Source of the DNA: Nitrospiraceae bacterium
GTDB lineage: Bacteria; Nitrospirota; Thermodesulfovibrionia; UBA6902
Direction: 5' to 3'
Length of the DNA: 59,692 bases
Assembly: GCA_003599505.1 (NCBI GenBank)
Contig: QZKO01000062.1
Span: 1 to 59,692 of the forward strand
Shown: positions 1 to 59,692 of the stretch, in pieces
Layout of the letters: every line of letters starts with the position of its first letter
Position numbering within the stretch: position 1 is the first letter of the stretch
Made by a program: the position numbers and the translations under genes
The notes under the pieces: generated by a model
The model's input: only the letters and a program-made list of their open reading frames with translations
Database searches by the model: none
Told to the model about the DNA's origin: nothing

Positions 1-2
1 AA

Positions 3-314
3 ATCGGGCTTCTTAAGCCGAGGATGTTCAGGCCTTTCCCGTTTGCGGAAATAGCCGACGCCCTGAAGCATGTGAAAGCGATAGCGGTCCTCGACAGGGC
101 TGACTCTTTCGGTGGAATGGGGCCACTCTATTCAGAGGTCGCAGGCGCAGTCATGCAGATGGACACCAGGCCCGCAATGGTCAATAAGATCTTCGGACTT
201 GGCGGCAGGGACTACCTCCCTGATCAGGCTGAGTACGTAATCGATGAGCTTATAACGGTATCAAAGACAGGAAAAGTTAAGACCGCAAAAGAATACATAG
301 GAGTAAGAGAATGA
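3..314 (+). CDS. porA: 2-oxoacid (pyruvate) ferredoxin oxidoreductase alpha subunit, C-terminal part
   Basis: This is the last 103 codons of a gene entering from the left; the frame is open from base 3 and an ATG at 24 is internal. The residues IGLLKPRMFRPFP and the later GGMGPLYSEVAGAV are typical of the C-terminal domain of PorA/VorA-type alpha subunits, which help oxidise pyruvate or a related 2-oxoacid to an acyl-CoA in the cytoplasm while reducing ferredoxin. The stop overlaps the ATG of the beta subunit in an ATGA junction, so the two are translationally coupled. The exact 2-oxoacid cannot be fixed from this fragment; pyruvate is the likeliest substrate. Confidence 0.9.
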   Translation: MGLLKPRMFRPFPFAEIADALKHVKAIAVLDRADSFGGMGPLYSEVAGAVMQMDTRPAMVNKIFGLGGRDYLPDQAEYVIDELITVSKTGKVKTAKEYIGVRE

Positions 315-1276
315 CTACGAAACCACTCAAATTAAGAGAGCTTGCAAAGGGAGAAGAGCGGTTAGTCCACGGCCACAGGATGTGCTCGGGCTGCGGGGCG
401 CCGATCATCGTGAAACAGGTCCTCATGGCAACAGACTACCCTATTATCGCAGCTAACGCGACAGGATGTCTTGAGGTCTCCACATGCATCCAGCAGTTCA
501 CTTCGTGGAAGATACCCTGGATACACAGCGCATTTGAAAACGCTGCCGCAACAGCGTCCGGGGTCGAGGCCATGTACAAATCCCTCGTAAAGCAGGGAAA
601 GCTTGAAGACAGGAATGTAAAATTCGTTGCCTTTGGTGGCGACGGCGGCACCTATGACATAGGTTTCCAGAGCCTTTCAGGGGCCATGGAGCGCGGACAG
701 GATATGATGTACATATGCTATGATAACGGCGCGTACATGAATACAGGCATTCAGCGCTCAAGCGCAACGCCTTTCGGGGCAAATACCACAACATGTCCGG
801 CAGGAGACGCGATTCCCGGCAAACTGCAGCAAAGGAAAGACCTGACAAAGATAATGGCCGCCCACGGCATTCCTTATGCTGCGCAGGCGTCCCCGGCCAA
901 CTGGATGGACCTGATGAAAAAAGTCCAGAAGGCGTTTGAGATAAAAGGCCCGAAATTTCTGAATGTCATTTCCCCGTGTAACAGGGGATGGCGCAGCCAG
1001 ACAAATGACGCGATCGCGCTTTCCAGGCTTGCTGTTGACACCTGCTACTGGCCGCTGTATGAGATCGAGAACGGGGTCACGAAAATCACGTATAAGCCGA
1101 AGGAAAAGAAACCCCTTGTGGATTTCCTGAAACCGCAGGGAAGGTTCAGGCATATGTTCAGCCCTCAGAACGAATGGATGCTCAAACAGGCGCAGGAGTA
1201 TGTCGATAACTATTGGGAACGCCTCCAGAAAGAGGCGGCGTTCTTCGGCGGGGAAGAGAAAACAGAAACGAAATAG
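311..1276 (+). CDS. porB: 2-oxoacid (pyruvate) ferredoxin oxidoreductase beta subunit
   Basis: A full-length 321-residue thiamine-diphosphate-binding subunit. A CSGCG motif at residues 25-29, a Cys near 53 (TGCLEV) and a Cys in the later SPCNRGW would supply the four ligands of the proximal 4Fe-4S cluster. GDGGTYDIG at about 110-118 and the following YDNGAYMNTG are the Mg-thiamine-diphosphate binding region, and SSATPFGANTTTCPAG is the usual PorB signature. It works with the alpha subunit and with delta/gamma subunits presumably encoded upstream. It starts inside the alpha stop codon (ATGA). Pyruvate is the usual substrate of this subfamily; 2-ketoisovalerate or another 2-oxoacid is not excluded. 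Confidence 0.93.
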   Translation: MTTKPLKLRELAKGEERLVHGHRMCSGCGAPIIVKQVLMATDYPIIAANATGCLEVSTCIQQFTSWKIPWIHSAFENAAATASGVEAMYKSLVKQGKLEDRNVKFVAFGGDGGTYDIGFQSLSGAMERGQDMMYICYDNGAYMNTGIQRSSATPFGANTTTCPAGDAIPGKLQQRKDLTKIMAAHGIPYAAQASPANWMDLMKKVQKAFEIKGPKFLNVISPCNRGWRSQTNDAIALSRLAVDTCYWPLYEIENGVTKITYKPKEKKPLVDFLKPQGRFRHMFSPQNEWMLKQAQEYVDNYWERLQKEAAFFGGEEKTETK

Positions 1277-1394
1277 AGTAAAATACATTTCAAGGAAAAA
1301 ATAAATAAGAAAGGAGGTAGATAACACAAATAAATTAATAACAAAATAAAATGGCAAATTCCCGGGTAGCTCAGCCGGCAGAGCAGGTGGCTGT

Positions 1395-2026
1395 GCGAAG
1401 CTCCAGAGGAGCTGAGCAATCAGTTTCAAAGAAGCTTAGTAAAAAAGCTCTGAACGGCAATAACGTATAAAGCAAAGAAGGAGGGGACCTTTGGCAAAGC
1501 GTGAAACCCGAAAATACAGTGACCGCAGACAGTATTTAATAAGAGCTGTCCACAGGAGACGGAAAAAAATTCGTCAAATGGCAGTAGAATATAAAGGCGG
1601 TTCTTGCGAATCATGCGGATATAACCGCTGTATCGAGGCACTGGAATTTCATCACTACACAGGAAAAGATTTCAGTATCTCGGAAAAGGGTTACACACGG
1701 AGTTGGACAAAGGTCAGGGAAGAATTAGATAAGTGCATTTTGCTTTGTGCCAATTGTCACAGAGAAATTCATGCTAAAGCGCAGCTTTTCCGAGAAATCG
1801 GGATTGAAAAATCGGGTGAATTCAGGGAAGCCTAAGTCCCGCATGTGCTGGATATGGTAATCCTGAGCGAAACCTGCTGAAGGGTAGAAAGTAAGCAGGA
1901 ACGTGCAGAGACTAAGGAGTGAGGAACCCAACCAATAAACTCCTTTACAGCGCCCGATCCCTAAAAGAGATATTCTCTTATGGGAATGAGATAGTCCAAG
2001 CTTCATGGAAACATGAGGACAACTTG
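1395..2026 (+). mobile_element. group I self-splicing intron in the tRNA-Asn anticodon
   Basis: A 632-base insertion splits the anticodon between positions 35 and 36. The 5' exon ends in U and the intron ends in G, as group I splicing requires. Core elements are visible near the 3' end: a Q-like segment AATCCTGAGC (1859-1868), an R-like segment GTGCAGAGACTA (1903-1914), and an S-like segment GAGATAGTCC (1988-1997) whose TAGTC can pair with GACTA to form P7. A small hairpin, GAAGCTCC/GGAGCTG, lies just inside the 5' end. An HNH endonuclease gene occupies 1491-1835, upstream of the catalytic core. The exact P1 pairing was not resolved. Confidence 0.9.
1491..1835 (+). CDS. intron-encoded HNH homing endonuclease
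   Basis: A 114-residue basic protein. The HNH fold is visible as paired zinc-binding CESCGYNRC (about 38-46) and CANCHREIH (about 85-93), with the central EFHHY between them. The start is TTG at 1491, chosen because a strong Shine-Dalgarno (GAAGGAGGGG, around 1477-1487) sits at good spacing and no ATG gives the full domain. It lies wholly inside the group I intron, upstream of its core, the usual place for a homing endonuclease that cuts intronless tRNA-Asn genes to spread the intron. The target site is inferred from location only. Confidence 0.85.
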   Translation: MAKRETRKYSDRRQYLIRAVHRRRKKIRQMAVEYKGGSCESCGYNRCIEALEFHHYTGKDFSISEKGYTRSWTKVREELDKCILLCANCHREIHAKAQLFREIGIEKSGEFREA

Positions 2027-2110
2027 TAACCACCCTGTCGGGGGTTCGAATCCCTCCCCGGGAGCCAGTCATTACTCTCAGCAATATCATTTGCTGGGTT
2101 AAGTTTTTGT

Positions 2111-2150
2111 GGATCTATGGGAGGCAATTCCCATAGATCCATTTTTATTT
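2111..2150 (+). terminator. Rho-independent terminator after tRNA-Asn
   Basis: An 11-bp perfect stem, GGATCTATGGG (2111-2121) with CCCATAGATCC (2130-2140), and an 8-base loop are followed by ATTTTTATTT. The T-run lies on the plus-strand side, so it ends transcripts from the por/tRNA-Asn direction. Bases 2151-2315 between it and the end of the next gene hold nothing I can name. Confidence 0.8.
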
Positions 2151-2315
2151 TGCCGGTTATCGTGCTGTAGTCGAACTGATTTGCTGCTTCGGGCATCCTT
2201 AATTCCCCCAATGGTCTGCGCCGGTATTCTTGAAAGGCCCCGAGGCATGTCCGCGAGACTTTTCGCGCGGGCTAAGGAAGAGGTTGAGTGCAACAGGCCA
2301 CAATTAAATACATAT

Positions 2316-3329
2316 TTAAAATTCAGGATAAAATCTCTCTATAAATTTATCCAGCAGATTTAATTGAATCCCTGATTTATGCAATAAGTTTTCCGCAATT
2401 GCAATAAGGAGCACAACAGGCAGCATATGGGTTGCAACAGTAATCGTTGCAAAGCTTTTTCCCAGTTTTCGCACAGACGCAAAATTGCCGGTAATCAGTC
2501 GTGAAAGGAATACATACTCAATTAAAAAAAAAATGGTTGCAGGAAGCGCTGTAGCTACAGAAAGGGTCTGGAAAATAAAAGTCGTACACAAGGTGTCTCT
2601 TATACTGCATTGCGATGAATATGTTTTGGGATTATTTGACGTTACTCCCTCGATAAACCATTTTATATGAAGATATGCAATAATATATGCCGTTATATGT
2701 GATATATCCGCGATTGGTCTGAAGTGACTTCCGTTGCCGCTGTATATCGTTCTGATATTTACAAACCTGACTTCCGCTCCGCTGTCGCCCGCTTTTATCA
2801 GCAACTCGGTTTCTGTGGCGTACCTCTCAGTCATCAAACGTATCTTTTTTATTAACGTCAGCGGATAGAGCCTGAAACCGCACTGTGTGTCTTCAAGGAA
2901 CTGGTTGGCCGCGAAGGAGATATAATATCTTGCGATCTGCATGGAATTATAACGAGCTCTCGGTATCATTTTTTTCTCATGCATCCTTGAACCGACTATT
3001 ACAGCATCAGGGTATTTGCTGTTCGCTTGCAGGAATAATGGTATCTCTTCCGGGTCGTGCTGGCCGTCGGCATCCATGCTTATCACTGCGTCATATCCGT
3101 CATCAAGCGCCTTTTTAAAAAGCGCCTTCAGGGCGCTGCCTTTTCCTTTGTTTCTTTCCATGACTATAACTTCAGCCCCTGCCTCTGAAGCGGCTGCTGC
3201 GGTATTATCCGTGGAACCGTCGTCGGCAACTATAACTTTCGGGAGATGCTTTAAGGCTCCGGCGACAACGTCCCTTATGGTCTTTGACGCATTATAAGCA
3301 GGTATGAGGACACAGATTCTATATGGCAA
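2316..3329 (-). CDS. family 2 glycosyltransferase with C-terminal membrane segments
   Basis: This 337-residue protein has a GT-A domain of the dolichol-phosphate-mannosyltransferase type: LIPAYNA near the N-terminus, DDGSTD at 36-41 for the nucleotide, and DADGQHD at 86-92 for the metal. After about residue 245 come two hydrophobic segments, so it should sit on the cytoplasmic face of the inner membrane and transfer a sugar to a lipid-like acceptor. It is the last gene of the 27-kb minus-strand cluster, overlapping the CrtI-like gene by 11 bases. Aryl polyene clusters also carry a glycosyltransferase, so a role in adding a sugar head group is plausible. Donor and acceptor are unknown. Confidence 0.85.
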   Translation of the reverse strand: MPYRICVLIPAYNASKTIRDVVAGALKHLPKVIVADDGSTDNTAAAASEAGAEVIVMERNKGKGSALKALFKKALDDGYDAVISMDADGQHDPEEIPLFLQANSKYPDAVIVGSRMHEKKMIPRARYNSMQIARYYISFAANQFLEDTQCGFRLYPLTLIKKIRLMTERYATETELLIKAGDSGAEVRFVNIRTIYSGNGSHFRPIADISHITAYIIAYLHIKWFIEGVTSNNPKTYSSQCSIRDTLCTTFIFQTLSVATALPATIFFLIEYVFLSRLITGNFASVRKLGKSFATITVATHMLPVVLLIAIAENLLHKSGIQLNLLDKFIERFYPEF

Positions 3330-4773
3330 CTTTTATTCCTTCTTCCGCAAGAATTTCCACAGCCGCCCTGGCGCCTGAATATGCCGCTGCCAGGACCCCG
3401 CTGCCCATATCTCCCCAGTGGCCGGCAATTCGCATGTTTCCTATTCCATGTTTCTTTGTTCCCCTGCGCCCCGGTATCTGTCGCCAGCCGAATGCGGAAC
3501 CATTGAAATTACCCGTATAGCGCTGAAGTGTTTGAGGCGTTGCAGCGTCAAGCACCTCTATTTTGTCTTTAAATCCGGGGAAAATTTTTTCCGCTTTCTT
3601 TAAAGTTTTCTCTGTACATGCAGCCTTGTCAAGAACCGCAGAGGACGCTTCAGTCATTTCATGAAACACTGCGGTACTGCATCCTTCCGGAGCGCGGGAT
3701 TTGTCTTCCAGGCTTGCTATAGTAACACCTATGGTTGTGTCTTCCCTGAACGACATGTCCGGCATGAAAAAATCTTCCATTTCATATGAAGGGAAATAAC
3801 CGATACTGGACTGGCCGCTGATGTCTCCTTTGATGCCCGCATAGAGAATGAAAAACGATGTTGATATCCCCGGGCTGCGGATCATGTCTTCGGCAACAGA
3901 TAAATATTCCCCCCCCAGGAGACTACTGAAGGTCTGGTTGAAATCGGCATTGGATATGACATGCCGCGCTGAGTATTCTTCATTATTGTCGCATATCACG
4001 CCGCGGCAGCGGCCTCCTTCATCTAAAATAATCTTCTTTACTCCGCTGCCGAAAAACACCATACCTCCGTTCTTCCTGATCCCTTCAACAAATACATCCG
4101 CAAGCTTTTGAAAGCATCCTTCAGGCCTGTATGCTCCGAGTTTGAAATAGCTCATCATCAAACTGACCATTGCAACAGCAGAGACCTGCGAGGGAGGCAG
4201 TCCGATAAAGGGGCATCTGTCGGACAACACCGCTTTCAGGCGTTTATCCGTGAAATAGTCGTTTAAGAGCTCTTCATATGATCTGTCCATCAGGCGGAAG
4301 ATGTCGGGGGTCGTTACTCCCGGATTAAAGCCGTCTGAAACTGATATGCCGATCAGAAATTGAAGGTCCTCATATGCCGAGCTTATTTTTTGAAAGAACT
4401 TTTTAACACCTTTTGCTTCAGATGGGAACAGTGACGCGAGTCTGTCCATGTAGGCATTAACATCAGCGTCTACCCTGATTTCGATATCAGGGAATATGCT
4501 GACCCTGATGGGGTCTACCTTGATAAAATTTATGTCACTATTGACACCAAGAAGTTCAAGCGCCCTGTGTATCAGCCCGCCTGGAGCAACTCCTGATATG
4601 CAGTCCACTGCGGAGTCAAAGACAAACCCCTTTCTCTTAAAAGATGATATATACCCTCCAGGCGCAATATGCTTCTCTATAACCAGTGTCTTTAATCCTC
4701 CGGAGGTCAGTATCCCTGCGCTGACAAGTCCGCCGATCCCGCTTCCTATTATTATTGCATCAAAGTCATTCAT
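3319..4773 (-). CDS. CrtI/phytoene-desaturase-like FAD-dependent oxidoreductase
   Basis: The protein has 484 residues from MNDFDAI; the frame is open further upstream but would run into the preceding gene. An N-terminal dinucleotide-binding motif, IIIGSGIGGL (about 7-16), with an acidic residue at the end of strand 2 (VIEKH), is followed by APGGYISSF. The C-terminal AGHWGDMGSGVLAA is the second FAD signature of the CrtI/retinol saturase/CrtISO family. These enzymes desaturate, saturate or isomerise polyenes. It starts 14 bases after the MMPL stop. CrtI-like enzymes are prominent in candidate ladderane loci, and here it probably acts on the ACP-made chain or its product. The reaction is not predictable from sequence. 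Confidence 0.85.
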   Translation of the reverse strand: MNDFDAIIIGSGIGGLVSAGILTSGGLKTLVIEKHIAPGGYISSFKRKGFVFDSAVDCISGVAPGGLIHRALELLGVNSDINFIKVDPIRVSIFPDIEIRVDADVNAYMDRLASLFPSEAKGVKKFFQKISSAYEDLQFLIGISVSDGFNPGVTTPDIFRLMDRSYEELLNDYFTDKRLKAVLSDRCPFIGLPPSQVSAVAMVSLMMSYFKLGAYRPEGCFQKLADVFVEGIRKNGGMVFFGSGVKKIILDEGGRCRGVICDNNEEYSARHVISNADFNQTFSSLLGGEYLSVAEDMIRSPGISTSFFILYAGIKGDISGQSSIGYFPSYEMEDFFMPDMSFREDTTIGVTIASLEDKSRAPEGCSTAVFHEMTEASSAVLDKAACTEKTLKKAEKIFPGFKDKIEVLDAATPQTLQRYTGNFNGSAFGWRQIPGRRGTKKHGIGNMRIAGHWGDMGSGVLAAAYSGARAAVEILAEEGIKVAI

Positions 4774-4787
4774 GGAAAAGCTCAGTA

Positions 4788-7289
4788 TTATTCCCCTTTT
4801 CTCAAGGATAATAATGCCGGTAAAACAAGCAGCGCAGTTGCCGCGCACAAGACCGCGCCGATAGTAAGAACAAGCCCTATTGAAGCAATGCCTGTAAATT
4901 TTGCAGTTATTATGCTCCCACAGCCCGCAACTGTGGTTGCTGCGCACATCAGAATGTTTTTCCCCGAAAAACGGAGCGCGCTGCCAATGTCTCTCTTGTC
5001 CTCCTTGAGATAAGCTTGCATAATATATATTCCATAGTCCACGCCTAAACCAAAAATCAGGGCGACCGTGCCCATATTAATAAAATTAAGTGGTGCGTTA
5101 AAAAATCCCATGATCGCCGGCGTCAGCAGGAAACCTATTATAACAGGAAGCATAACCAGCAGGACATGTAATGCCTTTCTGAAAAACAGGTAGATAACGA
5201 TCACATTTGAAATGAGGGTCACAAAGACCGCCAATAAACTTCCCGCAATAATGGATTCATTTATTGCCTCAAAAAGTATAGGGGCGCCTGTCAGGCTCCA
5301 GTCCGGCCCTGCTGTTTCGACAGACGCCTGAAGTACACTCAATGTATGTTTTTCCCATTCCCCGCCGGACGGATATATATATGCTGCGAGAGATATGTTG
5401 TGTCTATTGAAAAAAAGGTCGATTCTGCGGTCGGAGACAGTTTCAATTTCCCTGAATCCCGCAACCTCGCGCCCGTTCAATGCCGTCACTATATTATTGA
5501 GATAAGAGTTTATGTAATCCCGGTCATAAATAAACCCGTTTTTCTCCAGAGCGCCGGTTACAACCTTTCCCAGTTTTGAAGACTCTGTGAGCGGCATGCC
5601 TTTCAACGCCTCAATTTTAATCTTCTGTAAATATGGAGGAGGCAATAATACAGCCAGAGAATCATATCTGCCGATCAAACCGTCATTTCTCCAGCCTGAA
5701 AGCAGCTTTTCCATCGAATCGAATCCTGCAGACAATTCGTTATGATTTTTCCCTTTTATAATAAGGCAGAGAGGCTCTCCTTTTTTATCCAGTTTGCGGT
5801 GTATGGTTTTAAGCGCTTCAACAGAGCGGCTGTCCTTAACGCCAATATGTTCAGGGTCATTATCAAAACGCAGTTTCGTCAATCCAGGGCCGAGAAAGAC
5901 AATAAAGAAGGCCCCCGCAAGGACTATATGCCGGGGATACCTTGTAACAATATGAATAAGTTTTTCTACCCCTGATGACGGGGTGTCGAATGCCATGATC
6001 TTCTCAAAGCCCCTGCTGCCGGCCCAGAGAAGAAGGGAGCTCATTAAGAAAATGTTGGAAATAAGGCAGATGAGGACCCCAATGCCGGAAACGATACCGA
6101 GCTCATATAAACCTTCAAATCCTGTAACAACTATACTGAAAAATGAGAGCGATGTTGTAAATGCCGATATGGTAAATGCCGAACCGGTCCTGGTCAAAGT
6201 TATTTCAAGCGCCTTTTGCCGGTCCTTGTTCTTCCTTAGTTCGTCGGGATATCTCTTTATCATATGGATCGAATAATCAACATAAAGCCCTATCAGTACC
6301 GCGGCGACAATGCTTGTAACTATGTTCAGGCTGCCGAATATAAAGTACGCAAAGGCAAGCGTCATGAGAAGGGAAGACAGCATGGTAAAGCCGACGGCGG
6401 CAAGGACGATCCCTCTAACGCGGTATACTATCCATATCAGCAGCGCAATTACTACGACTGACAGGACGGAAGAGCTTATTATGTCATGCCTGATAACCTG
6501 CCTGACCTCTTCCGACAGGATATGCGCGCCTGCAAGCTGTATTTTGATGTTTTGAGGATTGCCGTTTTCTTTTAATGCAGTTTGCGTGATGGAATCCAGC
6601 TCATTCTTAAGTTCCTTCACAAAGGCCATATCCCTGCTTTTGCCTTTTGGTTTTGCGAATATAAAGGCGGCAGAATGGTCTTTTGCAAGATAGAATCCCG
6701 TGCTTAAATCAAGGGCGTCATCCTTGTGAGCGCGCCTGAAACTGCCTGCGACGATATCGCTTATTTTAAGCGGGTCTCTTGTGATCAATTCGCTGTCGGC
6801 AGGAGAGCTGAACGGAGAAAAGAGCTTCCGGCGGTTTAAGCTTATCTGTCTGGCGATTCCATCCGGCGAGAGCCGCTCACGCAGCTCCTTTAAACCGCTT
6901 TCATCAAGGTATAAAGGGAAATATTTAACCATTGGAGAATTGGCGGCGGCCGCTGTATCTTGCAGGATATTGTAGTCAGCGTATTCGATCAAAGGAGAGC
7001 GCTTCAGTTTGTCTGCAAGTGTTTCTACGAGGTCTGTATGGTCTTCAATTGGACTATTGCCGGTTTCTAAAATAACCGTGATATTATCCGACGCGCCGTA
7101 TTTTTCCATGAAATCCCGGAACTGCGTAACGGTTTTATTCCCCTCGGGAAGGACATCAATGATATCCGTTTTGATTTCCATATTGAAGACGGTGATGAGA
7201 GAGAGCGCCGTTAGAAGGACGTAGATGAAGACAATCGGTTTATGGTACAGGAAAACGAATCCGGAGATTTTCTTTAAAAGGTTTTCCAT
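4788..7289 (-). CDS. MMPL/RND-family lipid exporter
   Basis: An 833-residue RND-superfamily protein with the classic duplicated layout: one N-terminal membrane helix (about 14-36), a large periplasmic loop, a five-helix block (about 275-420), a helix near 455, a second periplasmic loop, and a final five-helix block (about 690-830). The conserved charged helix motifs GLYVDYSIHM and GLGVDYGIYI, one per half, are the proton-relay type. MMPL proteins export lipids or lipid-linked products; relatives include HpnN for hopanoids and the aryl polyene exporter. It lies between a methyltransferase and the CrtI-like gene. I infer that it moves the cluster product out of the inner membrane, handing over to the LolA-like carrier. 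Confidence 0.9.
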   Translation of the reverse strand: MENLLKKISGFVFLYHKPIVFIYVLLTALSLITVFNMEIKTDIIDVLPEGNKTVTQFRDFMEKYGASDNITVILETGNSPIEDHTDLVETLADKLKRSPLIEYADYNILQDTAAAANSPMVKYFPLYLDESGLKELRERLSPDGIARQISLNRRKLFSPFSSPADSELITRDPLKISDIVAGSFRRAHKDDALDLSTGFYLAKDHSAAFIFAKPKGKSRDMAFVKELKNELDSITQTALKENGNPQNIKIQLAGAHILSEEVRQVIRHDIISSSVLSVVVIALLIWIVYRVRGIVLAAVGFTMLSSLLMTLAFAYFIFGSLNIVTSIVAAVLIGLYVDYSIHMIKRYPDELRKNKDRQKALEITLTRTGSAFTISAFTTSLSFFSIVVTGFEGLYELGIVSGIGVLICLISNIFLMSSLLLWAGSRGFEKIMAFDTPSSGVEKLIHIVTRYPRHIVLAGAFFIVFLGPGLTKLRFDNDPEHIGVKDSRSVEALKTIHRKLDKKGEPLCLIIKGKNHNELSAGFDSMEKLLSGWRNDGLIGRYDSLAVLLPPPYLQKIKIEALKGMPLTESSKLGKVVTGALEKNGFIYDRDYINSYLNNIVTALNGREVAGFREIETVSDRRIDLFFNRHNISLAAYIYPSGGEWEKHTLSVLQASVETAGPDWSLTGAPILFEAINESIIAGSLLAVFVTLISNVIVIYLFFRKALHVLLVMLPVIIGFLLTPAIMGFFNAPLNFINMGTVALIFGLGVDYGIYIMQAYLKEDKRDIGSALRFSGKNILMCAATTVAGCGSIITAKFTGIASIGLVLTIGAVLCAATALLVLPALLSLRKGE

Positions 7290-7301
7290 AGAGCTTAAGT
7301 A

Positions 7302-8174
7302 TTATACAATTGCCTTTACGGCAATGACAGTCTTGCTTGCGCCGGGAAGAAGCGCCCTGCTGAAGCTGAGCGAATATATAATCCGGGAAAGTCTGCCGGA
7401 AATGACGGAGACGGCCCTTTCGATATACCCCGGTGGAGAAGTGTGTCTGCCCGGGACAACTCTGATCGATGAGAAGCCGGCCTTCTCAAGCATGAGCTTT
7501 ATGGTGTCAGGGGAGAAATCGTAAAGATGAAACGGCAGGTCATACAGGTTGTTCTTTATACCGAGAAAATCAAGCGATTTTACAATCGGCGTTGTATGCG
7601 GAATTCGCAAGACCAGCATGCCTCCAGGTTTTAGTATCTTCATGATTTTATTAAGCGCAGAGAGCGGATCAAACAGATGCTCGAGGACATAAAAGGCTGT
7701 TACCGCATCAAACGATTTATCATGGAAAACGGCTTCATCAATGGTAGTCGCCATGACGTTCAATCCCTTTTGCTTTGCGTATGCGATAGTCCTTGAAGAC
7801 GGTTCGATCCCCGCCGCGGACCAGCCGCAGTTTTTCATGATCTGAACAAAATGCCCATAACCGCAGCCGATGTCGAGGATATTCCCTTTTTCAGGGAACG
7901 TCTTGCACAAAAAGGCGGAAGTTTCTCTAAAATTCCCCTCCATCAGTTTCGCCCAGGCATGCTCATTCTTGCCGTCGCGCTGGTGATAACCATTGTACAT
8001 TCTTAAGAGCTCTTCAGGAGAAGGCCGCGGGTTTACATATACGAGCCCGCAGTGGACGCATTTAACGGCACGGTAGTTATTCTGTGTTGCAATCGGGAAA
8101 GTCCTGTCTGCCCCGCAGAGGTTGCAGTTTGTGTGTTGCATGGTTTGAAGTTGATTGTCGGGCATGACGGACAA
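7302..8174 (-). CDS. class I SAM-dependent methyltransferase with N-terminal zinc ribbon
   Basis: This 290-residue protein begins with a small Cys4 ribbon (C17, C20, C39, C42), then LVYVNPRPSPEEL, a hallmark of one group of small-molecule methyltransferases. Motif I, ILDIGCGYGHF (about 97-107), and the later AFYVLEHL are the SAM-binding Rossmann elements. It probably methylates a hydroxyl or carboxyl on the cluster product or its head group. It starts 34 bases after the FabZ-fold stop and ends 12 bases before the exporter start. The initiating Met could be M1, M4 or M12. Confidence 0.85.
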   Translation of the reverse strand: MSVMPDNQLQTMQHTNCNLCGADRTFPIATQNNYRAVKCVHCGLVYVNPRPSPEELLRMYNGYHQRDGKNEHAWAKLMEGNFRETSAFLCKTFPEKGNILDIGCGYGHFVQIMKNCGWSAAGIEPSSRTIAYAKQKGLNVMATTIDEAVFHDKSFDAVTAFYVLEHLFDPLSALNKIMKILKPGGMLVLRIPHTTPIVKSLDFLGIKNNLYDLPFHLYDFSPDTIKLMLEKAGFSSIRVVPGRHTSPPGYIERAVSVISGRLSRIIYSLSFSRALLPGASKTVIAVKAIV

Positions 8175-8208
8175 AGACCAAAAGTTTGAGAATACTATTT
8201 TGAGACTG

Positions 8209-8652
8209 TTAATAACTGCTATTAAGTATTAACTGCTCCGGCATTGACAGCGTTATCTCAGCTTCGGCAGCGATATTATTATCGACATAAGCCGAAACTT
8301 CAAAGACGTATAACGGATGAAATTTTTGAATCACCGACGATTTAATCAAAAGACGGTCGCCCGGGACCACAGGCCTTATAAATCTTGCGTCATTTATCCT
8401 GCTGAGATAAGCCGCGGCCTGTTTGCCGCCGGCTGCTATCAACCCCGACGCCTGTGCCATAGCCTCGACAATCAGCACCCCCGGCATTACCGGATTTTCC
8501 CTGAAGCGGCCGCTGAAAAACTCTTCATTGACTGTGACGTTTTTCAGGCATATAATCCGGCTGCCCTCCTCGAAGTCGATTATTTTATCTATCAGGACGA
8601 ACGGGTAAGAATGAGGCAGTATGGTTGCCGGAAGCGGATATGTCCCTGTCAT
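8209..8652 (-). CDS. FabZ-fold 3-hydroxyacyl-ACP dehydratase-like protein with altered active site
   Basis: A 147-residue single hot-dog-fold protein close to FabZ: LPHSYPFVLID at 12-22, VNEEFFSGRF at 41-50, NPVMPGVLIVEAMAQASG at 53-70. In FabZ the catalytic pair is the His of GHF and a Glu 14 residues later. Here the Glu (E63) is present but the His position is Arg49 (codon CGC). It may be a partner subunit, a binding protein or an altered enzyme rather than a normal dehydratase. Its start overlaps the ACP stop in an ATGA junction, so it is coupled to the carrier protein. No second dehydratase is seen in the cluster. Confidence 0.87.
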   Translation of the reverse strand: MTGTYPLPATILPHSYPFVLIDKIIDFEEGSRIICLKNVTVNEEFFSGRFRENPVMPGVLIVEAMAQASGLIAAGGKQAAAYLSRINDARFIRPVVPGDRLLIKSSVIQKFHPLYVFEVSAYVDNNIAAEAEITLSMPEQLILNSSY

Positions 8653-8900
8653 CTGTTTTCTTCGATATACCCGACAATTGCGCCTACCGATGTAAACACC
8701 TTCTCGGCAACCTGTCTGTCCGGTATCTCAACTCCGAACTCTTTTCTTATTCCCACAACGAGCTCCAGCACATCAATGGAATCAAGTCCCAGGCTGTCCT
8801 TGCCGAAAAGCGTTGTATCATGCGTTATCTTGTCGGGTGAAATCTTCAGTTTCAATCTTGTGATGAGCAGGTCTTTGAGTTTCTGCAGAGTGTCCGGCAT
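8649..8900 (-). CDS. acyl carrier protein
   Basis: This 83-residue acidic protein carries the GLDSIDVLEL motif at 38-47; Ser41 is the expected 4'-phosphopantetheine attachment site. The start MPDTLQK was chosen because its ATG overlaps the fabG stop (TAATG); an ATG 24 bases further upstream would overlap fabG more deeply. It is a dedicated carrier for this cluster, since it is flanked by FabG and the FabZ-fold protein and is distant from housekeeping fatty-acid genes. The growing chain and its modifying enzymes should dock on it. Confidence 0.93.
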   Translation of the reverse strand: MPDTLQKLKDLLITRLKLKISPDKITHDTTLFGKDSLGLDSIDVLELVVGIRKEFGVEIPDRQVAEKVFTSVGAIVGYIEENR

Positions 8901-9631
8901 TAATGCAAACCTCCTGATGCGCAAATGGTTTCCCCTGTGATATAGGAAGCCTCTTCAGAGGCCAAAAATTTTACGACAGCCGCAACTTCTTCCGGCCTGC
9001 CGAATCTTTTAAGTGGGATATTGTCAAGAAAACCGGCTTTCACTTTTTCGCTTAAAGAATCGACTAACTCGGTATCTATTACGCCGGGCGCAACTGCGTT
9101 GACCCTTATCCCGAAAGCGGCGAGTTCTTTTGAAAGCGCCCTGGTAAACGCTATCACGCCGCCTTTAGCAGCCGAATAATTCACCTGTCCAGGCAATCCG
9201 GTGATTCCGCTGAGAGATGAGATGTTGATTATCACGCCGCTCCTCCGGCTTATCATAACTTCAGATACGGCCTTTGCGCAATGGAAGACGCCTGTGAGGT
9301 TGATGTCGATCACATCTTTCCAGTCTTTTTCAGGCATGAGCAGCAGAAAACCGTCTCTCACAATGCCTGCATTGTTTACGAGGACATCGATCCTTCCGTG
9401 TTTTTCCATAATATTGTTCATCATTTTTTTTACCTGGGTATAATCCGATACATCCGCCCGTTCGAGAAAAACCGACCTGTTTTTCTTTGATAAGTCATTC
9501 AACAGGACCTCCGCTTTGCCGGGCGAACTGCTGAAATTTATAACTACAGTGTCTCCCGACTCGGCAAACGCCGAAGTTATGGCCTTACCGATCCCGCTGC
9601 TCCCGCCTGTAACCAAAACCACTCTGTTCAT
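8900..9631 (-). CDS. 3-oxoacyl-ACP reductase (FabG-like ketoreductase)
   Basis: A 243-residue classical short-chain dehydrogenase. TGGSSGIG at 8-15 binds NADP(H), NNAG is at 86-89, Asn111, and the catalytic Ser139, Tyr152 (YSAAK) and Lys156 are all in place. The C-terminus ends in the usual YITGETICASGGLH. It reduces the 3-keto group made by the ketosynthases on the ACP. The start MNRVVLVTGG was chosen as the normal FabG N-terminus; an in-frame ATG 27 codons upstream would add an atypical extension. The stop overlaps the ACP start, and the start overlaps the stop of a possible 43-residue peptide. Confidence 0.93.
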   Translation of the reverse strand: MNRVVLVTGGSSGIGKAITSAFAESGDTVVINFSSSPGKAEVLLNDLSKKNRSVFLERADVSDYTQVKKMMNNIMEKHGRIDVLVNNAGIVRDGFLLLMPEKDWKDVIDINLTGVFHCAKAVSEVMISRRSGVIINISSLSGITGLPGQVNYSAAKGGVIAFTRALSKELAAFGIRVNAVAPGVIDTELVDSLSEKVKAGFLDNIPLKRFGRPEEVAAVVKFLASEEASYITGETICASGGLH

Positions 9632-9762
9632 TATAACAAGCCTGTCCTCATTGAATTCCGCCGGCCGGCGGCCAAACCGGTTGTAATAATATATCCAGAT
9701 GTCGCTGCCCATAATTCCTTTAGTGCCGGATTAAAGTTCATAATCATGCAAGCATGTTCCAT
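9631..9762 (-). CDS. possible 43-residue peptide in the biosynthetic operon
   Basis: A short open frame starting MEHACMIMNF and ending RTGLL. The signals support translation more than the product does. A good Shine-Dalgarno (GGAGAGG, 7-8 bases upstream) precedes the ATG at 9762, and the stop overlaps the fabG ATG as TAATG, the same junction used by fabG and the ACP gene. It overlaps the end of the radical SAM gene by 19 bases. It has one Cys and a small hydrophobic patch (GYIITTGLAAG). It may be a real peptide or just a leader that couples fabG translation. I recognise no family. Confidence 0.35.
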   Translation of the reverse strand: MEHACMIMNFNPALKELWAATSGYIITTGLAAGRRNSMRTGLL

Positions 9763-11108
9763 AAAGGACCTCTCCTGCCGCTTCTTCTTAACGTAATCAT
9801 CATATCCGCATCGCACCTTATATTAAGTCCCGGCGCTATCCAGTTGCTGTTCTTCTCTGCATATCCGGCAACGTCTTTAGACAAGCTGTTCACGCTCATT
9901 TCGGGAGACACATAGAATGCCGGCTCAAACAGGTTCATTTCTTCCGGAATAACGCCTTCCTCTAAAGCTGTCAAATGGAGGCGCGTCTTCGGATATACCC
10001 TGAGACCTATTAATGCAATTATCGCAGTCGGTCTGATTCTCTCAAACAATGAGAATGTTTCTTTTAAACTTGCAACAGTTTCTCCAGGCCCTCCAATTAT
10101 AATATAATGCGCGTCCGGCAAGCCAACCTTTTTACAGCATTCAGAGGCATGCGCTATATCATCAGGAGAAAACTGTTTCCCCAGCGCCTTCAGAGTTATT
10201 TCAGAGCCTCCGTCCGTGCCGAATTCAATCCCTTTACAGCCGGCCCTTTTCATGAGCGCCGCCAACTCCGGCGTCATTCCTTTGGGAGTGGCAAAACAGG
10301 ACCAGTCGATCTTCAGATCGTTGCCGATAATCTTCTCACAAATTAACGCGGCATGCTCTTCGGGAAAATTAAATATATCGTCAACAAAGAAAACATAATC
10401 CATGTTGAAGCTGTCCGCCATTTCTTTCATCTCATTCACAACATCGGCAGGCTCCCGGAGCCTTAATATGCTGCCGTCAATGTTCGGATAAGTGCAATAA
10501 GAGCATGTAAAAGGGCACCCCCGTTTTGACTGTATGTTTGCCATGCCGCCGAACTCCAGGTACATCCTGTTGTTTAAAAGTGACCTGTCGGGAAGAAATC
10601 CCGGTCGGTTGTATGTCAAACCGTTCGAGCAGAATTTCCCGTCTTTTATATAACAGAGGTTCTGAATATCGCAAACCGGTCCGCCTGATGCTGCAGCGTC
10701 AACGAACAGGAGGAACGCGGTTTCTCCTTCACCTATGATCCCTGTGTCGATTTCAAGGTATTTCAATATTTCTTCAGGGAATATGGAAAAACCCGAGCCT
10801 CCCGCCACCAGGGGAGCCGGTGAGTGTTTTTTAATGAGATCAACAATGTTCTTCACCCTCGGCATATAGAAGGCGCTTTTGTTAAAGGTGAGGTTGTCGA
10901 TATTCCTGATCGAGATGCCTATGACGTCAGGGAGAAAAGATTTCAGGGACTCGGAGACCGCGTAATGATCGTCCTGAACGAAACAGAGGTCAAGAATCCT
11001 GACATCGTGGTTATTGTCCCTTAAGGCCCCCGCAATGTACGCCGCTCCGAGAGGCGCAACAGGGAAGGGTTCTTTCTCATTATTGACTGAGACAAGAAGG
11101 GTCTTCAT
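9744..11108 (-). CDS. B12-binding-type radical SAM enzyme (first of three)
   Basis: A 454-residue protein. The N-terminal 140 residues look like a cobalamin-binding Rossmann domain (PVAPLGAAYIAGALR, VAGGSGFSIFPEE, GIIGEGET). The radical SAM core follows, with C198, C202 and C205 in RGCPFTCSYC for the 4Fe-4S cluster. This architecture covers methylases acting on unactivated carbons, ring-forming enzymes and other C-C chemistry. Its ATG overlaps the stop of the SPASM radical SAM gene by 4 bases. The substrate is unknown; context suggests the ACP-bound chain or a lipid derived from it. No canonical B12 DXHXXG motif was seen, so cobalamin binding is inferred from domain layout. Confidence 0.85.
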   Translation of the reverse strand: MKTLLVSVNNEKEPFPVAPLGAAYIAGALRDNNHDVRILDLCFVQDDHYAVSESLKSFLPDVIGISIRNIDNLTFNKSAFYMPRVKNIVDLIKKHSPAPLVAGGSGFSIFPEEILKYLEIDTGIIGEGETAFLLFVDAAASGGPVCDIQNLCYIKDGKFCSNGLTYNRPGFLPDRSLLNNRMYLEFGGMANIQSKRGCPFTCSYCTYPNIDGSILRLREPADVVNEMKEMADSFNMDYVFFVDDIFNFPEEHAALICEKIIGNDLKIDWSCFATPKGMTPELAALMKRAGCKGIEFGTDGGSEITLKALGKQFSPDDIAHASECCKKVGLPDAHYIIIGGPGETVASLKETFSLFERIRPTAIIALIGLRVYPKTRLHLTALEEGVIPEEMNLFEPAFYVSPEMSVNSLSKDVAGYAEKNSNWIAPGLNIRCDADMMITLRRSGRRGPLWNMLA

Positions 11109-12157
11109 CCAGGACCTTTTTTAAGCCTCCAGCAAGCGGGGTCGGACGCCAGATAATTGCCTGTAATCTGATATGCATTTCCGCGGCATCCGTAACATTC
11201 ACAATTGTGTTCACAGTCCCTGCAGGCGCCTTCGATCCTGTCATATATATTTCTGAGGTCATTGATAATGGAGCTGCTTTCGAGTATCTCTTTGAGAGAG
11301 CTTTCCCGTACGTTTCCGACCGCGATATCAATCCCTGTGCAGGGCTGCAGGTATCCCTGAGAATTTATAAGGCAACTGTAAAGGTGGCGTTTACATGAAA
11401 AGGCCGCGACAGTGGGACGCGGCTCCCAAACAATGCCGAATTTTTCCCTGTCAATCTTTTCGATCCGTTCAAATGCGTCCCTGATTTCAGATGCCTCAAC
11501 GTCAAGCGTACTGTTCTCCTTCGCCCTGCCCTGTTTTGTCAGCATCTCGAAGTAAGGGATTATCCCTTTGTCCCTCGCCCAGGTCCACATGGAAGGGACC
11601 TCCCCGATGTTCTGCCTGCATATTACCGTTTGTATGCCCAGCATGGCATCCCGCTCAGGATAACCCGCCTCCAGAAGGAATCCCAGCCCTCTGCTGATAT
11701 TCCTGAAGACCCCTTTAACTCCTGCAAGCGCGTCCTGCACTTCGGGTCTTAGACTATTGCACTTGATGATTACCGGAACCTTTTTCCTGAAAAGGAACCG
11801 GGCTGCGTCTTTCGTGATGAGCGTGCCGTTGGTAAAAAGTATATTTTGCAGTCCGAGCGAATACGTATAATTTATTACTTCAATCAATTCCCGGTACATC
11901 AGCGGCTCTCCGCCGCCCAGCAGGACAACCTTTCTGGCCCCGAGCTCTTTTGCCTGGAGGATGACGGACTTGATCTCATCAAGGCCTAACTCATCATTAA
12001 GAGGCTCTCCCGCGTCGGAATAACAATAGATGCATCTGAGGTTGCACTTCTTAGTAAATTCGAGCTCGATGGAAAGCAGTTCCTTCCGCCTGAGGCACTC
12101 TGCGATTTCATTATCGGCAAAACCCAGCTCATGCAGTGTCTGTACGGTGTTGCTCAT
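11105..12157 (-). CDS. SPASM-type radical SAM enzyme
   Basis: This 350-residue protein has a radical SAM CxxxCxxC at C38, C42 and C45 (KKCNLRCIYCYSD) and a GGGEP motif (about 81-85) that contacts SAM. A Cys-rich C-terminus (LYSCLINSQGYLQPC, then CRDCEHNCECYGCRG) can hold auxiliary Fe-S clusters of the SPASM/twitch type. SPASM proteins modify peptides, sugars and small molecules. Here it lies in overlapping frames between a PaaK-like ligase and a B12-type radical SAM gene, ATGA-coupled at both ends. That arrangement suggests the three act in one pathway. No precursor peptide is evident apart from a weak 43-residue candidate downstream. Confidence 0.87.
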   Translation of the reverse strand: MSNTVQTLHELGFADNEIAECLRRKELLSIELEFTKKCNLRCIYCYSDAGEPLNDELGLDEIKSVILQAKELGARKVVLLGGGEPLMYRELIEVINYTYSLGLQNILFTNGTLITKDAARFLFRKKVPVIIKCNSLRPEVQDALAGVKGVFRNISRGLGFLLEAGYPERDAMLGIQTVICRQNIGEVPSMWTWARDKGIIPYFEMLTKQGRAKENSTLDVEASEIRDAFERIEKIDREKFGIVWEPRPTVAAFSCKRHLYSCLINSQGYLQPCTGIDIAVGNVRESSLKEILESSSIINDLRNIYDRIEGACRDCEHNCECYGCRGNAYQITGNYLASDPACWRLKKGPG

Positions 12158-13458
12158 ATGGCCTTCTGTCTCCTGTCTTTGAAAGTTACGGCCTTTCTGC
12201 CGCCGTTCTCGAACAGTCTTCTTTCGATCTCTTCAGGAAGCTCAATTTCTATTTCAGGAGTCACCCGCGCCTTTGCCAGGACAGCATCTTTCAGCACGGA
12301 CTTAAAGCCGCCGTTTACTACATGGGACCCGATCCTGAGAATGATGCGGTCTGTCCGGTCATCTCCTGTATATGCCTCTATCTGATAATTTATGACATCC
12401 TGCAGTCCCAATATGGCATTTTCGATATTCCTGGGATACAGAGTCACGCCTTTGACCTTCAGTTTTTGCTGTTTTCTGCCGATGATCGGACCGATGCGCG
12501 CGGAATTCCTTCCACAAGCGCACGGGGTTGAAAGCTTAAAGGTAACATCGCCTGTCCTGTATCTTATCAGTGGCATTCCTTCAAGTTGTAACGGAGTTAA
12601 AACCAGTTCGCCTTCGTCTCCGTCCGGCAGCAATCTGCCGTCCTCATCTACTATTTCAGTCAGTACAAGGTCCGGGTGGCTGTGGAGTCCATGATGCACG
12701 CGGCATTCGCAGAAAGACAACTGCGCCTCTGTAATGCCGTACGTAGAGTAACATATTTTACCGAAAGCGGTCTCAATTAAATTTCCAAGCGCATTTGTTG
12801 TCAGGTCCGCATCCCTGATGCTGTCGCCGATCAGTACGATCTTTCTGATGCCGAGCTCTTTTACAGGAACGCCGTATTCCTCCGCGCGCCTTGCAAGCTG
12901 CACCATGAACGACGGAACGGCTACTATGCCTGTAGGCTTCAACTCCTTCATGATGTCAAGATGACGAAGGATATTCTGTGGGCCGAGCCTCGTAACGGAC
13001 GCACCGAGCTTCGTCAGACCTCTGTAATACGCGATACCGGCGATAAAAAGATTGTCACAGGTGACAGCTATGTTGAACACGTCTCCCTTTACCGCACCTG
13101 CGTATCCGAAACTCTTCTCTTCATTGCAGGCAAGCCTCTCCAGGTCATTGGCCGTAAGCGCTATAAACACCGGATCACCGGTTGTGCCTGTGGTAGAAAC
13201 TATCTCCGAGATGTTTTCTCTCGGCACCGCGAGGAGCGACCAATTGTCCTTTTGGATGTCCTCTTTGCCGGTAAACGGCAGTTTTTTTATGTCTTCAAGG
13301 TTTTTGATATCAGACGGGTGTACACAATTGTCATCGAACCTGTTTTTATAGAAGAGAGAATTCTCATATGCGTGCCGGACTGTATTTATAAACAGGTCCC
13401 GTTGAATATCTTTTATCAGGTCTGCAGGCAATGCGTCAATCGAAACGGAAATACTCAT
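12154..13458 (-). CDS. PaaK-like adenylate-forming acyl-activating enzyme
   Basis: A 434-residue protein of the phenylacetate-CoA ligase family. VRHAYENSLFYKNRF near the N-terminus, the P-loop-like TTGTTGDPVF (about 90-99), STYGITEAQLSF and the later RYRTGD are the adenylation motifs, and KVKGVTLYPRNIENA opens the C-terminal domain. It should activate a carboxylic acid, often aromatic, as an acyl-AMP and pass it to CoA or an ACP. In aryl polyene clusters an adenylating enzyme supplies the starter unit, and that is its likely role here. It overlaps the degenerate ketosynthase gene by 23 bases. The acid itself cannot be read from sequence. Confidence 0.87.
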   Translation of the reverse strand: MSISVSIDALPADLIKDIQRDLFINTVRHAYENSLFYKNRFDDNCVHPSDIKNLEDIKKLPFTGKEDIQKDNWSLLAVPRENISEIVSTTGTTGDPVFIALTANDLERLACNEEKSFGYAGAVKGDVFNIAVTCDNLFIAGIAYYRGLTKLGASVTRLGPQNILRHLDIMKELKPTGIVAVPSFMVQLARRAEEYGVPVKELGIRKIVLIGDSIRDADLTTNALGNLIETAFGKICYSTYGITEAQLSFCECRVHHGLHSHPDLVLTEIVDEDGRLLPDGDEGELVLTPLQLEGMPLIRYRTGDVTFKLSTPCACGRNSARIGPIIGRKQQKLKVKGVTLYPRNIENAILGLQDVINYQIEAYTGDDRTDRIILRIGSHVVNGGFKSVLKDAVLAKARVTPEIEIELPEEIERRLFENGGRKAVTFKDRRQKAI

Positions 13459-14020
13459 TCATCCAATCCCCGTTATAACTGTAAATTTTTGCCCCTCGTC
13501 TCAGGGCGCTGTTTCTATTTTCAATAAGGAGAAATTCTGCCGAGTATGCATCATCAGGAGATATGGAAATCAATCCCGCGACTGCCATTATGGTATACCC
13601 CTGAACAATACAGTCGACGGCATATTTTATCACATCCCGACAGAAATCTTTAACTGAGACCGTGATGCTTTCTCCCCGGATATCGAAGGCAATAGATGCC
13701 TGCGCGGCCAGTGCATTCGGGGAAGTATAAGGGAAGAGCAGGGGACTTGCCCCCATCATTCCTTCTTTTAATATATTATTGAAATACTCGTCTTTGATAT
13801 CTTCTACGGCATCGTCAATCCCGATATAAATACTGAGGCCGGGGTTTCCTGCGGGATAAATTATCCCGGCTTCGTCAAGCAGTTTGCCGACGGAGACGAC
13901 AGTCAATAATTCCAGGTCATGCACAAAACGGACCTGTTTCAGTCGCCCGATAAGTTTGTCTAATTCGGGTCCCGTTTCCCTGCTCGTCAAAACGCTTCTC
14001 CCTGTAACAACCGGTTTCAT
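13436..14020 (-). CDS. short ketosynthase-N-domain-like protein lacking the catalytic Cys
   Basis: A 194-residue protein that aligns with the N-terminal half of beta-ketoacyl synthases: LLFPYTSPNALAAQASIAFDIRG matches the pre-active-site region and ITVSVKDFCRD matches ITISTACASGTD of the neighbouring gene. At the catalytic position the Cys is replaced (aligned to Asp), and the half holding the two active-site His is absent. Similar truncated ketoacyl-synt_2-type proteins occur in aryl polyene clusters. It probably scaffolds or regulates the ketosynthases rather than condensing. It is ATGA-coupled to the full ketosynthase upstream and overlaps the PaaK-like gene downstream. Confidence 0.75.
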   Translation of the reverse strand: MKPVVTGRSVLTSRETGPELDKLIGRLKQVRFVHDLELLTVVSVGKLLDEAGIIYPAGNPGLSIYIGIDDAVEDIKDEYFNNILKEGMMGASPLLFPYTSPNALAAQASIAFDIRGESITVSVKDFCRDVIKYAVDCIVQGYTIMAVAGLISISPDDAYSAEFLLIENRNSALRRGAKIYSYNGDWMNEYFRFD

Positions 14021-15198
14021 ATCCCGCCTGTAATAATTACAGAGTTCTGTCCGCCAAAGCCGGCGGACAGCGACATGGCTGTATTTACATTGCTTCGCCT
14101 CGCAATGTCAGGGACATAATCAAGGTCGCATTCAGGGTCTCGTTCAGTGTAATTAATAGTAGGGTGTATTTTTTTGTGGTTAATTGAAAGCAGGCAGCAT
14201 ATTGTCTCAATTGCCCCGGCTGCGCCGAATGAATGTCCGAGCATTGACTTGGTAGAGCTGACCGGCACGCTGTATGCGGCATCTCCAAATACTTTTTTTA
14301 TCGCTAACGTTTCCATCCGGTCATTGTAAATCGTTCCTGTGCCGTGCGCATTGATATAATCAATTTCAGCGGGCTTAATTCCTGCTTCCGATATCGCCTG
14401 GCTCATAGCTGCGACAAGTCCCCTTCCATCCCGGTGCGGGGCTGTCAGATGATTTGCGTCCGCCCTTGAGGCGTAACCCATTATCCTCCCGTATATCTTT
14501 GCATCTCTTTGCGCAGCGTGTTTTTCAGATTCAAGAACCATAAAGGCGGCGCCTTCACCGAGCGCAAGACCGGACCTGTTTTTATCAAAGGGCCTGACCT
14601 TTTCCTCTGTCAGGGCATGAAGGGAATGGAAGCCCATGACCGCAAAATCGCTGAGCACGTCGGCTCCCCCGGCGACTATTACGTTTTCTTCGCCAGAGGA
14701 TATTTTCCTTGCGGCAATTCCTATTGCATCGGTCCCTGAGGCGCAGGCAGTAGATATAGTAATACAACCTCCCTTTATGTTAAACGTCTTTGCGAGAAAC
14801 GAGTTGATATTTGAAAGAGATTCTCCTGAAAAGCTGTTTTTTGTTTTATGCGGATTTCCTTCCATCAATCGCTTTTCTTTGAAAAGTATATTACCCAGCA
14901 CCGTTCCGACTGAAAGGCCGGACTTTCGATCTTCCGGAAGACGCGCGTCTTTCACAGCCATGCGTAATGCCTCTTCCGCGATGAACAGGATTTTGTCTTC
15001 AGAACACACATGTTCTGATCGTCCTGTTATATCGATGCCGGCCATCAACCATTTCCTTCCGGCATCAATTAACGGGGGAGGCATCCACCTGACGGCGTCT
15101 TCTCCGGAGCAGACGGCATCCCAGAATGCCTCAGCCCCCGCAAAAGGTCTCAAGGGCGTAACAAGCCCGATCCCGGTCACAAGTACCCTGTTCTTCAT
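14017..15198 (-). CDS. beta-ketoacyl-ACP synthase (FabF-like), catalytic
   Basis: A 393-residue thiolase-fold enzyme with a complete Cys-His-His set: Cys152 in STACASGTD, a His in NAHGTGTIYND, and a His in SMLGHSFGAAGA. It condenses malonyl-ACP with the growing chain. It is the second full ketosynthase in transcription order, following the methyltransferase gene by 46 bases. A cluster with two KS plus a CLF-like and a truncated KS-like protein resembles aryl polyene systems, where ketosynthases pair with non-catalytic partners. Which one starts and which extends cannot be told from sequence. Confidence 0.9.
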   Translation of the reverse strand: MKNRVLVTGIGLVTPLRPFAGAEAFWDAVCSGEDAVRWMPPPLIDAGRKWLMAGIDITGRSEHVCSEDKILFIAEEALRMAVKDARLPEDRKSGLSVGTVLGNILFKEKRLMEGNPHKTKNSFSGESLSNINSFLAKTFNIKGGCITISTACASGTDAIGIAARKISSGEENVIVAGGADVLSDFAVMGFHSLHALTEEKVRPFDKNRSGLALGEGAAFMVLESEKHAAQRDAKIYGRIMGYASRADANHLTAPHRDGRGLVAAMSQAISEAGIKPAEIDYINAHGTGTIYNDRMETLAIKKVFGDAAYSVPVSSTKSMLGHSFGAAGAIETICCLLSINHKKIHPTINYTERDPECDLDYVPDIARRSNVNTAMSLSAGFGGQNSVIITGGI

Positions 15199-15244
15199 CG
15201 GTTGTCTGAGAATGTGCTCCTTAGGTTAATTTGTTAATCGTATC

Positions 15245-16306
15245 TCAGGGTTTATCAATTTTCCATACAGAGGCATTCAGCATAACCGTATCAATTATGA
15301 AACCAACGGCCTCAAAAAGATTTATTGATTCACCTGCGTCATGAAATCCGTTCCAGCCCTTACAAACGCCTTCAAAGAAATCGTGGCACAGAATGCCTCT
15401 CCTTACCCATGAATCTTTTACATATTGCAGCCCCGCGTCAGGGTAGCTGTGGCTCAGGATGCCGAGAGACCCTCCCTTTCTTAATACCCTGAAAATATCT
15501 CTGTACACGTATTGACGTAATTCATAAGGTATGTATGGGTCAGCGCAGGCAAAAAACACAATATCAAAAGAACCATTGTTGAAAGGAAGGGGTGAGCCGA
15601 ATCCCTCCCAAAGCGTAGCGTTTATCCACTGCACGGATTCAGGATTGCGTATTCTGCCCCGGGCCTGCTCAATAAAGATGTCTTTAAAATCAAGCGCTGT
15701 CACTTCTATTTCAGGGGAGCGCTCCTGCATCTGGAGGATACCGAAACCGGGACCATAACACAAGTCAAGCACCCGTGCGTTGCCGGTCCTGCCGGAAAAC
15801 AGCAGGTTTATCAGCACACCCCGTGCAAAACTGAATTCCGCGTTCCCAAGAAAAGCCTCCCATATCAGTGTTGTACTGCCGTCAAAACTGAAGAGCGGGG
15901 AAGAACCGCGTAAAAATTTATCGGCATAAGCCACGCACCGGTCAAAAAAACCTGCCTGACCTTTGAACATTTCCCGGACCATCCCGGATTCATCCCCGGA
16001 TAATTTCAGGTCCGGGTCCTTCCTGTCGTTTAACACATAAAACTTGCCTTCTTTCTTCAGGCATTCACATTCGCACAGGAAATCCATTAACACCGTTACC
16101 ATCCGTAACCTGGTCCTGTCATTGAGCACATAACCGAGTCTTTGCTGAAACAGCTCAACAGCGTCCTCTTCCGTAATCCGGCTCAGGGATGAAAGAACTC
16201 CCTGAATATGGTGCTTATCTATAAATTGCAAAAACCGTTCTGTCAGATATCTGTGAGTCAGCGATTGGCCCAGCAGGGACTTTATGTCTTGCATATCGGC
16301 ATTCAT
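15245..16306 (-). CDS. class I SAM-dependent methyltransferase
   Basis: This 353-residue protein has an N-terminal helical/winged region (about 1-90, FLQFIDKHHIQGVL...DFLCECECLKKEGKFYVL) of the kind used for dimerisation in O-methyltransferases. The SAM-binding motif VLDLCYGPGFGILQM is at about 186-200, with VTALDF as the acidic strand-2 motif. The architecture favours O-methylation of a hydroxylated or aromatic product. It sits between the CLF-like gene (16 bases upstream) and the second ketosynthase. Aryl polyene clusters also carry a methyltransferase, which modifies the aryl head group; this could be the counterpart. Confidence 0.82.
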   Translation of the reverse strand: MNADMQDIKSLLGQSLTHRYLTERFLQFIDKHHIQGVLSSLSRITEEDAVELFQQRLGYVLNDRTRLRMVTVLMDFLCECECLKKEGKFYVLNDRKDPDLKLSGDESGMVREMFKGQAGFFDRCVAYADKFLRGSSPLFSFDGSTTLIWEAFLGNAEFSFARGVLINLLFSGRTGNARVLDLCYGPGFGILQMQERSPEIEVTALDFKDIFIEQARGRIRNPESVQWINATLWEGFGSPLPFNNGSFDIVFFACADPYIPYELRQYVYRDIFRVLRKGGSLGILSHSYPDAGLQYVKDSWVRRGILCHDFFEGVCKGWNGFHDAGESINLFEAVGFIIDTVMLNASVWKIDKP

Positions 16307-16322
16307 AATCCTGCTTTATAAC

Positions 16323-17375
16323 TTACTCTCTTGTAAGCACAACGGCGGCGGCATTTCCCTGAACACCGGACGTAAACACCATTATATGCCGGATTCGATC
16401 AGGGATTGCGCCTCCATTCCTGATAACAGTTCCGGGTATTGTATCATTTTTTATCATGAGAGAAGATAATATTACCTGCCAGAGCGCAGAGGCTGCAAAC
16501 GCATTGCCTGTAAGATGGGTAATACTTGCTGCAGGCATGCCGTCGAGGGATAAGCCGGCGGGTATTTCGCAGTCCGTCATGATGAGAGAAATGTCCCGCG
16601 CCTTCAGGTTCGCTTTAGCCAGACACCGGGTGATAACTTCTGCCGACGCTGTTTCAGGGGCGGAAGGATAACACATTGAAGACGCTCCTGATATCCTGCA
16701 ATGGTGAGACGGAAAACCTTGAGTTCCGCGCTTTTCAACAACTATAGCTCCAGCGCCTTCCGACAAGCCGGCAACGCCCATTCGCAAATAACATGATGCC
16801 GACAATTCGTTCAGTTCTTCGGCGCAAACAACTACTGCCTTGCCGACACATCCCGACTCAAGCATCATGCATGCAAGAATAATGGCCTTCACAGCAGTTT
16901 CCGCGCCGCCTAAAATTGTATGAGCCGGGCCTCTGACCCCATGGCATATAGAAGCATTTCCGGCAGGGGCGTTTAATACCGAATCGGAGAAATGAAGGGG
17001 GCTTGCAGCATCAATTCCTTCCTTTATCAGCGACGCGTGGAAGGCCTGTGTATAATTCAGCGCCCCGTGAGTAATTCCCATAATGAGCGCCGTGTCCGTT
17101 CCACTGAACGGACCGTTTCCGGAATCCTTTATCGCAAGGTCTGCAGCGGCAGACGCATACTTTGAAATATCCGCAGACCTTCTCATGCGTCTGTCGACAA
17201 TACTTTCAAGGAAATCCATATCGGTTATTTCCGCGCAGGGGATCTCATTTAAAGTTGGAAATCTCTTTGTTTTCCTGACGCCCTTAACGCCGTTTTTGAC
17301 ATGGTCCCATAATTGTTCATTACCGATGCCGACAGGAGTTACAGCGCCCGTGCCGGAGATCACCATTTCGCTCAT
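16323..17375 (-). CDS. chain-length-factor-like ketosynthase paralogue without active-site Cys
   Basis: A 350-residue ketosynthase-fold protein (VISGTGAVTPVGIGNEQLW at the start). At the nucleophile site, where active paralogues have TACASG, it reads GPAHTILGGAETA, with Gly aligned to the Cys. The NAHGTGT motif is replaced by a stretch around LIMTDCEIPAG, and the last His motif is also lost. Such proteins pair with an active KS and set chain length in type II systems. Its ATG overlaps the stop of the first catalytic KS gene by 4 bases, the classic KS-CLF arrangement, so it most likely forms a heterodimer with that KS. Confidence 0.83.
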   Translation of the reverse strand: MSEMVISGTGAVTPVGIGNEQLWDHVKNGVKGVRKTKRFPTLNEIPCAEITDMDFLESIVDRRMRRSADISKYASAAADLAIKDSGNGPFSGTDTALIMGITHGALNYTQAFHASLIKEGIDAASPLHFSDSVLNAPAGNASICHGVRGPAHTILGGAETAVKAIILACMMLESGCVGKAVVVCAEELNELSASCYLRMGVAGLSEGAGAIVVEKRGTQGFPSHHCRISGASSMCYPSAPETASAEVITRCLAKANLKARDISLIMTDCEIPAGLSLDGMPAASITHLTGNAFAASALWQVILSSLMIKNDTIPGTVIRNGGAIPDRIRHIMVFTSGVQGNAAAVVLTRE

Positions 17376-18574
17376 ACGTACTCCTTTAATATAACAGCAG
17401 CATTTGAACCGCCGAAACCAAATGAGTTGGAGAGAACGGTTTTAATATTATGACCAACCGCTTGTTTTACAATGTTCAGACCGCACCCGGGATCAGGGTT
17501 TTCATAGTTGAGCGTAGGAGGCACCGTCTTGTGCCTTATGGCTAAAAGAGATATGACCGCTTCCACTGCGCCTGCGCCTCCCAGTATATGCCCTACCATG
17601 GATTTCGTGGAGCTTACAGGTATGTCTCCGGCCCTTTCCCCAAGGGCTGAGACAATCGCATTCGTTTCCATAGTGTCGTTATATTTTGTACCGGTCCCAT
17701 GGGCATTTATGTAATCAATAACCGGCTTGCCGGCATCATTCCACGCCCTTGTTATGGCGAGCGCCGCTGATCTTCCCGAGGGCTCCGGAGCGGTCATATG
17801 GTATGCGTCGGAAGCCTCCCCGTATCCGGCTGCTTCGCCGAGAATCTTCGCACCCCGTCCGATCGCATGTCCGGCTTCTTCGAGGACCAGGATTCCCGCT
17901 CCTTCTCCGAGGGCAAGGCCGTCCCTGTTTCTGTCAAAAGGCCTGCATAAAGAGGGGGACAGCGCCATCAGAGAGTTAAAGCCTGCAAACGTAAACTCGC
18001 ACATCGTGTCATACCCTCCGCATACGGCTATATCGCAGCAGCCGCTCCGGATAGAATTCAAGGCATGGCCTATCGCATTAGAGCCTGAAGCGCACGCGTT
18101 GGAGAATATCATAAAATCTCCCGCAAAGTTAAACTCCCGCATGAGATTTACCGCCTGGTTATAAGCAAGATAATCGTTTAAAAGAGAAAGCCTGGCCCTA
18201 TTCAATCCTTTTGCTATTGTCTCACGGTGAAACAGCTCTCCAGAAAGCATGCCGCCAAGCGTGGTCCCGAGCGATAAAAGCGCCGGCTTGTCTTTTATGA
18301 TATCAACAATGCCTGACTCCAGAAGCGCTTCACGGGCAGTATGCACAAGAAGATGTGTGGCGCGGTCAAGTCTTTTGTCCCTTAAATTATTAAAAAATGT
18401 TTTTTTAAATCCCTTTATTTCCCCGCCCTGTCCGGCCATGTAACCGGAAGCATCGAACGAAGTAATGTTTTTTATGCCGGACACGCCTGCCTGCGTTCTT
18501 TCCCAGTTTATATCTTTTCCTGTCCCATGGGCAGTGGATATGCCGATGCCTGTTATGACAACCCTTCTATTCAT
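17372..18574 (-). CDS. beta-ketoacyl-ACP synthase (FabF-like), catalytic partner of the CLF-like protein
   Basis: A 400-residue enzyme with Cys161 in SNACASGSNAIGH, a His in NAHGTGTKYNDTMET and a His in SMVGHILGGAGAVE, all as in FabF. The C-terminal NSFGFGGSNAAVIL is the usual KS gatekeeping loop. It should carry out chain elongation on the dedicated ACP. It overlaps the small membrane protein gene by 8 bases upstream and the CLF-like gene by 4 bases downstream, suggesting co-translation and a KS-CLF complex. Its retained active site separates it from the two degenerate paralogues nearby. Confidence 0.9.
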   Translation of the reverse strand: MNRRVVITGIGISTAHGTGKDINWERTQAGVSGIKNITSFDASGYMAGQGGEIKGFKKTFFNNLRDKRLDRATHLLVHTAREALLESGIVDIIKDKPALLSLGTTLGGMLSGELFHRETIAKGLNRARLSLLNDYLAYNQAVNLMREFNFAGDFMIFSNACASGSNAIGHALNSIRSGCCDIAVCGGYDTMCEFTFAGFNSLMALSPSLCRPFDRNRDGLALGEGAGILVLEEAGHAIGRGAKILGEAAGYGEASDAYHMTAPEPSGRSAALAITRAWNDAGKPVIDYINAHGTGTKYNDTMETNAIVSALGERAGDIPVSSTKSMVGHILGGAGAVEAVISLLAIRHKTVPPTLNYENPDPGCGLNIVKQAVGHNIKTVLSNSFGFGGSNAAVILKEYV

Positions 18575-18773
18575 GTTTTTTCCTGCGCCTCCGGAGAACC
18601 CCCGGTTTCCCGGACCCGTTGTAAAAAAATGTCAACAACACCGCGATAATCACGAAGATAATCAGAAATCCGGCGATTCCTGTAATAACAACAAAAGCAG
18701 TTAAGGCGCCTGCCAGTATAAAATAAACAATTAATGTGCCAAGAAGCGATCTGAAAAAATAACCGTCTATCAT
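18567..18773 (-). CDS. small two-helix membrane protein
   Basis: A 68-residue protein made almost wholly of two hydrophobic helices (about 7-33 and 35-52) with a strongly basic C-terminus (RRRRKKHE), predicting an inner-membrane protein with its tail in the cytoplasm. No family is recognised. It is tightly packed: ATGA overlap with the deacetylase upstream and an 8-base overlap with the ketosynthase downstream. That makes it a genuine operon member. It could anchor the ketosynthase complex or help transport, but this is a guess from position. Confidence 0.7.
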   Translation of the reverse strand: MIDGYFFRSLLGTLIVYFILAGALTAFVVITGIAGFLIIFVIIAVLLTFFYNGSGKPGVLRRRRKKHE

Positions 18774-19594
18774 CCGTTTAAGCCGAGCACTTCTCTGATC
18801 GGGGCAAAGGATAAATGCCTGAGCAGGCCTTCAATCTTCCCGGGGGTAGCTTTTATATTGAAATAGTGCATAAACTTTCTGCTGAGAGGCAGGTCTATTT
18901 CAGGCTGCTCCATGTCAAATTCCCACGGATGAATATAAACCATCGCCGGGCGCTTTTCCCTGTTTATTCTGTTTAATTTTGAAATAACATAAAAGTATGG
19001 GAACATCCTTAGAGGCAAGCCTCCGCTGAAAGGGAGATTCTCCCGGAAGAACCTTGTGGTAGTCAAAGGGAATTCCCATATCTCACCGTATTCGGTGTTG
19101 AATATACATGGATAAAAAGGGAAATCCCTCTCTCCCATTCCGGTGAGAGGGACCATACTTGAATCATAAATAATACCAAGCTTTCTGAGAGTTCCAAGCG
19201 CCCAGGGAGTTACTTTTCTTATTGACCATTCAGGCGCCCTGAAACCGATCACCCGCTCGTTGGTAATAGAAGATATGACGTCAACAGACCTTGCGACATC
19301 ATCCCCGAATTCCTGGTCCGTAAGTTCAAATATCCTTCTGTGATAAAAACCATGTGTTGCTATTTCATGACCTTCGCTTTTGATTTCCAGGATAAGTTCC
19401 GGCTCTCTTGAGGCAATATATCCAAGTACAAAAAATGTGGCTTTTGTTTTATAACGCCGTAAAAGCGTAAGTACTTTTTCCGTATTTCTTATGACCCGGC
19501 TTTCATAACTGTCCCAGTTGCGCGGGTCCGAACATCCCTCAACGTCGCATATGTGGTACCAGTCTTCGAGATCAACAGTAAGCGCATTTTTCAT
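18770..19594 (-). CDS. polysaccharide deacetylase family protein (XrtA/PEP-CTERM-type)
   Basis: A 274-residue NodB-fold hydrolase. DLEDWYH (8-14) and HEIATHGFYH carry the Asp and His metal ligands, FRAPEWS is the third motif, and IHPWEFD near the C-terminus is the DUF3473-type ending of the group found beside exopolysaccharide loci. These enzymes remove acetyl groups from N-acetyl sugars. There is no signal peptide, so it probably acts in the cytoplasm on a lipid-linked sugar. Together with the GT2 enzyme it suggests that the lipid carries an amino-sugar head group. It is ATGA-coupled to the TPR gene upstream. Confidence 0.87.
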   Translation of the reverse strand: MKNALTVDLEDWYHICDVEGCSDPRNWDSYESRVIRNTEKVLTLLRRYKTKATFFVLGYIASREPELILEIKSEGHEIATHGFYHRRIFELTDQEFGDDVARSVDVISSITNERVIGFRAPEWSIRKVTPWALGTLRKLGIIYDSSMVPLTGMGERDFPFYPCIFNTEYGEIWEFPLTTTRFFRENLPFSGGLPLRMFPYFYVISKLNRINREKRPAMVYIHPWEFDMEQPEIDLPLSRKFMHYFNIKATPGKIEGLLRHLSFAPIREVLGLNG

Positions 19595-20349
19595 TTATAC
19601 CTGTTTAAACGCTCCCGGGCTGAAACCGCCCATTTGCTGTCAGGTTGAGCAGAGACGGCCAGATTCCAGAAGTCGGCAGCGCCTGTTTTATTATTAAATA
19701 CCAGCATTTCAAGGTCGCCGATCCTGCAATAGACTTCAGCTTTTCTGTCAGCCGGCAATTCACCGGATTCGAGCGCGGATTTGTATGCTTTTCTTGCTGT
19801 CTGCCCTCTGTCTTCTCTTTCATCCCAGGCATTATTCGTTTCTCTTTCTTCAAATATTGTTGCCTCTCTTGATTCTTTTGCCAGTTTAGCATAAATGTCT
19901 CCCTGTAGAATAAGGGCGTCTGCGTTTCCCGGTTTATAATAAAATATTTTCTTAAACCCGCCTGCAACTTCATTTTCCCTGTCTATGAGCGCTCCGAATT
20001 TGACATAGAGAATCCAGTAATCACTATTAGTATAATTGCTGCGGTAAAGGTTCTTTATTCTTGCCTGCGCTTCTCTTGCCGTCGACTTCCAATTCGGATC
20101 GCCGGACTCTTTCATTACCCTGCTTTTCTCCAATAAAGCTTCAACAAGGAGAAAGTGATATCCGGTATCTGTATTACCGGAAGCCAATCCGGACAATATT
20201 CCGATCGCTTCGTCATATTTCTCTTCACTCATCAGGCTCAGAGCCTTTTGATAAGCAGCCTCACTGGTTAATGTTTCGGAAGCGGATAAGCTTGCAAACG
20301 TCAGAAAACACAACGCGATGCCGGATATTAACATCTTGAATAATTTCAT
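19591..20349 (-). CDS. exported TPR protein
   Basis: A 252-residue protein with a Sec signal peptide (KLFKMLISGIALCFLTFASLSASE; cleavage probably after SASA-like residues near 24). The rest is helical repeats of the TPR type (AYQKALSLMSEEKYDEAIGIL near 33-53, then PGNADALILQGDIYAKLA). The signal peptide lacks a clear lipobox, so it is likely a soluble periplasmic protein. It lies between the ATP-grasp and deacetylase genes. It may be an adaptor between the inner-membrane exporter and outer-membrane delivery. TPR proteins are too general for a firmer call. Confidence 0.75.
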   Translation of the reverse strand: MKLFKMLISGIALCFLTFASLSASETLTSEAAYQKALSLMSEEKYDEAIGILSGLASGNTDTGYHFLLVEALLEKSRVMKESGDPNWKSTAREAQARIKNLYRSNYTNSDYWILYVKFGALIDRENEVAGGFKKIFYYKPGNADALILQGDIYAKLAKESREATIFEERETNNAWDEREDRGQTARKAYKSALESGELPADRKAEVYCRIGDLEMLVFNNKTGAADFWNLAVSAQPDSKWAVSARERLNRYK

Positions 20350-20395
20350 CGCCCCTCCGTTTTATAAACTGAATATACCCGCAAAACGGGTTTTG

Positions 20396-21571
20396 CTATC
20401 TCCTGATTATTCCTCTCATTTCCCTGTCTGATAGAAATGAAAATACTGACGATACGCGCCCTAATAAAGGCAACGGGTCTTTAAGAGAAAATATGTCATC
20501 CTTAATTGTCATATTAAAAAACCCCGGCTTCATCTTGAATCTGTCAGGGTTATAAAGAAAGTGTAACAGATCGCCGGGGACCACAAATCTGCACATTACT
20601 CCCGTCCTGTAATCGTGAACAGGCTCCACATCACCCTTAACAGCTAACTGATACAGCAGATACGGAAAATCCACACCTGCCTCTATCGCAAGCTGGAGCG
20701 AGCCCCAGAATCTTGGGTTTACCTCAAGGAGCTTCGGCTTTCCGTCCCTCGGGTCTATGATAAATTCGACATGAGCTACCCCGGTCCACCTGAAATCCCT
20801 CAGTATGGATTCGGCTATATTTTTCACATCGTCCCTTTTTATGCTTTCACGCAGTGTGCTGGGGCCTCCTTCGACAGGATACTCTCTCAGGCGTCTGTAC
20901 ACAAACGAGGCCCATACTTCAGATTCATTATTCAGCAGAAGGCACACCCCGATCGCGCCCCCCCCGCCTTTTGGAATATATTCCTGAATTATGGGAAAAG
21001 GATAGGTATTGTGGACCTTACAATACGACTCTGCAAAATCCTTCCTGTTTTTCACATATACGATCCCTCTTGAACCGGAGCTTGCGCGCGGTTTTATCAC
21101 AACAGGAAAATCAAGTTTATTTTTTAACTTATCCAGGCCGGAAAGATCATGGACTATGCGTGTTAAGGGGATATCAAGTTTCTTCTGACGCGCATACTCC
21201 ATCAGAAAGGCCTTGTCCTGCAGCTTCATACATAACGCCGTATCCGCAAAAGGAATCTTGCAATACCGGGCAAAACGTCCGGAATGCTCTGTCAGCAGGT
21301 TCTGTGTGGAAAGTTCTGTTGGGAAGATGACGTCATAGCGGTATTCCTTTAATTCGGCTTCAAGCCAGTCCAGGAACCCAGCGCTTTTCTCTACGGGTGA
21401 AGGATATACGATGCGTCTGCTGCAATATTTTGAAAATAATGCAGTTGCAAATCTTGTCTTCTCACCGGCGGCAACGAAGAACCCCCTTTTGCCGAAAGAC
21501 CTCACGACAGCCAGAGATTTGTTCCACATGCCGTCGAGAATTAATACTCTTTTTTTGTCAGCGCAGGTCAT
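20396..21571 (-). CDS. ATP-grasp ligase
   Basis: A 391-residue protein of the carboxylate-amine/thiol ligase superfamily. It has an N-terminal pre-ATP-grasp domain, then PVVIKPRASSGSRGIVYV (about 157-174) with the ATP-binding Lys, IIQEYIPKGGGGAIG, and the metal-binding acidic residue and Asn in LLEVNPRFWGSL. Such enzymes join a carboxylate, through an acyl phosphate, to an amine. In this cluster it could add an amino acid or amine to the lipid or to the sugar freed by the deacetylase. It overlaps the radical SAM gene upstream by 4 bases. Confidence 0.85.
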   Translation of the reverse strand: MTCADKKRVLILDGMWNKSLAVVRSFGKRGFFVAAGEKTRFATALFSKYCSRRIVYPSPVEKSAGFLDWLEAELKEYRYDVIFPTELSTQNLLTEHSGRFARYCKIPFADTALCMKLQDKAFLMEYARQKKLDIPLTRIVHDLSGLDKLKNKLDFPVVIKPRASSGSRGIVYVKNRKDFAESYCKVHNTYPFPIIQEYIPKGGGGAIGVCLLLNNESEVWASFVYRRLREYPVEGGPSTLRESIKRDDVKNIAESILRDFRWTGVAHVEFIIDPRDGKPKLLEVNPRFWGSLQLAIEAGVDFPYLLYQLAVKGDVEPVHDYRTGVMCRFVVPGDLLHFLYNPDRFKMKPGFFNMTIKDDIFSLKDPLPLLGRVSSVFSFLSDREMRGIIRR

Positions 21572-22926
21572 TTTGTTTTCCGGAATAATTTACGTACCAC
21601 AGGCGCATTGTTTCTGAATGCCTTCATAAAACCTTTCACAGCGCGCCGGCTGCGCACATAGTATCTTATATACGCCCATATCAGCAACAGGTGCATTACG
21701 GCAAAAGGCACCTTCCTGTGTCTGAACACCAGATGAAACCCGTCATAAAGATGCCATTTCCTGTGGCGCAGGAGATTTGATATGTTCTTATGGAGGGTCG
21801 TGCCGGGGTAAGGGGTCAGAATAGTGAACTGCGCTACAGAGGTGTCGAGTCTCCTCGCAAACTTTATGGTATTCAGCATCATTTTCAGATCGTCATTGAT
21901 ACCGCCGAGTATATAGCTCGCAAAAACTTCTATTCCGTTCTCTTTCAGCAGGCTCACTGCTTTGTGGGGAACATCGTTGGTCAGGCCTTTATTGAATTCC
22001 TTAAGTGTAGAGGGGTTTACACTCTCAACTCCGATATAAACGGTTTTCGCCCCTGATTTCGACATAAGCCGGACCATGTCCTCATTTTTCAGAAGTGTAT
22101 TAGGTGTTGACAGGCACCACCACCATATATCAAGCCCGCTCTCAATCATCAGTGAGCATATCTCTTTTACACGCTCAGGGGATACCGTGAAATTGTCATC
22201 GCAGAACGCGACCGCCCTGTAACCGTACTTATGGTAAACCTCTTTTATCTCAGCCATTACGGAAGGAGCGCTTCTCGCCCTCCATATATTTCCATACATT
22301 CTCGGCGTAAGACAAAAGTTGCAGTTATGCGTGCATCCCCTGCTTGAAGAAATGACCGCCACCGGTCTTTTCCCTCCATACCTCAGCCCCGTCTTCCTGT
22401 AGGCTTCAATGTCGGCAAGATGTCTTGCCGGTAAAGGCAGGGCGTCAAGGTCCTGTATAAGCTCCGGCAGCGGCGTGCTTACAATGCGGCCCTTGTTTAA
22501 ATAGCTTAAGCCCTTTATTGATGACAGGTCTGTGCCTTTTTCAATTCCTTCCAGGAGCGCAGGGAATGTTATCTCTCCTTCGCCTTTGACTATGAAATCA
22601 ACACAGCCGCTTTTCAGAATTTCTTCATCCGAAAACGCAGGATGGGGCCCTCCCATTACAACGGTGCGGCCCTGGGCCCTGCCCCTTTTTGCTATTTCCA
22701 GGGCGCCCTGAAAACGCTTTGTATCAGTCGTGATTCCGACTATGTCGTAATTTTTAAAATCATAAGCGGAAGGGTTATGCCCCGAAATGCGAAAATCTTC
22801 TACCCTGACGTCATGCCCGCTTTGCTCGGCAACAGCGGCTACATATAGAAGACCCAGCGGAGGAAATACGAAACCAAAGGTCTCAAACACATTTACAGTC
22901 TTCGGATTTGCAAGCAGGATTTTCAA
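21568..22926 (-). CDS. B12-binding-type radical SAM enzyme (second of three)
   Basis: A 452-residue protein. The N-terminal Rossmann-like domain (PPLGLLYVAAVAEQSGHDV, VVMGGPHPAFSDEE, FIVKGEGE) is the cobalamin-domain pattern, and the radical SAM core has C198, C202 and C205 in SRGCTHNCNFC. A later YPGTTLH is typical of this group. It ends with a basic region. Family members include hopanoid-modifying and C-methylating enzymes, so action on lipid-like substrates has precedent. It is ATGA-coupled to the ATP-grasp gene and is 74 bases downstream of another B12-type radical SAM gene. Substrate unknown. Confidence 0.86.
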   Translation of the reverse strand: MKILLANPKTVNVFETFGFVFPPLGLLYVAAVAEQSGHDVRVEDFRISGHNPSAYDFKNYDIVGITTDTKRFQGALEIAKRGRAQGRTVVMGGPHPAFSDEEILKSGCVDFIVKGEGEITFPALLEGIEKGTDLSSIKGLSYLNKGRIVSTPLPELIQDLDALPLPARHLADIEAYRKTGLRYGGKRPVAVISSSRGCTHNCNFCLTPRMYGNIWRARSAPSVMAEIKEVYHKYGYRAVAFCDDNFTVSPERVKEICSLMIESGLDIWWWCLSTPNTLLKNEDMVRLMSKSGAKTVYIGVESVNPSTLKEFNKGLTNDVPHKAVSLLKENGIEVFASYILGGINDDLKMMLNTIKFARRLDTSVAQFTILTPYPGTTLHKNISNLLRHRKWHLYDGFHLVFRHRKVPFAVMHLLLIWAYIRYYVRSRRAVKGFMKAFRNNAPVVRKLFRKTK

Positions 22927-23000
22927 CCCCTTAATACCCCCTGATGATAGTCGCTTGTTAAGGTGAGCCTGTCAAACCATGACGGACAATGAAGACATCC

Positions 23001-24344
23001 TCACGCATTAAGATTCGTCTCATATGTGAAATTCTGTCTGTGCCGGATAGTTTTTTTTATCGTCTGCCTGAATCCGAAGTTCATGGGATAAAAAAAGTTC
23101 TTATATGTCCCGTTACCCCGGAGTCTTTTAAAGATGGAAGAATAAGAAAAACTCTCTTTTAATACCTGATGGTATCCTTCAAGAAGTTTTTCCGGCTTCA
23201 TCAGTTTAGGCATATAGACGACATTGTTTGTATTGTAGTTGGACCAGTCCCTGTCAATCAGTCTCCCTTCAGCGAGCATTTTCGAATAAAGCGCGGTGCC
23301 GGGATACGGCGTCAGTATCGAGAAATAACAGACGTCGATCTTTGCCTTATTAATAAACTCGACCATACGGTCAAATACCCCTTCATCATCATGGTCAAAG
23401 CCCAGCACAAAAGAACCGTCCACGCCAAGCCCATAATCGTGCATCTTCTTTACAACATCAATATAATCCTGCGGCTTGTTGAAGGTCTTGCCGGCATTCG
23501 TGAGGTTGTCAGGGGATAAACTCTCAAAGCCTATTAAAATACCCATGCATCCGCTCTTTCTGAAAAGCATCAGCATCTCATCGTCCTTTGCGATGTTTAC
23601 CGACGTCTGTCCCAGCCACTTGAGGTTGTAAGGGACTATCCTGGTTAATAATTCTTTTGCGTGTCTCCTGCTGCTTATTATGTTGTCGTCGGCAAAAAAG
23701 ACAACGTTCTTCAGGGTAAACCTGCCTTCAAAGGGCTTAAGGTTCCTGATCTCTTTTTCGACCTCATCAACAGGCCTGTTCCTGAATTTGCCTCCGAAGG
23801 AGCTTGTAACGGAGCAGAATTCGCAGTTGTGAGGACATCCTCTTGTAGTTTCCACGGCATGGAGCGGCAGATATCCTTTGTCCCTGTAAAGTCTCCAGTC
23901 CGGCGCAGGACGGTTGGCGAGTGAAGGATAGCCGTTTTCATGCTTATACATTCTCTTGAGGTTTCCCCTGGTGCAGTCGTCAAGAACTTTATCCCATAGG
24001 TCCTCAGCCTCTCCAATTACAACACTGTCGCAGTGCTGAAGCGCCTCTTCCGGCATCTTTGATATATGCATGCCGCCCATCACGACTTTCACTCCCCTTT
24101 CCCTGAACTTATCAGCTATCTCATACCCCCTTTTGGCCGCAGGGGTCATCGCTGTAATCCCCACAAGATCAACATCTGCGCTGAAATTTATCGCCTCTAC
24201 CTTTTCGTCGGTAATGCTGACCTTCCAGTCAGGCGGCGTCAGTGAAGCCACTTTCAGAAGCCCGAGGTAAGGCACGCGGAAATAAAAGTCTCCCCCGAGA
24301 AGACTTTTGGATGCTAACGGTGAGATGAGTAAAAGGTTCTTCAT
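23001..24344 (-). CDS. B12-binding-type radical SAM enzyme (third of three, DUF4070-like C-terminus)
   Basis: A 447-residue protein from MKNLLLISPL; the frame continues 10 codons upstream, but this start sits 4 bases after the DUF4410 stop. The N-terminal domain shows VVMGGMHISKMPEEAL and VVIGEAEDLW, and the radical SAM cluster Cys are C170, C174 and C177 in TRGCPHNCEFC. The C-terminal part (YPGTALYSKMLAEGRLIDRDWSNYN) resembles the DUF4070 extension of B12 radical SAM proteins. It differs enough from the other two B12-type enzymes of the cluster to be a separate step. Substrate unknown. Confidence 0.86.
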   Translation of the reverse strand: MKNLLLISPLASKSLLGGDFYFRVPYLGLLKVASLTPPDWKVSITDEKVEAINFSADVDLVGITAMTPAAKRGYEIADKFRERGVKVVMGGMHISKMPEEALQHCDSVVIGEAEDLWDKVLDDCTRGNLKRMYKHENGYPSLANRPAPDWRLYRDKGYLPLHAVETTRGCPHNCEFCSVTSSFGGKFRNRPVDEVEKEIRNLKPFEGRFTLKNVVFFADDNIISSRRHAKELLTRIVPYNLKWLGQTSVNIAKDDEMLMLFRKSGCMGILIGFESLSPDNLTNAGKTFNKPQDYIDVVKKMHDYGLGVDGSFVLGFDHDDEGVFDRMVEFINKAKIDVCYFSILTPYPGTALYSKMLAEGRLIDRDWSNYNTNNVVYMPKLMKPEKLLEGYHQVLKESFSYSSIFKRLRGNGTYKNFFYPMNFGFRQTIKKTIRHRQNFTYETNLNA

Positions 24345-24348
24345 TTTA

Positions 24349-24885
24349 CTATTGATTAATATTTTTAGAAACAAACTCTGTTGAATAGCGCCCTATTAAT
24401 TCCGTCATTTGAAGCTCTATACTCTCCCCGCTCCTTAATGAAGCGGCTCCGAATCGTTGATATTCTTTCGAATCTTTAAGCTGAGGAGGTGTTCCTTCCA
24501 GCCATTCCGCTGTCATTCGCATATGTGCCTTGCCGGCTCCAAGACCTACCCAGAAACGCAACGCGCGATTACCTGCAGTGAAAACATCAATAAACACTCT
24601 CAAAGTTACGTTTGTTTTATCTGCCTCTCCGGATATTACTTTGATTGACGGAAACTTGTTGTTTATATGTTTTATTATTTCTTTTTCTATAGCCGACAGG
24701 TCATCTTTAGGCAAGGCGTTACCGGCTGTTCTGTCTACTACCTCCAATTTCAGCAAAGAAATATTTTCCTGTATGGCTGTCTGAACATCTTTTATTTCAT
24801 TGTCAAGGATCTCGGCTGCCGGTAAGTTTGAAATTAAGAATATGGAAATTATAACTATGATGCCGATGAATTTATATTTCTTCAT
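24349..24885 (-). CDS. DUF4410-like exported protein
   Basis: A 178-residue protein with a hydrophobic N-terminus (about 6-24, ending NLPAAE) that looks like a signal peptide. The central VTLRVFIDVFTAGNRALRFWVGLGAGKAHM is the conserved core of DUF4410, a periplasmic or envelope family of unknown function. There is no lipobox Cys. It overlaps the SPASM gene by 14 bases and lies 4 bases before a B12-type radical SAM gene, so it belongs to the operon. With the LolA-like and TPR proteins it makes a set of exported components that could carry the product across the periplasm. Confidence 0.72.
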   Translation of the reverse strand: MKKYKFIGIIVIISIFLISNLPAAEILDNEIKDVQTAIQENISLLKLEVVDRTAGNALPKDDLSAIEKEIIKHINNKFPSIKVISGEADKTNVTLRVFIDVFTAGNRALRFWVGLGAGKAHMRMTAEWLEGTPPQLKDSKEYQRFGAASLRSGESIELQMTELIGRYSTEFVSKNINQ

Positions 24886-25981
24886 AGTCCCTCACTTTCT
24901 GTAAGCTGCTTTCCTTTACCCACTTAAAATACACAATCGACCCTATCTGCTTTACAAAGGCATTGAGCAGATTTCTGTCCCCGAGACATTGTTTACAATA
25001 AGGATGTACAACTCTGAAACTGTTAAAGCCCTTCACTACTTCCTGCACCGCCTCCTTCCCGAGATAATCTGCAATTGAAGTGTCTCCGCAATTATATGAT
25101 GAAGTCCTGCCGTCAAAATCCGTACAGCAAAAGGTATAGTCCCCGTTCCATAATATGCCGAAGTTTTCCTGTATCCCCGGACAGTATCCGAATACAGCGT
25201 TCACATTTTTCTTATCGAAGTGTACGGACCAATCCCCCATTACCCTTGTGTGGAATTGTAAATGACTGCTTATATTAATTGTATTTTCCTTAAATGTCCA
25301 TATTTTTTTTATCTGGTTTACAGGAATTTTCCCCCCCTCTAATAAGAGGGGATTAAGGGGCGTGTCCCAATCTTTTGCGATCTTTTCATACCATAACATC
25401 AGATATTTTTTAAGATCGGAGGTCCTGTCCGCGATGCTGACCTCCGGGAAGATCGGGATTATCAGTCTCCTTAGCGGAGATGAAAGAAAGCTGACGGTCA
25501 ATTTCGTACTGCAATTACCTGTTAAAAAATATTTTGCTATTGAGATTATTTTATCGGCATAATCATCAAAAGTTATGCCCTTTGCCCCTCTGTATGAAAA
25601 GGTCTTTTCATCGGGGGTCTGCAGAGAAACGATTATCTGTCCGATACCGGCCCTTATAAGTTCCTGCAGCATCTTTGCATCAAGACGGCTCCCGTTGGTT
25701 GTGAGACAGGTTTCAATACCCCTGTCACTTGCATACTGAACAATGTCAACCAAGCGCGGGTGCAGGGAAGGCTCCCCCATTACATGAAAGAGCAGGAGCT
25801 TTATCAGTCCCTTCCCGGCCACGTTATCTATAATGGAGCGCGCCGTCTCAACAGACATCATCCCTTTCTTTCTTTTCATCTTTGAATCAGGGCAGAACTC
25901 GCAGGAAAAGTTACAGATATTTGTAAGCTCCATGTGCAGCCTGTTGATGGGAAGTTTTATGGCGCCTATTTGTTTATTCAT
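24872..25981 (-). CDS. SPASM-type radical SAM enzyme with an in-frame repeat insertion
   Basis: This 369-residue protein has C23, C27 and C30 in NICNFSCEFC for the radical SAM cluster and a Cys-rich C-terminus (FGYCPGIQ, YTFCCTDFDG, HPYCKQC) of the SPASM type. The start MNKQIGAIKL was chosen over an upstream ATG because the extension is atypical. Around residues 205-218 the protein reads TPLNPLLLEGGK, encoded by a palindromic repeat found in intergenic DNA of many bacteria, so the gene has taken up a small repeat in frame. Function is unknown; operon context ties it to the lipid pathway. Confidence 0.84.
   Translation of the reverse strand: MNKQIGAIKLPINRLHMELTNICNFSCEFCPDSKMKRKKGMMSVETARSIIDNVAGKGLIKLLLFHVMGEPSLHPRLVDIVQYASDRGIETCLTTNGSRLDAKMLQELIRAGIGQIIVSLQTPDEKTFSYRGAKGITFDDYADKIISIAKYFLTGNCSTKLTVSFLSSPLRRLIIPIFPEVSIADRTSDLKKYLMLWYEKIAKDWDTPLNPLLLEGGKIPVNQIKKIWTFKENTINISSHLQFHTRVMGDWSVHFDKKNVNAVFGYCPGIQENFGILWNGDYTFCCTDFDGRTSSYNCGDTSIADYLGKEAVQEVVKGFNSFRVVHPYCKQCLGDRNLLNAFVKQIGSIVYFKWVKESSLQKVRDYEEI
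25331..25360. repeat. palindromic repeat inserted in a radical SAM gene
   Basis: A hairpin CCCCTCT (25334-25340), loop AATA, AGAGGGG (25345-25351), flanked by C-rich and GGGG tracts. On the coding (minus) strand it encodes TPLNPLLLEGGK without breaking the frame. It has the look of a short mobile palindromic element. Confidence 0.65.
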
Positions 25982-26036
25982 GTGTTCTCTTCTTCCACCG
26001 CGCCCCGATATATGGAAGCGCTCCAATGATTACCAT
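25974..26036 (-). CDS. possible 20-residue membrane peptide between lolA-like and SPASM genes
   Basis: ATG at 26036 gives MVIIGALPYIGARWKKRTHE, a hydrophobic stretch with a basic tail. The stop overlaps the start of the SPASM gene (ATGAATAA). The same frame is open without a stop back to the LolA-like stop codon at 26110, adding hydrophilic and hydrophobic residues (VIPAARRVGPSPVSLTI), but holds no standard start there. No Shine-Dalgarno precedes the ATG. It could be a coupled small membrane protein or the decayed end of a larger one. Recorded because it fills an otherwise empty 128-base gap. Confidence 0.25.
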   Translation of the reverse strand: MVIIGALPYIGARWKKRTHE

Positions 26037-26109
26037 TATTGTTAGGGAAACGGGAGAGGGCCCGACACGCCTGGCCGCCGGAATGACGCCTGAACTGATT
26101 AAGCAGGCG

Positions 26110-26856
26110 CTAATTATCGTTGCTCTCAAACTGATTCGTAATTCTCACATCATCAGGAAGCTTTATTTTAAACATTCCGGGATCGACAGCATAGTTGCTC
26201 TGTATGCCTGCAAGTGTTGTAACGGTCCTGTCCCCCTTCGCAGTCGTTATCTCAAATCCTTTTGGAAGCCCTGTCGCTTCATCATAATTGATAATTAAAG
26301 ATGATATATAACGTCCCGCGATCCTGGACAGCGGCGTCAATTTAAAAATTATCCCGTTGTCACCGCGAAACATATTGACGGCAAACCTCTTCTCCATCTC
26401 ATTTAAATCTCCTCCCATGGCGATTGTGAAGAAACTCATTGTGTTGCGCGCTATGAAATTCTCGGAAAGCGTATAAACCTGCGCTTCCTTCTCATCAGGA
26501 TAATAAACCGTCATCGTCCTGCCGTCTATTGCGGTTATGGACTTATGGGGTTTCACGGTCTCCCACCTGAGCATATCAGGTTTTGCCATTATCATCCGGC
26601 CTTCAACGTATATCCTGTCTTTCATGGCGGACAACTGTTTTTCCTGGGTGACAGATGAACGTATTGAATGGATGTCTTTCTGAAGGGCGCCGATCCTTTT
26701 CAGAATCTCCTTTTTCTCATTACCGGAGATTTCCTGAAAATGATCGTCAGATGCTGATACGGCAAAAGGCAACGCAACGATAAGTATCAATAATGAGAAG
26801 GCAGTGGAGGTCCGGAGATTAATCTTTTTCCCTCTCGACACACAACTTTTCAACAT
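26110..26856 (-). CDS. LolA-like outer-membrane lipoprotein carrier family protein
   Basis: About 248 residues with a signal peptide (TSTAFSLLILIVALPFAVSASDD). The mature part has the LolA-type open beta-barrel pattern: YVEGRMIMAKPDMLRWETVKPHKSITAIDGRTMTVYYPDEKEAQVY matches the conserved block with WE and the strand after DG. The start could be ATG 26856 or GTG 26841; both overlap the end of the Tes-like gene. LolA carries hydrophobic cargo across the periplasm, and a LolA-like protein is a standard member of aryl polyene clusters. I infer that it receives the lipid from the MMPL exporter. Confidence 0.83.
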   Translation of the reverse strand: MLKSCVSRGKKINLRTSTAFSLLILIVALPFAVSASDDHFQEISGNEKKEILKRIGALQKDIHSIRSSVTQEKQLSAMKDRIYVEGRMIMAKPDMLRWETVKPHKSITAIDGRTMTVYYPDEKEAQVYTLSENFIARNTMSFFTIAMGGDLNEMEKRFAVNMFRGDNGIIFKLTPLSRIAGRYISSLIINYDEATGLPKGFEITTAKGDRTVTTLAGIQSNYAVDPGMFKIKLPDDVRITNQFESNDN

Positions 26857-28408
26857 GGTTTCTGAAGGTGTATCCCGCGTTATAGGTGCAGAAGGGATAC
26901 AGTTTGCCGTCAGGCGCTGAATAATGCACTGCGCAGCGCCTGATCCTTTGAAGGTCATAGTTGTAATTGTCCATGAAATGCATGCCGAATATGAAGAACG
27001 TCTTGTAGGTATGGCCCTTGTATTCACTGGTCCATGTATACTTCTTGTCGGCATAACCATCGAGTGTTTTCAGGAATTTCAGAAAGGTCAGGCCTTCGGG
27101 CGCATATTCAGCCCTGAAATGTTTATGCAGCGTTTTCAGCAATCCAAGCCTGGAAAACATCTTGAAGCGTCTCTTCCCCGCTGTCTCCGCAAGGCCCTCA
27201 ACATCTTTCAGAATATTAAACAGGTCCAGGAACTTTGTAACAGGCACGGCGTTCCTTTTATTGTCGACAAACAATAAGGACATTGCGCCGCAGTGCGGAT
27301 GACATGTATAATTGGAAACCGATGAGCCCGTAAGTGCCTCCGCGAGTTTTACAAAAGGAGTAGCCGAGTTAAGAGAGAACCAGTCCTTGTAAGGGTCGGT
27401 AAACCCTGTCTGCCTGCCGACGTCGAGCATCATGTCGGCAAGAGTATATCTCTCTCTCATACGGTGCTCCTCAGGATATCGTCCCGTGAAAACAACAGGC
27501 TGTATGGATATGCCTGTCATTACATCCAGGTTTTCAAAGGCAAGACGGATCAGGTCTCCTATCTGGTGGTCATTCACCCCTCTGATTATTGTTGGAACAA
27601 AGATTACCCGCAACCCGGCCTTTCTTGCAGATTCGAGTACCTTCAGCTTTGTCTCAAGAAACCTCCGACCTCTTATTTTTTCAAACACATCGTCGGTAAC
27701 GCCGTCCATCTGCAGGTATATGTACTGAAGTCCCGCCTCCCGCGCCTTCATCGCAAATTCAGGATCAGAAAGCTTAATGCCGTTTGTCGCAACCTGAATA
27801 TGTGTGAAGCCAAGATCTTTAGTGGCCTTAACAATGTCAAAAAACCTCGGATGGATTGTTGGTTCGCCCCCTGTATACTGGACAGTCGTACAGGGCGCGG
27901 GTTTTGCCTCACGAAGTCTTTTAAGCATGAGATAAATCTCATCATATGACGGCTCATACCGGGTTTTATTGGAATCCGCAAAACAAATATTGCATTTGAT
28001 ATTGCACCTGGCTGTAATATCGACATTGGCGACAGCGGTATGGGTCAAATGCATATTGCATATGCCGCATTCCGTAGGACATTTATAAGCGTTTTTTACC
28101 TGGGGATTGGAAAACCCGCTTCCGTCCCTGAAATGCCATCTTTCCATCCCGGAGAATATTTTTACATCGGAAGAAATAATATCGTTGAATACCCCGTGGT
28201 CTTTACATTCCTTGGTCATCAGCACCTTCCCGTCATTTTCGTATTCTCTTGCAGGAATGATCGAGAGACATTCGGGACAGAGTGAAAGTGTTGACTTGGG
28301 AAGTCCTTTGGTTACCGGTATAATCGGACTGCCTGTCAGGGTGGTTTCCGTTTCTAACCTGTTTTTAATTGCAAGCGGTCTGTTTAAGACATCAGATCTT
28401 GTGAGCAT
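26819..28408 (-). CDS. radical SAM protein of the tetraether synthase (Tes/MJ0619)-like family
   Basis: A 529-residue protein with an unusual Cys layout. CPEC at 44-47 and a Cys at 68 form a rubredoxin-like N-terminal site; C110, C114 and C117 (CPTECGIC) bind one cluster; C135, C139 and C142 (ARCNIKCNIC) are the radical SAM ligands. A C-terminal set includes CHPHC and RRCAVHYSAPDGKLYPFC with the following NAGY. This pattern matches my knowledge of the MJ0619/Tes group, which in archaea couples lipid chains, with bacterial relatives implicated in membrane-spanning lipids. Here it follows an acyltransferase by 12 bases. Whether it joins chains is inference. Confidence 0.8.
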   Translation of the reverse strand: MLTRSDVLNRPLAIKNRLETETTLTGSPIIPVTKGLPKSTLSLCPECLSIIPAREYENDGKVLMTKECKDHGVFNDIISSDVKIFSGMERWHFRDGSGFSNPQVKNAYKCPTECGICNMHLTHTAVANVDITARCNIKCNICFADSNKTRYEPSYDEIYLMLKRLREAKPAPCTTVQYTGGEPTIHPRFFDIVKATKDLGFTHIQVATNGIKLSDPEFAMKAREAGLQYIYLQMDGVTDDVFEKIRGRRFLETKLKVLESARKAGLRVIFVPTIIRGVNDHQIGDLIRLAFENLDVMTGISIQPVVFTGRYPEEHRMRERYTLADMMLDVGRQTGFTDPYKDWFSLNSATPFVKLAEALTGSSVSNYTCHPHCGAMSLLFVDNKRNAVPVTKFLDLFNILKDVEGLAETAGKRRFKMFSRLGLLKTLHKHFRAEYAPEGLTFLKFLKTLDGYADKKYTWTSEYKGHTYKTFFIFGMHFMDNYNYDLQRIRRCAVHYSAPDGKLYPFCTYNAGYTFRNHVEKLCVEREKD

Positions 28409-28420
28409 AACCCCCCTGGA

Positions 28421-29281
28421 CTATATCGGCCTGAAATTGTACCATTGATCAGGGTACATTATAATATATTTTTCGAGAATTCTTACAGTTCTTTTAAGCG
28501 CTTCATATTCCTGCTTTTCATCAGCAATCAACAGGGGTTTCTCGATGATCCCTTTATAACCATCCCCTTCCCTGACAACAAAGGCAACAATAAGAGGCGC
28601 CCCCGATAATCTGCTCAGGATAAAAGGGCCTTGGGGGAATTTGGCCGGTCTGCTGAAAAAATCTACTGTCATGTTGTCCGGCCCTTCATGGTACCTGTCT
28701 ATCAACATTGCAACTACCTCCCCGTTCTCAAGCGCCTTCAGAATTTCAATTGTTGAAAACGGTGAACCCAGTCCTATAGTCTTTACATCATGCTTCTCTC
28801 TATAACGTCTGCGCATATAATCGATTTCCATGTCAGCGTCGGTAATCGTTACAACGTTCATTTTTAACCCATAACTTCCAAAAAAAATACCCCCCAGCTC
28901 CCAGTTGCCCAAATGCGCGGTAAGCAGAATTACTCCTTTATTCATCCGGAGGGCGGCATGCAGGTTTTCTTCACCATCAAAACTGATAATTTTTTCTATG
29001 ACGGCATTCTTGTCCAGATGAGTAAACCGTCCATAATCAACAAGATATTTGCTGTAATTCCGGAAAGCCCGCAATGCCAGACCTGATATTTCCTTCTCAG
29101 ACAAATGAGGCAATGCCTTTCTTAGATTCTGTTTGACATTTTTTGCGGCAATTCTATAAAAGAAGTAACTTAATCCGGCGATACTTTGAGCAATGAGATA
29201 TGACAGGTACCTGGGAATATACCTTGTCCATTTTATCCCATAGTTATAGACCAAAGGAATATTGAGAAAATGTTTTGGCAA
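28421..29281 (-). CDS. LpxL/HtrB-like lysophospholipid acyltransferase
   Basis: A 286-residue inner-membrane acyltransferase of the lipid A late-acyltransferase family. The catalytic HX4E motif is HLGNWE (123-128), LIDRY and the later PFILSRLSGAPLIVAFV are the other blocks. An N-terminal hydrophobic segment (about 27-45) anchors it. It moves an acyl chain from ACP to a lipid acceptor. It is the first gene of the 27-kb operon, next to the control region. An LpxL-like acyltransferase is also found in aryl polyene clusters, where it attaches the polyene to its lipid anchor, so it may play that part here. Confidence 0.87.
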   Translation of the reverse strand: MPKHFLNIPLVYNYGIKWTRYIPRYLSYLIAQSIAGLSYFFYRIAAKNVKQNLRKALPHLSEKEISGLALRAFRNYSKYLVDYGRFTHLDKNAVIEKIISFDGEENLHAALRMNKGVILLTAHLGNWELGGIFFGSYGLKMNVVTITDADMEIDYMRRRYREKHDVKTIGLGSPFSTIEILKALENGEVVAMLIDRYHEGPDNMTVDFFSRPAKFPQGPFILSRLSGAPLIVAFVVREGDGYKGIIEKPLLIADEKQEYEALKRTVRILEKYIIMYPDQWYNFRPI

Positions 29282-29344
29282 ATCAGGCCCTTTCAGAACT
29301 TTATTCTGTTACAAAACACGTTGAATTAAATATAACGATATCAG

Positions 29345-29374
29345 CTTATACATGCTTTTTACAATATGATACAA
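29345..29374 (-). promoter_or_regulatory. candidate promoter of the biosynthetic operon
   Basis: On the minus strand, TTGTAT (29369-29374) and TATAAG (29345-29350) are separated by 18 bases, giving a start about 57 bases before the acyltransferase gene. The match is only fair, and other AT-rich pairs nearby could serve. Confidence 0.3.
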
Positions 29375-29417
29375 GATAACATGTGTTGCGCCAAAGCCCG
29401 TGGGCATTATTTTGAAC

Positions 29418-29467
29418 AACCATGACATGTCATGGTTTCATGGCATACAGATGTTATGACATGTCAT
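29418..29467. promoter_or_regulatory. pair of ATGACATGTCAT palindromes, likely operator
   Basis: A perfect 20-bp palindrome at 29418-29437 and a perfect 12-bp one at 29456-29467 share the core TGACATGTCA; their centres are 34 bases apart. A further ACATGT lies at 29379-29384. They lie between the first gene of the biosynthetic operon and a divergent small gene, so a dimeric regulator could control either. The rest of 29282-29709 is AT-rich, and I see no gene in it. Confidence 0.6.
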
Positions 29468-29709
29468 TGTGTATAAATAAAACACTTTTCTTAACTGCCA
29501 GAAGTTGTAAATATTTTTGCTTAATATTTTAAGAAACATGTTAAATAACTTATCAAACTGCTTATAAATCCATTTTCCCAACGCCTTACCAGGCAAAATA
29601 TGTTCTGATTTCTTCGGGTATGAAATATGCGTAATACATTCACATAAAATGAAAAAGTCGCTGTAACACGAGCGCATAACATTAACCCATTAACGGAAGG
29701 AGGCATACA

Positions 29710-29793
29710 ATGTTACTATTCCTGACAGGACTTTTCATTGGCGGCCTGGTAGGGTTTATGACAATGGCTGTTTTTGCTGCCGGTAAAAGCTGA
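29710..29793 (+). CDS. DUF3789-like 27-residue single-helix membrane peptide
   Basis: ATG at 29710 follows an excellent Shine-Dalgarno (GGAAGGAGG, about 8 bases upstream). The peptide begins MLLFLTGLFIGGLVGFM and ends AAGKS; a single glycine-zipper-like helix fills most of it. Size, the GLFIGGLVG motif and the short tail fit DUF3789, a family of tiny membrane proteins of unknown function. It reads away from the biosynthetic operon and sits beyond the palindromic operator sites, and is followed by a 150-base gap before the next gene. Confidence 0.7.
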   Translation: MLLFLTGLFIGGLVGFMTMAVFAAGKS

Positions 29794-29943
29794 TCACTGC
29801 CCAAGGGCGCTGTCCCTGCCTGCTCATGAAAACGCGGCAAAAAATATAAACCGGAAACATAAAGATATGCCGCTGTTATTCCGAGTATATTAATAGTACT
29901 TGCATCAAAGTTAAATCTGTAAATATGACAGGGAGAAAACCAT

Positions 29944-30216
29944 ATGACTGATTTGGAACTGGAAGAAGGCATTTACGTTAAACGGAGCAGGGCCGCGCTG
30001 GGAGTGCAGGCAACTTTCAGGGAATGTGTCCTGGAGACCCTCTGGTTTCCGTGCGGGGTCGCAAACGGTTATGTGGAGCTTTTTCCTGTTACGGATGACC
30101 TTAAACGCGTGCTGCGTATAAAAGAGAAGGTCCCTCTCGAACTTTTCCAGAAAGAATACTCGGTAAGGGAAAACAGCAGGGAAGCCTATCTCAGGCTTAA
30201 AGAGACTGTCTTTTAA
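29944..30216 (+). CDS. unknown 90-residue protein upstream of glnA
   Basis: A 90-residue soluble, slightly acidic protein (MTDLELEEGIYVKRSRA...). Several Glu/Lys pairs, one FRECVLETLWFPCG segment with two Cys, no membrane segment or signal peptide. It is preceded by GACAGGGAG, a reasonable ribosome binding site. It lies 151 bases before glnA in the same direction. I recognise no family. The gap to glnA includes a CTGCCC/GGGCAG hairpin (30323-30337). Confidence 0.6.
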   Translation: MTDLELEEGIYVKRSRAALGVQATFRECVLETLWFPCGVANGYVELFPVTDDLKRVLRIKEKVPLELFQKEYSVRENSREAYLRLKETVF

Positions 30217-30367
30217 CTTTTCATCTCCCTCCGGTTTATTGCTTTTTCAGCCCCCTCCTCTTAAAATAAGGCGAATTTACTTGTCAACCTGAAAGAATAT
30301 TTCAGCCGCGAATTGCTGTGAACTGCCCGCCGGGCAGACAGGCTGAGCAAATGATAAGGAGGATGAC

Positions 30368-31699
30368 ATGGAGAAACCGAGGGACAAGAAAGACGTAATA
30401 GAACTGATAGAGAAAAATAATGTGAAATTTATCAGATTGTGGTTTACTGATATCCTTGGACAACTGAAGAGCTTTGCCATTACGAGCGAGGAGATCGAGG
30501 GGGCTTTTGATGAGGGGATGGGCTTTGACGGTTCATCAATAAAGGGTTTCGCGAGGATCGATGAAAGCGATATGATTGCAAGGCCGGAGGCGTCAACTTT
30601 TCAGATCGTGCCGTGGAGGCCGAGGGAAAAAGCAGTAGCAAGGATGTATTGCGACATCCTTAACCCTGACGGCACGCCGTATGAAGGAGACCCGCGGTAC
30701 GCGTTGAAGAGGAATCTCCTCAGACTGAAAGAAAAGGGGTACACGCTTTATCTCGGACCCGAGCTTGAATTCTTTTATTTCAAAGACGATAAAGGCACGG
30801 AGGTGCTGGATGAGGGCGGATATTTCGATCTTACCACACTGGACGCGGCGAGTGATCTGAGAAGAGAGACGGTGCTCACGCTCGAGGAGATGGGGATAAA
30901 GGTGGAATATTCCCATCATGAGGTCGCTCCTTCCCAGCATGAGATCGACCTGCGCTACGCGGACGCCCTTACGATGGCTGATAATGTTATGACGTACCGG
31001 GTCGTTGTAAAGGAAGTGGCTTCAAAATATGGTTGCTACGCCACGTTCATGCCCAAACCGATTTTCGGACAGAACGGCAGCGGGATGCATACGCACCAGT
31101 CGCTTTTTGAGGGTGACAGGAACGCCTTTTTTGACGCGAAGGACAAGTTTTATCTTTCCGATACCGCAAAGAAATATATAGCCGGATTATTAAAACATGC
31201 CCCGGAGATTACCGCTGTATGCAACCAGTGGGTCAATTCTTACAAAAGGCTGGTCCCAGGGTATGAAGCGCCCGTCTATGTTGCGTGGGCCAGGCGAAAC
31301 CGCTCCGCGCTTGTGAGAGTGCCTTTGTACAAACCGGGCAAAGAAAAGGCCACGAGGATAGAGCTCCGCTCCCCTGACCCCGCTTGCAATCCCTATCTTG
31401 CCTTTTCGGTAATGCTTGCCGCCGGCCTTGAAGGCATTGAAAAAAACTATGAGCTTCCCGACCCTGTTGAAAAGGACATCTACCATCTGAGCGAGGAAGA
31501 AAAGCAGGGGTTAGGGATAAAATCTCTGCCGGGAAGTTTGATCGAGGCAATAGAGATTACGGAAAAAAGCGGGGTCGTCCGCAAGGCGCTGGGTGATCAC
31601 ATATTCAATAATTTCATCGAGAGCAAGAAGATCGAATGGGACGACTACAGGACAAAGATACATCCCTATGAGATTGACAGGTATCTGCCGATTTTGTAA
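30368..31699 (+). CDS. glnA: glutamine synthetase, type I (alpha subgroup)
   Basis: A 443-residue cytoplasmic enzyme that makes glutamine from glutamate, ammonia and ATP. Visible signatures: GFDGSSIKGF, GPELEFFYF with metal-binding Glu, FMPKPIFGQNGSGMHTHQS (ATP/metal site), NSYKRLVPGYEAPVYVAW and RIELRSPDPACNPYLA. The length and the segment YHLSEEEKQGLGIKSLPGSL lack the extra insertion and the adenylylation Tyr motif of the beta subgroup, so regulation is probably by feedback inhibition rather than by adenylylation. ATG is preceded by AAGGAGGATG-type spacing. No clear GlnK or NtrC site is seen upstream. Confidence 0.95.
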   Translation: MEKPRDKKDVIELIEKNNVKFIRLWFTDILGQLKSFAITSEEIEGAFDEGMGFDGSSIKGFARIDESDMIARPEASTFQIVPWRPREKAVARMYCDILNPDGTPYEGDPRYALKRNLLRLKEKGYTLYLGPELEFFYFKDDKGTEVLDEGGYFDLTTLDAASDLRRETVLTLEEMGIKVEYSHHEVAPSQHEIDLRYADALTMADNVMTYRVVVKEVASKYGCYATFMPKPIFGQNGSGMHTHQSLFEGDRNAFFDAKDKFYLSDTAKKYIAGLLKHAPEITAVCNQWVNSYKRLVPGYEAPVYVAWARRNRSALVRVPLYKPGKEKATRIELRSPDPACNPYLAFSVMLAAGLEGIEKNYELPDPVEKDIYHLSEEEKQGLGIKSLPGSLIEAIEITEKSGVVRKALGDHIFNNFIESKKIEWDDYRTKIHPYEIDRYLPIL

Positions 31700-31810
31700 G
31701 AGCGGCAGAGCGTTCTATTGCATTAGAGCGGCTTGCAGTGATCCGATAAAATTATTGACCAGCCAGCGATTTTTTCAGGACACGTTAACTAATTAATTAA
31801 AACGCATAAA

Positions 31811-32890
31811 ATGATTATCCACAGGACCATATTCAGGGAGCTCTTTGTAAATCTGACCGTCATCATCTGCTCCCTGTCCATTATCCTCTTTATGGAGAAA
31901 TTTGTCAGGATCACCCGGCTGTTTATGGGAAGGGGCGCTGAAATAAAAGACATCGTCAAGATATTCATTTATCTGCAGCCGTCCATCCTGCTGCTGTCCG
32001 TCCCCATGGCGCTCCTCATCGCCATATTTCTTGTTTATGGAAGGATGTCGACCGACAGTGAAGTAATTGTTTTAAAAGGGTGCGGCATGAGTTTTTTCGG
32101 GATATCAGGGGCGGCGGTAGCGCTTTCGGTATTATTTTCTCTCATCCTGTTGTACGTCAGCCTCTATCTGCTGCCCATCGGCATGGTTTCTTTCAAGAAA
32201 ACCTTATATGAAACAATCGTAAGAAAGGCCTCAATGACTTTCGAGGAAGAAACCTTTTCGGACGTCTTTAAGGGGAATGTTATATATGTGAAAGAGGTGC
32301 CCTCAATAAATGAATTCCGTGGGATTTTTGTTTACAGGGACGCGGACGGCGCCGTCAAAGACCCCCTGGTGATCGTTGCTGAAAAGGGGACGTTCAGAAC
32401 AAGTCCCGAAGAAGGACTGATAAAGCTGACGATGAACAACGGACTTATTCATACATTCAGTGAAACAAGTTCTTCCGAAATTACCTTCTCGCAATATGAT
32501 CTGGTGCTTGCCTCGGGGCTCGAGACTGACGAAAAGTCAAAGCCGGAGGAAATCAAGACCCTTGATCTCTGGAAGGGAAGGAACGATTTGCCGCCGTGGG
32601 CCGTCGAATTGCACAGGCGGGTGGCGCTGCCGTTTGCCTGTATTATTTTCGGCATACTCGGCCCCGCGCTCTCCAGCAGGATGGGCAAGGTCGGAAGGCT
32701 CGGCGGTCTTTCGCTGAGCCTCGGGGTGCTGGTATTCTATTACCTGCTCCTCATCGTGGGAGAGTCTTTTGTAAAAGCCGGCAAGGTCCCGGCATTCTGG
32801 GGGGCATGGACGCCGAATATTTTTTTCGGGTTAATCGCGGGTATTTTTTTCTTCAGGGCATATAAGGACAGACCGGTTAACCGATTTTAA
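31811..32890 (+). CDS. lptF: LPS export permease LptF
   Basis: A 359-residue inner-membrane protein with the YjgP/YjgQ layout: three N-terminal helices (about 12-32, 55-80, 100-120), a periplasmic beta-jellyroll domain (about 130-260) and three C-terminal helices. It begins IIHRTIFRELFVNLTVIIC and shows the conserved EVIVLKGCGMS segment after helix 2. With LptG and LptB it extracts LPS from the inner membrane and feeds the LptC-A-D bridge. It starts 111 bases after glnA and is followed by lptG after 2 bases. Confidence 0.92.
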   Translation: MIIHRTIFRELFVNLTVIICSLSIILFMEKFVRITRLFMGRGAEIKDIVKIFIYLQPSILLLSVPMALLIAIFLVYGRMSTDSEVIVLKGCGMSFFGISGAAVALSVLFSLILLYVSLYLLPIGMVSFKKTLYETIVRKASMTFEEETFSDVFKGNVIYVKEVPSINEFRGIFVYRDADGAVKDPLVIVAEKGTFRTSPEEGLIKLTMNNGLIHTFSETSSSEITFSQYDLVLASGLETDEKSKPEEIKTLDLWKGRNDLPPWAVELHRRVALPFACIIFGILGPALSSRMGKVGRLGGLSLSLGVLVFYYLLLIVGESFVKAGKVPAFWGAWTPNIFFGLIAGIFFFRAYKDRPVNRF

Positions 32891-32892
32891 TT

Positions 32893-33963
32893 ATGAAGAT
32901 ACTCAGACGCTATTTTTTAAAGGAATTTTTCAAATTTTTCGTCCTCATCCTCTTCGGTTTCACCGCGATGTCGGTCGTAGTGGAGTTTTTTGACAAAGTG
33001 AACGAATTTTACAGTCACAAAGCCCCCGCATCAGTAATAATCCAGTATCTTTTACTGCAGACCCCCGGCGTCATCCTGTACGCGCTGCCTTTTGCTTCTC
33101 TGTTCTCGATACTTATTACAATTGGAATAGCTTCCAGGTGGAAAGAAATAGTGGTCATAAAGGCGGCGGGCAGCAGCACTAAAAAGCTGTTCGCGGGCTT
33201 CCTCGCGCTGGGGCTTATTTTTACCCTTCTGGCCCTGCTGCTGGGTGAAACCCTTGTGCCGAAAGCAACGGAAATGGCGGCCTGGACGAGAAAGGTGAAG
33301 ATATTGAAGGAGCAGCACCGGGTCATTTACAGGAAAGAGGCCTTATGGCTCAAGGGTCTTGATAAAAGCCTTATCCGTATTGATGGTTTTGTCGAGGATG
33401 AAGACAGGGTCCTTAAGACAAGTATTTTTTATTTCAGCCCGGTTTTCGGCCTTGAGAAAAGAATAGAGGCTGATGAGGCCTCATGGGCGGACGGCGTCTG
33501 GAGGCTGAAAAACGCGACTGTTTTCGATTTTGCAGGCAATGCGATTAAAAAATATGATTACCTGATTTCTGCCGCGCTGGAAGAACCCGGGATATTCCGT
33601 GAAGAGATGAAAAAACCCGCGGAAATGAATTTTATGGAACTTTATGCGTATTACTCAAGGCTTGAGCACGCGGGATTTAAAAACCTCAAATATGTTGTGC
33701 GCCTCTATGAAAAGATTTCCTATCCGCTGATAAACTTCATCATGGTCCTTTTCGGCATAGCCCTCTCACTGCATTCCAGGTGGGGCGGAGGGATCAAGGC
33801 CGCGGGCATCGGCGTCATCGCCAGCGTTGTTTATTGGCTGCTTTATTCGATAAGCGTATCGCTTGGTAATGCCGGGGCCCTGCCGCCGTGGCTTGCTCCC
33901 TGGATCGGCCCCGCTGTCTTCGGCGTCGCGGGCGGGATTATGTATTTGAGGATAAGAGATTAA
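32893..33963 (+). CDS. lptG: LPS export permease LptG
   Basis: A 356-residue protein paralogous to LptF: helix 1 (about 13-33), helices 2 and 3, a periplasmic domain (about 125-265, with YRKEALWLKGLDKSLIRIDGF) and three C-terminal helices ending in VFGVAGGIMYLRIRD. EIVVIKAAGSS after helix 2 is the conserved coupling-helix region facing LptB. It forms the transmembrane channel with LptF. It is translationally close to lptF (2-base gap). The gene is followed by a long imperfect inverted repeat that separates it from the convergent prenyltransferase gene. Confidence 0.92.
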   Translation: MKILRRYFLKEFFKFFVLILFGFTAMSVVVEFFDKVNEFYSHKAPASVIIQYLLLQTPGVILYALPFASLFSILITIGIASRWKEIVVIKAAGSSTKKLFAGFLALGLIFTLLALLLGETLVPKATEMAAWTRKVKILKEQHRVIYRKEALWLKGLDKSLIRIDGFVEDEDRVLKTSIFYFSPVFGLEKRIEADEASWADGVWRLKNATVFDFAGNAIKKYDYLISAALEEPGIFREEMKKPAEMNFMELYAYYSRLEHAGFKNLKYVVRLYEKISYPLINFIMVLFGIALSLHSRWGGGIKAAGIGVIASVVYWLLYSISVSLGNAGALPPWLAPWIGPAVFGVAGGIMYLRIRD

Positions 33964-33980
33964 CGCAAAAAATGAAGTAA

Positions 33981-34095
33981 ACACAGAGACACGGAGGCAC
34001 GGAGAGGAATCTCATTTTAAATTTGAAATGATAATTGATAATTTTGCAATTTGAAATTTCATGAAAAACCTCTGTGTCTCAGTGCCTCTGTGGTT
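33981..34095. repeat. inverted CTCTGTGTC-type repeat between convergent genes
   Basis: ACACAGAGACACGGAGGCAC (from 33981) and its near complement around 34069-34095 (CCTCTGTGTCTCAGTGCCTC...) flank an AT-rich centre that is itself partly palindromic. Shorter copies of the motif occur near 35104, 37001, 44629, 48800 and 49852. Position between convergent genes suggests it may also end transcription. Confidence 0.6.
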
Positions 34096-34110
34096 AATTA
34101 CTTCCCCGCT

Positions 34111-34974
34111 CTACAGGGGGATTAAATAGTTAAACAGGGTAAAAACAAAGACCGTAATGCTGATGTATCCGTTCATGTTGAAAAAAGCGATATCGAGTCT
34201 GCTCAGGTCGGCGGGTTTTACAAGAGAATGTTCATACAGCAGGAGGCCGGACGCGATCAGCACCCCCGAAAAATAAAAACCGTTCAGCTTGAATATGGGT
34301 ACCAGGCTCAGGAGCAGGGCAATTGTGATGACATGAAATATCCGCGCTGTCCAGAGTGAAGCTTTGATCCCGAAGATGCTTGGTATAGAATATAGCCCGT
34401 GTCTTCTGTCGAAATCCATGTCCTGCAGCCCGTAAAGCGCGTCAAACCCCGCGACCCAGAACATGACGGCAAAGCAGAGTGGAAGTATCTCATAACCGAA
34501 CGCGCCTTTTACCGCGATCCAGGCCCCGAGAGGCGCTAAAGAAAGCGCCAGGCCGAGAACGAGATGGCAGAGCCAGGTGAATCTTTTCGTATACGAGTAT
34601 GTGAAAAGGACAAAAAGCACCAGAGGAGAAATTTTGAGGCAGAGAGGATTAAGTTTATAAGCGGCTAACAGCAGAAAAACAAAGGCGATAACAGTGAAAA
34701 TTGCCGCTTCCCATGTCTTTACCGCGCCGCTCGGCAGCTCCCTGCTTTTCGTCCGCGGGTTCAGGGCGTCGATCCTTCTGTCGATAATCCTGTTCATCCC
34801 CATGGCGCCTGTCCTGCCGGCAACCATCGCTGCGGTTATCCAGAAGGCCTGATAAAGTGACGGAAAGCCGTCAGCGGCAATAAGCGCCGATGTAAAAGCA
34901 AACGGCAGCGCGAAGACGGAATGGGAGAATTTTATCAGCCTGAGATAATCTGTAATTTTGTTCAAGAGGACCAT
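34111..34974 (-). CDS. UbiA-family prenyltransferase (4-hydroxybenzoate type, possibly MqnP)
   Basis: A 287-residue membrane protein with about eight helices. The two Asp-rich motifs are NRIIDRRID (N61, D65, D69) and DMDFDRRHG (about 184-192), which bind Mg and the prenyl diphosphate. It attaches a polyprenyl chain to an aromatic ring in quinone synthesis. The closest match I can judge is the 4-hydroxybenzoate group, which includes UbiA and MqnP of the futalosine menaquinone route; an anaerobe with menaquinone would favour MqnP. It is alone on this strand, facing lptG. Confidence 0.85.
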   Translation of the reverse strand: MVLLNKITDYLRLIKFSHSVFALPFAFTSALIAADGFPSLYQAFWITAAMVAGRTGAMGMNRIIDRRIDALNPRTKSRELPSGAVKTWEAAIFTVIAFVFLLLAAYKLNPLCLKISPLVLFVLFTYSYTKRFTWLCHLVLGLALSLAPLGAWIAVKGAFGYEILPLCFAVMFWVAGFDALYGLQDMDFDRRHGLYSIPSIFGIKASLWTARIFHVITIALLLSLVPIFKLNGFYFSGVLIASGLLLYEHSLVKPADLSRLDIAFFNMNGYISITVFVFTLFNYLIPL

Positions 34975-35164
34975 CGTAAGTTTCCAGCCTGGAGTAATAT
35001 CTGTTAAGCCTTATTGTAATTTTTAGGAACGTCAAAAGCAACCGCTCGAATAAACAAAAAACAGAGAAAAAACAAAAAATAAGGCATAAAAAGGCAAAAG
35101 ACAAACCACAGAGACCGCAGAGCTTCTTCCCTGTAATGTTAAGGATTGCGTAAAATAACAAGAA

Positions 35165-35793
<629 letters not shown>

Positions 35794-35842
35794 CTAATGT
35801 CAGCAGTATCTTATTGGGAGCCCCCTTTTGTACCAGACTTAT

Positions 35843-36064
35843 TCAACAGCCTGCTGACCACCTGAGAAATAGCCCCGCTTCAAGCTCTTTCTCCGCACTG
35901 AAATCAAGATAGTATCTGAGCCATTTCCGGTAATCAGCGTGACGTGAAACAGGCGATAACTTTTTCATGAGAACCACCTCGAATTGCTCCAAGGCATCAT
36001 TTGGAATCTTATGCATGTATATTAGTCGTTTTACTATGATAAAGATGTCAATATGTTCCGTCAA
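35843..36064 (-). pseudogene. remnant of a tyrosine-recombinase (integrase) N-terminal domain
   Basis: A 73-residue frame in which residues about 23-56 (ALEQFEVVLMKK, YRKWLRYYLDF) resemble the core-binding N-terminal domain of phage/integron-type integrases. The rest of the enzyme, including the catalytic RHRY residues, is missing, and the last 20 residues do not fit. I read it as a decayed integrase fragment near the toxin-antitoxin pair. It may also be a small unrelated protein. Confidence 0.45.
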
Positions 36065-36245
36065 TATGGGAAAATTTTTTATTGACCGGCTACGAAGCTT
36101 CTGATACTATTAGGAAACTATCTAATAACTGCTTATGTGTAAGAAATATATTAATCATCTATGCTTCATTAGTTCCCATATCGTTAAAACAATGAAAAGC
36201 ACAATGAACAGGAATAGAACAATATAACCAAGTGGGAGATTTTCC

Positions 36246-36851
36246 ATGAATGCTGAAAACGTCAATTCATTAGCCAATTGGGTACTTATTATTTCATTAG
36301 CTGTCGGTGTCGTTGCAACATACTTCATTGTTGTTTCCGGCAATGAAAAAGAGAGAAAATTAAAACTTGAATTATCAAAGGCAAATGCTGACGCCGAAAA
36401 AGCCAAATCAACAGCAGCAGAGGCCAATACAAAAACTGCCGAACTAAATTTTAAAGTCGAACAAGAAGCGCGAAAAAGAGCAGAGGCTGAACTCGCGCTT
36501 GAAACATTACGCGGGAAATTACGTGGGCGTTCTCTATCGCAAAAACAACGAGATATTCTTCTCCTTTCTCTCAGACAATTTTCGGGAGCAACAATTTCTG
36601 TTACCTCACTTGGCGATAAAGAATCTGCTACTTTTGCAGACCAAATTATTTCAGTCATACAAGAGGCTGGCATAGTCGTTGTTCGTAATTTTGTGGGTAC
36701 TTTATCGCCACCGCAGTATGGCATCATTATTTCACCTGATTTAAAGCCTGCCTTCCATGATGCTTTCAAAAAAGCACAGATTGATATCAAGATAGGCCGT
36801 GCAACTGATTCCAATATATTCATCGGATTAAAACCTCCAATTGACACATAA
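36246..36851 (+). CDS. unknown membrane-anchored coiled-coil protein
   Basis: A 201-residue protein. One membrane helix near the N-terminus (about 11-30, WVLIISLAVGVVATYFIVV), a long Ala/Glu/Lys coiled coil (about 33-95), and a C-terminal mixed alpha/beta domain (about 98-200: SQKQRDILLLSLRQFSG, VVVRNFVGTLSPPQYGIII) that could be a small Rossmann-like sensor. GGGAG lies about 7 bases before the ATG. It has lower GC than its neighbours and no related gene beside it, which suggests acquisition. I recognise no named family and will not assign a function. Confidence 0.7.
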   Translation: MNAENVNSLANWVLIISLAVGVVATYFIVVSGNEKERKLKLELSKANADAEKAKSTAAEANTKTAELNFKVEQEARKRAEAELALETLRGKLRGRSLSQKQRDILLLSLRQFSGATISVTSLGDKESATFADQIISVIQEAGIVVVRNFVGTLSPPQYGIIISPDLKPAFHDAFKKAQIDIKIGRATDSNIFIGLKPPIDT

Positions 36852-37012
36852 CAAACGCATCAACACCGACAGGGGTTAACGCATTTTTAAAATTAATATT
36901 CAAGGAGTTGTCCCCTGCGGGTTATACTCCACGGTATATCTGTTATCAAAGGAGTTTAATAAGAAGGCGTCGGCCTGAGATAACCCGGCAAGCTCCGTGT
37001 CTTCGTGGTTTG

Positions 37013-37408
37013 TCAAAAGTAAAAGCCCAATATAATATCTACCAATATGGCGAGCAGTGAAAGCAGAAAGATAATAAGGTAATTGATGTCCTCATGGGAT
37101 TTTTTCAGGGACGACAGGAGATAGGTTACTACTTCCCTTTCTTCTTCCGCGAGACAGGCATTGGTCCTGATTTTTTCGATCAGGCCGAAATCCCTTATAG
37201 CGTTCTTACGCTTCCTCGCGATAGAGTACCTGTACATGAAAAAGCCGATATACCCAAAAACCCCCGCATACCACGCGGGCCTTACCCATGAAGGCTCAAG
37301 GCGCTGGAAAACAACAATTACCCTGAAGGCAACGGCTGAAACAATACCGAGGAAAAAGAAGCCGTAGCTTACATATCCGGGGACGGTATGCGGCAGTTTC
37401 TTTGTTAT
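37013..37408 (-). CDS. small membrane protein with probable AUA start codon
   Basis: From an ATA at 37408 this reads [17 protein letters not shown], then two hydrophobic segments and [12 protein letters not shown], ending with a third helix (about 110-128). No ATG, GTG or TTG exists in frame before an internal ATG at 37237, yet the upstream part looks like genuine membrane protein. The ATA sits inside the stop codon of the nifA-like gene (ATAA), just as ATGA overlaps do, with GGAG 5 bases upstream. CTG at 37396 is the alternative start. 131 residues; function unknown. Probably co-expressed with the regulator. Confidence 0.65.
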
Positions 37409-38952
37409 AGCCTCTCCCTGGCCTCAAGCCCGTATTTTTTTATCTTATACCCGATCTGTCTCGGAGTGAGCCCGAGCAGCTTTGCGGCCCTTGCCTGGAC
37501 CCATCCGGTCTTTTCAAGGGCCTCGCGTATATTTGATTTTTCTATTTCTTCGATATTTGTGACGAGCGATACCGACTTGTTCAGGCTTTTCAGCCTCCGG
37601 ACACTGAGTGAATCAGGCAGCTCCGAAGGCGTAATGGCGTCAGATAGCGACATGATTACCAGCCGTTCAATGGTGTTTTCAAGTTCCCGCACATTGCCGG
37701 GCCAGTCGTAGTTCATTAAAATCTGCAGTGCGCTTTTATCCAGGTGTACGGAACGGCTGTTCTCATTGTTGAATTTTGTCAGAAAATATTCTATCAACGC
37801 GGGGATGTCCTCATCCCTGTCCCTCAGGGGAGGCAGAAAGATAGGGATTACGTTCAACCTGTAATAGAGGTCTTCCCGGAACTTCCCCTGTGAAACATAG
37901 TGCTCCAGGTTCCTGCTTGTCGCTGTAACTATCCTGACATCGACTTTTACCGTTTTTTCGCACCCGACAGGCTCGAATTCCCTTTCCTGCAATACGCGCA
38001 GCATCTTGGGCTGAAGCGAGAGAGGCAGATCGCCGATCTCGTCGAGGAAGATGGTGCCCTTGTTCGCGAGCTCGAACCTGCCTTTCCTCGAAGCGACAGC
38101 GCCTGTAAAGGCCCCTTTCTCATGACCGAACAGCTCTGACTCCAGAAGCCCCTCGGGGATCGACGCGCAGTTGAATTTGATGAAAGGCCCTTTGCTCCTG
38201 GGGCTCATGTAATGGATGGCCTTTGCGATCAGCTCTTTCCCGGTGCCGCTTTCACCGCGCAGAAGGACCGTCGCCTTTGTCGGGGCCACGCGGTAAACAG
38301 AGGCAAAGACCTCCTGCATCCTGTCCGATTGTCCGATGACGTTCTCGATACTGTACCTTGCCTTTAATTCCCGTTTCAGGTTTTCTTTCTCTTTTTCCAC
38401 ATTTTCGTAGCTTCCCCATAGCCTCACAAACTGCGCGATCAGGGAGGAGACAATCTTCAGCACCCTCAGGTCGTCATCAACGTTGCCGTGTTTTTTTGAA
38501 TATATCCTGTCCACGCTCAAAACACCTAATACTTCGTTTTTAAATTCTATGGGCACGCTGAGAAAGGAAATCCCGTCTTTTTCCGGGCGCGATCCGGTCC
38601 GGTTCAGAAAAAGAGGCTCCTCGCCGATATTGGGGATTACCATCGGGTCTCTTTTTTCAAGGACCCTCCCCACGATGCCTTCGCCGATGCGGTATTTGCC
38701 CTTTTCGATATTCTGCTTTGTAAGTCCGTGAGCGGCGGCTATACGGAGCTCCTGCGATACCGGCTCGAGAAGGAACACGCATCCCCTCTGCATTTCAAGA
38801 AGGTTGCCGAGTGTAGCCATAGCCGATGTGAGGTTTTTTTCGAGGTCGAACGACGCTGTGAGGACCCTGCTGACCTCAAGGATCGCTGTCAGCTCCCTGT
38901 TCTTGCGGACTACCTGCTCGGTTTTCTGATTTCTGCCGGTGTTGTTTGCCAT
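37405..38952 (-). CDS. nifA: NifA-like sigma-54-dependent activator (GAF-AAA+-HTH)
   Basis: A 515-residue regulator. A GAF domain (about 25-178, [17 protein letters not shown]...[17 protein letters not shown]) is the NifA-type sensor. The AAA+ domain (about 205-430) has Walker A GESGTGKE, the GAFTGA sigma-54 contact loop and [10 protein letters not shown] (Walker B). The Fis-type HTH at the end reads [24 protein letters not shown], strongly like NifA. It turns on promoters of the -24/-12 type. No nif genes are visible in the window, so its targets are elsewhere or it regulates something other than nitrogen fixation. It lies 26 bases downstream of the CDF gene. Confidence 0.88.
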
Positions 38953-38978
38953 TGGTCAATTTTACCTGAAAATGCTCT

Positions 38979-39851
38979 CTACTCTCTACTCTCCTCCTGA
39001 TAAGGTTCAACATGCACGACAACGTCGGTGACGGAAGGGAATTTGTTTTTTATCGCCTCCTCGGCGGCATGCGCGATGTCGTGGGCCTTAAGCGTTGTCA
39101 CTTCAGGGTCCACGAGAAGATGCAGATCGATGCAGACAGAGTCTTCCTTCCCCCTCGTCCTTATTTCGTGGCATTCCTCTACGCCTTCGAGCCCGCTTAT
39201 GAGCTCTTTTATTTCTTCCGGATTGATACGCGCGGCGTCCGTTAGGACCGCGGTAGCGGATTTAAGGATTTCAAAACCCATTCGCGCAATGAAGACGGTG
39301 ATTATAAAGGCGGCAAGCACGTCGACAACAGGATAGCCTGCCCCGGCCGCGATCAGGCTTATGATGACTGAAATGGAAATAAAGATGTCGGTCTTTGTAT
39401 GCATGGAATCCGCTATGAGGAAATCGCTCTTCAGTTCCCTGCCTTTTTTCCGTTCATACGTCATGACCCCGATGTTGACCATAAGGGTCAGCGCCATGAC
39501 CGCGAAGCTCACAGGGGTCACATCGATATTCACAGGGGTCCTCAGCCTCAGATATGATTCCCGCAAAATTTCAGCTCCTGCGGCAAAAATCAGCGCCGCT
39601 ATTGCAATAGTAGACAGGGTCTCGAATTTTCTGTGCCCGTAGGGATGGTCCGCGTCCGGAGGTTGTGAAGCTATCCAGACGCCGATGAGTCCTATAATGT
39701 TTGAGGCCCCGTCAAGAAAGGAGTGCAGCCCGTCGGAGGTCATACTGATGGACTGGATTGAATAGCCGTAAATTATCTTCGCCACGGCGACCGATATATT
39801 GAGGATCAGGGTATAAAGAAGGACCTGTCTGACTTTTTGCATGCGTATCAT
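38979..39851 (-). CDS. cation diffusion facilitator (CDF) transporter
   Basis: About 290 residues with six predicted helices in the first 210 residues. DGLHSFLDGASN (helix 2) and HTKTDIF (helix 5) hold the Asp/His metal site, and DADHPYGHRKFETL is the family loop. The C-terminal cytoplasmic domain (about 210-290) carries CIDLHLLVDPEVTTLKAHD, the metal-sensing fold. It exports divalent cations such as Zn, Fe or Mn in exchange for protons. Start ATG 39851 was preferred to a TTG at 39887 that would overlap mnmE. Metal preference cannot be read from sequence. Confidence 0.87.
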   Translation of the reverse strand: MIRMQKVRQVLLYTLILNISVAVAKIIYGYSIQSISMTSDGLHSFLDGASNIIGLIGVWIASQPPDADHPYGHRKFETLSTIAIAALIFAAGAEILRESYLRLRTPVNIDVTPVSFAVMALTLMVNIGVMTYERKKGRELKSDFLIADSMHTKTDIFISISVIISLIAAGAGYPVVDVLAAFIITVFIARMGFEILKSATAVLTDAARINPEEIKELISGLEGVEECHEIRTRGKEDSVCIDLHLLVDPEVTTLKAHDIAHAAEEAIKNKFPSVTDVVVHVEPYQEESRE

Positions 39852-39876
39852 AGGTTTGATTATAACTGATTTCGCG

Positions 39877-41253
39877 TTACTTCCCAATACAAAAATTACT
39901 GAATATCCTGTTCAGGATATCGTCAGGCGTGGTTGTCCCGGCAATCTCTCCGACCGCGTCGAGGGCGTCCCTTAATTCGACGGACAGGAATTCAGGAGAG
40001 GTCTTTTTCGGGAGCGCTGAAATGAAAGAACCAACGGACGCGAGCGCCTTTTCAAGGGCGCGGGCGTGCCGGACATTCGTGACGAGGGCGTCGCCGCTTC
40101 CCGTATTGCCGGCCGTTATGCTTTCTGTTATTTTGTTCTTTAATTCTTCAAGCCCTGTTCCTGATTTGGCGGAGATATGGACAATCGGAGATAAATCCAC
40201 ATTTCCTGATTTCGGATTTATCTTCCGGGGCAGGTCCGTTTTGTTTATTACAAAAATAGTATTCTTTGATGCCGACCTCTCTGCCAGCTCCAGGTCAGTC
40301 TTATGCAGGGCCTCACTGCCGTCAAGGACGAGCAGGACCAGGTCAGCGTCTTCCATGGCCCTGATGCTCCTTTTTACGCCTTCTCTTTCCGCGATATCCC
40401 TGACTTCTCTTATGCCTGCCGTATCCATAATCCTTGCCGGTATCCCGTTGATGTTCAGATACTCTTCTATGACGTCTCTTGTGGTGCCGGGTATCTCTGT
40501 GACAATGGCCCTGTCATGCTCAAGGAGCGCGTTAAGGAGAGACGACTTGCCGACATTAGGCCTCCCTATGATCGCGGTTTTCAATCCTTCCCGGAGTATC
40601 ATGCCGTACCGCGCGCTGTCCGTCAGTTTTTTTAAGGCCTGCTGAATCCGGAGCGCCCTTTTGTTCATGTCTTTTAACGGCGCCGGCCCTATATCTTCTT
40701 CGGGGAAATCGATATGCGTCTCGACAACGGCGGCGAGGTCGGCAAGTTTTTCCCTGACAGCTTCCGTCCTGGCTGAAAGTCCTCCTCTGAGCTGTTCGAC
40801 CGCTGTCCTGCGGCCCTGCTCCGTCAGCGCGTTGATGACATCAAGTACGGCCTCTGCCTGCGCGAGATCGATCCTGCCGTTGAGAAAGGCCCTCTGCGTA
40901 AATTCCCCGGGTCCGGCAAGCCTTGCCCCTTTTTCAAGGACAATTTCCAGGACCCTGCGCAGCGGCGCAGGGCCGCCGTGGCAGTTTATTTCAACCATGT
41001 CTTCCCTGGTATATGTGTTTGGCGCTTTCATGACGGATACCAGGGCCTCATCGATGATTTCCCTGTTTTTCGGGTTTGCTATATGGCCGTAGAGAATTCT
41101 GTGTGAGGCTGTTTGCCTGAGTTTCTTACTTTTGGGAGATATAAATATACGTTCGGCAATTTTTATCGCGTTCCCGCCGCTGAGCCTGACAATACCTATC
41201 CCGCCGCGGCCCGGAGGAGTTGATATGGCTGCTATGGTGTCTTCGGTGTGCAT
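39877..41253 (-). CDS. mnmE: tRNA uridine-5-carboxymethylaminomethyl modification GTPase MnmE
   Basis: A 458-residue enzyme that, with MnmG, installs cmnm5 at U34 of certain tRNAs. N-terminal folate-binding domain (TIAAISTPPGRGGIGIVRLSG), helical domain, then the G domain with GRPNVGKSSLLN, DTAGI and NKTD, and the C-terminal FCIGK, whose Cys is catalytic. The start MHTEDTIAAI was chosen to match the family; the open frame extends 15 codons further. It is next to yidC as in many bacteria, but the usual jag gene between them is absent. Confidence 0.95.
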   Translation of the reverse strand: MHTEDTIAAISTPPGRGGIGIVRLSGGNAIKIAERIFISPKSKKLRQTASHRILYGHIANPKNREIIDEALVSVMKAPNTYTREDMVEINCHGGPAPLRRVLEIVLEKGARLAGPGEFTQRAFLNGRIDLAQAEAVLDVINALTEQGRRTAVEQLRGGLSARTEAVREKLADLAAVVETHIDFPEEDIGPAPLKDMNKRALRIQQALKKLTDSARYGMILREGLKTAIIGRPNVGKSSLLNALLEHDRAIVTEIPGTTRDVIEEYLNINGIPARIMDTAGIREVRDIAEREGVKRSIRAMEDADLVLLVLDGSEALHKTDLELAERSASKNTIFVINKTDLPRKINPKSGNVDLSPIVHISAKSGTGLEELKNKITESITAGNTGSGDALVTNVRHARALEKALASVGSFISALPKKTSPEFLSVELRDALDAVGEIAGTTTPDDILNRIFSNFCIGK

Positions 41254-41373
41254 GGTTAAAATAAAACTATTACGCCACGAGTTATCACGAATTGACACAA
41301 ATAAAGAGAAGTCTCTTGCGTTCCCCCTCCGTGTTTATTCGTGTATATTCGCGGCAAATTGTTGCATTTGGGA

Positions 41374-42894
41374 TTACGCTTTTTTATTAATGTAATATTG
41401 CTGGGCGATACCGAGGACGTTGTTGACGAGCCAGTAAAGCACGAGGCCTGAAGGGAACGAAAGGAACATGAAAGTAAATATTACCGGCATAAACATCATG
41501 ATCTTCGCCTGCGCGGGGTCCATGGTCGAAGGGGTCATCTTCTGTTGAAGCACCATGGTAGCGCCCATCGTAATCGGCAGGACATAGTAAGGGTCTTTTA
41601 CTGCAAGGTCGGTTATCCAGAAGGCGAACGGCGCGCCTCTCAGCTCGATCGCCTTTCCAAGAACGTTGTAGAGGGCTATGAAAACCGGTATCTGCAGGAG
41701 CATCGGCAGGCAACCGCCGACCGGGTTGACCTTGTGTTTTTTGTAGAGCTCCATCATTTCCTTCTGCATCCTCTGTGGGTCTTTCTTGTATTTTTCTTTT
41801 ATCTCGTTCATCAGAGGCTGGACTTTCTGGAGCTTCTTCATGGACTGCTGGCTCTTGTTCAGGATCGGAATAAACGGGACTCTCACGGCTATGGTTACAA
41901 GGATGATCGCCCAGCCGTAGTTCCCGAGATATTCATAGAAAAACTTCAATACCCAGAAGAGGGGCATAGCAATAAACGCGAACCAGCCGAAATCGATAAT
42001 GTGTTCAAGTCCCCTGTTTAACCGCTTGAGCCTGTCATATTCTTTGGGCCCCGCATAAAAGATAAAATCCTGTTTTTGCTGTTTCACATCCAGCGCTATC
42101 TCCGCGGAAGCGTCTTCTTTCCAGACAACGGCGCCGTCAATCTGATCGACCGGAATAAGCGCGGCGGTAAAATATTTGTCTTCCTGCGCTATCCAGCGTG
42201 TATTCCCGGTAAAATATATCTTCTCTTTCAGTTTTTCATCAAACTCTTTCCGGTCGGTGTCCGCAAGGACCACGGGGCCTTTGTGCTCGCTCTGCTGCTT
42301 GTCGAAGACCCCGAAGTCCGTTCCCACGGGGAGCAGGTACGGCGGGGTATTAGCTGTTTCAATCGAAATATCAGTCCTGAAATCATCGTTGTAGAAAACG
42401 AATTTTTTCCTGATGAACATTCCACCGCTGCTGTAGGTAAAAACCAGTTCTCCACGCTTATTGTTTTCTGAAAGGACAAGCTTCCCGGCGCTGGTTTCGT
42501 AGATTAATTTCAGGGGCATGCCCCGGTCCTCACCTTCAAAAAGCATACCTAACGGCGGTATTACCCCCGGCGCTTTCAGAAGCACTACCGGCATTTTTTT
42601 GCTGTCTTTATAGGTCTTGAGCTCCCATGATCTTATGACTGCGCCCCCGGTTGAAAAGACCGCCTTATAAAGGTCAGTCTCGACAACAACATCGCTTGCC
42701 GCGCCTGCCGTTGTCTCCGGGAGCGCGGCAGGCGCCGGCGCGGGAGATGGTCCTGCAGGGACCGGCGCAGCGGCCTCTACCGGGGCCTTCTTTGAAGGAG
42801 CGGGTTTCTGCGGGAAAAACTTCTGCTGCAGAAATGACCAGCCTAACAGTATGACAAGCGATAATACTACGGCAGTAATTGTTCTTTTTTCCAT
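41374..42894 (-). CDS. yidC: membrane protein insertase YidC
   Basis: A 506-residue inner-membrane insertase. An N-terminal helix (about 6-23), an Ala/Pro-rich linker, the large Gram-negative-type periplasmic beta domain (about 55-290), then five helices. The hydrophilic-groove region around NKSQQSMKKLQKVQPLMNEI, the cytoplasmic helical hairpin (KYKKDPQRMQKEMM) and GCLPMLLQIPVFIALYNVL are all characteristic. It ends VNNVLGIAQQYYINKKA. It works with Sec or alone to insert membrane proteins. It is in the rpmH-yidD-yidC-mnmE order. Confidence 0.95.
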   Translation of the reverse strand: MEKRTITAVVLSLVILLGWSFLQQKFFPQKPAPSKKAPVEAAAPVPAGPSPAPAPAALPETTAGAASDVVVETDLYKAVFSTGGAVIRSWELKTYKDSKKMPVVLLKAPGVIPPLGMLFEGEDRGMPLKLIYETSAGKLVLSENNKRGELVFTYSSGGMFIRKKFVFYNDDFRTDISIETANTPPYLLPVGTDFGVFDKQQSEHKGPVVLADTDRKEFDEKLKEKIYFTGNTRWIAQEDKYFTAALIPVDQIDGAVVWKEDASAEIALDVKQQKQDFIFYAGPKEYDRLKRLNRGLEHIIDFGWFAFIAMPLFWVLKFFYEYLGNYGWAIILVTIAVRVPFIPILNKSQQSMKKLQKVQPLMNEIKEKYKKDPQRMQKEMMELYKKHKVNPVGGCLPMLLQIPVFIALYNVLGKAIELRGAPFAFWITDLAVKDPYYVLPITMGATMVLQQKMTPSTMDPAQAKIMMFMPVIFTFMFLSFPSGLVLYWLVNNVLGIAQQYYINKKA

Positions 42895-42907
42895 TTTCTT
42901 TTTGTAC

Positions 42908-42928
42908 GGGCGACCCGCCGGGTCGTCC
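42908..42928. repeat. GGGCGACCC palindromic repeat between yidD and yidC
   Basis: GGGCGACCC (42908-42916) and GGGTCGTCC (42920-42928) form a 9-bp stem with a 3-base loop. The same palindrome recurs at 47312-47332, so it is a dispersed small repeat. Confidence 0.6.
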
Positions 42929-42931
42929 CTC

Positions 42932-43174
42932 CTAATTTATGTGTTCCACCGGATCGTATCCGCCGGGATGAAAAGGATGACATCTGGCAATCCTTTTCAA
43001 TGACAGCCACGAGCCTTTAAGCAGCCCATACTTGTTTAACGCCTCGATAGAATAAGCTGAGCAGGACGGATAGAACCTGCAGGAGCCGGGCAGAAAAGGT
43101 GAAATGTATTTTCTGTAAACTTCAAGAATAAAAATTACCGGTGTCTTCAATTGAGTTGACCCTGTCCCGGACAA
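42932..43174 (-). CDS. yidD: membrane protein insertion efficiency factor YidD
   Basis: About 80 residues. [24 protein letters not shown] with Cys pairs, [32 protein letters not shown] is the full YidD signature. It is a small amphipathic protein on the cytoplasmic side that aids YidC. There is no ATG: TTG at 43174 gives 80 residues; TTG at 43150 gives 72 residues and has a better ribosome site (CAGGG, 9 bases away). The start follows rpmH directly, in the place where rnpA usually lies. Confidence 0.92.
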
Positions 43175-43184
43175 ACCGGAAAAT

Positions 43185-43322
43185 TCAGACAGACAGCTTC
43201 GCTCTGCCTTTGGAGCGCCTTCTTTTGATTACGTTCCGGCCGCCTTTTGTGCTCATCCTCTCAAGAAAACCATGGGTCCTTTTGCGTTTTTTGTTATGGG
43301 GACGGTAAGTCGTATATGTCAT
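43185..43322 (-). CDS. rpmH: 50S ribosomal protein L34
   Basis: A 45-residue, very basic protein starting [20 protein letters not shown], with [18 protein letters not shown], the standard bacterial L34 sequence apart from an unusual first few residues (most begin MKRTYQP). ATG 43322 is preceded by AAAAGGAG 7 bases upstream, and a promoter lies 60 bases further. The stop is 10 bases before the first possible yidD codon. No rnpA lies between them. Confidence 0.95.
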
Positions 43323-43381
43323 AAACCAACTCCTTTTAAAAAATTGAGGAACTTTGAGAAGTTCTGAATTTCAAAAAGATT

Positions 43382-43410
43382 ATTTTACTTATATATGTTC
43401 CAAAAAGCAA
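43382..43410 (-). promoter_or_regulatory. promoter of rpmH
   Basis: On the minus strand, TTGCTT (43405-43410) and TAAAAT (43382-43387) are 17 bases apart, giving a start about 50 bases before rpmH. Between them and the gene lies a small GAACTT/AAGTTC hairpin (43349-43364). Confidence 0.5.
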
Positions 43411-43443
43411 TTGTCACGCCGGACTGCCGCAGGGCCTGTGTTA

Positions 43444-44619
43444 TTAACCTTTTCTTTTCAGCCAGTTGTAAGACCTGGAGCCGTGCACTGCTTCAATCGG
43501 TTTTGTACCCAGGAGGTTCAAAAGCAGTTTGACCGGGAAATGACCGGTGGTTCTAAAAGCCTTGAAGAGGAAATCCCGTATTTTCAGGGCATATTCGAAT
43601 TCAGTAAAAATATCTTTCTCAAGTAACCGCACATATCTTTCAGCAGCGTATATGTTCCGTGATGCCTTTTCTTTATTCCCTCCAAGGGCGTCAAGGACGG
43701 CATGAGACGCGAGTTCCGCGCTTCTCTGGGCGTAGAATATTCCTTCGCCAAGCAGAGGGTCTGCAAAGCCCGCTGCGTCTCCGGCGAGCAATACGCTTCT
43801 GAACACCGGCTTTTGCAGGTAATTGCCGTATGGAAAGGTATACCCTTTAGCCTGGTATGGTCCGGGATTTTTTATGTTCAGCACGGACAGAAAATCGTGC
43901 ATCGACAGTAAAAACTTTTTTCTGTCCCCCCTCAGGAGACCTCCTGCCCCTATGACGAGCCTGTCTTTATTCGGGAATGCCCATGCGTATCCATAATTTC
44001 TATAGTCAAAACAGAGGGCTGGATGGTCCATGGACTGCGGCAGGTCTGAACGACTGATAAAAATCTCCAGCGCGGCGCCGAGACCGCTGCGCCACGCGGC
44101 CCTGTCAAATGCCTCTTCCGGGAATTGCCGTCTTATGATGCTGTTTATTCCATCAGCCCCGATTATGAATTCTGAAGCGAATTCCTTCCCTGACGATGTT
44201 CGTACTAGGCCGCGCTCCGTATCAACAGATGAGACCCTTTCTCCTTCAATAAGATGGGCGCCTGCCTGCCGGGTCTTTCCAAGAAAGAAGTCATCATATG
44301 CGTACCTCTGAACAAAGTAAAAAGGGGTACCCCCTTCTTTGTCAAGGATGCGCTTGTTCCGGTAAAAAATTTCACAGCGCCCGGATGCAAAATTGATGAT
44401 ATTGTTTTTTTTGAGGCCCTCTGCCGTTTCTCCGAATACACGTCCGAGAAGTTTTACCGTCTTATCGGTTATGCAGCCCCCGCACAGTTTGTGCCTCGGG
44501 AATCTGCTCTTGTCGATAATTAAAACCCTGAGACCGGCCTTGCTCAGGATATACCCTGCCGTGGAACCGGCAGGCCCGCCGCCGACTATTATTACGTCGT
44601 ATATCTTTGAGTTGTTCAT
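43444..44619 (-). CDS. geranylgeranyl reductase family FAD-dependent oxidoreductase
   Basis: A 391-residue flavoprotein. IIVGGGPAGSTAGYIL (10-25) is the FAD motif, RFPRHKLCGGCIT is the conserved Cys loop of the GGR family, and the later LLAGDAAGFADPLLGEGIFYAQRSA is the second FAD motif. These enzymes reduce isoprenoid double bonds; here it could saturate the side chain of a quinone or a polyprenyl lipid. It lies alone downstream of nupC on the same strand. A role in the lipid cluster is not implied by distance (14 kb). Confidence 0.85.
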   Translation of the reverse strand: MNNSKIYDVIIVGGGPAGSTAGYILSKAGLRVLIIDKSRFPRHKLCGGCITDKTVKLLGRVFGETAEGLKKNNIINFASGRCEIFYRNKRILDKEGGTPFYFVQRYAYDDFFLGKTRQAGAHLIEGERVSSVDTERGLVRTSSGKEFASEFIIGADGINSIIRRQFPEEAFDRAAWRSGLGAALEIFISRSDLPQSMDHPALCFDYRNYGYAWAFPNKDRLVIGAGGLLRGDRKKFLLSMHDFLSVLNIKNPGPYQAKGYTFPYGNYLQKPVFRSVLLAGDAAGFADPLLGEGIFYAQRSAELASHAVLDALGGNKEKASRNIYAAERYVRLLEKDIFTEFEYALKIRDFLFKAFRTTGHFPVKLLLNLLGTKPIEAVHGSRSYNWLKRKG

Positions 44620-44654
44620 GGCCTGAACCGAGTGCCTCTGTGTTTTTTTGACCT

Positions 44655-45959
44655 TTATTTCCCAAACAATATAGATTCACCTGTAAAAAAAGTCCCGGCA
44701 ACAGCGGCGGTCATCAGACAGGCAAGCGTCGCCGCAAGGAGCGCCCGCAGACCGACAGCGGAAAGGTCCGCCGTCCTTTTCGGCACAAGGGCCGCGGTGC
44801 CTCCAACGAATATCGCGAGTGAGGCGAAATGGGCGAAGCCGTTGAGCGCGTACGCCGCCACTACCGCTGAACGCGGGTCTTTCAGGGCGCCGGAAGAAAG
44901 GAGGACGTTAAGGTCCTGGTATGACTTCACTTCAGTAAGGACCGCTCTTTCTCCTATGATCCTGGCGATTTCAAAGGCGTCGGAAGGCGGAACGCCTATG
45001 ATGAGCGTGAAGGGATAACACAAATAACCCAAAAGCCCCTTCAGGGTCCAGTCCACCTGTATCCCGGTAATGCCGTTCAGTCTGATGCCGATACTTCCCA
45101 CAAGAAAATCAATCAGGGCTACAATGCCCAGGAAAGCCAGAAGCAGAGCTATAATCCCCGCGACCATCTTTACGCCTTCATGCGCGTTTGCAATAATCGC
45201 TTCCATAACAGAGGACTCTTTCTGATAATAAGGCGTTATGTCCAGTCCCAACGTCTCCGGCTTTTCTGTTTCAGGCATGATGAGCTTTGACATTACAATC
45301 GCCGCGACCGCGGAAAGCACGGAGGCGGACACGAGATGCCCCGCGATTGTCGGGAAATTCTTCTGAAGAATAAAAACATAGAGGGCCAGGACATTTGACG
45401 CAGTAGTCGACATGCCCGCGGCGAGTATCGTACAGAACTCGGACTTTGTCATTTTGCCCAGATACGGCAGCACCGTCATGTTCGCTTCAACACCGACAAA
45501 TATGTTGCTTGAGACGCTGAGGGATTCAGCGCCGCTTATCTTCATAAGCCGCGTAAAAGCCTTTGAGAACATCTTTATCAGCCGGGGCATTACGCCTATG
45601 TAATAAAGAATTCCCATAAGGCTCGCGAAAAATATTATTGTGGGAAGCGCCTGGAAAGCGAGAATGAAACCGAGGGACTCCTCGCCCATTTCATTTTTTG
45701 CCCCCGGAGGAAGGGCGAGTCTGCCGAATAAAAACCTTACGCCAGCGGTCGCGCTGTCAAGGACCCTCACGACCGCGTCATTTACAAAAAGAAATATTTT
45801 TGAGCCTGCCGGGACGTGAAAAATGAAAAGTGCCAATATGAGCTGAAGGGCTGTCCCCCATATGATGACGCGCCAGTTAACGACTTTCCTGTTTGCGGAT
45901 AACAGCCACGCAACGGCCATAAGGATGAATATCCCGGCAAAGCTTACAATGTTGTACAT
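44655..45959 (-). CDS. nupC: concentrative nucleoside transporter (NupC/CNT family)
   Basis: A 434-residue protein with about ten helices. The core CNT motifs are visible: FGRLALPPGA followed by GFILAFQALPTIIFFASLMGILYYIG, then SNIFVGVEANMTVLPYLGKMTKSEF (the nucleoside-binding GQTEAP-like region, in a variant form), and ALNGFAHFASLAIFVGG near the end. It imports nucleosides with protons or sodium. The gene sits 36 bases upstream of the GGR-family gene. Substrate range cannot be told. Confidence 0.9.
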   Translation of the reverse strand: MYNIVSFAGIFILMAVAWLLSANRKVVNWRVIIWGTALQLILALFIFHVPAGSKIFLFVNDAVVRVLDSATAGVRFLFGRLALPPGAKNEMGEESLGFILAFQALPTIIFFASLMGILYYIGVMPRLIKMFSKAFTRLMKISGAESLSVSSNIFVGVEANMTVLPYLGKMTKSEFCTILAAGMSTTASNVLALYVFILQKNFPTIAGHLVSASVLSAVAAIVMSKLIMPETEKPETLGLDITPYYQKESSVMEAIIANAHEGVKMVAGIIALLLAFLGIVALIDFLVGSIGIRLNGITGIQVDWTLKGLLGYLCYPFTLIIGVPPSDAFEIARIIGERAVLTEVKSYQDLNVLLSSGALKDPRSAVVAAYALNGFAHFASLAIFVGGTAALVPKRTADLSAVGLRALLAATLACLMTAAVAGTFFTGESILFGK

Positions 45960-46035
45960 GGAAATTCTCCCTTTCTTTTTAAGGACTCTGAAATAATATC
46001 CAAAATTATCGAATTGTTCAAGAACAGGGACCCTG

Positions 46036-47271
46036 TTAAAGATTTTCCGCCTGGTTTCGCATCGAGAACCCCTTAAGCGCCGGCAACCCCTCTCCCTTAT
46101 ACTGGATCATGACGTTATGCGTCTCACCCATTCCCTGCGGGAATATCAACCCTTTGAGTTTTGACATTTCATGGGTGAAATCAGCGGCCCCTGAATAAAG
46201 TTCGATGATGACCTCATCAATCCCTGAAGCTATAAGGAAAGTCCCCTGCGGGCAATAGCCGGTTGTTTTAAAGCCGAGCTCTTCTCCCCATTCCTTCAGT
46301 GATGAAAAATTTACGTGCGCGGTAATGTCCTGTTCGCCCGGATTACGGTAAGGGTCTTCATTTACCTGATGTTTGTGATAGCACAGAAGGCTGCCTTTTG
46401 AACGTTCTTCGCTGTAATATTCCTTCGTGGAATACCCGTAGTCTATTGTGAGAATAAAACCTTTCTTAAGCGCAGCGTCGACTTCTTTGAGCCAGTCTTT
46501 TATTCTCAGGTTTATTTCTGTCCTGTAGCCCTGGTGAAGATTGACGGAAAATTCTTTGAGGTAATTTGTTAATCCCCCGGAGCCGGCCTTGTTTTTTATC
46601 TCTGTAAATTCACAACCGTTATAATCCACATAGATTTCCTTTAATTCATCTTCCATCTCAACAAGGTGGACAGGGAATGCGTCGAGCAGCTCGTTTGAAA
46701 GGATGCATCCCGTGATGCCGCCGTTGAATTCTCCCAAAGATTTTGCCCATCCTATCAATTCAGGGCATCCCCCGGCGGCTTTATCTGTCCTTTCGCATGG
46801 GCGGGTTTTAAACCCGCCCCTACAATGCGTGGGAAAATCTTTTAAATAATCACTAAGCAATTCCCTCTGTTTTTCTTCAAAATGCCCATACGGCTCGACA
46901 ATCACATATTTCAAAGACGTTAAAAAATTATTTTTATCTTTCAGAAGGGCAGGGCCATTTGATTTCTTGTGCAGATAATCAAGGATATCCTTGCAGAGAT
47001 ATCCCGCGCCGGCGCCCATTTCGACAGCATGGAAGACAGGGGGTCTTCCCATTACGTCCCACATCTCCATCAATTGCCTTGCCAGCATTGCCCCGAACAC
47101 CGGATGAAGATGCGGACTTGTGTAGAAATCGCCTTTTCTGCCTATAGTGGTTTTCCCGGACGAATAGTATCCAAGTTCCGGACAATAAAGCGCCATGTCC
47201 ATAAAAATTTCGAAGGTGACCGGGCCTTCTTTAGTAATTTTATTGATAATTATCTGTCTGAGGGGATTCAT
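46036..47271 (-). CDS. MidA/NDUFAF7-like SAM-dependent methyltransferase with repeat insertion
   Basis: A 411-residue class I methyltransferase of the DUF185 family. ITKEGPVTFEIFMDMALYCPELGYYSSGKTTIGRKGDFYTSP is the N-terminal signature and VEMGAGAGYL (about 88-97) binds SAM. In mitochondria relatives methylate an Arg of complex I. At about residues 147-161 the protein reads FPTHCRGGFKTRPCER, encoded by a palindromic DNA repeat, so the gene is longer here than expected at that spot. It lies beside the diguanylate cyclase. The bacterial substrate is unknown. Confidence 0.85.
   Translation of the reverse strand: MNPLRQIIINKITKEGPVTFEIFMDMALYCPELGYYSSGKTTIGRKGDFYTSPHLHPVFGAMLARQLMEMWDVMGRPPVFHAVEMGAGAGYLCKDILDYLHKKSNGPALLKDKNNFLTSLKYVIVEPYGHFEEKQRELLSDYLKDFPTHCRGGFKTRPCERTDKAAGGCPELIGWAKSLGEFNGGITGCILSNELLDAFPVHLVEMEDELKEIYVDYNGCEFTEIKNKAGSGGLTNYLKEFSVNLHQGYRTEINLRIKDWLKEVDAALKKGFILTIDYGYSTKEYYSEERSKGSLLCYHKHQVNEDPYRNPGEQDITAHVNFSSLKEWGEELGFKTTGYCPQGTFLIASGIDEVIIELYSGAADFTHEMSKLKGLIFPQGMGETHNVMIQYKGEGLPALKGFSMRNQAENL
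46794..46829. repeat. palindromic repeat inserted in the midA-like gene
   Basis: A 10-bp stem GGGCGGGTTT (46799-46808) with AAACCCGCCC (46810-46819), and an outer CGCAT/ATGCG pair at 46794 and 46825. The same kind of element (TAGGGGCGGGTTTTAAACCC-type) is common between genes in many bacteria, yet here it is in frame inside a coding region. Confidence 0.7.
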
Positions 47272-47284
47272 GACGAATTCATGC

Positions 47285-47332
47285 AGGGGCGATTCGGTGA
47301 ACCGCCCCTCAGGGCGACCCAGCGGGTCGCCC
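47285..47332. repeat. double palindromic repeat at the 3' end of the GGDEF gene
   Basis: AGGGGCG/CGCCCCT (47285-47291, 47303-47309) and GGGCGACCC/GGGTCGCCC (47312-47320, 47324-47332) form two adjacent hairpins. The second encodes the last residues of the diguanylate cyclase and matches the repeat at 42908. Confidence 0.65.
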
Positions 47333-48781
47333 CTGCTCCTTCTCCGTCCACATATCGGCAGTAAATCTCACCACCTGGTTCCTGCCTTTGTCCTTGGCCC
47401 TGTATAGTGCCACGTCGGCAAATTTTATTGCCTGCCAGAAACTTTCCGTATCCACGGGAAATTCGCTCACCCCGAGACTTATTGTCTTTTTGATCACGCC
47501 GTCCGATACTTTTATTTTTGTCTGTTCGACGGTCTCCCTGATTTTACCGGCTACCATTACTGTTTCACCGCTTTTAATGTCGAGCATAAGGACGAGGAAT
47601 TCCTCTCCGCCGAACCGTATTACCAGGTCCGATGAGCGGATGCATTTTCTGATGATCTCCGCTGTCTCTTTCAGCACGTCATCGCCCACATTATGGCCGT
47701 AAAGGTCATTTACCTGTTTGAAGAAATCAAGATCGCACATTATTAAACCCACGTTTTTCTGCCTCCTGAGCACCCCCGCTACAAAGGCCTCCGAGTGTTC
47801 CTGCAGGAACCTTCTGTTATAAAGGCCTGTCAGGGAGTCTTTGAGGGCCGATTCACGCAGGGTATGCATCAGCCTTTTCGCTTCGATTACTGAAAGAGAT
47901 TCCCGGATGTACTGTTCCGCCCTGAACAACCTTTTTTCTTTTTTGTCGGCGCTGTAATCTTTTTTGTCGAAGAGGAATTGCACGACTCCCCCTGTCCTGC
48001 CGCCCACAATCATGGGGATGCATACGTGCATCTGCTCAAGACCCGGCTTGAACTGCTTGCAGACTTCGGGAAATTCCCGGGAAGAGATCATATGCCCGGT
48101 CTTTTTGACTTTGCACAGCTCGCAGTCATGCAGGATCTCTTCGCGGCACAATATATCCGCCTCATTCAGCAAGAGCGGATAAACGGGCCTCATCCTGTTC
48201 TGGTCGCCGGAAACCTCGAAGATGATAAAGTCATTCAGGCCGATTCTTTCACGGAAGACCTTGCCCAGACGGGAGTATATATCCTCAAGCTTGTCGTCTT
48301 CTTCAATGACCTTTTTGAAAGTCGCCAGATCGTGGATTCCCTCCATGAGTGTATTGAACTCTTCAGAGAGTTTTCCAATTTCATCTCTTGAGCGGATATC
48401 GACTTTTCTGCTGAAGTCTATTTCCCCTTCGCTGAATACCCGGATCTGCTCGGAGATCGATTTGACCGGCCCGGCAATGGCCCGTGAGATTAATATTGTA
48501 AAAACCGCAAGCAGCGTCGTTGCCAGCAGGAGGGCCCCTGTAACGGCGTAAAAGGCGAGACTCGCGACTTCCAGGTTCTTCATGATCTCAAGTGTAACCA
48601 GGTCAGAGGAGATTGTTTGGTCGACAATGGCATGCGTTCGCCTGTAGATATCCACGTAAGCCGCGGCGCTTATCATGAACATCACAAGCAACCAGAAGAA
48701 AATGCCGAGAGAGAACAATGTGAATTTTTTCTTTATCGGCTGGTTTCTGAAAGTGACGGAGTTGATAATTTTTTTCAGCAT
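47309..48781 (-). CDS. membrane diguanylate cyclase (HAMP-GAF-like-GGDEF)
   Basis: A 490-residue sensor. Two membrane helices (about 20-45 and 75-100) flank a short periplasmic loop; a HAMP domain (about 105-155, GPVKSISEQIRVF) follows; a Cys-containing sensory region (about 155-290) with CREEILHDCELC could bind metal or a cofactor. The GGDEF domain (about 310-475) has FGGEEFLVL (active GGEEF) and RSSD, the RxxD inhibitory site placed correctly before it. It makes c-di-GMP. The last residues (QGRPAGSP) come from a DNA repeat. Confidence 0.9.
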   Translation of the reverse strand: MLKKIINSVTFRNQPIKKKFTLFSLGIFFWLLVMFMISAAAYVDIYRRTHAIVDQTISSDLVTLEIMKNLEVASLAFYAVTGALLLATTLLAVFTILISRAIAGPVKSISEQIRVFSEGEIDFSRKVDIRSRDEIGKLSEEFNTLMEGIHDLATFKKVIEEDDKLEDIYSRLGKVFRERIGLNDFIIFEVSGDQNRMRPVYPLLLNEADILCREEILHDCELCKVKKTGHMISSREFPEVCKQFKPGLEQMHVCIPMIVGGRTGGVVQFLFDKKDYSADKKEKRLFRAEQYIRESLSVIEAKRLMHTLRESALKDSLTGLYNRRFLQEHSEAFVAGVLRRQKNVGLIMCDLDFFKQVNDLYGHNVGDDVLKETAEIIRKCIRSSDLVIRFGGEEFLVLMLDIKSGETVMVAGKIRETVEQTKIKVSDGVIKKTISLGVSEFPVDTESFWQAIKFADVALYRAKDKGRNQVVRFTADMWTEKEQGRPAGSP

Positions 48782-48819
48782 CGTATTCTATTTAACTCCG
48801 TGTCTCTGTGGTTAATAAG

Positions 48820-49803
48820 CTATTTAACTTCCAGCATCCTGTCAAGCGCCCTCTTTGCGGGAACCCTTATCTCTTCAGGGACCTTAATCTTGTACGTCAT
48901 GGTCTCCATCGCGTGAAACACGCTGCTCAGGGTGGTCTTTTTCATATTGGGGCATACCATATCTTTTCTCAGGGGATGGAAAATTTTATCCGGGTTGTCT
49001 TTCCTGAGTTTGTAGAGAAGTCCGGTTTCAGTGCCGATAATGAATTCCCCGGCGTCCGAAGCTTTTGCGAACCTGATCATGCCGGAAGTGCTTGTTACAT
49101 AATCCGCCATTTCGCTGACTTCTATCCTGCATTCGGGATGGGCGATGAGCACCGCGCCGGGATGGTCTTTCCTCGCCCTCGTTACGTCGTCGGGTGTGAC
49201 CCTGTCATGCACATGACAGAAACCGTCCCAGGCGATGACTTCTTTTTTTGTGTTTTTCGCGATCCATGCCGAGAGGTTTCTGTCAGGAATGCAAATTACT
49301 TTATCGGTATCAAGTGATTCCACTATCTTTACTCCGTTGGCTGATGTGCAGCAGATATCGCTTTCTGCTTTTACGTCTGCCGTGGTGTTTACATACGCTA
49401 CAACAGGCACGCCGGGATGCAGGGCCTTGATGTCCCGTAAGGTAAAATCAGCCGGATATCTGTACCCGCCTGTATAATGGTACCCTGGGAACTGCGTTTT
49501 TAAGTGCCTTACGGAGCTGACGGTTATCATGTCGGCCATCGGGCAGCAGGCCCCTATCTCGGGGAGGATAACGGTTTTATCAGGTGAGAGGATCGAAGCG
49601 CTTTCAGCCATAAAATTTACGCCGCAAAATACAATGACTTCACATTCTATCGAGGCCGCGGTGCGTGAAAGCTCCAGTGAATCGCCCGTATAATCCGCGA
49701 TTTCCTGGACCTCTTCCCGCTGGTAATTATGGGCGAGAATAATCGCGTTTCTCTCTTTTTTGAAATGTAATATCTTTTCACGCAGGATATCTTTTTCTGT
49801 CAT
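48820..49803 (-). CDS. nadA: quinolinate synthase NadA
   Basis: A 327-residue iron-sulfur enzyme that condenses iminoaspartate with dihydroxyacetone phosphate in NAD synthesis. The three-fold repeat is visible: LAHNYQREEVQEIADYTGDSLELSRTA, then VFCGVNFMAESASIL and PEIGACCPMADMI. Cluster ligands are Cys in GACCPMA, in the central region, and in MVCPNMKKTTL near the C-terminus. The 4Fe-4S cluster is oxygen sensitive. It lies between the cyclase and the lytic transglycosylase, all on the minus strand, with CTCTGTG-type repeats at both sides. Confidence 0.95.
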   Translation of the reverse strand: MTEKDILREKILHFKKERNAIILAHNYQREEVQEIADYTGDSLELSRTAASIECEVIVFCGVNFMAESASILSPDKTVILPEIGACCPMADMITVSSVRHLKTQFPGYHYTGGYRYPADFTLRDIKALHPGVPVVAYVNTTADVKAESDICCTSANGVKIVESLDTDKVICIPDRNLSAWIAKNTKKEVIAWDGFCHVHDRVTPDDVTRARKDHPGAVLIAHPECRIEVSEMADYVTSTSGMIRFAKASDAGEFIIGTETGLLYKLRKDNPDKIFHPLRKDMVCPNMKKTTLSSVFHAMETMTYKIKVPEEIRVPAKRALDRMLEVK

Positions 49804-49896
49804 AGTTATATGTTACACGAGCATCAAATTTTATTATTATACACAAAATTCTCCGTGTTCTCTGTGGCTGATTAAATTTTTTAATGAAATGAAATG

Positions 49897-50577
49897 TCAG
49901 AAGCTTGAGACCTTGAAGTTTTGATAAGCGAAAGGAGTATTTGTGAAAAGAACGGTCCCGTCGTCCAGGGTGACCTTATAAATTCTTGCTGCCACGGCCC
50001 CGGGGTTTAAAGATTTTCCCTTGTAAGCCGACAGGACCTTCTTTACGTATTGTCTTGTCTCTGTGATGGATGGGATCCCTCCGTGCGATTCCACTTTCTT
50101 CGGCCCCGCGTTATATGCCGCGAGGGCGAGGGGCAGGTCGTTGAACTTATCAAGGAGGAAGCGGAGATACCGCGTGCCTCCTTCAATGTTTTCTTCAGGG
50201 TTAAACGGGTTGCTCACCGACAGGTCTTTTGCCGTTGAGGGCATAAGCTGCATCAGTCCCATGGCCCCCTTGTTTGAGACCGCGCTGTAATTCCAGTTTG
50301 ATTCAACAGATATGACAGCCTTTATCAGGGACGGCTCGATATCATATTTTGACGACATACTGTGAATTATTTCTTCATAATCATCCGGTCTCTGATAATC
50401 TTTGCTTTTTTCGGACAGGACCTTGCTGAAACCTTTACTGTCGGGGACATTTGTGTCGGGGACATTTGTATAATAGGTAATCCCGCTTTCGTCAACATAT
50501 TTGTATATATCAGCGGAGGAGCCGGTCCCTATGGTGATGATTATGAAAAATAAAATTATGGAAGCCGTTCTTGCCAT
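49897..50577 (-). CDS. periplasmic lytic transglycosylase (DUF4124-SLT)
   Basis: About 226 residues from MARTASIILF, which gives a proper signal peptide (AxA-like GSSA cleavage). DUF4124 (ADIYKYVDESGITYYTN) is followed by an SLT domain with the catalytic Glu in VISVESNW, then GAMGLMQLMP, and AYNAGPKKV. It cleaves peptidoglycan glycan strands. Bases 50447-50476 are a 15-bp tandem duplication giving NVPDTNVPDS. An ATG at 50640 would add 21 residues; it is less convincing. Neither start has a Shine-Dalgarno. Confidence 0.87.
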   Translation of the reverse strand: MARTASIILFFIIITIGTGSSADIYKYVDESGITYYTNVPDTNVPDSKGFSKVLSEKSKDYQRPDDYEEIIHSMSSKYDIEPSLIKAVISVESNWNYSAVSNKGAMGLMQLMPSTAKDLSVSNPFNPEENIEGGTRYLRFLLDKFNDLPLALAAYNAGPKKVESHGGIPSITETRQYVKKVLSAYKGKSLNPGAVAARIYKVTLDDGTVLFTNTPFAYQNFKVSSF

Positions 50578-50857
50578 TACAAAAATATACCATGTGAAAG
50601 ATGGCATGGTCAATTTAAATTTTCGGGTCTGGTCAGTCATATATATAGTATTTTCGGCATATTCAGGAATTTTTTAAGTGAATTAAATCACATTACCGTG
50701 TAATATAACTAAAAAAGCATTTTGCCACGGATAAACGCGGATAAGCATAGATGGAATAAAAAGTCATGCTCATTATACTCCAATGGCGTGATAAATAAGA
50801 TTTTTTGTTTAACAATCCGTGTAACTCAGCGGCTGACCGCCGTTTATAATTTTTTAT

Positions 50858-52162
50858 ATGTCAAAACCAGTTATTGCAATAGTCGGTAGGCCGAATGTGG
50901 GGAAGTCCACGCTTTTTAACAGGATGATAGGGGAAAGGCGCGCTGTTGTAGAAGACATTCCCGGCATTACGCGTGACAGAATTTACGGCAAGGCGGAATG
51001 GAATAATAAAACTTTCCTTGTTGTCGATACAGGCGGGTTCCAGCATGACCCCGGCGAAGACATAAGCCGGCAGGTGAACAGGCAGGTGCTTATCGCTGTC
51101 GAGGAGGCGGATGTCATTGTCCTGCTGATGGATGCTGAAAACGGGGTGCTCCCCCCGGATATTGAGTTGATCGATAGATTGAGGCAATCCGGCAAGAGGG
51201 CTTTTTACGCTGTAAACAAAATCGACGGCCCCAAAAAGGAAAAAGCTCTCTATGATTTTTACTCTGCCGGCGTTGACTTGTACCCCCTGTCGGCGCTGAG
51301 CGGCTACGGATATGAAGAACTTATGGACCGCATTGCAGGGTTTCTGCCGGAAGAGGGGGAAGAGGCGTTCGCGTATCCGAGGATCGCGATAGTGGGAAGA
51401 CCGAATGTCGGCAAATCAACGCTTGTAAATTCCCTTCTCGGCAGGGAAAGAATGATCGTCAGCCCTGTGGCCGGCACAACAAGAGACGCGGTAGATTCAA
51501 TCTGTTCATATTACAGGAAAAAATATATTATTATTGACACGGCGGGGATACGCAGAAGGGGCCGGATGGCGAAGACAGCGGAAAGATATTCTTTCATGAG
51601 GACGTTAAAAAATATTGAGGATTGCGATGTGGCATTGCTCATACTTGACGCCTCTGAAGGAGTAGTAGAACTGGACCAGAAGATCGCGGGACTGATTTTT
51701 CAGGCAAAAAGAGGGGCGGTTATCCTCCTGAATAAATGGGACCTTGTCGATAAGACATCTTTAGCTCTGAAAGAGATTGAGGAACGGGTGTATCAAAAAC
51801 TGTGGTTCATGCGGTATGCGCCTATATTGACCATATCGGCACTGAGCAGGCAGAGGGTCACGAAACTTTTCACTTTAACCGACAAGATTATCGCCGAGGG
51901 GGCAAAACGTATTGATACACATGAATTGAACCGGTTCCTCGGGAATATGCTCGCAACGCGGGAACCGGCGCTGCATAAAGGGAAGAGGGTAAAAATATAT
52001 TATATTACCCAGATTAAAACAAGCCCTCCCGGTTTTGTGATATTCACAAACTGCCGGGAAGGGATAAAAGAACAGTACATAAAGTTCATGGAAAACCGGC
52101 TCAGGGAGCGTTTCTCCTTTAAAGGGGTCCCCGTGGAAATTTATGTCAGGCAAAAAAACTGA
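50858..52162 (+). CDS. der: ribosome biogenesis GTPase Der
   Basis: A 434-residue protein with two tandem G domains (GRPNVGKSTLFNRM near 10 and GRPNVGKSTLVNSLL near 185) and a C-terminal KH-like domain. DTGGF and DTAGI are the G3 motifs, NKIDG and NKWD the G4 motifs. It matures the 50S subunit. It starts ATGTCAAAACC without a strong Shine-Dalgarno. The next gene begins 3 bases after its stop, so they are probably co-transcribed. Confidence 0.96.
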   Translation: MSKPVIAIVGRPNVGKSTLFNRMIGERRAVVEDIPGITRDRIYGKAEWNNKTFLVVDTGGFQHDPGEDISRQVNRQVLIAVEEADVIVLLMDAENGVLPPDIELIDRLRQSGKRAFYAVNKIDGPKKEKALYDFYSAGVDLYPLSALSGYGYEELMDRIAGFLPEEGEEAFAYPRIAIVGRPNVGKSTLVNSLLGRERMIVSPVAGTTRDAVDSICSYYRKKYIIIDTAGIRRRGRMAKTAERYSFMRTLKNIEDCDVALLILDASEGVVELDQKIAGLIFQAKRGAVILLNKWDLVDKTSLALKEIEERVYQKLWFMRYAPILTISALSRQRVTKLFTLTDKIIAEGAKRIDTHELNRFLGNMLATREPALHKGKRVKIYYITQIKTSPPGFVIFTNCREGIKEQYIKFMENRLRERFSFKGVPVEIYVRQKN

Positions 52163-52165
52163 GTA

Positions 52166-52975
52166 ATGCGCTTAATAAAGGTGTTCGGAAACAGCGTGGC
52201 CGCATTCTTCAGGGATGAATGCTTTTATCTCGCGGCGTCAATCGCGTATTTTCTTATCATGTCTCTGGTGCCTTTAAGCCTTCTGATTATTTCCCTCTAC
52301 GGGCATATGATGGGCGGGAATGAGGCGATTTACCGTTACTCCCTGTCGCGGCTCGTCGGTTTCTTTCCCGCTGTTACACAGGGAATAACCAATGAGCTCA
52401 AAAACATAATCACCTTCAGGGGCATAAGCTGGGTTACGCTCATCATGTACGGCTTCCTTTCCCTTCAACTGTTCTATTCCATGGAGCGGGCGATGGACGT
52501 TATCTTCAAGATTCCGAAGAGGAGACACTTTCTGCTTACTATCTTCTGGACTGTTTTGATCGTGTCCCTCGTCATGGTATTTTTGTTCCTCTCTTTTACA
52601 TTGAGCTCGTTGTCCGGGGTGTTCGGCGAATATCCGATGAACATATTCGGGGTCGCGCTGGGCAGTAAGGCGGGAATATTCATAAAATACATAGCCCCCT
52701 TTCTTCTGGTGCTTGCGACGTTTACTGCCGTATACAAGGTTGTGCCTAAAACGAAGGTGCCGTTGAAAAACGCTTTTGCCGGGGCGCTCCTTCTGACTTT
52801 CTTGTGGGAGCTCGCCAAATTCGTCTTCACGTGGATGGTGAGAAACGCTTCTTATATAGGCGCGATATACGGCTCGTTGAGCACCTTTATTCTTTTTCTC
52901 ATGTGGATGTATTATATTTCGTGCATCTTTCTCCTTGGAGGAGAGTTTGTGAAAAATCTGGACGGGAAGCGGTGA
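52166..52975 (+). CDS. YihY/BrkB-family inner-membrane protein
   Basis: A 269-residue protein with six predicted helices. FFRDECFYLAASIAYFLIMSLVPL (about 13-36) is the family N-terminal signature; helices follow near 85-110, 120-150, 165-190, 200-225 and 235-260. Conserved LWELAKFVFTWMVRNASYIGAIYGSLSTFILFLMWMYY near the end is typical. The family was once called ribonuclease BN, but that activity belongs to another gene; the true role is unknown. It follows der by 3 bases and its TGA overlaps the next ATG (TGATG). Confidence 0.9.
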   Translation: MRLIKVFGNSVAAFFRDECFYLAASIAYFLIMSLVPLSLLIISLYGHMMGGNEAIYRYSLSRLVGFFPAVTQGITNELKNIITFRGISWVTLIMYGFLSLQLFYSMERAMDVIFKIPKRRHFLLTIFWTVLIVSLVMVFLFLSFTLSSLSGVFGEYPMNIFGVALGSKAGIFIKYIAPFLLVLATFTAVYKVVPKTKVPLKNAFAGALLLTFLWELAKFVFTWMVRNASYIGAIYGSLSTFILFLMWMYYISCIFLLGGEFVKNLDGKR

Positions 52976-53148
52976 TGCAGGAACTAATAGGCAAACAGGT
53001 TGAAGTTATTACCGGCGATGTTATATACAGGGGAGTTCTGGTCGAAATCGGGGAGACCGAGATATACCTGCGGGCTGAAGAGGGATGGATTACAGTGCCT
53101 GTCGACAGGGTTGTGGATGTTCACCCCATATCGCCCGATTCATACTGA
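52975..53148 (+). CDS. small Sm-fold-like conserved protein
   Basis: A 57-residue protein, MQELIGKQVEVITGDVIYRG..., ending PISPDSY. The pattern of short strands (QVEVITGDVIYRGVLVEIGETEIYLRAEEGWITVPVDRVVDV) looks like an Sm/LSm-type beta barrel. It overlaps the stop of the yihY-like gene (TGATG) and its end overlaps the convergent rsmE stop by 28 bases. Function unknown; an RNA-linked role is only suggested by fold and by nearness to der. Confidence 0.72.
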   Translation: MQELIGKQVEVITGDVIYRGVLVEIGETEIYLRAEEGWITVPVDRVVDVHPISPDSY

Positions 53149-53873
53149 ATAATGCTTATTGCCGTCAGCGGCGCAGTTTCGGTACGGAGTATCCTGGGGC
53201 CGAGGGAGGCCGGGATAAATCCTTTTTCTATCGCAGAGCTGACTTCTTCTTGGGAAAACCCTCCCTCGGGACCGATGAGAAGGATAATATGTTCGGCTTC
53301 TTTGAAGTCGGTTAAAATTTTTTTCAGATTTCTTTCTTTGTGCCCTTCGGAGAAGATGATTTTCAATAACCCCTCCTCGTTCCTCCCCTTATCTAAGGGG
53401 AGGGCAGGTGGGGTTATAAACACCTTAAACTCCACAACCCCTCCGATCTCCGGTATCTTGTCTCTACCGCATTGCTGCGATGCCGAGAGTGCGATTTTTC
53501 GCCATCTCTCAATCTTCTCCGTATGCCGCACCTGTGAACGCTCAGTGATAAGCGGGATAATTTGAGTGACGCCGAGCTCAGTGGATTTTTGTACGATTAA
53601 ATCCATCTTGCCGCTTTTCGGCAACCCCTGCGCGAGTGTAATTGAAACAGGAGATTCGGCGGAGTAGGGCTCTTTTTTAATCTTCTCAACAACGATTTCT
53701 TTTTTGTGGACTTCAAGAATTCTGCATAAATACCTGTAGCCGGAGCCGTCGAATATTACAAGTTGTTCGCCCGGTTGAACGCGGAGTACAAGCGAAAGAT
53801 GGCGCGCATCATCGCCTGTGATAACTGTTTTCTCTTCGGAAAGTTTTTCACGTGGAAGGAACAAACGGGTCAC
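53121..53873 (-). CDS. rsmE: 16S rRNA m3U1498 methyltransferase RsmE, with repeat insertion
   Basis: A 250-residue SPOUT methyltransferase. RLFLPREKLSEEKTVITGDDARHLSLVLR at the N-terminus and the knot motif ILLIGPEGGFSQEE, LGPRILRTETAPLTAI at the end are diagnostic. It methylates N3 of U1498 in 16S rRNA. Around residues 156-171 the protein reads TPPALPLDKGRNEEG, encoded by a perfect 10-bp DNA palindrome; normal RsmE lacks this stretch, so a repeat has been inserted in frame between the RNA-binding and SPOUT parts. It follows dnaJ by 2 bases as the last gene of the heat-shock operon. Confidence 0.93.
   Translation of the reverse strand: MTRLFLPREKLSEEKTVITGDDARHLSLVLRVQPGEQLVIFDGSGYRYLCRILEVHKKEIVVEKIKKEPYSAESPVSITLAQGLPKSGKMDLIVQKSTELGVTQIIPLITERSQVRHTEKIERWRKIALSASQQCGRDKIPEIGGVVEFKVFITPPALPLDKGRNEEGLLKIIFSEGHKERNLKKILTDFKEAEHIILLIGPEGGFSQEEVSSAIEKGFIPASLGPRILRTETAPLTAISIIQYESGDMG
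53382..53403. repeat. palindromic repeat inserted in rsmE
   Basis: CCTCCCCTTA (53382-53391) and TAAGGGGAGG (53394-53403) pair perfectly with a 2-base loop, flanked by CCCCTCCTCGTT and GGCAGGTGGGGTT, the usual edges of this dispersed element. It codes for part of TPPALPLDKGRNEEG. Confidence 0.75.
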
Positions 53874-53875
53874 AA

Positions 53876-54994
53876 CTAATTCGCCTGTTCTTTATGGTTA
53901 AAAAAATCCTTTACTTTGTCCATGAAGTTCCTGGAGGTCTCTTCGCCGCTTAATTCAGCAAACTCTTTAAGCAGCTCTTTCTGCCTGGGGGTAAGCTTTT
54001 TAGGCACGTCGACAAAGACGGTTATGAACTGATCTCCCTTTCCGTAACCTCCGAGCTTCGGCACGCCTTTGCCTTTCAGATGGAAAACCCTGCCCGAAGG
54101 GGTCCCGGCCGGAATTTTAATGACTGTGGCTCCATCCATTGTCGGTATTTCTATCTCACCGCCGAGGGCCGCCTGTACAAAAGAAATCGGGACCTCACAG
54201 AGAAGGTCATTCCCCTTTCTCTTGAAGAAAGGGTGTGGCGTAACATTGAGAACAACATACAGATCGCCGGGAGGACCTCCGTAAAGTCCTGCCTCTCCTT
54301 CGCCCCCGACTCTCAATCTGATCCCGGTATCAACGCCGGCCGGTATCTTGAGCGACACCTTGCGCTCTCTCCTCACCTTGCCCTGCCCCTTGCATTTAGC
54401 GCACGGGTCGGTGATTATCCTGCCCTGGCCGCCGCACTTGCCGCAGGTCTTTGATATTGTAAAAAAGCCCTGCTGGATCCTTGTCTGGCCTGTGCCTTTG
54501 CAGTTAGGGCAAACATCAGGTCCTTTCCCGGGCGTTGAACCGGTCCCCTCGCAGTCAGGACAGTTCTCCCACCTCGGGATCTTTATGTCCCTATCAATGC
54601 CGAAGATGGCTTCCTGAAGCGATATTTCGAGGTCATAACGGAGATCCTGCCCCTTTGTCGGCCTGGTCCTCCTCCGTCCCGTGAACTCGCCGAAAATATC
54701 TCCGAACATATCTCCGAATATGTCTCCGAAATTGGTTGAGAACCCGCCAAAGCCTTCATAACCAAATCCCGCGCCCGCGCCTTCTGCTGTTCCGAAATTG
54801 TCATAGTTGGACCTTTTTTGCGGATCGCTCAGACACGCGTAAGCCTCATTGATTTCCTTGAACTTCTCTTCGCCGGCTTTGTCGCCCGGGTTCCTGTCAG
54901 GATGGTATTTTAAGGCAAGCTGACGGTACGCCTTTTTTAAAGCGGCATCATCAGCGCTTCTATCCACACCTAATATCTGGTAATAGTCTTTCAT
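53876..54994 (-). CDS. dnaJ: chaperone DnaJ (type I, Hsp40)
   Basis: A 372-residue co-chaperone. J-domain with HPD (YHPDRNPGD at about 31-39), a Gly/Phe-rich linker, and four zinc-binding repeats ([32 protein letters not shown] at about 147-208), then two beta C-terminal domains. It stimulates DnaK ATPase and delivers unfolded proteins. It lies 71 bases after dnaK, in a gap with a 7-bp tandem repeat, and is followed by rsmE. Confidence 0.97.
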
Positions 54995-55029
54995 GTAAGC
55001 TGTAAGCTGTAAGCAGTAAGCGGTAAGCA
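54995..55029. repeat. five tandem copies of GTAAGCN between dnaK and dnaJ
   Basis: GTAAGCT, GTAAGCT, GTAAGCA, GTAAGCG and GTAAGCA follow each other at 54995-55029, with inverse copies (CGCTTATCGCTTAT) at about 55053-55066. The pair could fold into a hairpin in the intergenic mRNA. Confidence 0.6.
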
Positions 55030-55065
55030 GAATAAATTAACTAATCACTAACCGCTTATCGCTTA

Positions 55066-56985
55066 TTAGCTGTCTTTCTTGTCGGTTTCTTCGAATTCAG
55101 CCTCGACAACGTCCTCTTTTTCCTTCTGGGCTCCTTCCGCTGCTGATGCGCCTGCGCCTGCCTGCTGCGCGCCCCCGGCCTGGGACTTGTACATCTCTTC
55201 GGCAATCTTATGGGATGCTGTTGTCAGCTCGTCAATAGACTTTCTGAGCTCATCAGGGTCGGTGGAAGTATCTTTCAGATTTCTGCATTTTTCAAGGGCG
55301 CTGTTAATTTTCTGTCTATCGCTGTCGGAAATCTTGTCACCATAATCTTTCAATGACTTCTCGACAGTGTATATGAGGGTATCAGCGTCGTTTTTCGCCT
55401 CGGCAAGCTGGCGTTTCTTATGATCTTCTGTTGCGTGAGATTCCGCATCTCCCGTCATTTTTCTTATCTCATCTTCTGTAAGTCCGCTGGATGCGGTTAT
55501 CCTGATAGACTGCTCTTTGCCGGTCCCCTTGTCCCTTGCTGAAACATGCAATATGCCGTTTGCGTCTATATCAAAGGTGACTTCAATTTGCGGGACCCCT
55601 CTGGGAGCGGGAGGGATGCCTACGAGCTCGAAATTGCCGAGCAGTTTGTTGTCGGCCGCCATCTCCCTTTCGCCCTGACATACTTTTATGGTGACTGCGG
55701 GCTGGTTATCGGCTGCTGTTGAAAATACCTGGCTCTTTTTTGTCGGTATGGTGGTGTTTCGCTCAATGAGTTTTGTGAATATCCCGCCGAGCGTTTCGAT
55801 GCCCAAGGAAAGGGGAGTGACGTCGAGCAGAAGGACGTCCCGTACTTCACCCTTTAACACGCCGGCCTGGATAGCGGCCCCGGCTGCAACTACTTCATCG
55901 GGATTGACTCCCTTATTTGGTTCTTTTCCGAAAAAATCCTTTACGACCTGCACTACTTTGGGCGTCCTTGTCTGTCCGCCGACAAGCAGCACCTCATCGA
56001 TATCCTTGGGGCTTAATCCCGCATCAGCAAGCGCGCGTTTGCACGGCTCAATAGTCTTTTGAATGAGGTTGTCGACAAGCTGTTCAAGTTTCGCGCGCGA
56101 TAATTTCATCACTAAATGCTTCGGTCCGCTCGCGTCAGCGGTAATAAAAGGCAGGTTGATCTCCGTCTCCATTGCGGATGACAGTTCGATCTTCGCTTTT
56201 TCAGCCGATTCCTTTAACCTCTGGAGGGCCATCTTGTCGTTGCGCAGGTCGATTCCGGAGTCTTTTCTGAATTCCGCGACAAGCCAATCCATTATCGTGA
56301 GGTCGAAGTCGTCGCCGCCCAGATAAGTGTCGCCGTTTGTGGATTTGACTTCCACGACCCCTTCCCCGATTTCAAGTATTGAGATGTCGAAGGTCCCTCC
56401 GCCAAGGTCGTATACGGCGATTTTTTCTTCCTTCTTTTTATCCATCCCGTATGCGAGTGACGCGGCGGTAGGCTCATTGATGATCCTCAATACATTCAGT
56501 CCCGCGATCCTGCCCGCGTCCTTTGTGGCCTGACGCTGGCTGTCATCAAAATACGCCGGTACGGTAATGACCGCATCAGTCACGGGCTCCCCGAGATAGT
56601 CTTCGGCGGCCTGTTTTAATTTCTGGAGTATCATGGCGGAAATTTCAGGGGGAGAATATGCCTTCCCGCGCGACTCGACATGCGCGTCGCCGTTTGACGC
56701 GGCCACTATTTTATAAGGGAGTTTTTTTCTCGCTTCTTCCGCCTCCCTTGAGATGTACTTCCTGCCCATCAGTCTCTTGATGGAAAAGACGGTGTTTTCC
56801 GGATTGGTGATCGACTGCCTTTTCGCGACCTGTCCGACCAGCCTCTCGCTTTTATCCGTAAAAGCTACCACGGAAGGCGTTGTTCTCGTGCCTTCCTGGT
56901 TTGCAATGATTGTTGGTTCGCCGCCCTGCATTACGGCGACAACCGAGTTGGTAGTACCGAGGTCTATCCCTACAACTTTTCCCAT
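55066..56985 (-). CDS. dnaK: chaperone DnaK (Hsp70)
   Basis: A 639-residue ATP-driven chaperone. [15 protein letters not shown] (4-18) is the first nucleotide motif, [17 protein letters not shown] and [14 protein letters not shown] the next, [13 protein letters not shown] the last. The substrate domain begins near 395 ([18 protein letters not shown]). The C-terminus is Gly/Ala/Gln rich and ends in [12 protein letters not shown]. It lies 41 bases after grpE within the hrcA operon and is therefore under CIRCE control. Confidence 0.98.
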
Positions 56986-57026
56986 AAATCTATTCCTCCT
57001 ATCCTGTTTCTGTCTTCTGTTGATTG

Positions 57027-57605
57027 TTAGTTTTCGTTCCTGCTGACGGTCTGGTTTTGCGGCTTTTCCGAATGAGCCGGTCTTTTCGCAACCCCGACAA
57101 GAGATGCCCGAATGACCCTGTCTTTAAAAGTATATCCTTTTCTGAATTCCTTTATTATGGTGTTTTCCTCTGCGTCTTCGGATTCTATCTGTGTCATGGC
57201 GTCATGCACTGTCGGGTCGAATTGTTTTCCCAGCGCCTCTATCCCGGCAAGCCCGTATTTCTCAAGCACGCCCCTAAGCTCCTTCAGTGTCAGCTCAACT
57301 CCTTCTGCCAGGGCGCTTGAAGTCTCGTTGTTTGAAGAATGCTGAAGCGCCAGGTCCAGATGGTCGATTACCGTCAAAAGGTCTTTAAGCAGGCTTTCAT
57401 TTGCATATTTAAGCTGTTCTTCCTTCTGTTTTGCCGTGAATCTCTTGAAGTTTTCAAATTCCGCATATAGCCTGACGTATTTATCGTTTATTTCAGATAA
57501 AGATTTTTTTAAGGATCCGGCGTCTGCCGCTTCCATAGCGGATTGCTGTTCATTTTCATTTTGCCCGTCAATACCGGGAATCTCTTTTTTAAATTCTTCC
57601 GACAT
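57027..57605 (-). CDS. grpE: nucleotide exchange factor GrpE
   Basis: A 192-residue protein with an acidic N-terminus, a long coiled coil (about 35-85, [22 protein letters not shown]) and the C-terminal beta wing ([45 protein letters not shown]). It releases ADP from DnaK. It follows hrcA by 21 bases. Confidence 0.96.
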
Positions 57606-57626
57606 ATTTCCGACTCTCCATTATTA

Positions 57627-58658
57627 TTATGCAGATAACATCTTTGTTAAAGCCTTTGCTGTATATTCTACCATCGGGATCAGTTTTTTATAATTCATTC
57701 TCGTAGGACCTATTATGCCGATAGCTCCGCTTGTGTCTTTCTTGTTCTTGTATGTTGAAATAACCATACTGAGCTCTTTTAATGCGGGTCTGATAATTTC
57801 CATCCCCACAAAAACCCGTATACCGAGAGAATCACTTATCTGATTCAGTAATTTTAGCATAAATTGTTTGTCTTCTATCGCTCCGAGGATTTCTTTTATC
57901 TGGTCTATTGTTGCAAAATCGGGCAGATTGGCAGTGCCGGCAAGACTGTTCAATGTAAAATCATCTATATCCGATAAAGATATTTCCTTGCAAAGGGTCA
58001 GTAAGATTGAAATAAGCTGATCACAAATCATTTTATCTTTATGAAGCTGGTCGGCTATTTTCTCCCGAACTATTTTTATTGAGAGGCCATGAAATTTATT
58101 GTTAAGATAATTGGACGCCTTATCAAGCTGGTTCTGTGAATATGCTTTTTCAAGCTCAATGGTTTTATTGTAAACAACGCCGTTTTCAGATATTAAAACG
58201 GTCAGCACTTTCTTCTTTTCATATTTGATAAATTTGATGCGTTTTAATATCATTTCCTCTGTTTTTGGGGGGATGACAATTGCCAGGCAGTGAGAGTATA
58301 AAGAAAGTGTTTTTGCGGCTTCTTTGATGATGCCGGTGCCGGTTTTCTCGGTATCCGTGAGCCTGGTTGATAGTTCATAATACAATTCAGGAGCTAAAGA
58401 TAGCGGCTGTTCTTCGAGTAAGACATCGATATAAAATCTGTATCCTTTTTCTGTAGGGACCCTTCCGGCAGAAGTGTGTGGCTGCATGATATAGCCCAGT
58501 TTTTCCAGTTCAGCCATTGTATTACGAATAGTCGCAGGAGACAATCCGACCTGGAATTTTTGCGTGATAAAGAAAGAACCTATCGGGATGTTCAGATCAA
58601 TATGACTCTGGATTATTGCGTAGAGTATTTTCTTTCGTCTTTCATCAAGGGTATTCAT
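57627..58658 (-). CDS. hrcA: heat-inducible transcription repressor HrcA
   Basis: A 343-residue repressor. The winged-helix N-terminal domain (LDERRKKILYAIIQSHIDLNIPIGSFFITQKFQVGLSPATIRNTMAELEKLGYI) binds CIRCE; a GAF-like domain follows; IGIIGPTRMNYKKLIPMVEYTAKAL ends the protein as usual. It represses its own operon with the help of GroEL. It is the first gene after the CIRCE element, which lies 10 bases upstream of its ATG. Confidence 0.97.
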   Translation of the reverse strand: MNTLDERRKKILYAIIQSHIDLNIPIGSFFITQKFQVGLSPATIRNTMAELEKLGYIMQPHTSAGRVPTEKGYRFYIDVLLEEQPLSLAPELYYELSTRLTDTEKTGTGIIKEAAKTLSLYSHCLAIVIPPKTEEMILKRIKFIKYEKKKVLTVLISENGVVYNKTIELEKAYSQNQLDKASNYLNNKFHGLSIKIVREKIADQLHKDKMICDQLISILLTLCKEISLSDIDDFTLNSLAGTANLPDFATIDQIKEILGAIEDKQFMLKLLNQISDSLGIRVFVGMEIIRPALKELSMVISTYKNKKDTSGAIGIIGPTRMNYKKLIPMVEYTAKALTKMLSA

Positions 58659-58668
58659 TGTACAGGGG

Positions 58669-58695
58669 TTAGCACTCTTAACTTTAGAGTGCTAT
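58669..58695 (-). promoter_or_regulatory. CIRCE operator
   Basis: TTAGCACTC (58669-58677), 9 bases, GAGTGCTAT (58687-58695): the consensus TTAGCACTC-N9-GAGTGCTAA with one mismatch at the outer end. It lies just after the predicted transcription start and before hrcA, so HrcA should block or stop the operon there. Confidence 0.95.
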
Positions 58696-58696
58696 T

Positions 58697-58726
58697 AATA
58701 TAGCAATAAAAAAAACGTTATGTCAA
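58697..58726 (-). promoter_or_regulatory. sigma-70-type promoter of the hrcA operon
   Basis: On the minus strand, TTGACA (58721-58726) and TATATT (58697-58702) are separated by 18 bases. The CIRCE element begins directly after the -10 box, the usual arrangement for HrcA control. Confidence 0.8.
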
Positions 58727-59000
58727 TAAGATATGATTATGGAAAATAGAAATAGTCTTTATAATTAGCAAGTTTGAAGATATCCAATTTAACAGTGGCC
58801 CCTTAAACATTGCACTTTTTAAATTGTAGAATATAATTTTAAAATCATGAGAAATTAAGAGCATTACGATGATTTAGGTATTAAAATAGTATAAAATCGT
58901 TGATAGATAGTGATTTTGAGGTTTTGACTGTAACATCCATTTATGGTAAAAATATCATGTTAAATTTGTTAGCTTAAAAAGTTAATGTTTTAATTTAATA

Positions 59001-59021
59001 AGGCTATGTATTACATGGCCT
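59001..59021. promoter_or_regulatory. inverted repeat upstream of the rRNA promoter
   Basis: AGGCTATGTA and TTACATGGCCT form a near-perfect inverted repeat centred at 59011, just before the candidate rRNA promoter. It could bind a dimeric regulator. The rest of the AT-rich stretch 58727-59000 shows no gene that I can support. Confidence 0.4.
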
Positions 59022-59031
59022 ATATTTTTCT

Positions 59032-59060
59032 TTGAAATCTTGAGATATAATATATATAGA
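59032..59060 (+). promoter_or_regulatory. candidate rRNA operon promoter
   Basis: TTGAAA (59032-59037), 17 bases, TATAGA (59055-59060), with an alternative TATAAT at 59046-59051. Transcription would start about 200 bases before the 16S gene, giving a leader of normal length. Confidence 0.45.
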
Positions 59061-59112
59061 AGCTTACCTTAAGATAGAAACAACTGAGGGTACACGTAAA
59101 AGTTGTAAGCAA

Positions 59113-59184
59113 GGGAGCCGATGTATAGATGTGGTGAGCGCTCTTTCGCAAGAGAGAATGCCTGAAGCATCTATCTGGTCCCCA
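59113..59184 (+). other. structured hairpin in the rRNA leader
   Basis: ATAGATG (59125-59131) pairs with CATCTAT (59168-59174); the inner CTCTT (59141-59145) pairs with AAGAG (59150-59154) round a TCGC-type loop; an outer GGGA..TCCC pairing extends the stem. It probably helps leader folding or RNase III processing of the rRNA precursor. A separate small RNA is possible but not supported. Confidence 0.45.
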
Positions 59185-59233
59185 CTTAAAAAAAGCCTCA
59201 TAACAGTTTTCATCTTAAGGTTGACATTTCCAT

Positions 59234-59243
59234 TGTTCTTTGA
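59234..59243 (+). promoter_or_regulatory. boxA-like antitermination site of the rRNA leader
   Basis: TGTTCTTTGA closely resembles the boxA consensus TGCTCTTTAA used by the NusB-NusE antitermination complex, and it sits about 30 bases before 16S rRNA as in other rRNA operons. Confidence 0.6.
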
Positions 59244-59271
59244 AAATAAAAGTAGGCCCGCAGTCAAGTTT

Positions 59272-59692
<421 letters not shown>

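Follow-up and report, generated by a model that had tools for sequence, protein, structure and literature searches.

The coupling chemistry of the tetraether lipid synthase (Tes) family has been established for the archaeal radical SAM enzyme MJ0619, which also couples chains intramolecularly to give macrocyclic archaeol and yields a sulfur-bearing lipid when SAM is limiting (PMC9433317). Several hundred bacterial genomes have already been reported to encode Tes homologues (Zeng 2022, PMC8941075), although a product is known for none of these homologues (PMC11868695). A preliminary description of the DNA studied here had called a Tes-like enzyme within its operon unusual; given those several hundred genomes the enzyme alone is not surprising, and it is the setting that is. 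Our literature search found no report of a bacterial Tes together with a ladderane-type gene cluster, each being known separately. To our knowledge, ladderanes themselves come from anammox bacteria only.

We analyzed a window comprising the whole 59,692-nucleotide stretch of contig QZKO01000062.1, from a genome of the phylum Nitrospirota estimated to be 95% complete with 1.7% contamination. An ORF of 529 residues with an ATG start (26819..28408, minus strand) scored 505.9 bits (E = 1e-151) against the profile NF045702, above the curated whole-protein cut-off of 450, and matched MJ0619 (7tol) with E = 6.6e-117 across residues 27-519. The TrsS family was rejected for this ORF, with 334 bits against a cut-off of 490. 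Its cysteine motifs are CPEC (C44-C47), CPTECGIC (C110-C117) and CxxxCxxC (C135/C139/C142), and further cysteines lie toward the C-terminus at positions 369, 373, 492, 507, and 523. By alignment, these residues contribute to a rubredoxin site CX2C...CX2H (C44, C47, C68, and H71), an N-terminal auxiliary [4Fe-4S] cluster with three Cys and one His ligand (C110, C114, C117, and H120), the radical SAM motif CX3CX2C (C135, C139, and C142), and a C-terminal auxiliary cluster (C373, C492, C507, and the labile M476, accompanied by Y496), for which the Cys ligands are assigned from conservation and Met439 and Tyr459 are the residues named for MJ0619. The ligand set for all four sites, with Y496, is kept in 11 of the 12 rows of the Tes clade in our alignment; in the twelfth (L011), the Tes frame is broken in the assembly.

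The predicted model of the protein matched 7TOM and 7TOL with TM values of 0.82-0.83 (E of 1e-50 to 1e-51), while the next family reached 0.35. Judged from its sequence, the ORF belongs to the tetraether lipid synthase family and retains all four predicted metal sites, and in the model its full-length fold agrees with that of archaeal Tes. The preliminary description had proposed the MJ0619/Tes family from the cysteine layout, and neither of the two checks set beforehand went against it: structurally, the protein is closest to Tes and not to an unrelated radical SAM family, and close relatives keep the auxiliary cluster ligands. Near the SAM site, residues N108, A109, F198, S271, and Y343 of MJ0619 are replaced by D, S, M, V, and L in 10 of the 12 clade rows, and N, A, F, and Y are retained in the five Tes from outside the clade aligned beside them, four bacterial and one archaeal. 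In the window protein the replaced positions read D145, S146, M234, V306, and L378. These substitutions could signify altered chemistry instead of an altered substrate.

Together with Tes, the operon's first gene stands at the 5′ end of a series of genes on one strand that extends down to 2316. This gene (28421..29281, minus strand) encodes an LpxL-like (Lip_A_acyltrans; Pfam E = 7e-37) acyltransferase of 286 aa with a TTG start, whose HX4E motif reads HLGNWE at residue 123. The gap between the two genes is exactly 12 bases (28409-28420) and contains a ribosome-site-like AGGGGGG run. The ORFs, motifs, spacing, and position at the head of a lipid operon are all as the preliminary description had them. 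On the other side of Tes, the probable ATG start of a LolA-like periplasmic lipid carrier (26110..26856, minus strand; LolA2_flexi E = 1.3e-25, below the cut-off; PF03548 E = 2.6e-16) overlaps the tes 3′ end. Across phyla, LpxL proteins encoded beside Tes or its empty place are 43-69% identical to that of the window; for other LpxL copies in the same genomes, the figure is 23-32%.

Downstream of LolA, also in relatives, is radical SAM/SPASM protein A (24872..26026; PF04055 and PF13186), followed on the same minus strand by a DUF4410 protein (24349..24885; PF14366), B12-binding radical SAM protein B (23001..24374; PF02310 plus PF04055), B12-binding radical SAM protein A (21568..22926) and an ATP-grasp protein (20396..21571), each with a family profile match, and a TPR-like protein (19591..20349) without a strong family match. 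B12-binding radical SAM protein B, which marks operons of this type, has relatives of 61-84% identity in G039, G374, G415, G007, L011, and L009.

The genes from 19594 to 2316, also on the minus strand, are collinear, position by position, with kuste3351-3335, the operon published as a ladderane candidate in Kuenenia, in a comparison that takes gene order from published annotations and covers AmxMT1 alone by sequence. The series begins with a polysaccharide deacetylase-like protein at the kuste3351 position (18770..19594; TIGR03006, 269.9 bits, slightly below the cut-off of 276.2). The kuste3350 position is occupied by an annotated acyl carrier protein (ACP) in Kuenenia and by a small hydrophobic ORF of 68 aa (18567..18770) in the window, found at the same spot in four genomes. 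Next are ketosynthase KS1 (kuste3349; 17372..18574), with Cys/His/His; the chain-length-factor-like KS2 (16323..17375), which lacks the active Cys motif and takes the position of kuste3348, a non-canonical FabF; an AmxMT1-type SAM methyltransferase (kuste3347; 15245..16306) that matches 8hd2 with E = 4.6e-137 and 57% identity over 351 columns; and KS3 (kuste3346; 14017..15198), again with Cys/His/His. Family profiles identified a degenerate KS-like protein (kuste3345; 13436..14020), a FlxY/PaaK-like AMP ligase (kuste3344; 12154..13458), and radical SAM/SPASM protein B (kuste3343; 11105..12157). The rSAM_ladder_B12 protein (kuste3342; 9744..11108) scored 400 bits against TIGR04072 (cut-off 360), well short of the 590-641 bits that the highest-scoring copies reach in related genomes. 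FabG (kuste3341; 8900..9712; family profile) precedes an ACP with the motif LDSIDVLEL (kuste3340; 8649..8900) and FabZ (kuste3339; 8209..8652); FabZ and ACP queries against solved structures gave general matches only. The block closes with four proteins assigned by family profile: a SAM methyltransferase (kuste3338; 7302..8174), an MMPL/HpnN-like RND lipid exporter at the position of membrane protein kuste3337 (4788..7289), a CrtI/carotenoid isomerase-like flavoprotein (kuste3336; 3319..4830), and a GT2 glycosyltransferase (kuste3335; 2316..3329). Base composition is alike along the whole operon. The preliminary description had spoken of a polyketide-type operon, which holds insofar as the genes are type II FAS/PKS-like; collinear with the kuste3351-3335 list, this is more specifically a ladderane-type FASII operon. 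The AmxMT1 relative and the order of the genes led us to reject, as best label, a type II polyketide operon of generic kind or an aryl polyene operon.

Among the genomes compared, mostly draft metagenome assemblies, the order LpxL-Tes-LolA occurs in several deep bacterial lineages within one Tes clade (support 100/100). LpxL lies immediately upstream of Tes in 9/10 genomes of this LpxL-associated clade, and 9/10 carry a TIGR04072-type (ladderane-type) radical SAM gene. In L006, Tes adjoins a GT2 gene instead of LpxL and the ladderane-type radical SAM gene is part of a differently built cluster; in G417, G418, G420, and G421, the contig that carries Tes is not the one that carries the ladderane-type operon. 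None of the four other Tes-bearing bacteria tested has a ladderane-type radical SAM gene, and LpxL does not adjoin Tes at the loci examined in Glassbacteria, Dadabacteria, Nitrospirota family f28, Latescibacterota, and Bryobacteraceae. The congener G007 has the same operon without Tes, LpxL and LolA being one base apart, and this Tes-less operon is nested among Tes-bearing ones. Loss of Tes at a contig edge (contig C131) was ruled out, as contig C115 spans both LpxL and LolA. Its absence from this operon makes Tes probably an added tailoring step. Archaeal contamination of the window's host genome was rejected in view of the bacterial operon, the bacterial sister sequences, and a profile search that found no GGGP synthase above the cut-off, and hence no sign of an archaeal backbone. 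The host genome also contains a 1449-aa ORF bearing DUF2229, presumably a domain of the type present in PlsA/Ger, so ether lipids are possible in this organism.

We propose, with a probability of roughly 50%, that this ladderane-type lipid operon has recruited Tes, a bacterial radical SAM enzyme of the tetraether-synthase family, for a late tailoring step; the observations behind this reading are its family, ligands, modeled fold, operon layout, co-inheritance with LpxL, and absence in the congener. The FASII genes, the B12 and SPASM radical SAM enzymes, and the CrtI-like flavoprotein would assemble an unusual (polyunsaturated or cyclized) acyl chain on the ACP that the operon itself encodes, from which the LpxL-like enzyme would transfer it to a membrane lipid. 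The omega-ends of two tails would then be drawn into the Tes tunnel, where hydrogen atoms would be abstracted using two SAM in turn, the first radical being held through a C-S bond to the C-terminal [4Fe-4S] cluster until an sp3-sp3 C-C bond is closed. The resulting tail-to-tail joined lipid, macrocyclic or membrane-spanning, would be moved toward the outer membrane by LolA and the MMPL exporter. Tes in a ladderane-type operon may in this way give rise to a novel type of membrane lipid whose tails are joined end to end. Only tentatively do we suggest the fuller version, in which a ladderane-like or polyunsaturated chain is made outside anammox bacteria and two such chains are joined by Tes into an undescribed class of membrane-spanning or macrocyclic lipids.

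For Tes in bacteria, the guess offered in the literature (PMC8941075) is that ordinary phospholipid tails are coupled; here these might be iso-branched, the products would be brGDGT-like or diabolic-acid-like membrane-spanning lipids, and the operon would serve co-regulation only. The possible ether lipids of the host agree with this account, yet we think it unlikely: a general phospholipid enzyme would have no need to accompany LpxL and ladderane-type genes across phyla, the clade has distinctive residues near the SAM site, and an archaeal backbone is not indicated. Ring formation within a single chain, yielding a ladderane or other carbocycle, has a precedent in the intramolecular coupling described for MJ0619 and would suit a ladderane-type operon. 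However, no counterpart of Tes appears among the published Kuenenia candidates, and G007 retains the operon without Tes, so the core product does not require the enzyme and this role appears rather improbable.

Similarly low is the likelihood that Tes forms no C-C bond and functionalizes a chain end or some other small molecule by sulfur insertion, by methylation, or otherwise, as the sulfur-bearing MJ0619 product, the changed residues around the SAM site, and the name HMPTM, still borne by the Pfam zinc-ribbon entry that Tes matches, might suggest; retention of every cluster ligand, the labile Met, and the conserved Tyr fits a coupling mechanism instead. That the gene is non-functional or misassembled, whether as contamination of a draft genome or as a relic in it, could be entertained since close relatives are metagenome-assembled drafts, but is highly improbable in light of the intact 529-aa frame, the gene order repeated in independent assemblies from several phyla, the similar base composition along the operon, and the completeness and contamination estimates of the genome.

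Two questions converge on the proposed late tailoring step: the function of Tes homologues in bacteria and the way in which ladderane-type operons operate. The window and G007, with otherwise matching operons from one genus that do and do not contain Tes, form a natural comparison, and with a clear substrate hypothesis both questions are therefore testable. A Tes-based bacterial route, if true, would be an extra source of membrane-spanning lipids in sediments and would affect how these are read.

Compared with archaeal Tes/GDGT-MAS (MJ0619, Saci_0703, and MA_1486), the window protein shares full-length homology, the four metal sites, the labile Met, the conserved Tyr, and the predicted fold. 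It differs in its changes at the N108/A109/F198/S271/Y343 positions, in a bacterial host lacking a GGGP synthase above the cut-off, and in its place beside LpxL in a FASII-type operon, which is proposed to supply acyl tails that may or may not be saturated at the end; the tails on which MJ0619 acts are saturated isoprenoid ones. Bacterial homologues from Acidobacteria, Planctomycetota, Chloroflexota, and others (Zeng 2022; Black Sea MAGs 2025) belong to the same family, with putative function, and the loci examined differ from the window in their surroundings, as described above. Mss, a bacterial membrane-spanning lipid synthase reported, with Ger, to couple fatty acyl tails, is treated as a protein separate from Tes in the literature. 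Aryl polyene and flexirubin clusters share FASII genes, a lysophospholipid acyltransferase, a LolA-like chaperone, and an RND exporter directed toward the outer membrane, while the published E. coli aryl polyene gene list contains neither radical SAM enzymes nor Tes. In the anammox ladderane-candidate operon kuste3352-3335, gene content is matched from kuste3351 to 3335, including the AmxMT1 relative; Tes, LpxL, and LolA are missing from that list, and all three are present in the window.

Both reading frames named in the preliminary description, those of a 529-residue radical SAM protein (Tes; 26819-28408, minus strand) and an LpxL-like acyltransferase (28421-29281, minus strand), were found in the window sequence, as were their strand, the 12-base gap between them and all the cysteine motifs it listed. 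Its assignment of the radical SAM protein to the Tes family was borne out. A profile search against NCBIfam NF045702 (tetraether lipid synthase Tes) gave 505.9 bits, over the curated cut-off of 450 and the only such member in the window genome, and the alignment with MJ0619, an archaeal Tes, covered residues 27-519 of the window protein (E=6.6e-117). When a model made from 30 homologues (mean pLDDT 85, pTM 0.87) was compared with solved structures, its predicted fold best matched Tes itself (7TOM and 7TOL; TM 0.82-0.83, E 1e-50 to 1e-51), followed by MoaA with a TM of 0.35.

The MJ0619 report (PMC9433317) describes a rubredoxin iron ligated by C9, C12, C33 and H36, an N-terminal cluster on C73, C77, C80 and a histidine, a SAM cluster on a CX3CX2C motif, and a C-terminal cluster with Met439 as labile ligand; Tyr459 is given there as conserved across 1,000 archaeal homologues. 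All four metal sites are kept in the window Tes, every ligand named for MJ0619 having a counterpart in the alignment: C44, C47, C68 and H71 (rubredoxin site); C110, C114, C117 and H120 (N-terminal cluster); C135, C139 and C142 (SAM cluster); and C373, M476, C492 and C507 (C-terminal cluster), with Y496 matching Tyr459. Arg210, Gln268 and Arg275 are likewise retained. According to that report, MJ0619 spends two SAM to join a pair of saturated lipid tails at their terminal sp3 carbons, by way of a carbon-sulfur bond to its C-terminal cluster (PMC9433317). Because all ligands are kept, the window Tes would most likely carry out the same chemistry.

A 54-sequence tree places the window Tes in a 12-row clade (support 100/100) that stands apart from other bacterial and archaeal Tes. 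The rows represent ten distinct genomes (L012 is G374, and L005 is G415) from Nitrospirota, Myxococcota or other Deltaproteobacteria, a Desulfobacteraceae bin and one unplaced bacterium. Of 396 Nitrospirota genomes sampled, 7 have an over-cut-off Tes; none of the nine congeners searched does. The ligands are kept in every clade member bar L011, where the assembly shows the Tes frame (10001-11496) broken close to the 3' end, with the C-terminal part encoded in another frame. At MJ0619 positions 108, 109, 198, 271 and 343 (N, A, F, S and Y), 10 of the 12 rows carry D, S, M, V and L, whereas the Tes proteins aligned from outside the clade (four other bacterial, one archaeal) share four of these five residues with MJ0619 (N108, A109, F198 and Y343). 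Asn108 and Ala109 belong to a hydrogen-bond network closing the active site of MJ0619 (PMC9433317). The clade-specific residues are compatible with a different substrate, of which they are no proof.

Nine of the ten clade genomes have LpxL directly upstream of Tes, the G415 contig carrying only the LpxL end; in L006 a GT2 gene stands there instead. No LpxL was found beside Tes at the examined bacterial loci outside the clade, some of them on short contigs. Identity to the window LpxL is 43-69% for the paired LpxLs, counting that of the same-genus genome G007, versus 23-32% for other copies in the same genomes. Nine of the ten genomes in the clade, but none of four other Tes-bearing bacteria, have a TIGR04072-type radical SAM gene (hypergeometric 10/2002, ~0.005, by hand and over related rows). 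In G039, G374, G415 and L009, parts of the ladderane-type operon come after LpxL-Tes-LolA, either on that contig or on a second one; in L007, L008, L041 and L011 the two lie on separate contigs. In L007 (a Deltaproteobacterium; 13100-20552), the Tes cassette precedes an ABC-2 exporter, ketosynthases, a BtrH_N/DUF4872 protein and a FabH-like protein; on two Methanomassiliicoccaceae contigs (L019, 9956-12926; L020, 9584-12910), Tes precedes a flavoprotein that, by reading only, resembles geranylgeranyl reductase. The window genome also holds a second TIGR04072-like gene (G000:C2:94095-95441; 323 bits, under the family cut-off) and a 1449-aa ORF (G000:C27:19696-20328) carrying DUF2229, as in PlsA/Ger-type ether-lipid enzymes. 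Two small overlapping window genes (35165-35745) are toxin-antitoxin-like by reading only.

G007 has the operon without Tes. One contig carries LpxL (69%), LolA (61%), a VTT-like protein, SPASM A (78%) and the start of B12 radical SAM B, with one base separating LpxL from LolA (L095, G007:C115, 2799-4383), and the remaining operon lies on another contig. Tes is absent between LpxL and LolA and elsewhere in this 92% complete genome. Since G007 nests inside the Tes-bearing group in both the LpxL and B12 radical SAM B trees (98/99 and 99/96), loss of Tes is the simpler reading. The rest of the operon can thus occur in its absence, suggesting a tailoring role for Tes. The operon flanks of the two genomes are not alike.

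Tes homologues in bacteria and ladderane-type clusters outside anammox organisms have each been reported (PMC8941075, PMC11868695, PMC9902471). In the open literature we found two papers that name both, and as far as their abstracts and accessible text extend they draw no link between the two; with subscription papers and preprints outside the search, this is not proof of absence.

The operon runs on the minus strand from LpxL (29281) down to 2316, with gaps mostly short or overlapping. LpxL, Tes and LolA (26110-26856) are followed by a SPASM radical SAM protein (24872-26026), DUF4410, two B12 radical SAM proteins (one at 23001-24374), ATP-grasp and TPR-like proteins; then a deacetylase, a small hydrophobic ORF, KS1, KS2 without the active Cys, a methyltransferase, KS3 and a degenerate KS; then a PaaK-like ligase, a SPASM radical SAM protein, a B12 ladderane-type radical SAM protein, FabG, ACP and FabZ; and finally a methyltransferase, an MMPL protein, a CrtI-like flavoprotein and a glycosyltransferase. 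The published Kuenenia order is deacetylase-like, ACP, FabF, non-canonical FabF, SAM methylase, FabF, unknown and phenylacetyl-CoA ligase (kuste3351 to kuste3344), then two SAM radical proteins, FabG, ACP, FabZ, SAM methylase, membrane protein, phytoene desaturase and glycosyltransferase (kuste3343 to kuste3335) (PMC2649909, PMC4790861). Compared by published annotations, and for one gene by sequence, window 2316-19594 is collinear with kuste3351-3335 throughout. Only the kuste3350 position is doubtful: the Kuenenia annotation there is a 66-aa ACP, whereas four genomes, the window's (18567-18770) and three relatives', keep a hydrophobic ORF of 64-68 aa between deacetylase and KS1. The methyltransferase encoded between KS2 and KS3 shares 57% identity with Brocadia fulgida AmxMT1 (8HD2), which binds an anammox ACP (PMC9821293); among the 396 sampled Nitrospirota genomes only the window genome and G039 carry such a gene, and G007, outside that sample, has one (61%).

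The substrate of Tes, and everything from it onward, we infer from the partner genes, which suggest an acyl chain that would be built on a dedicated ACP and that LpxL would then attach to a lipid. For the aryl polyene clusters of E. coli, it has been proposed that a lysophospholipid acyltransferase, a LolA-like chaperone and an RND exporter anchor the chain and ferry it to the outer membrane (PMC8253772), and the window operon has a similar acyltransferase, LolA-like and exporter set.
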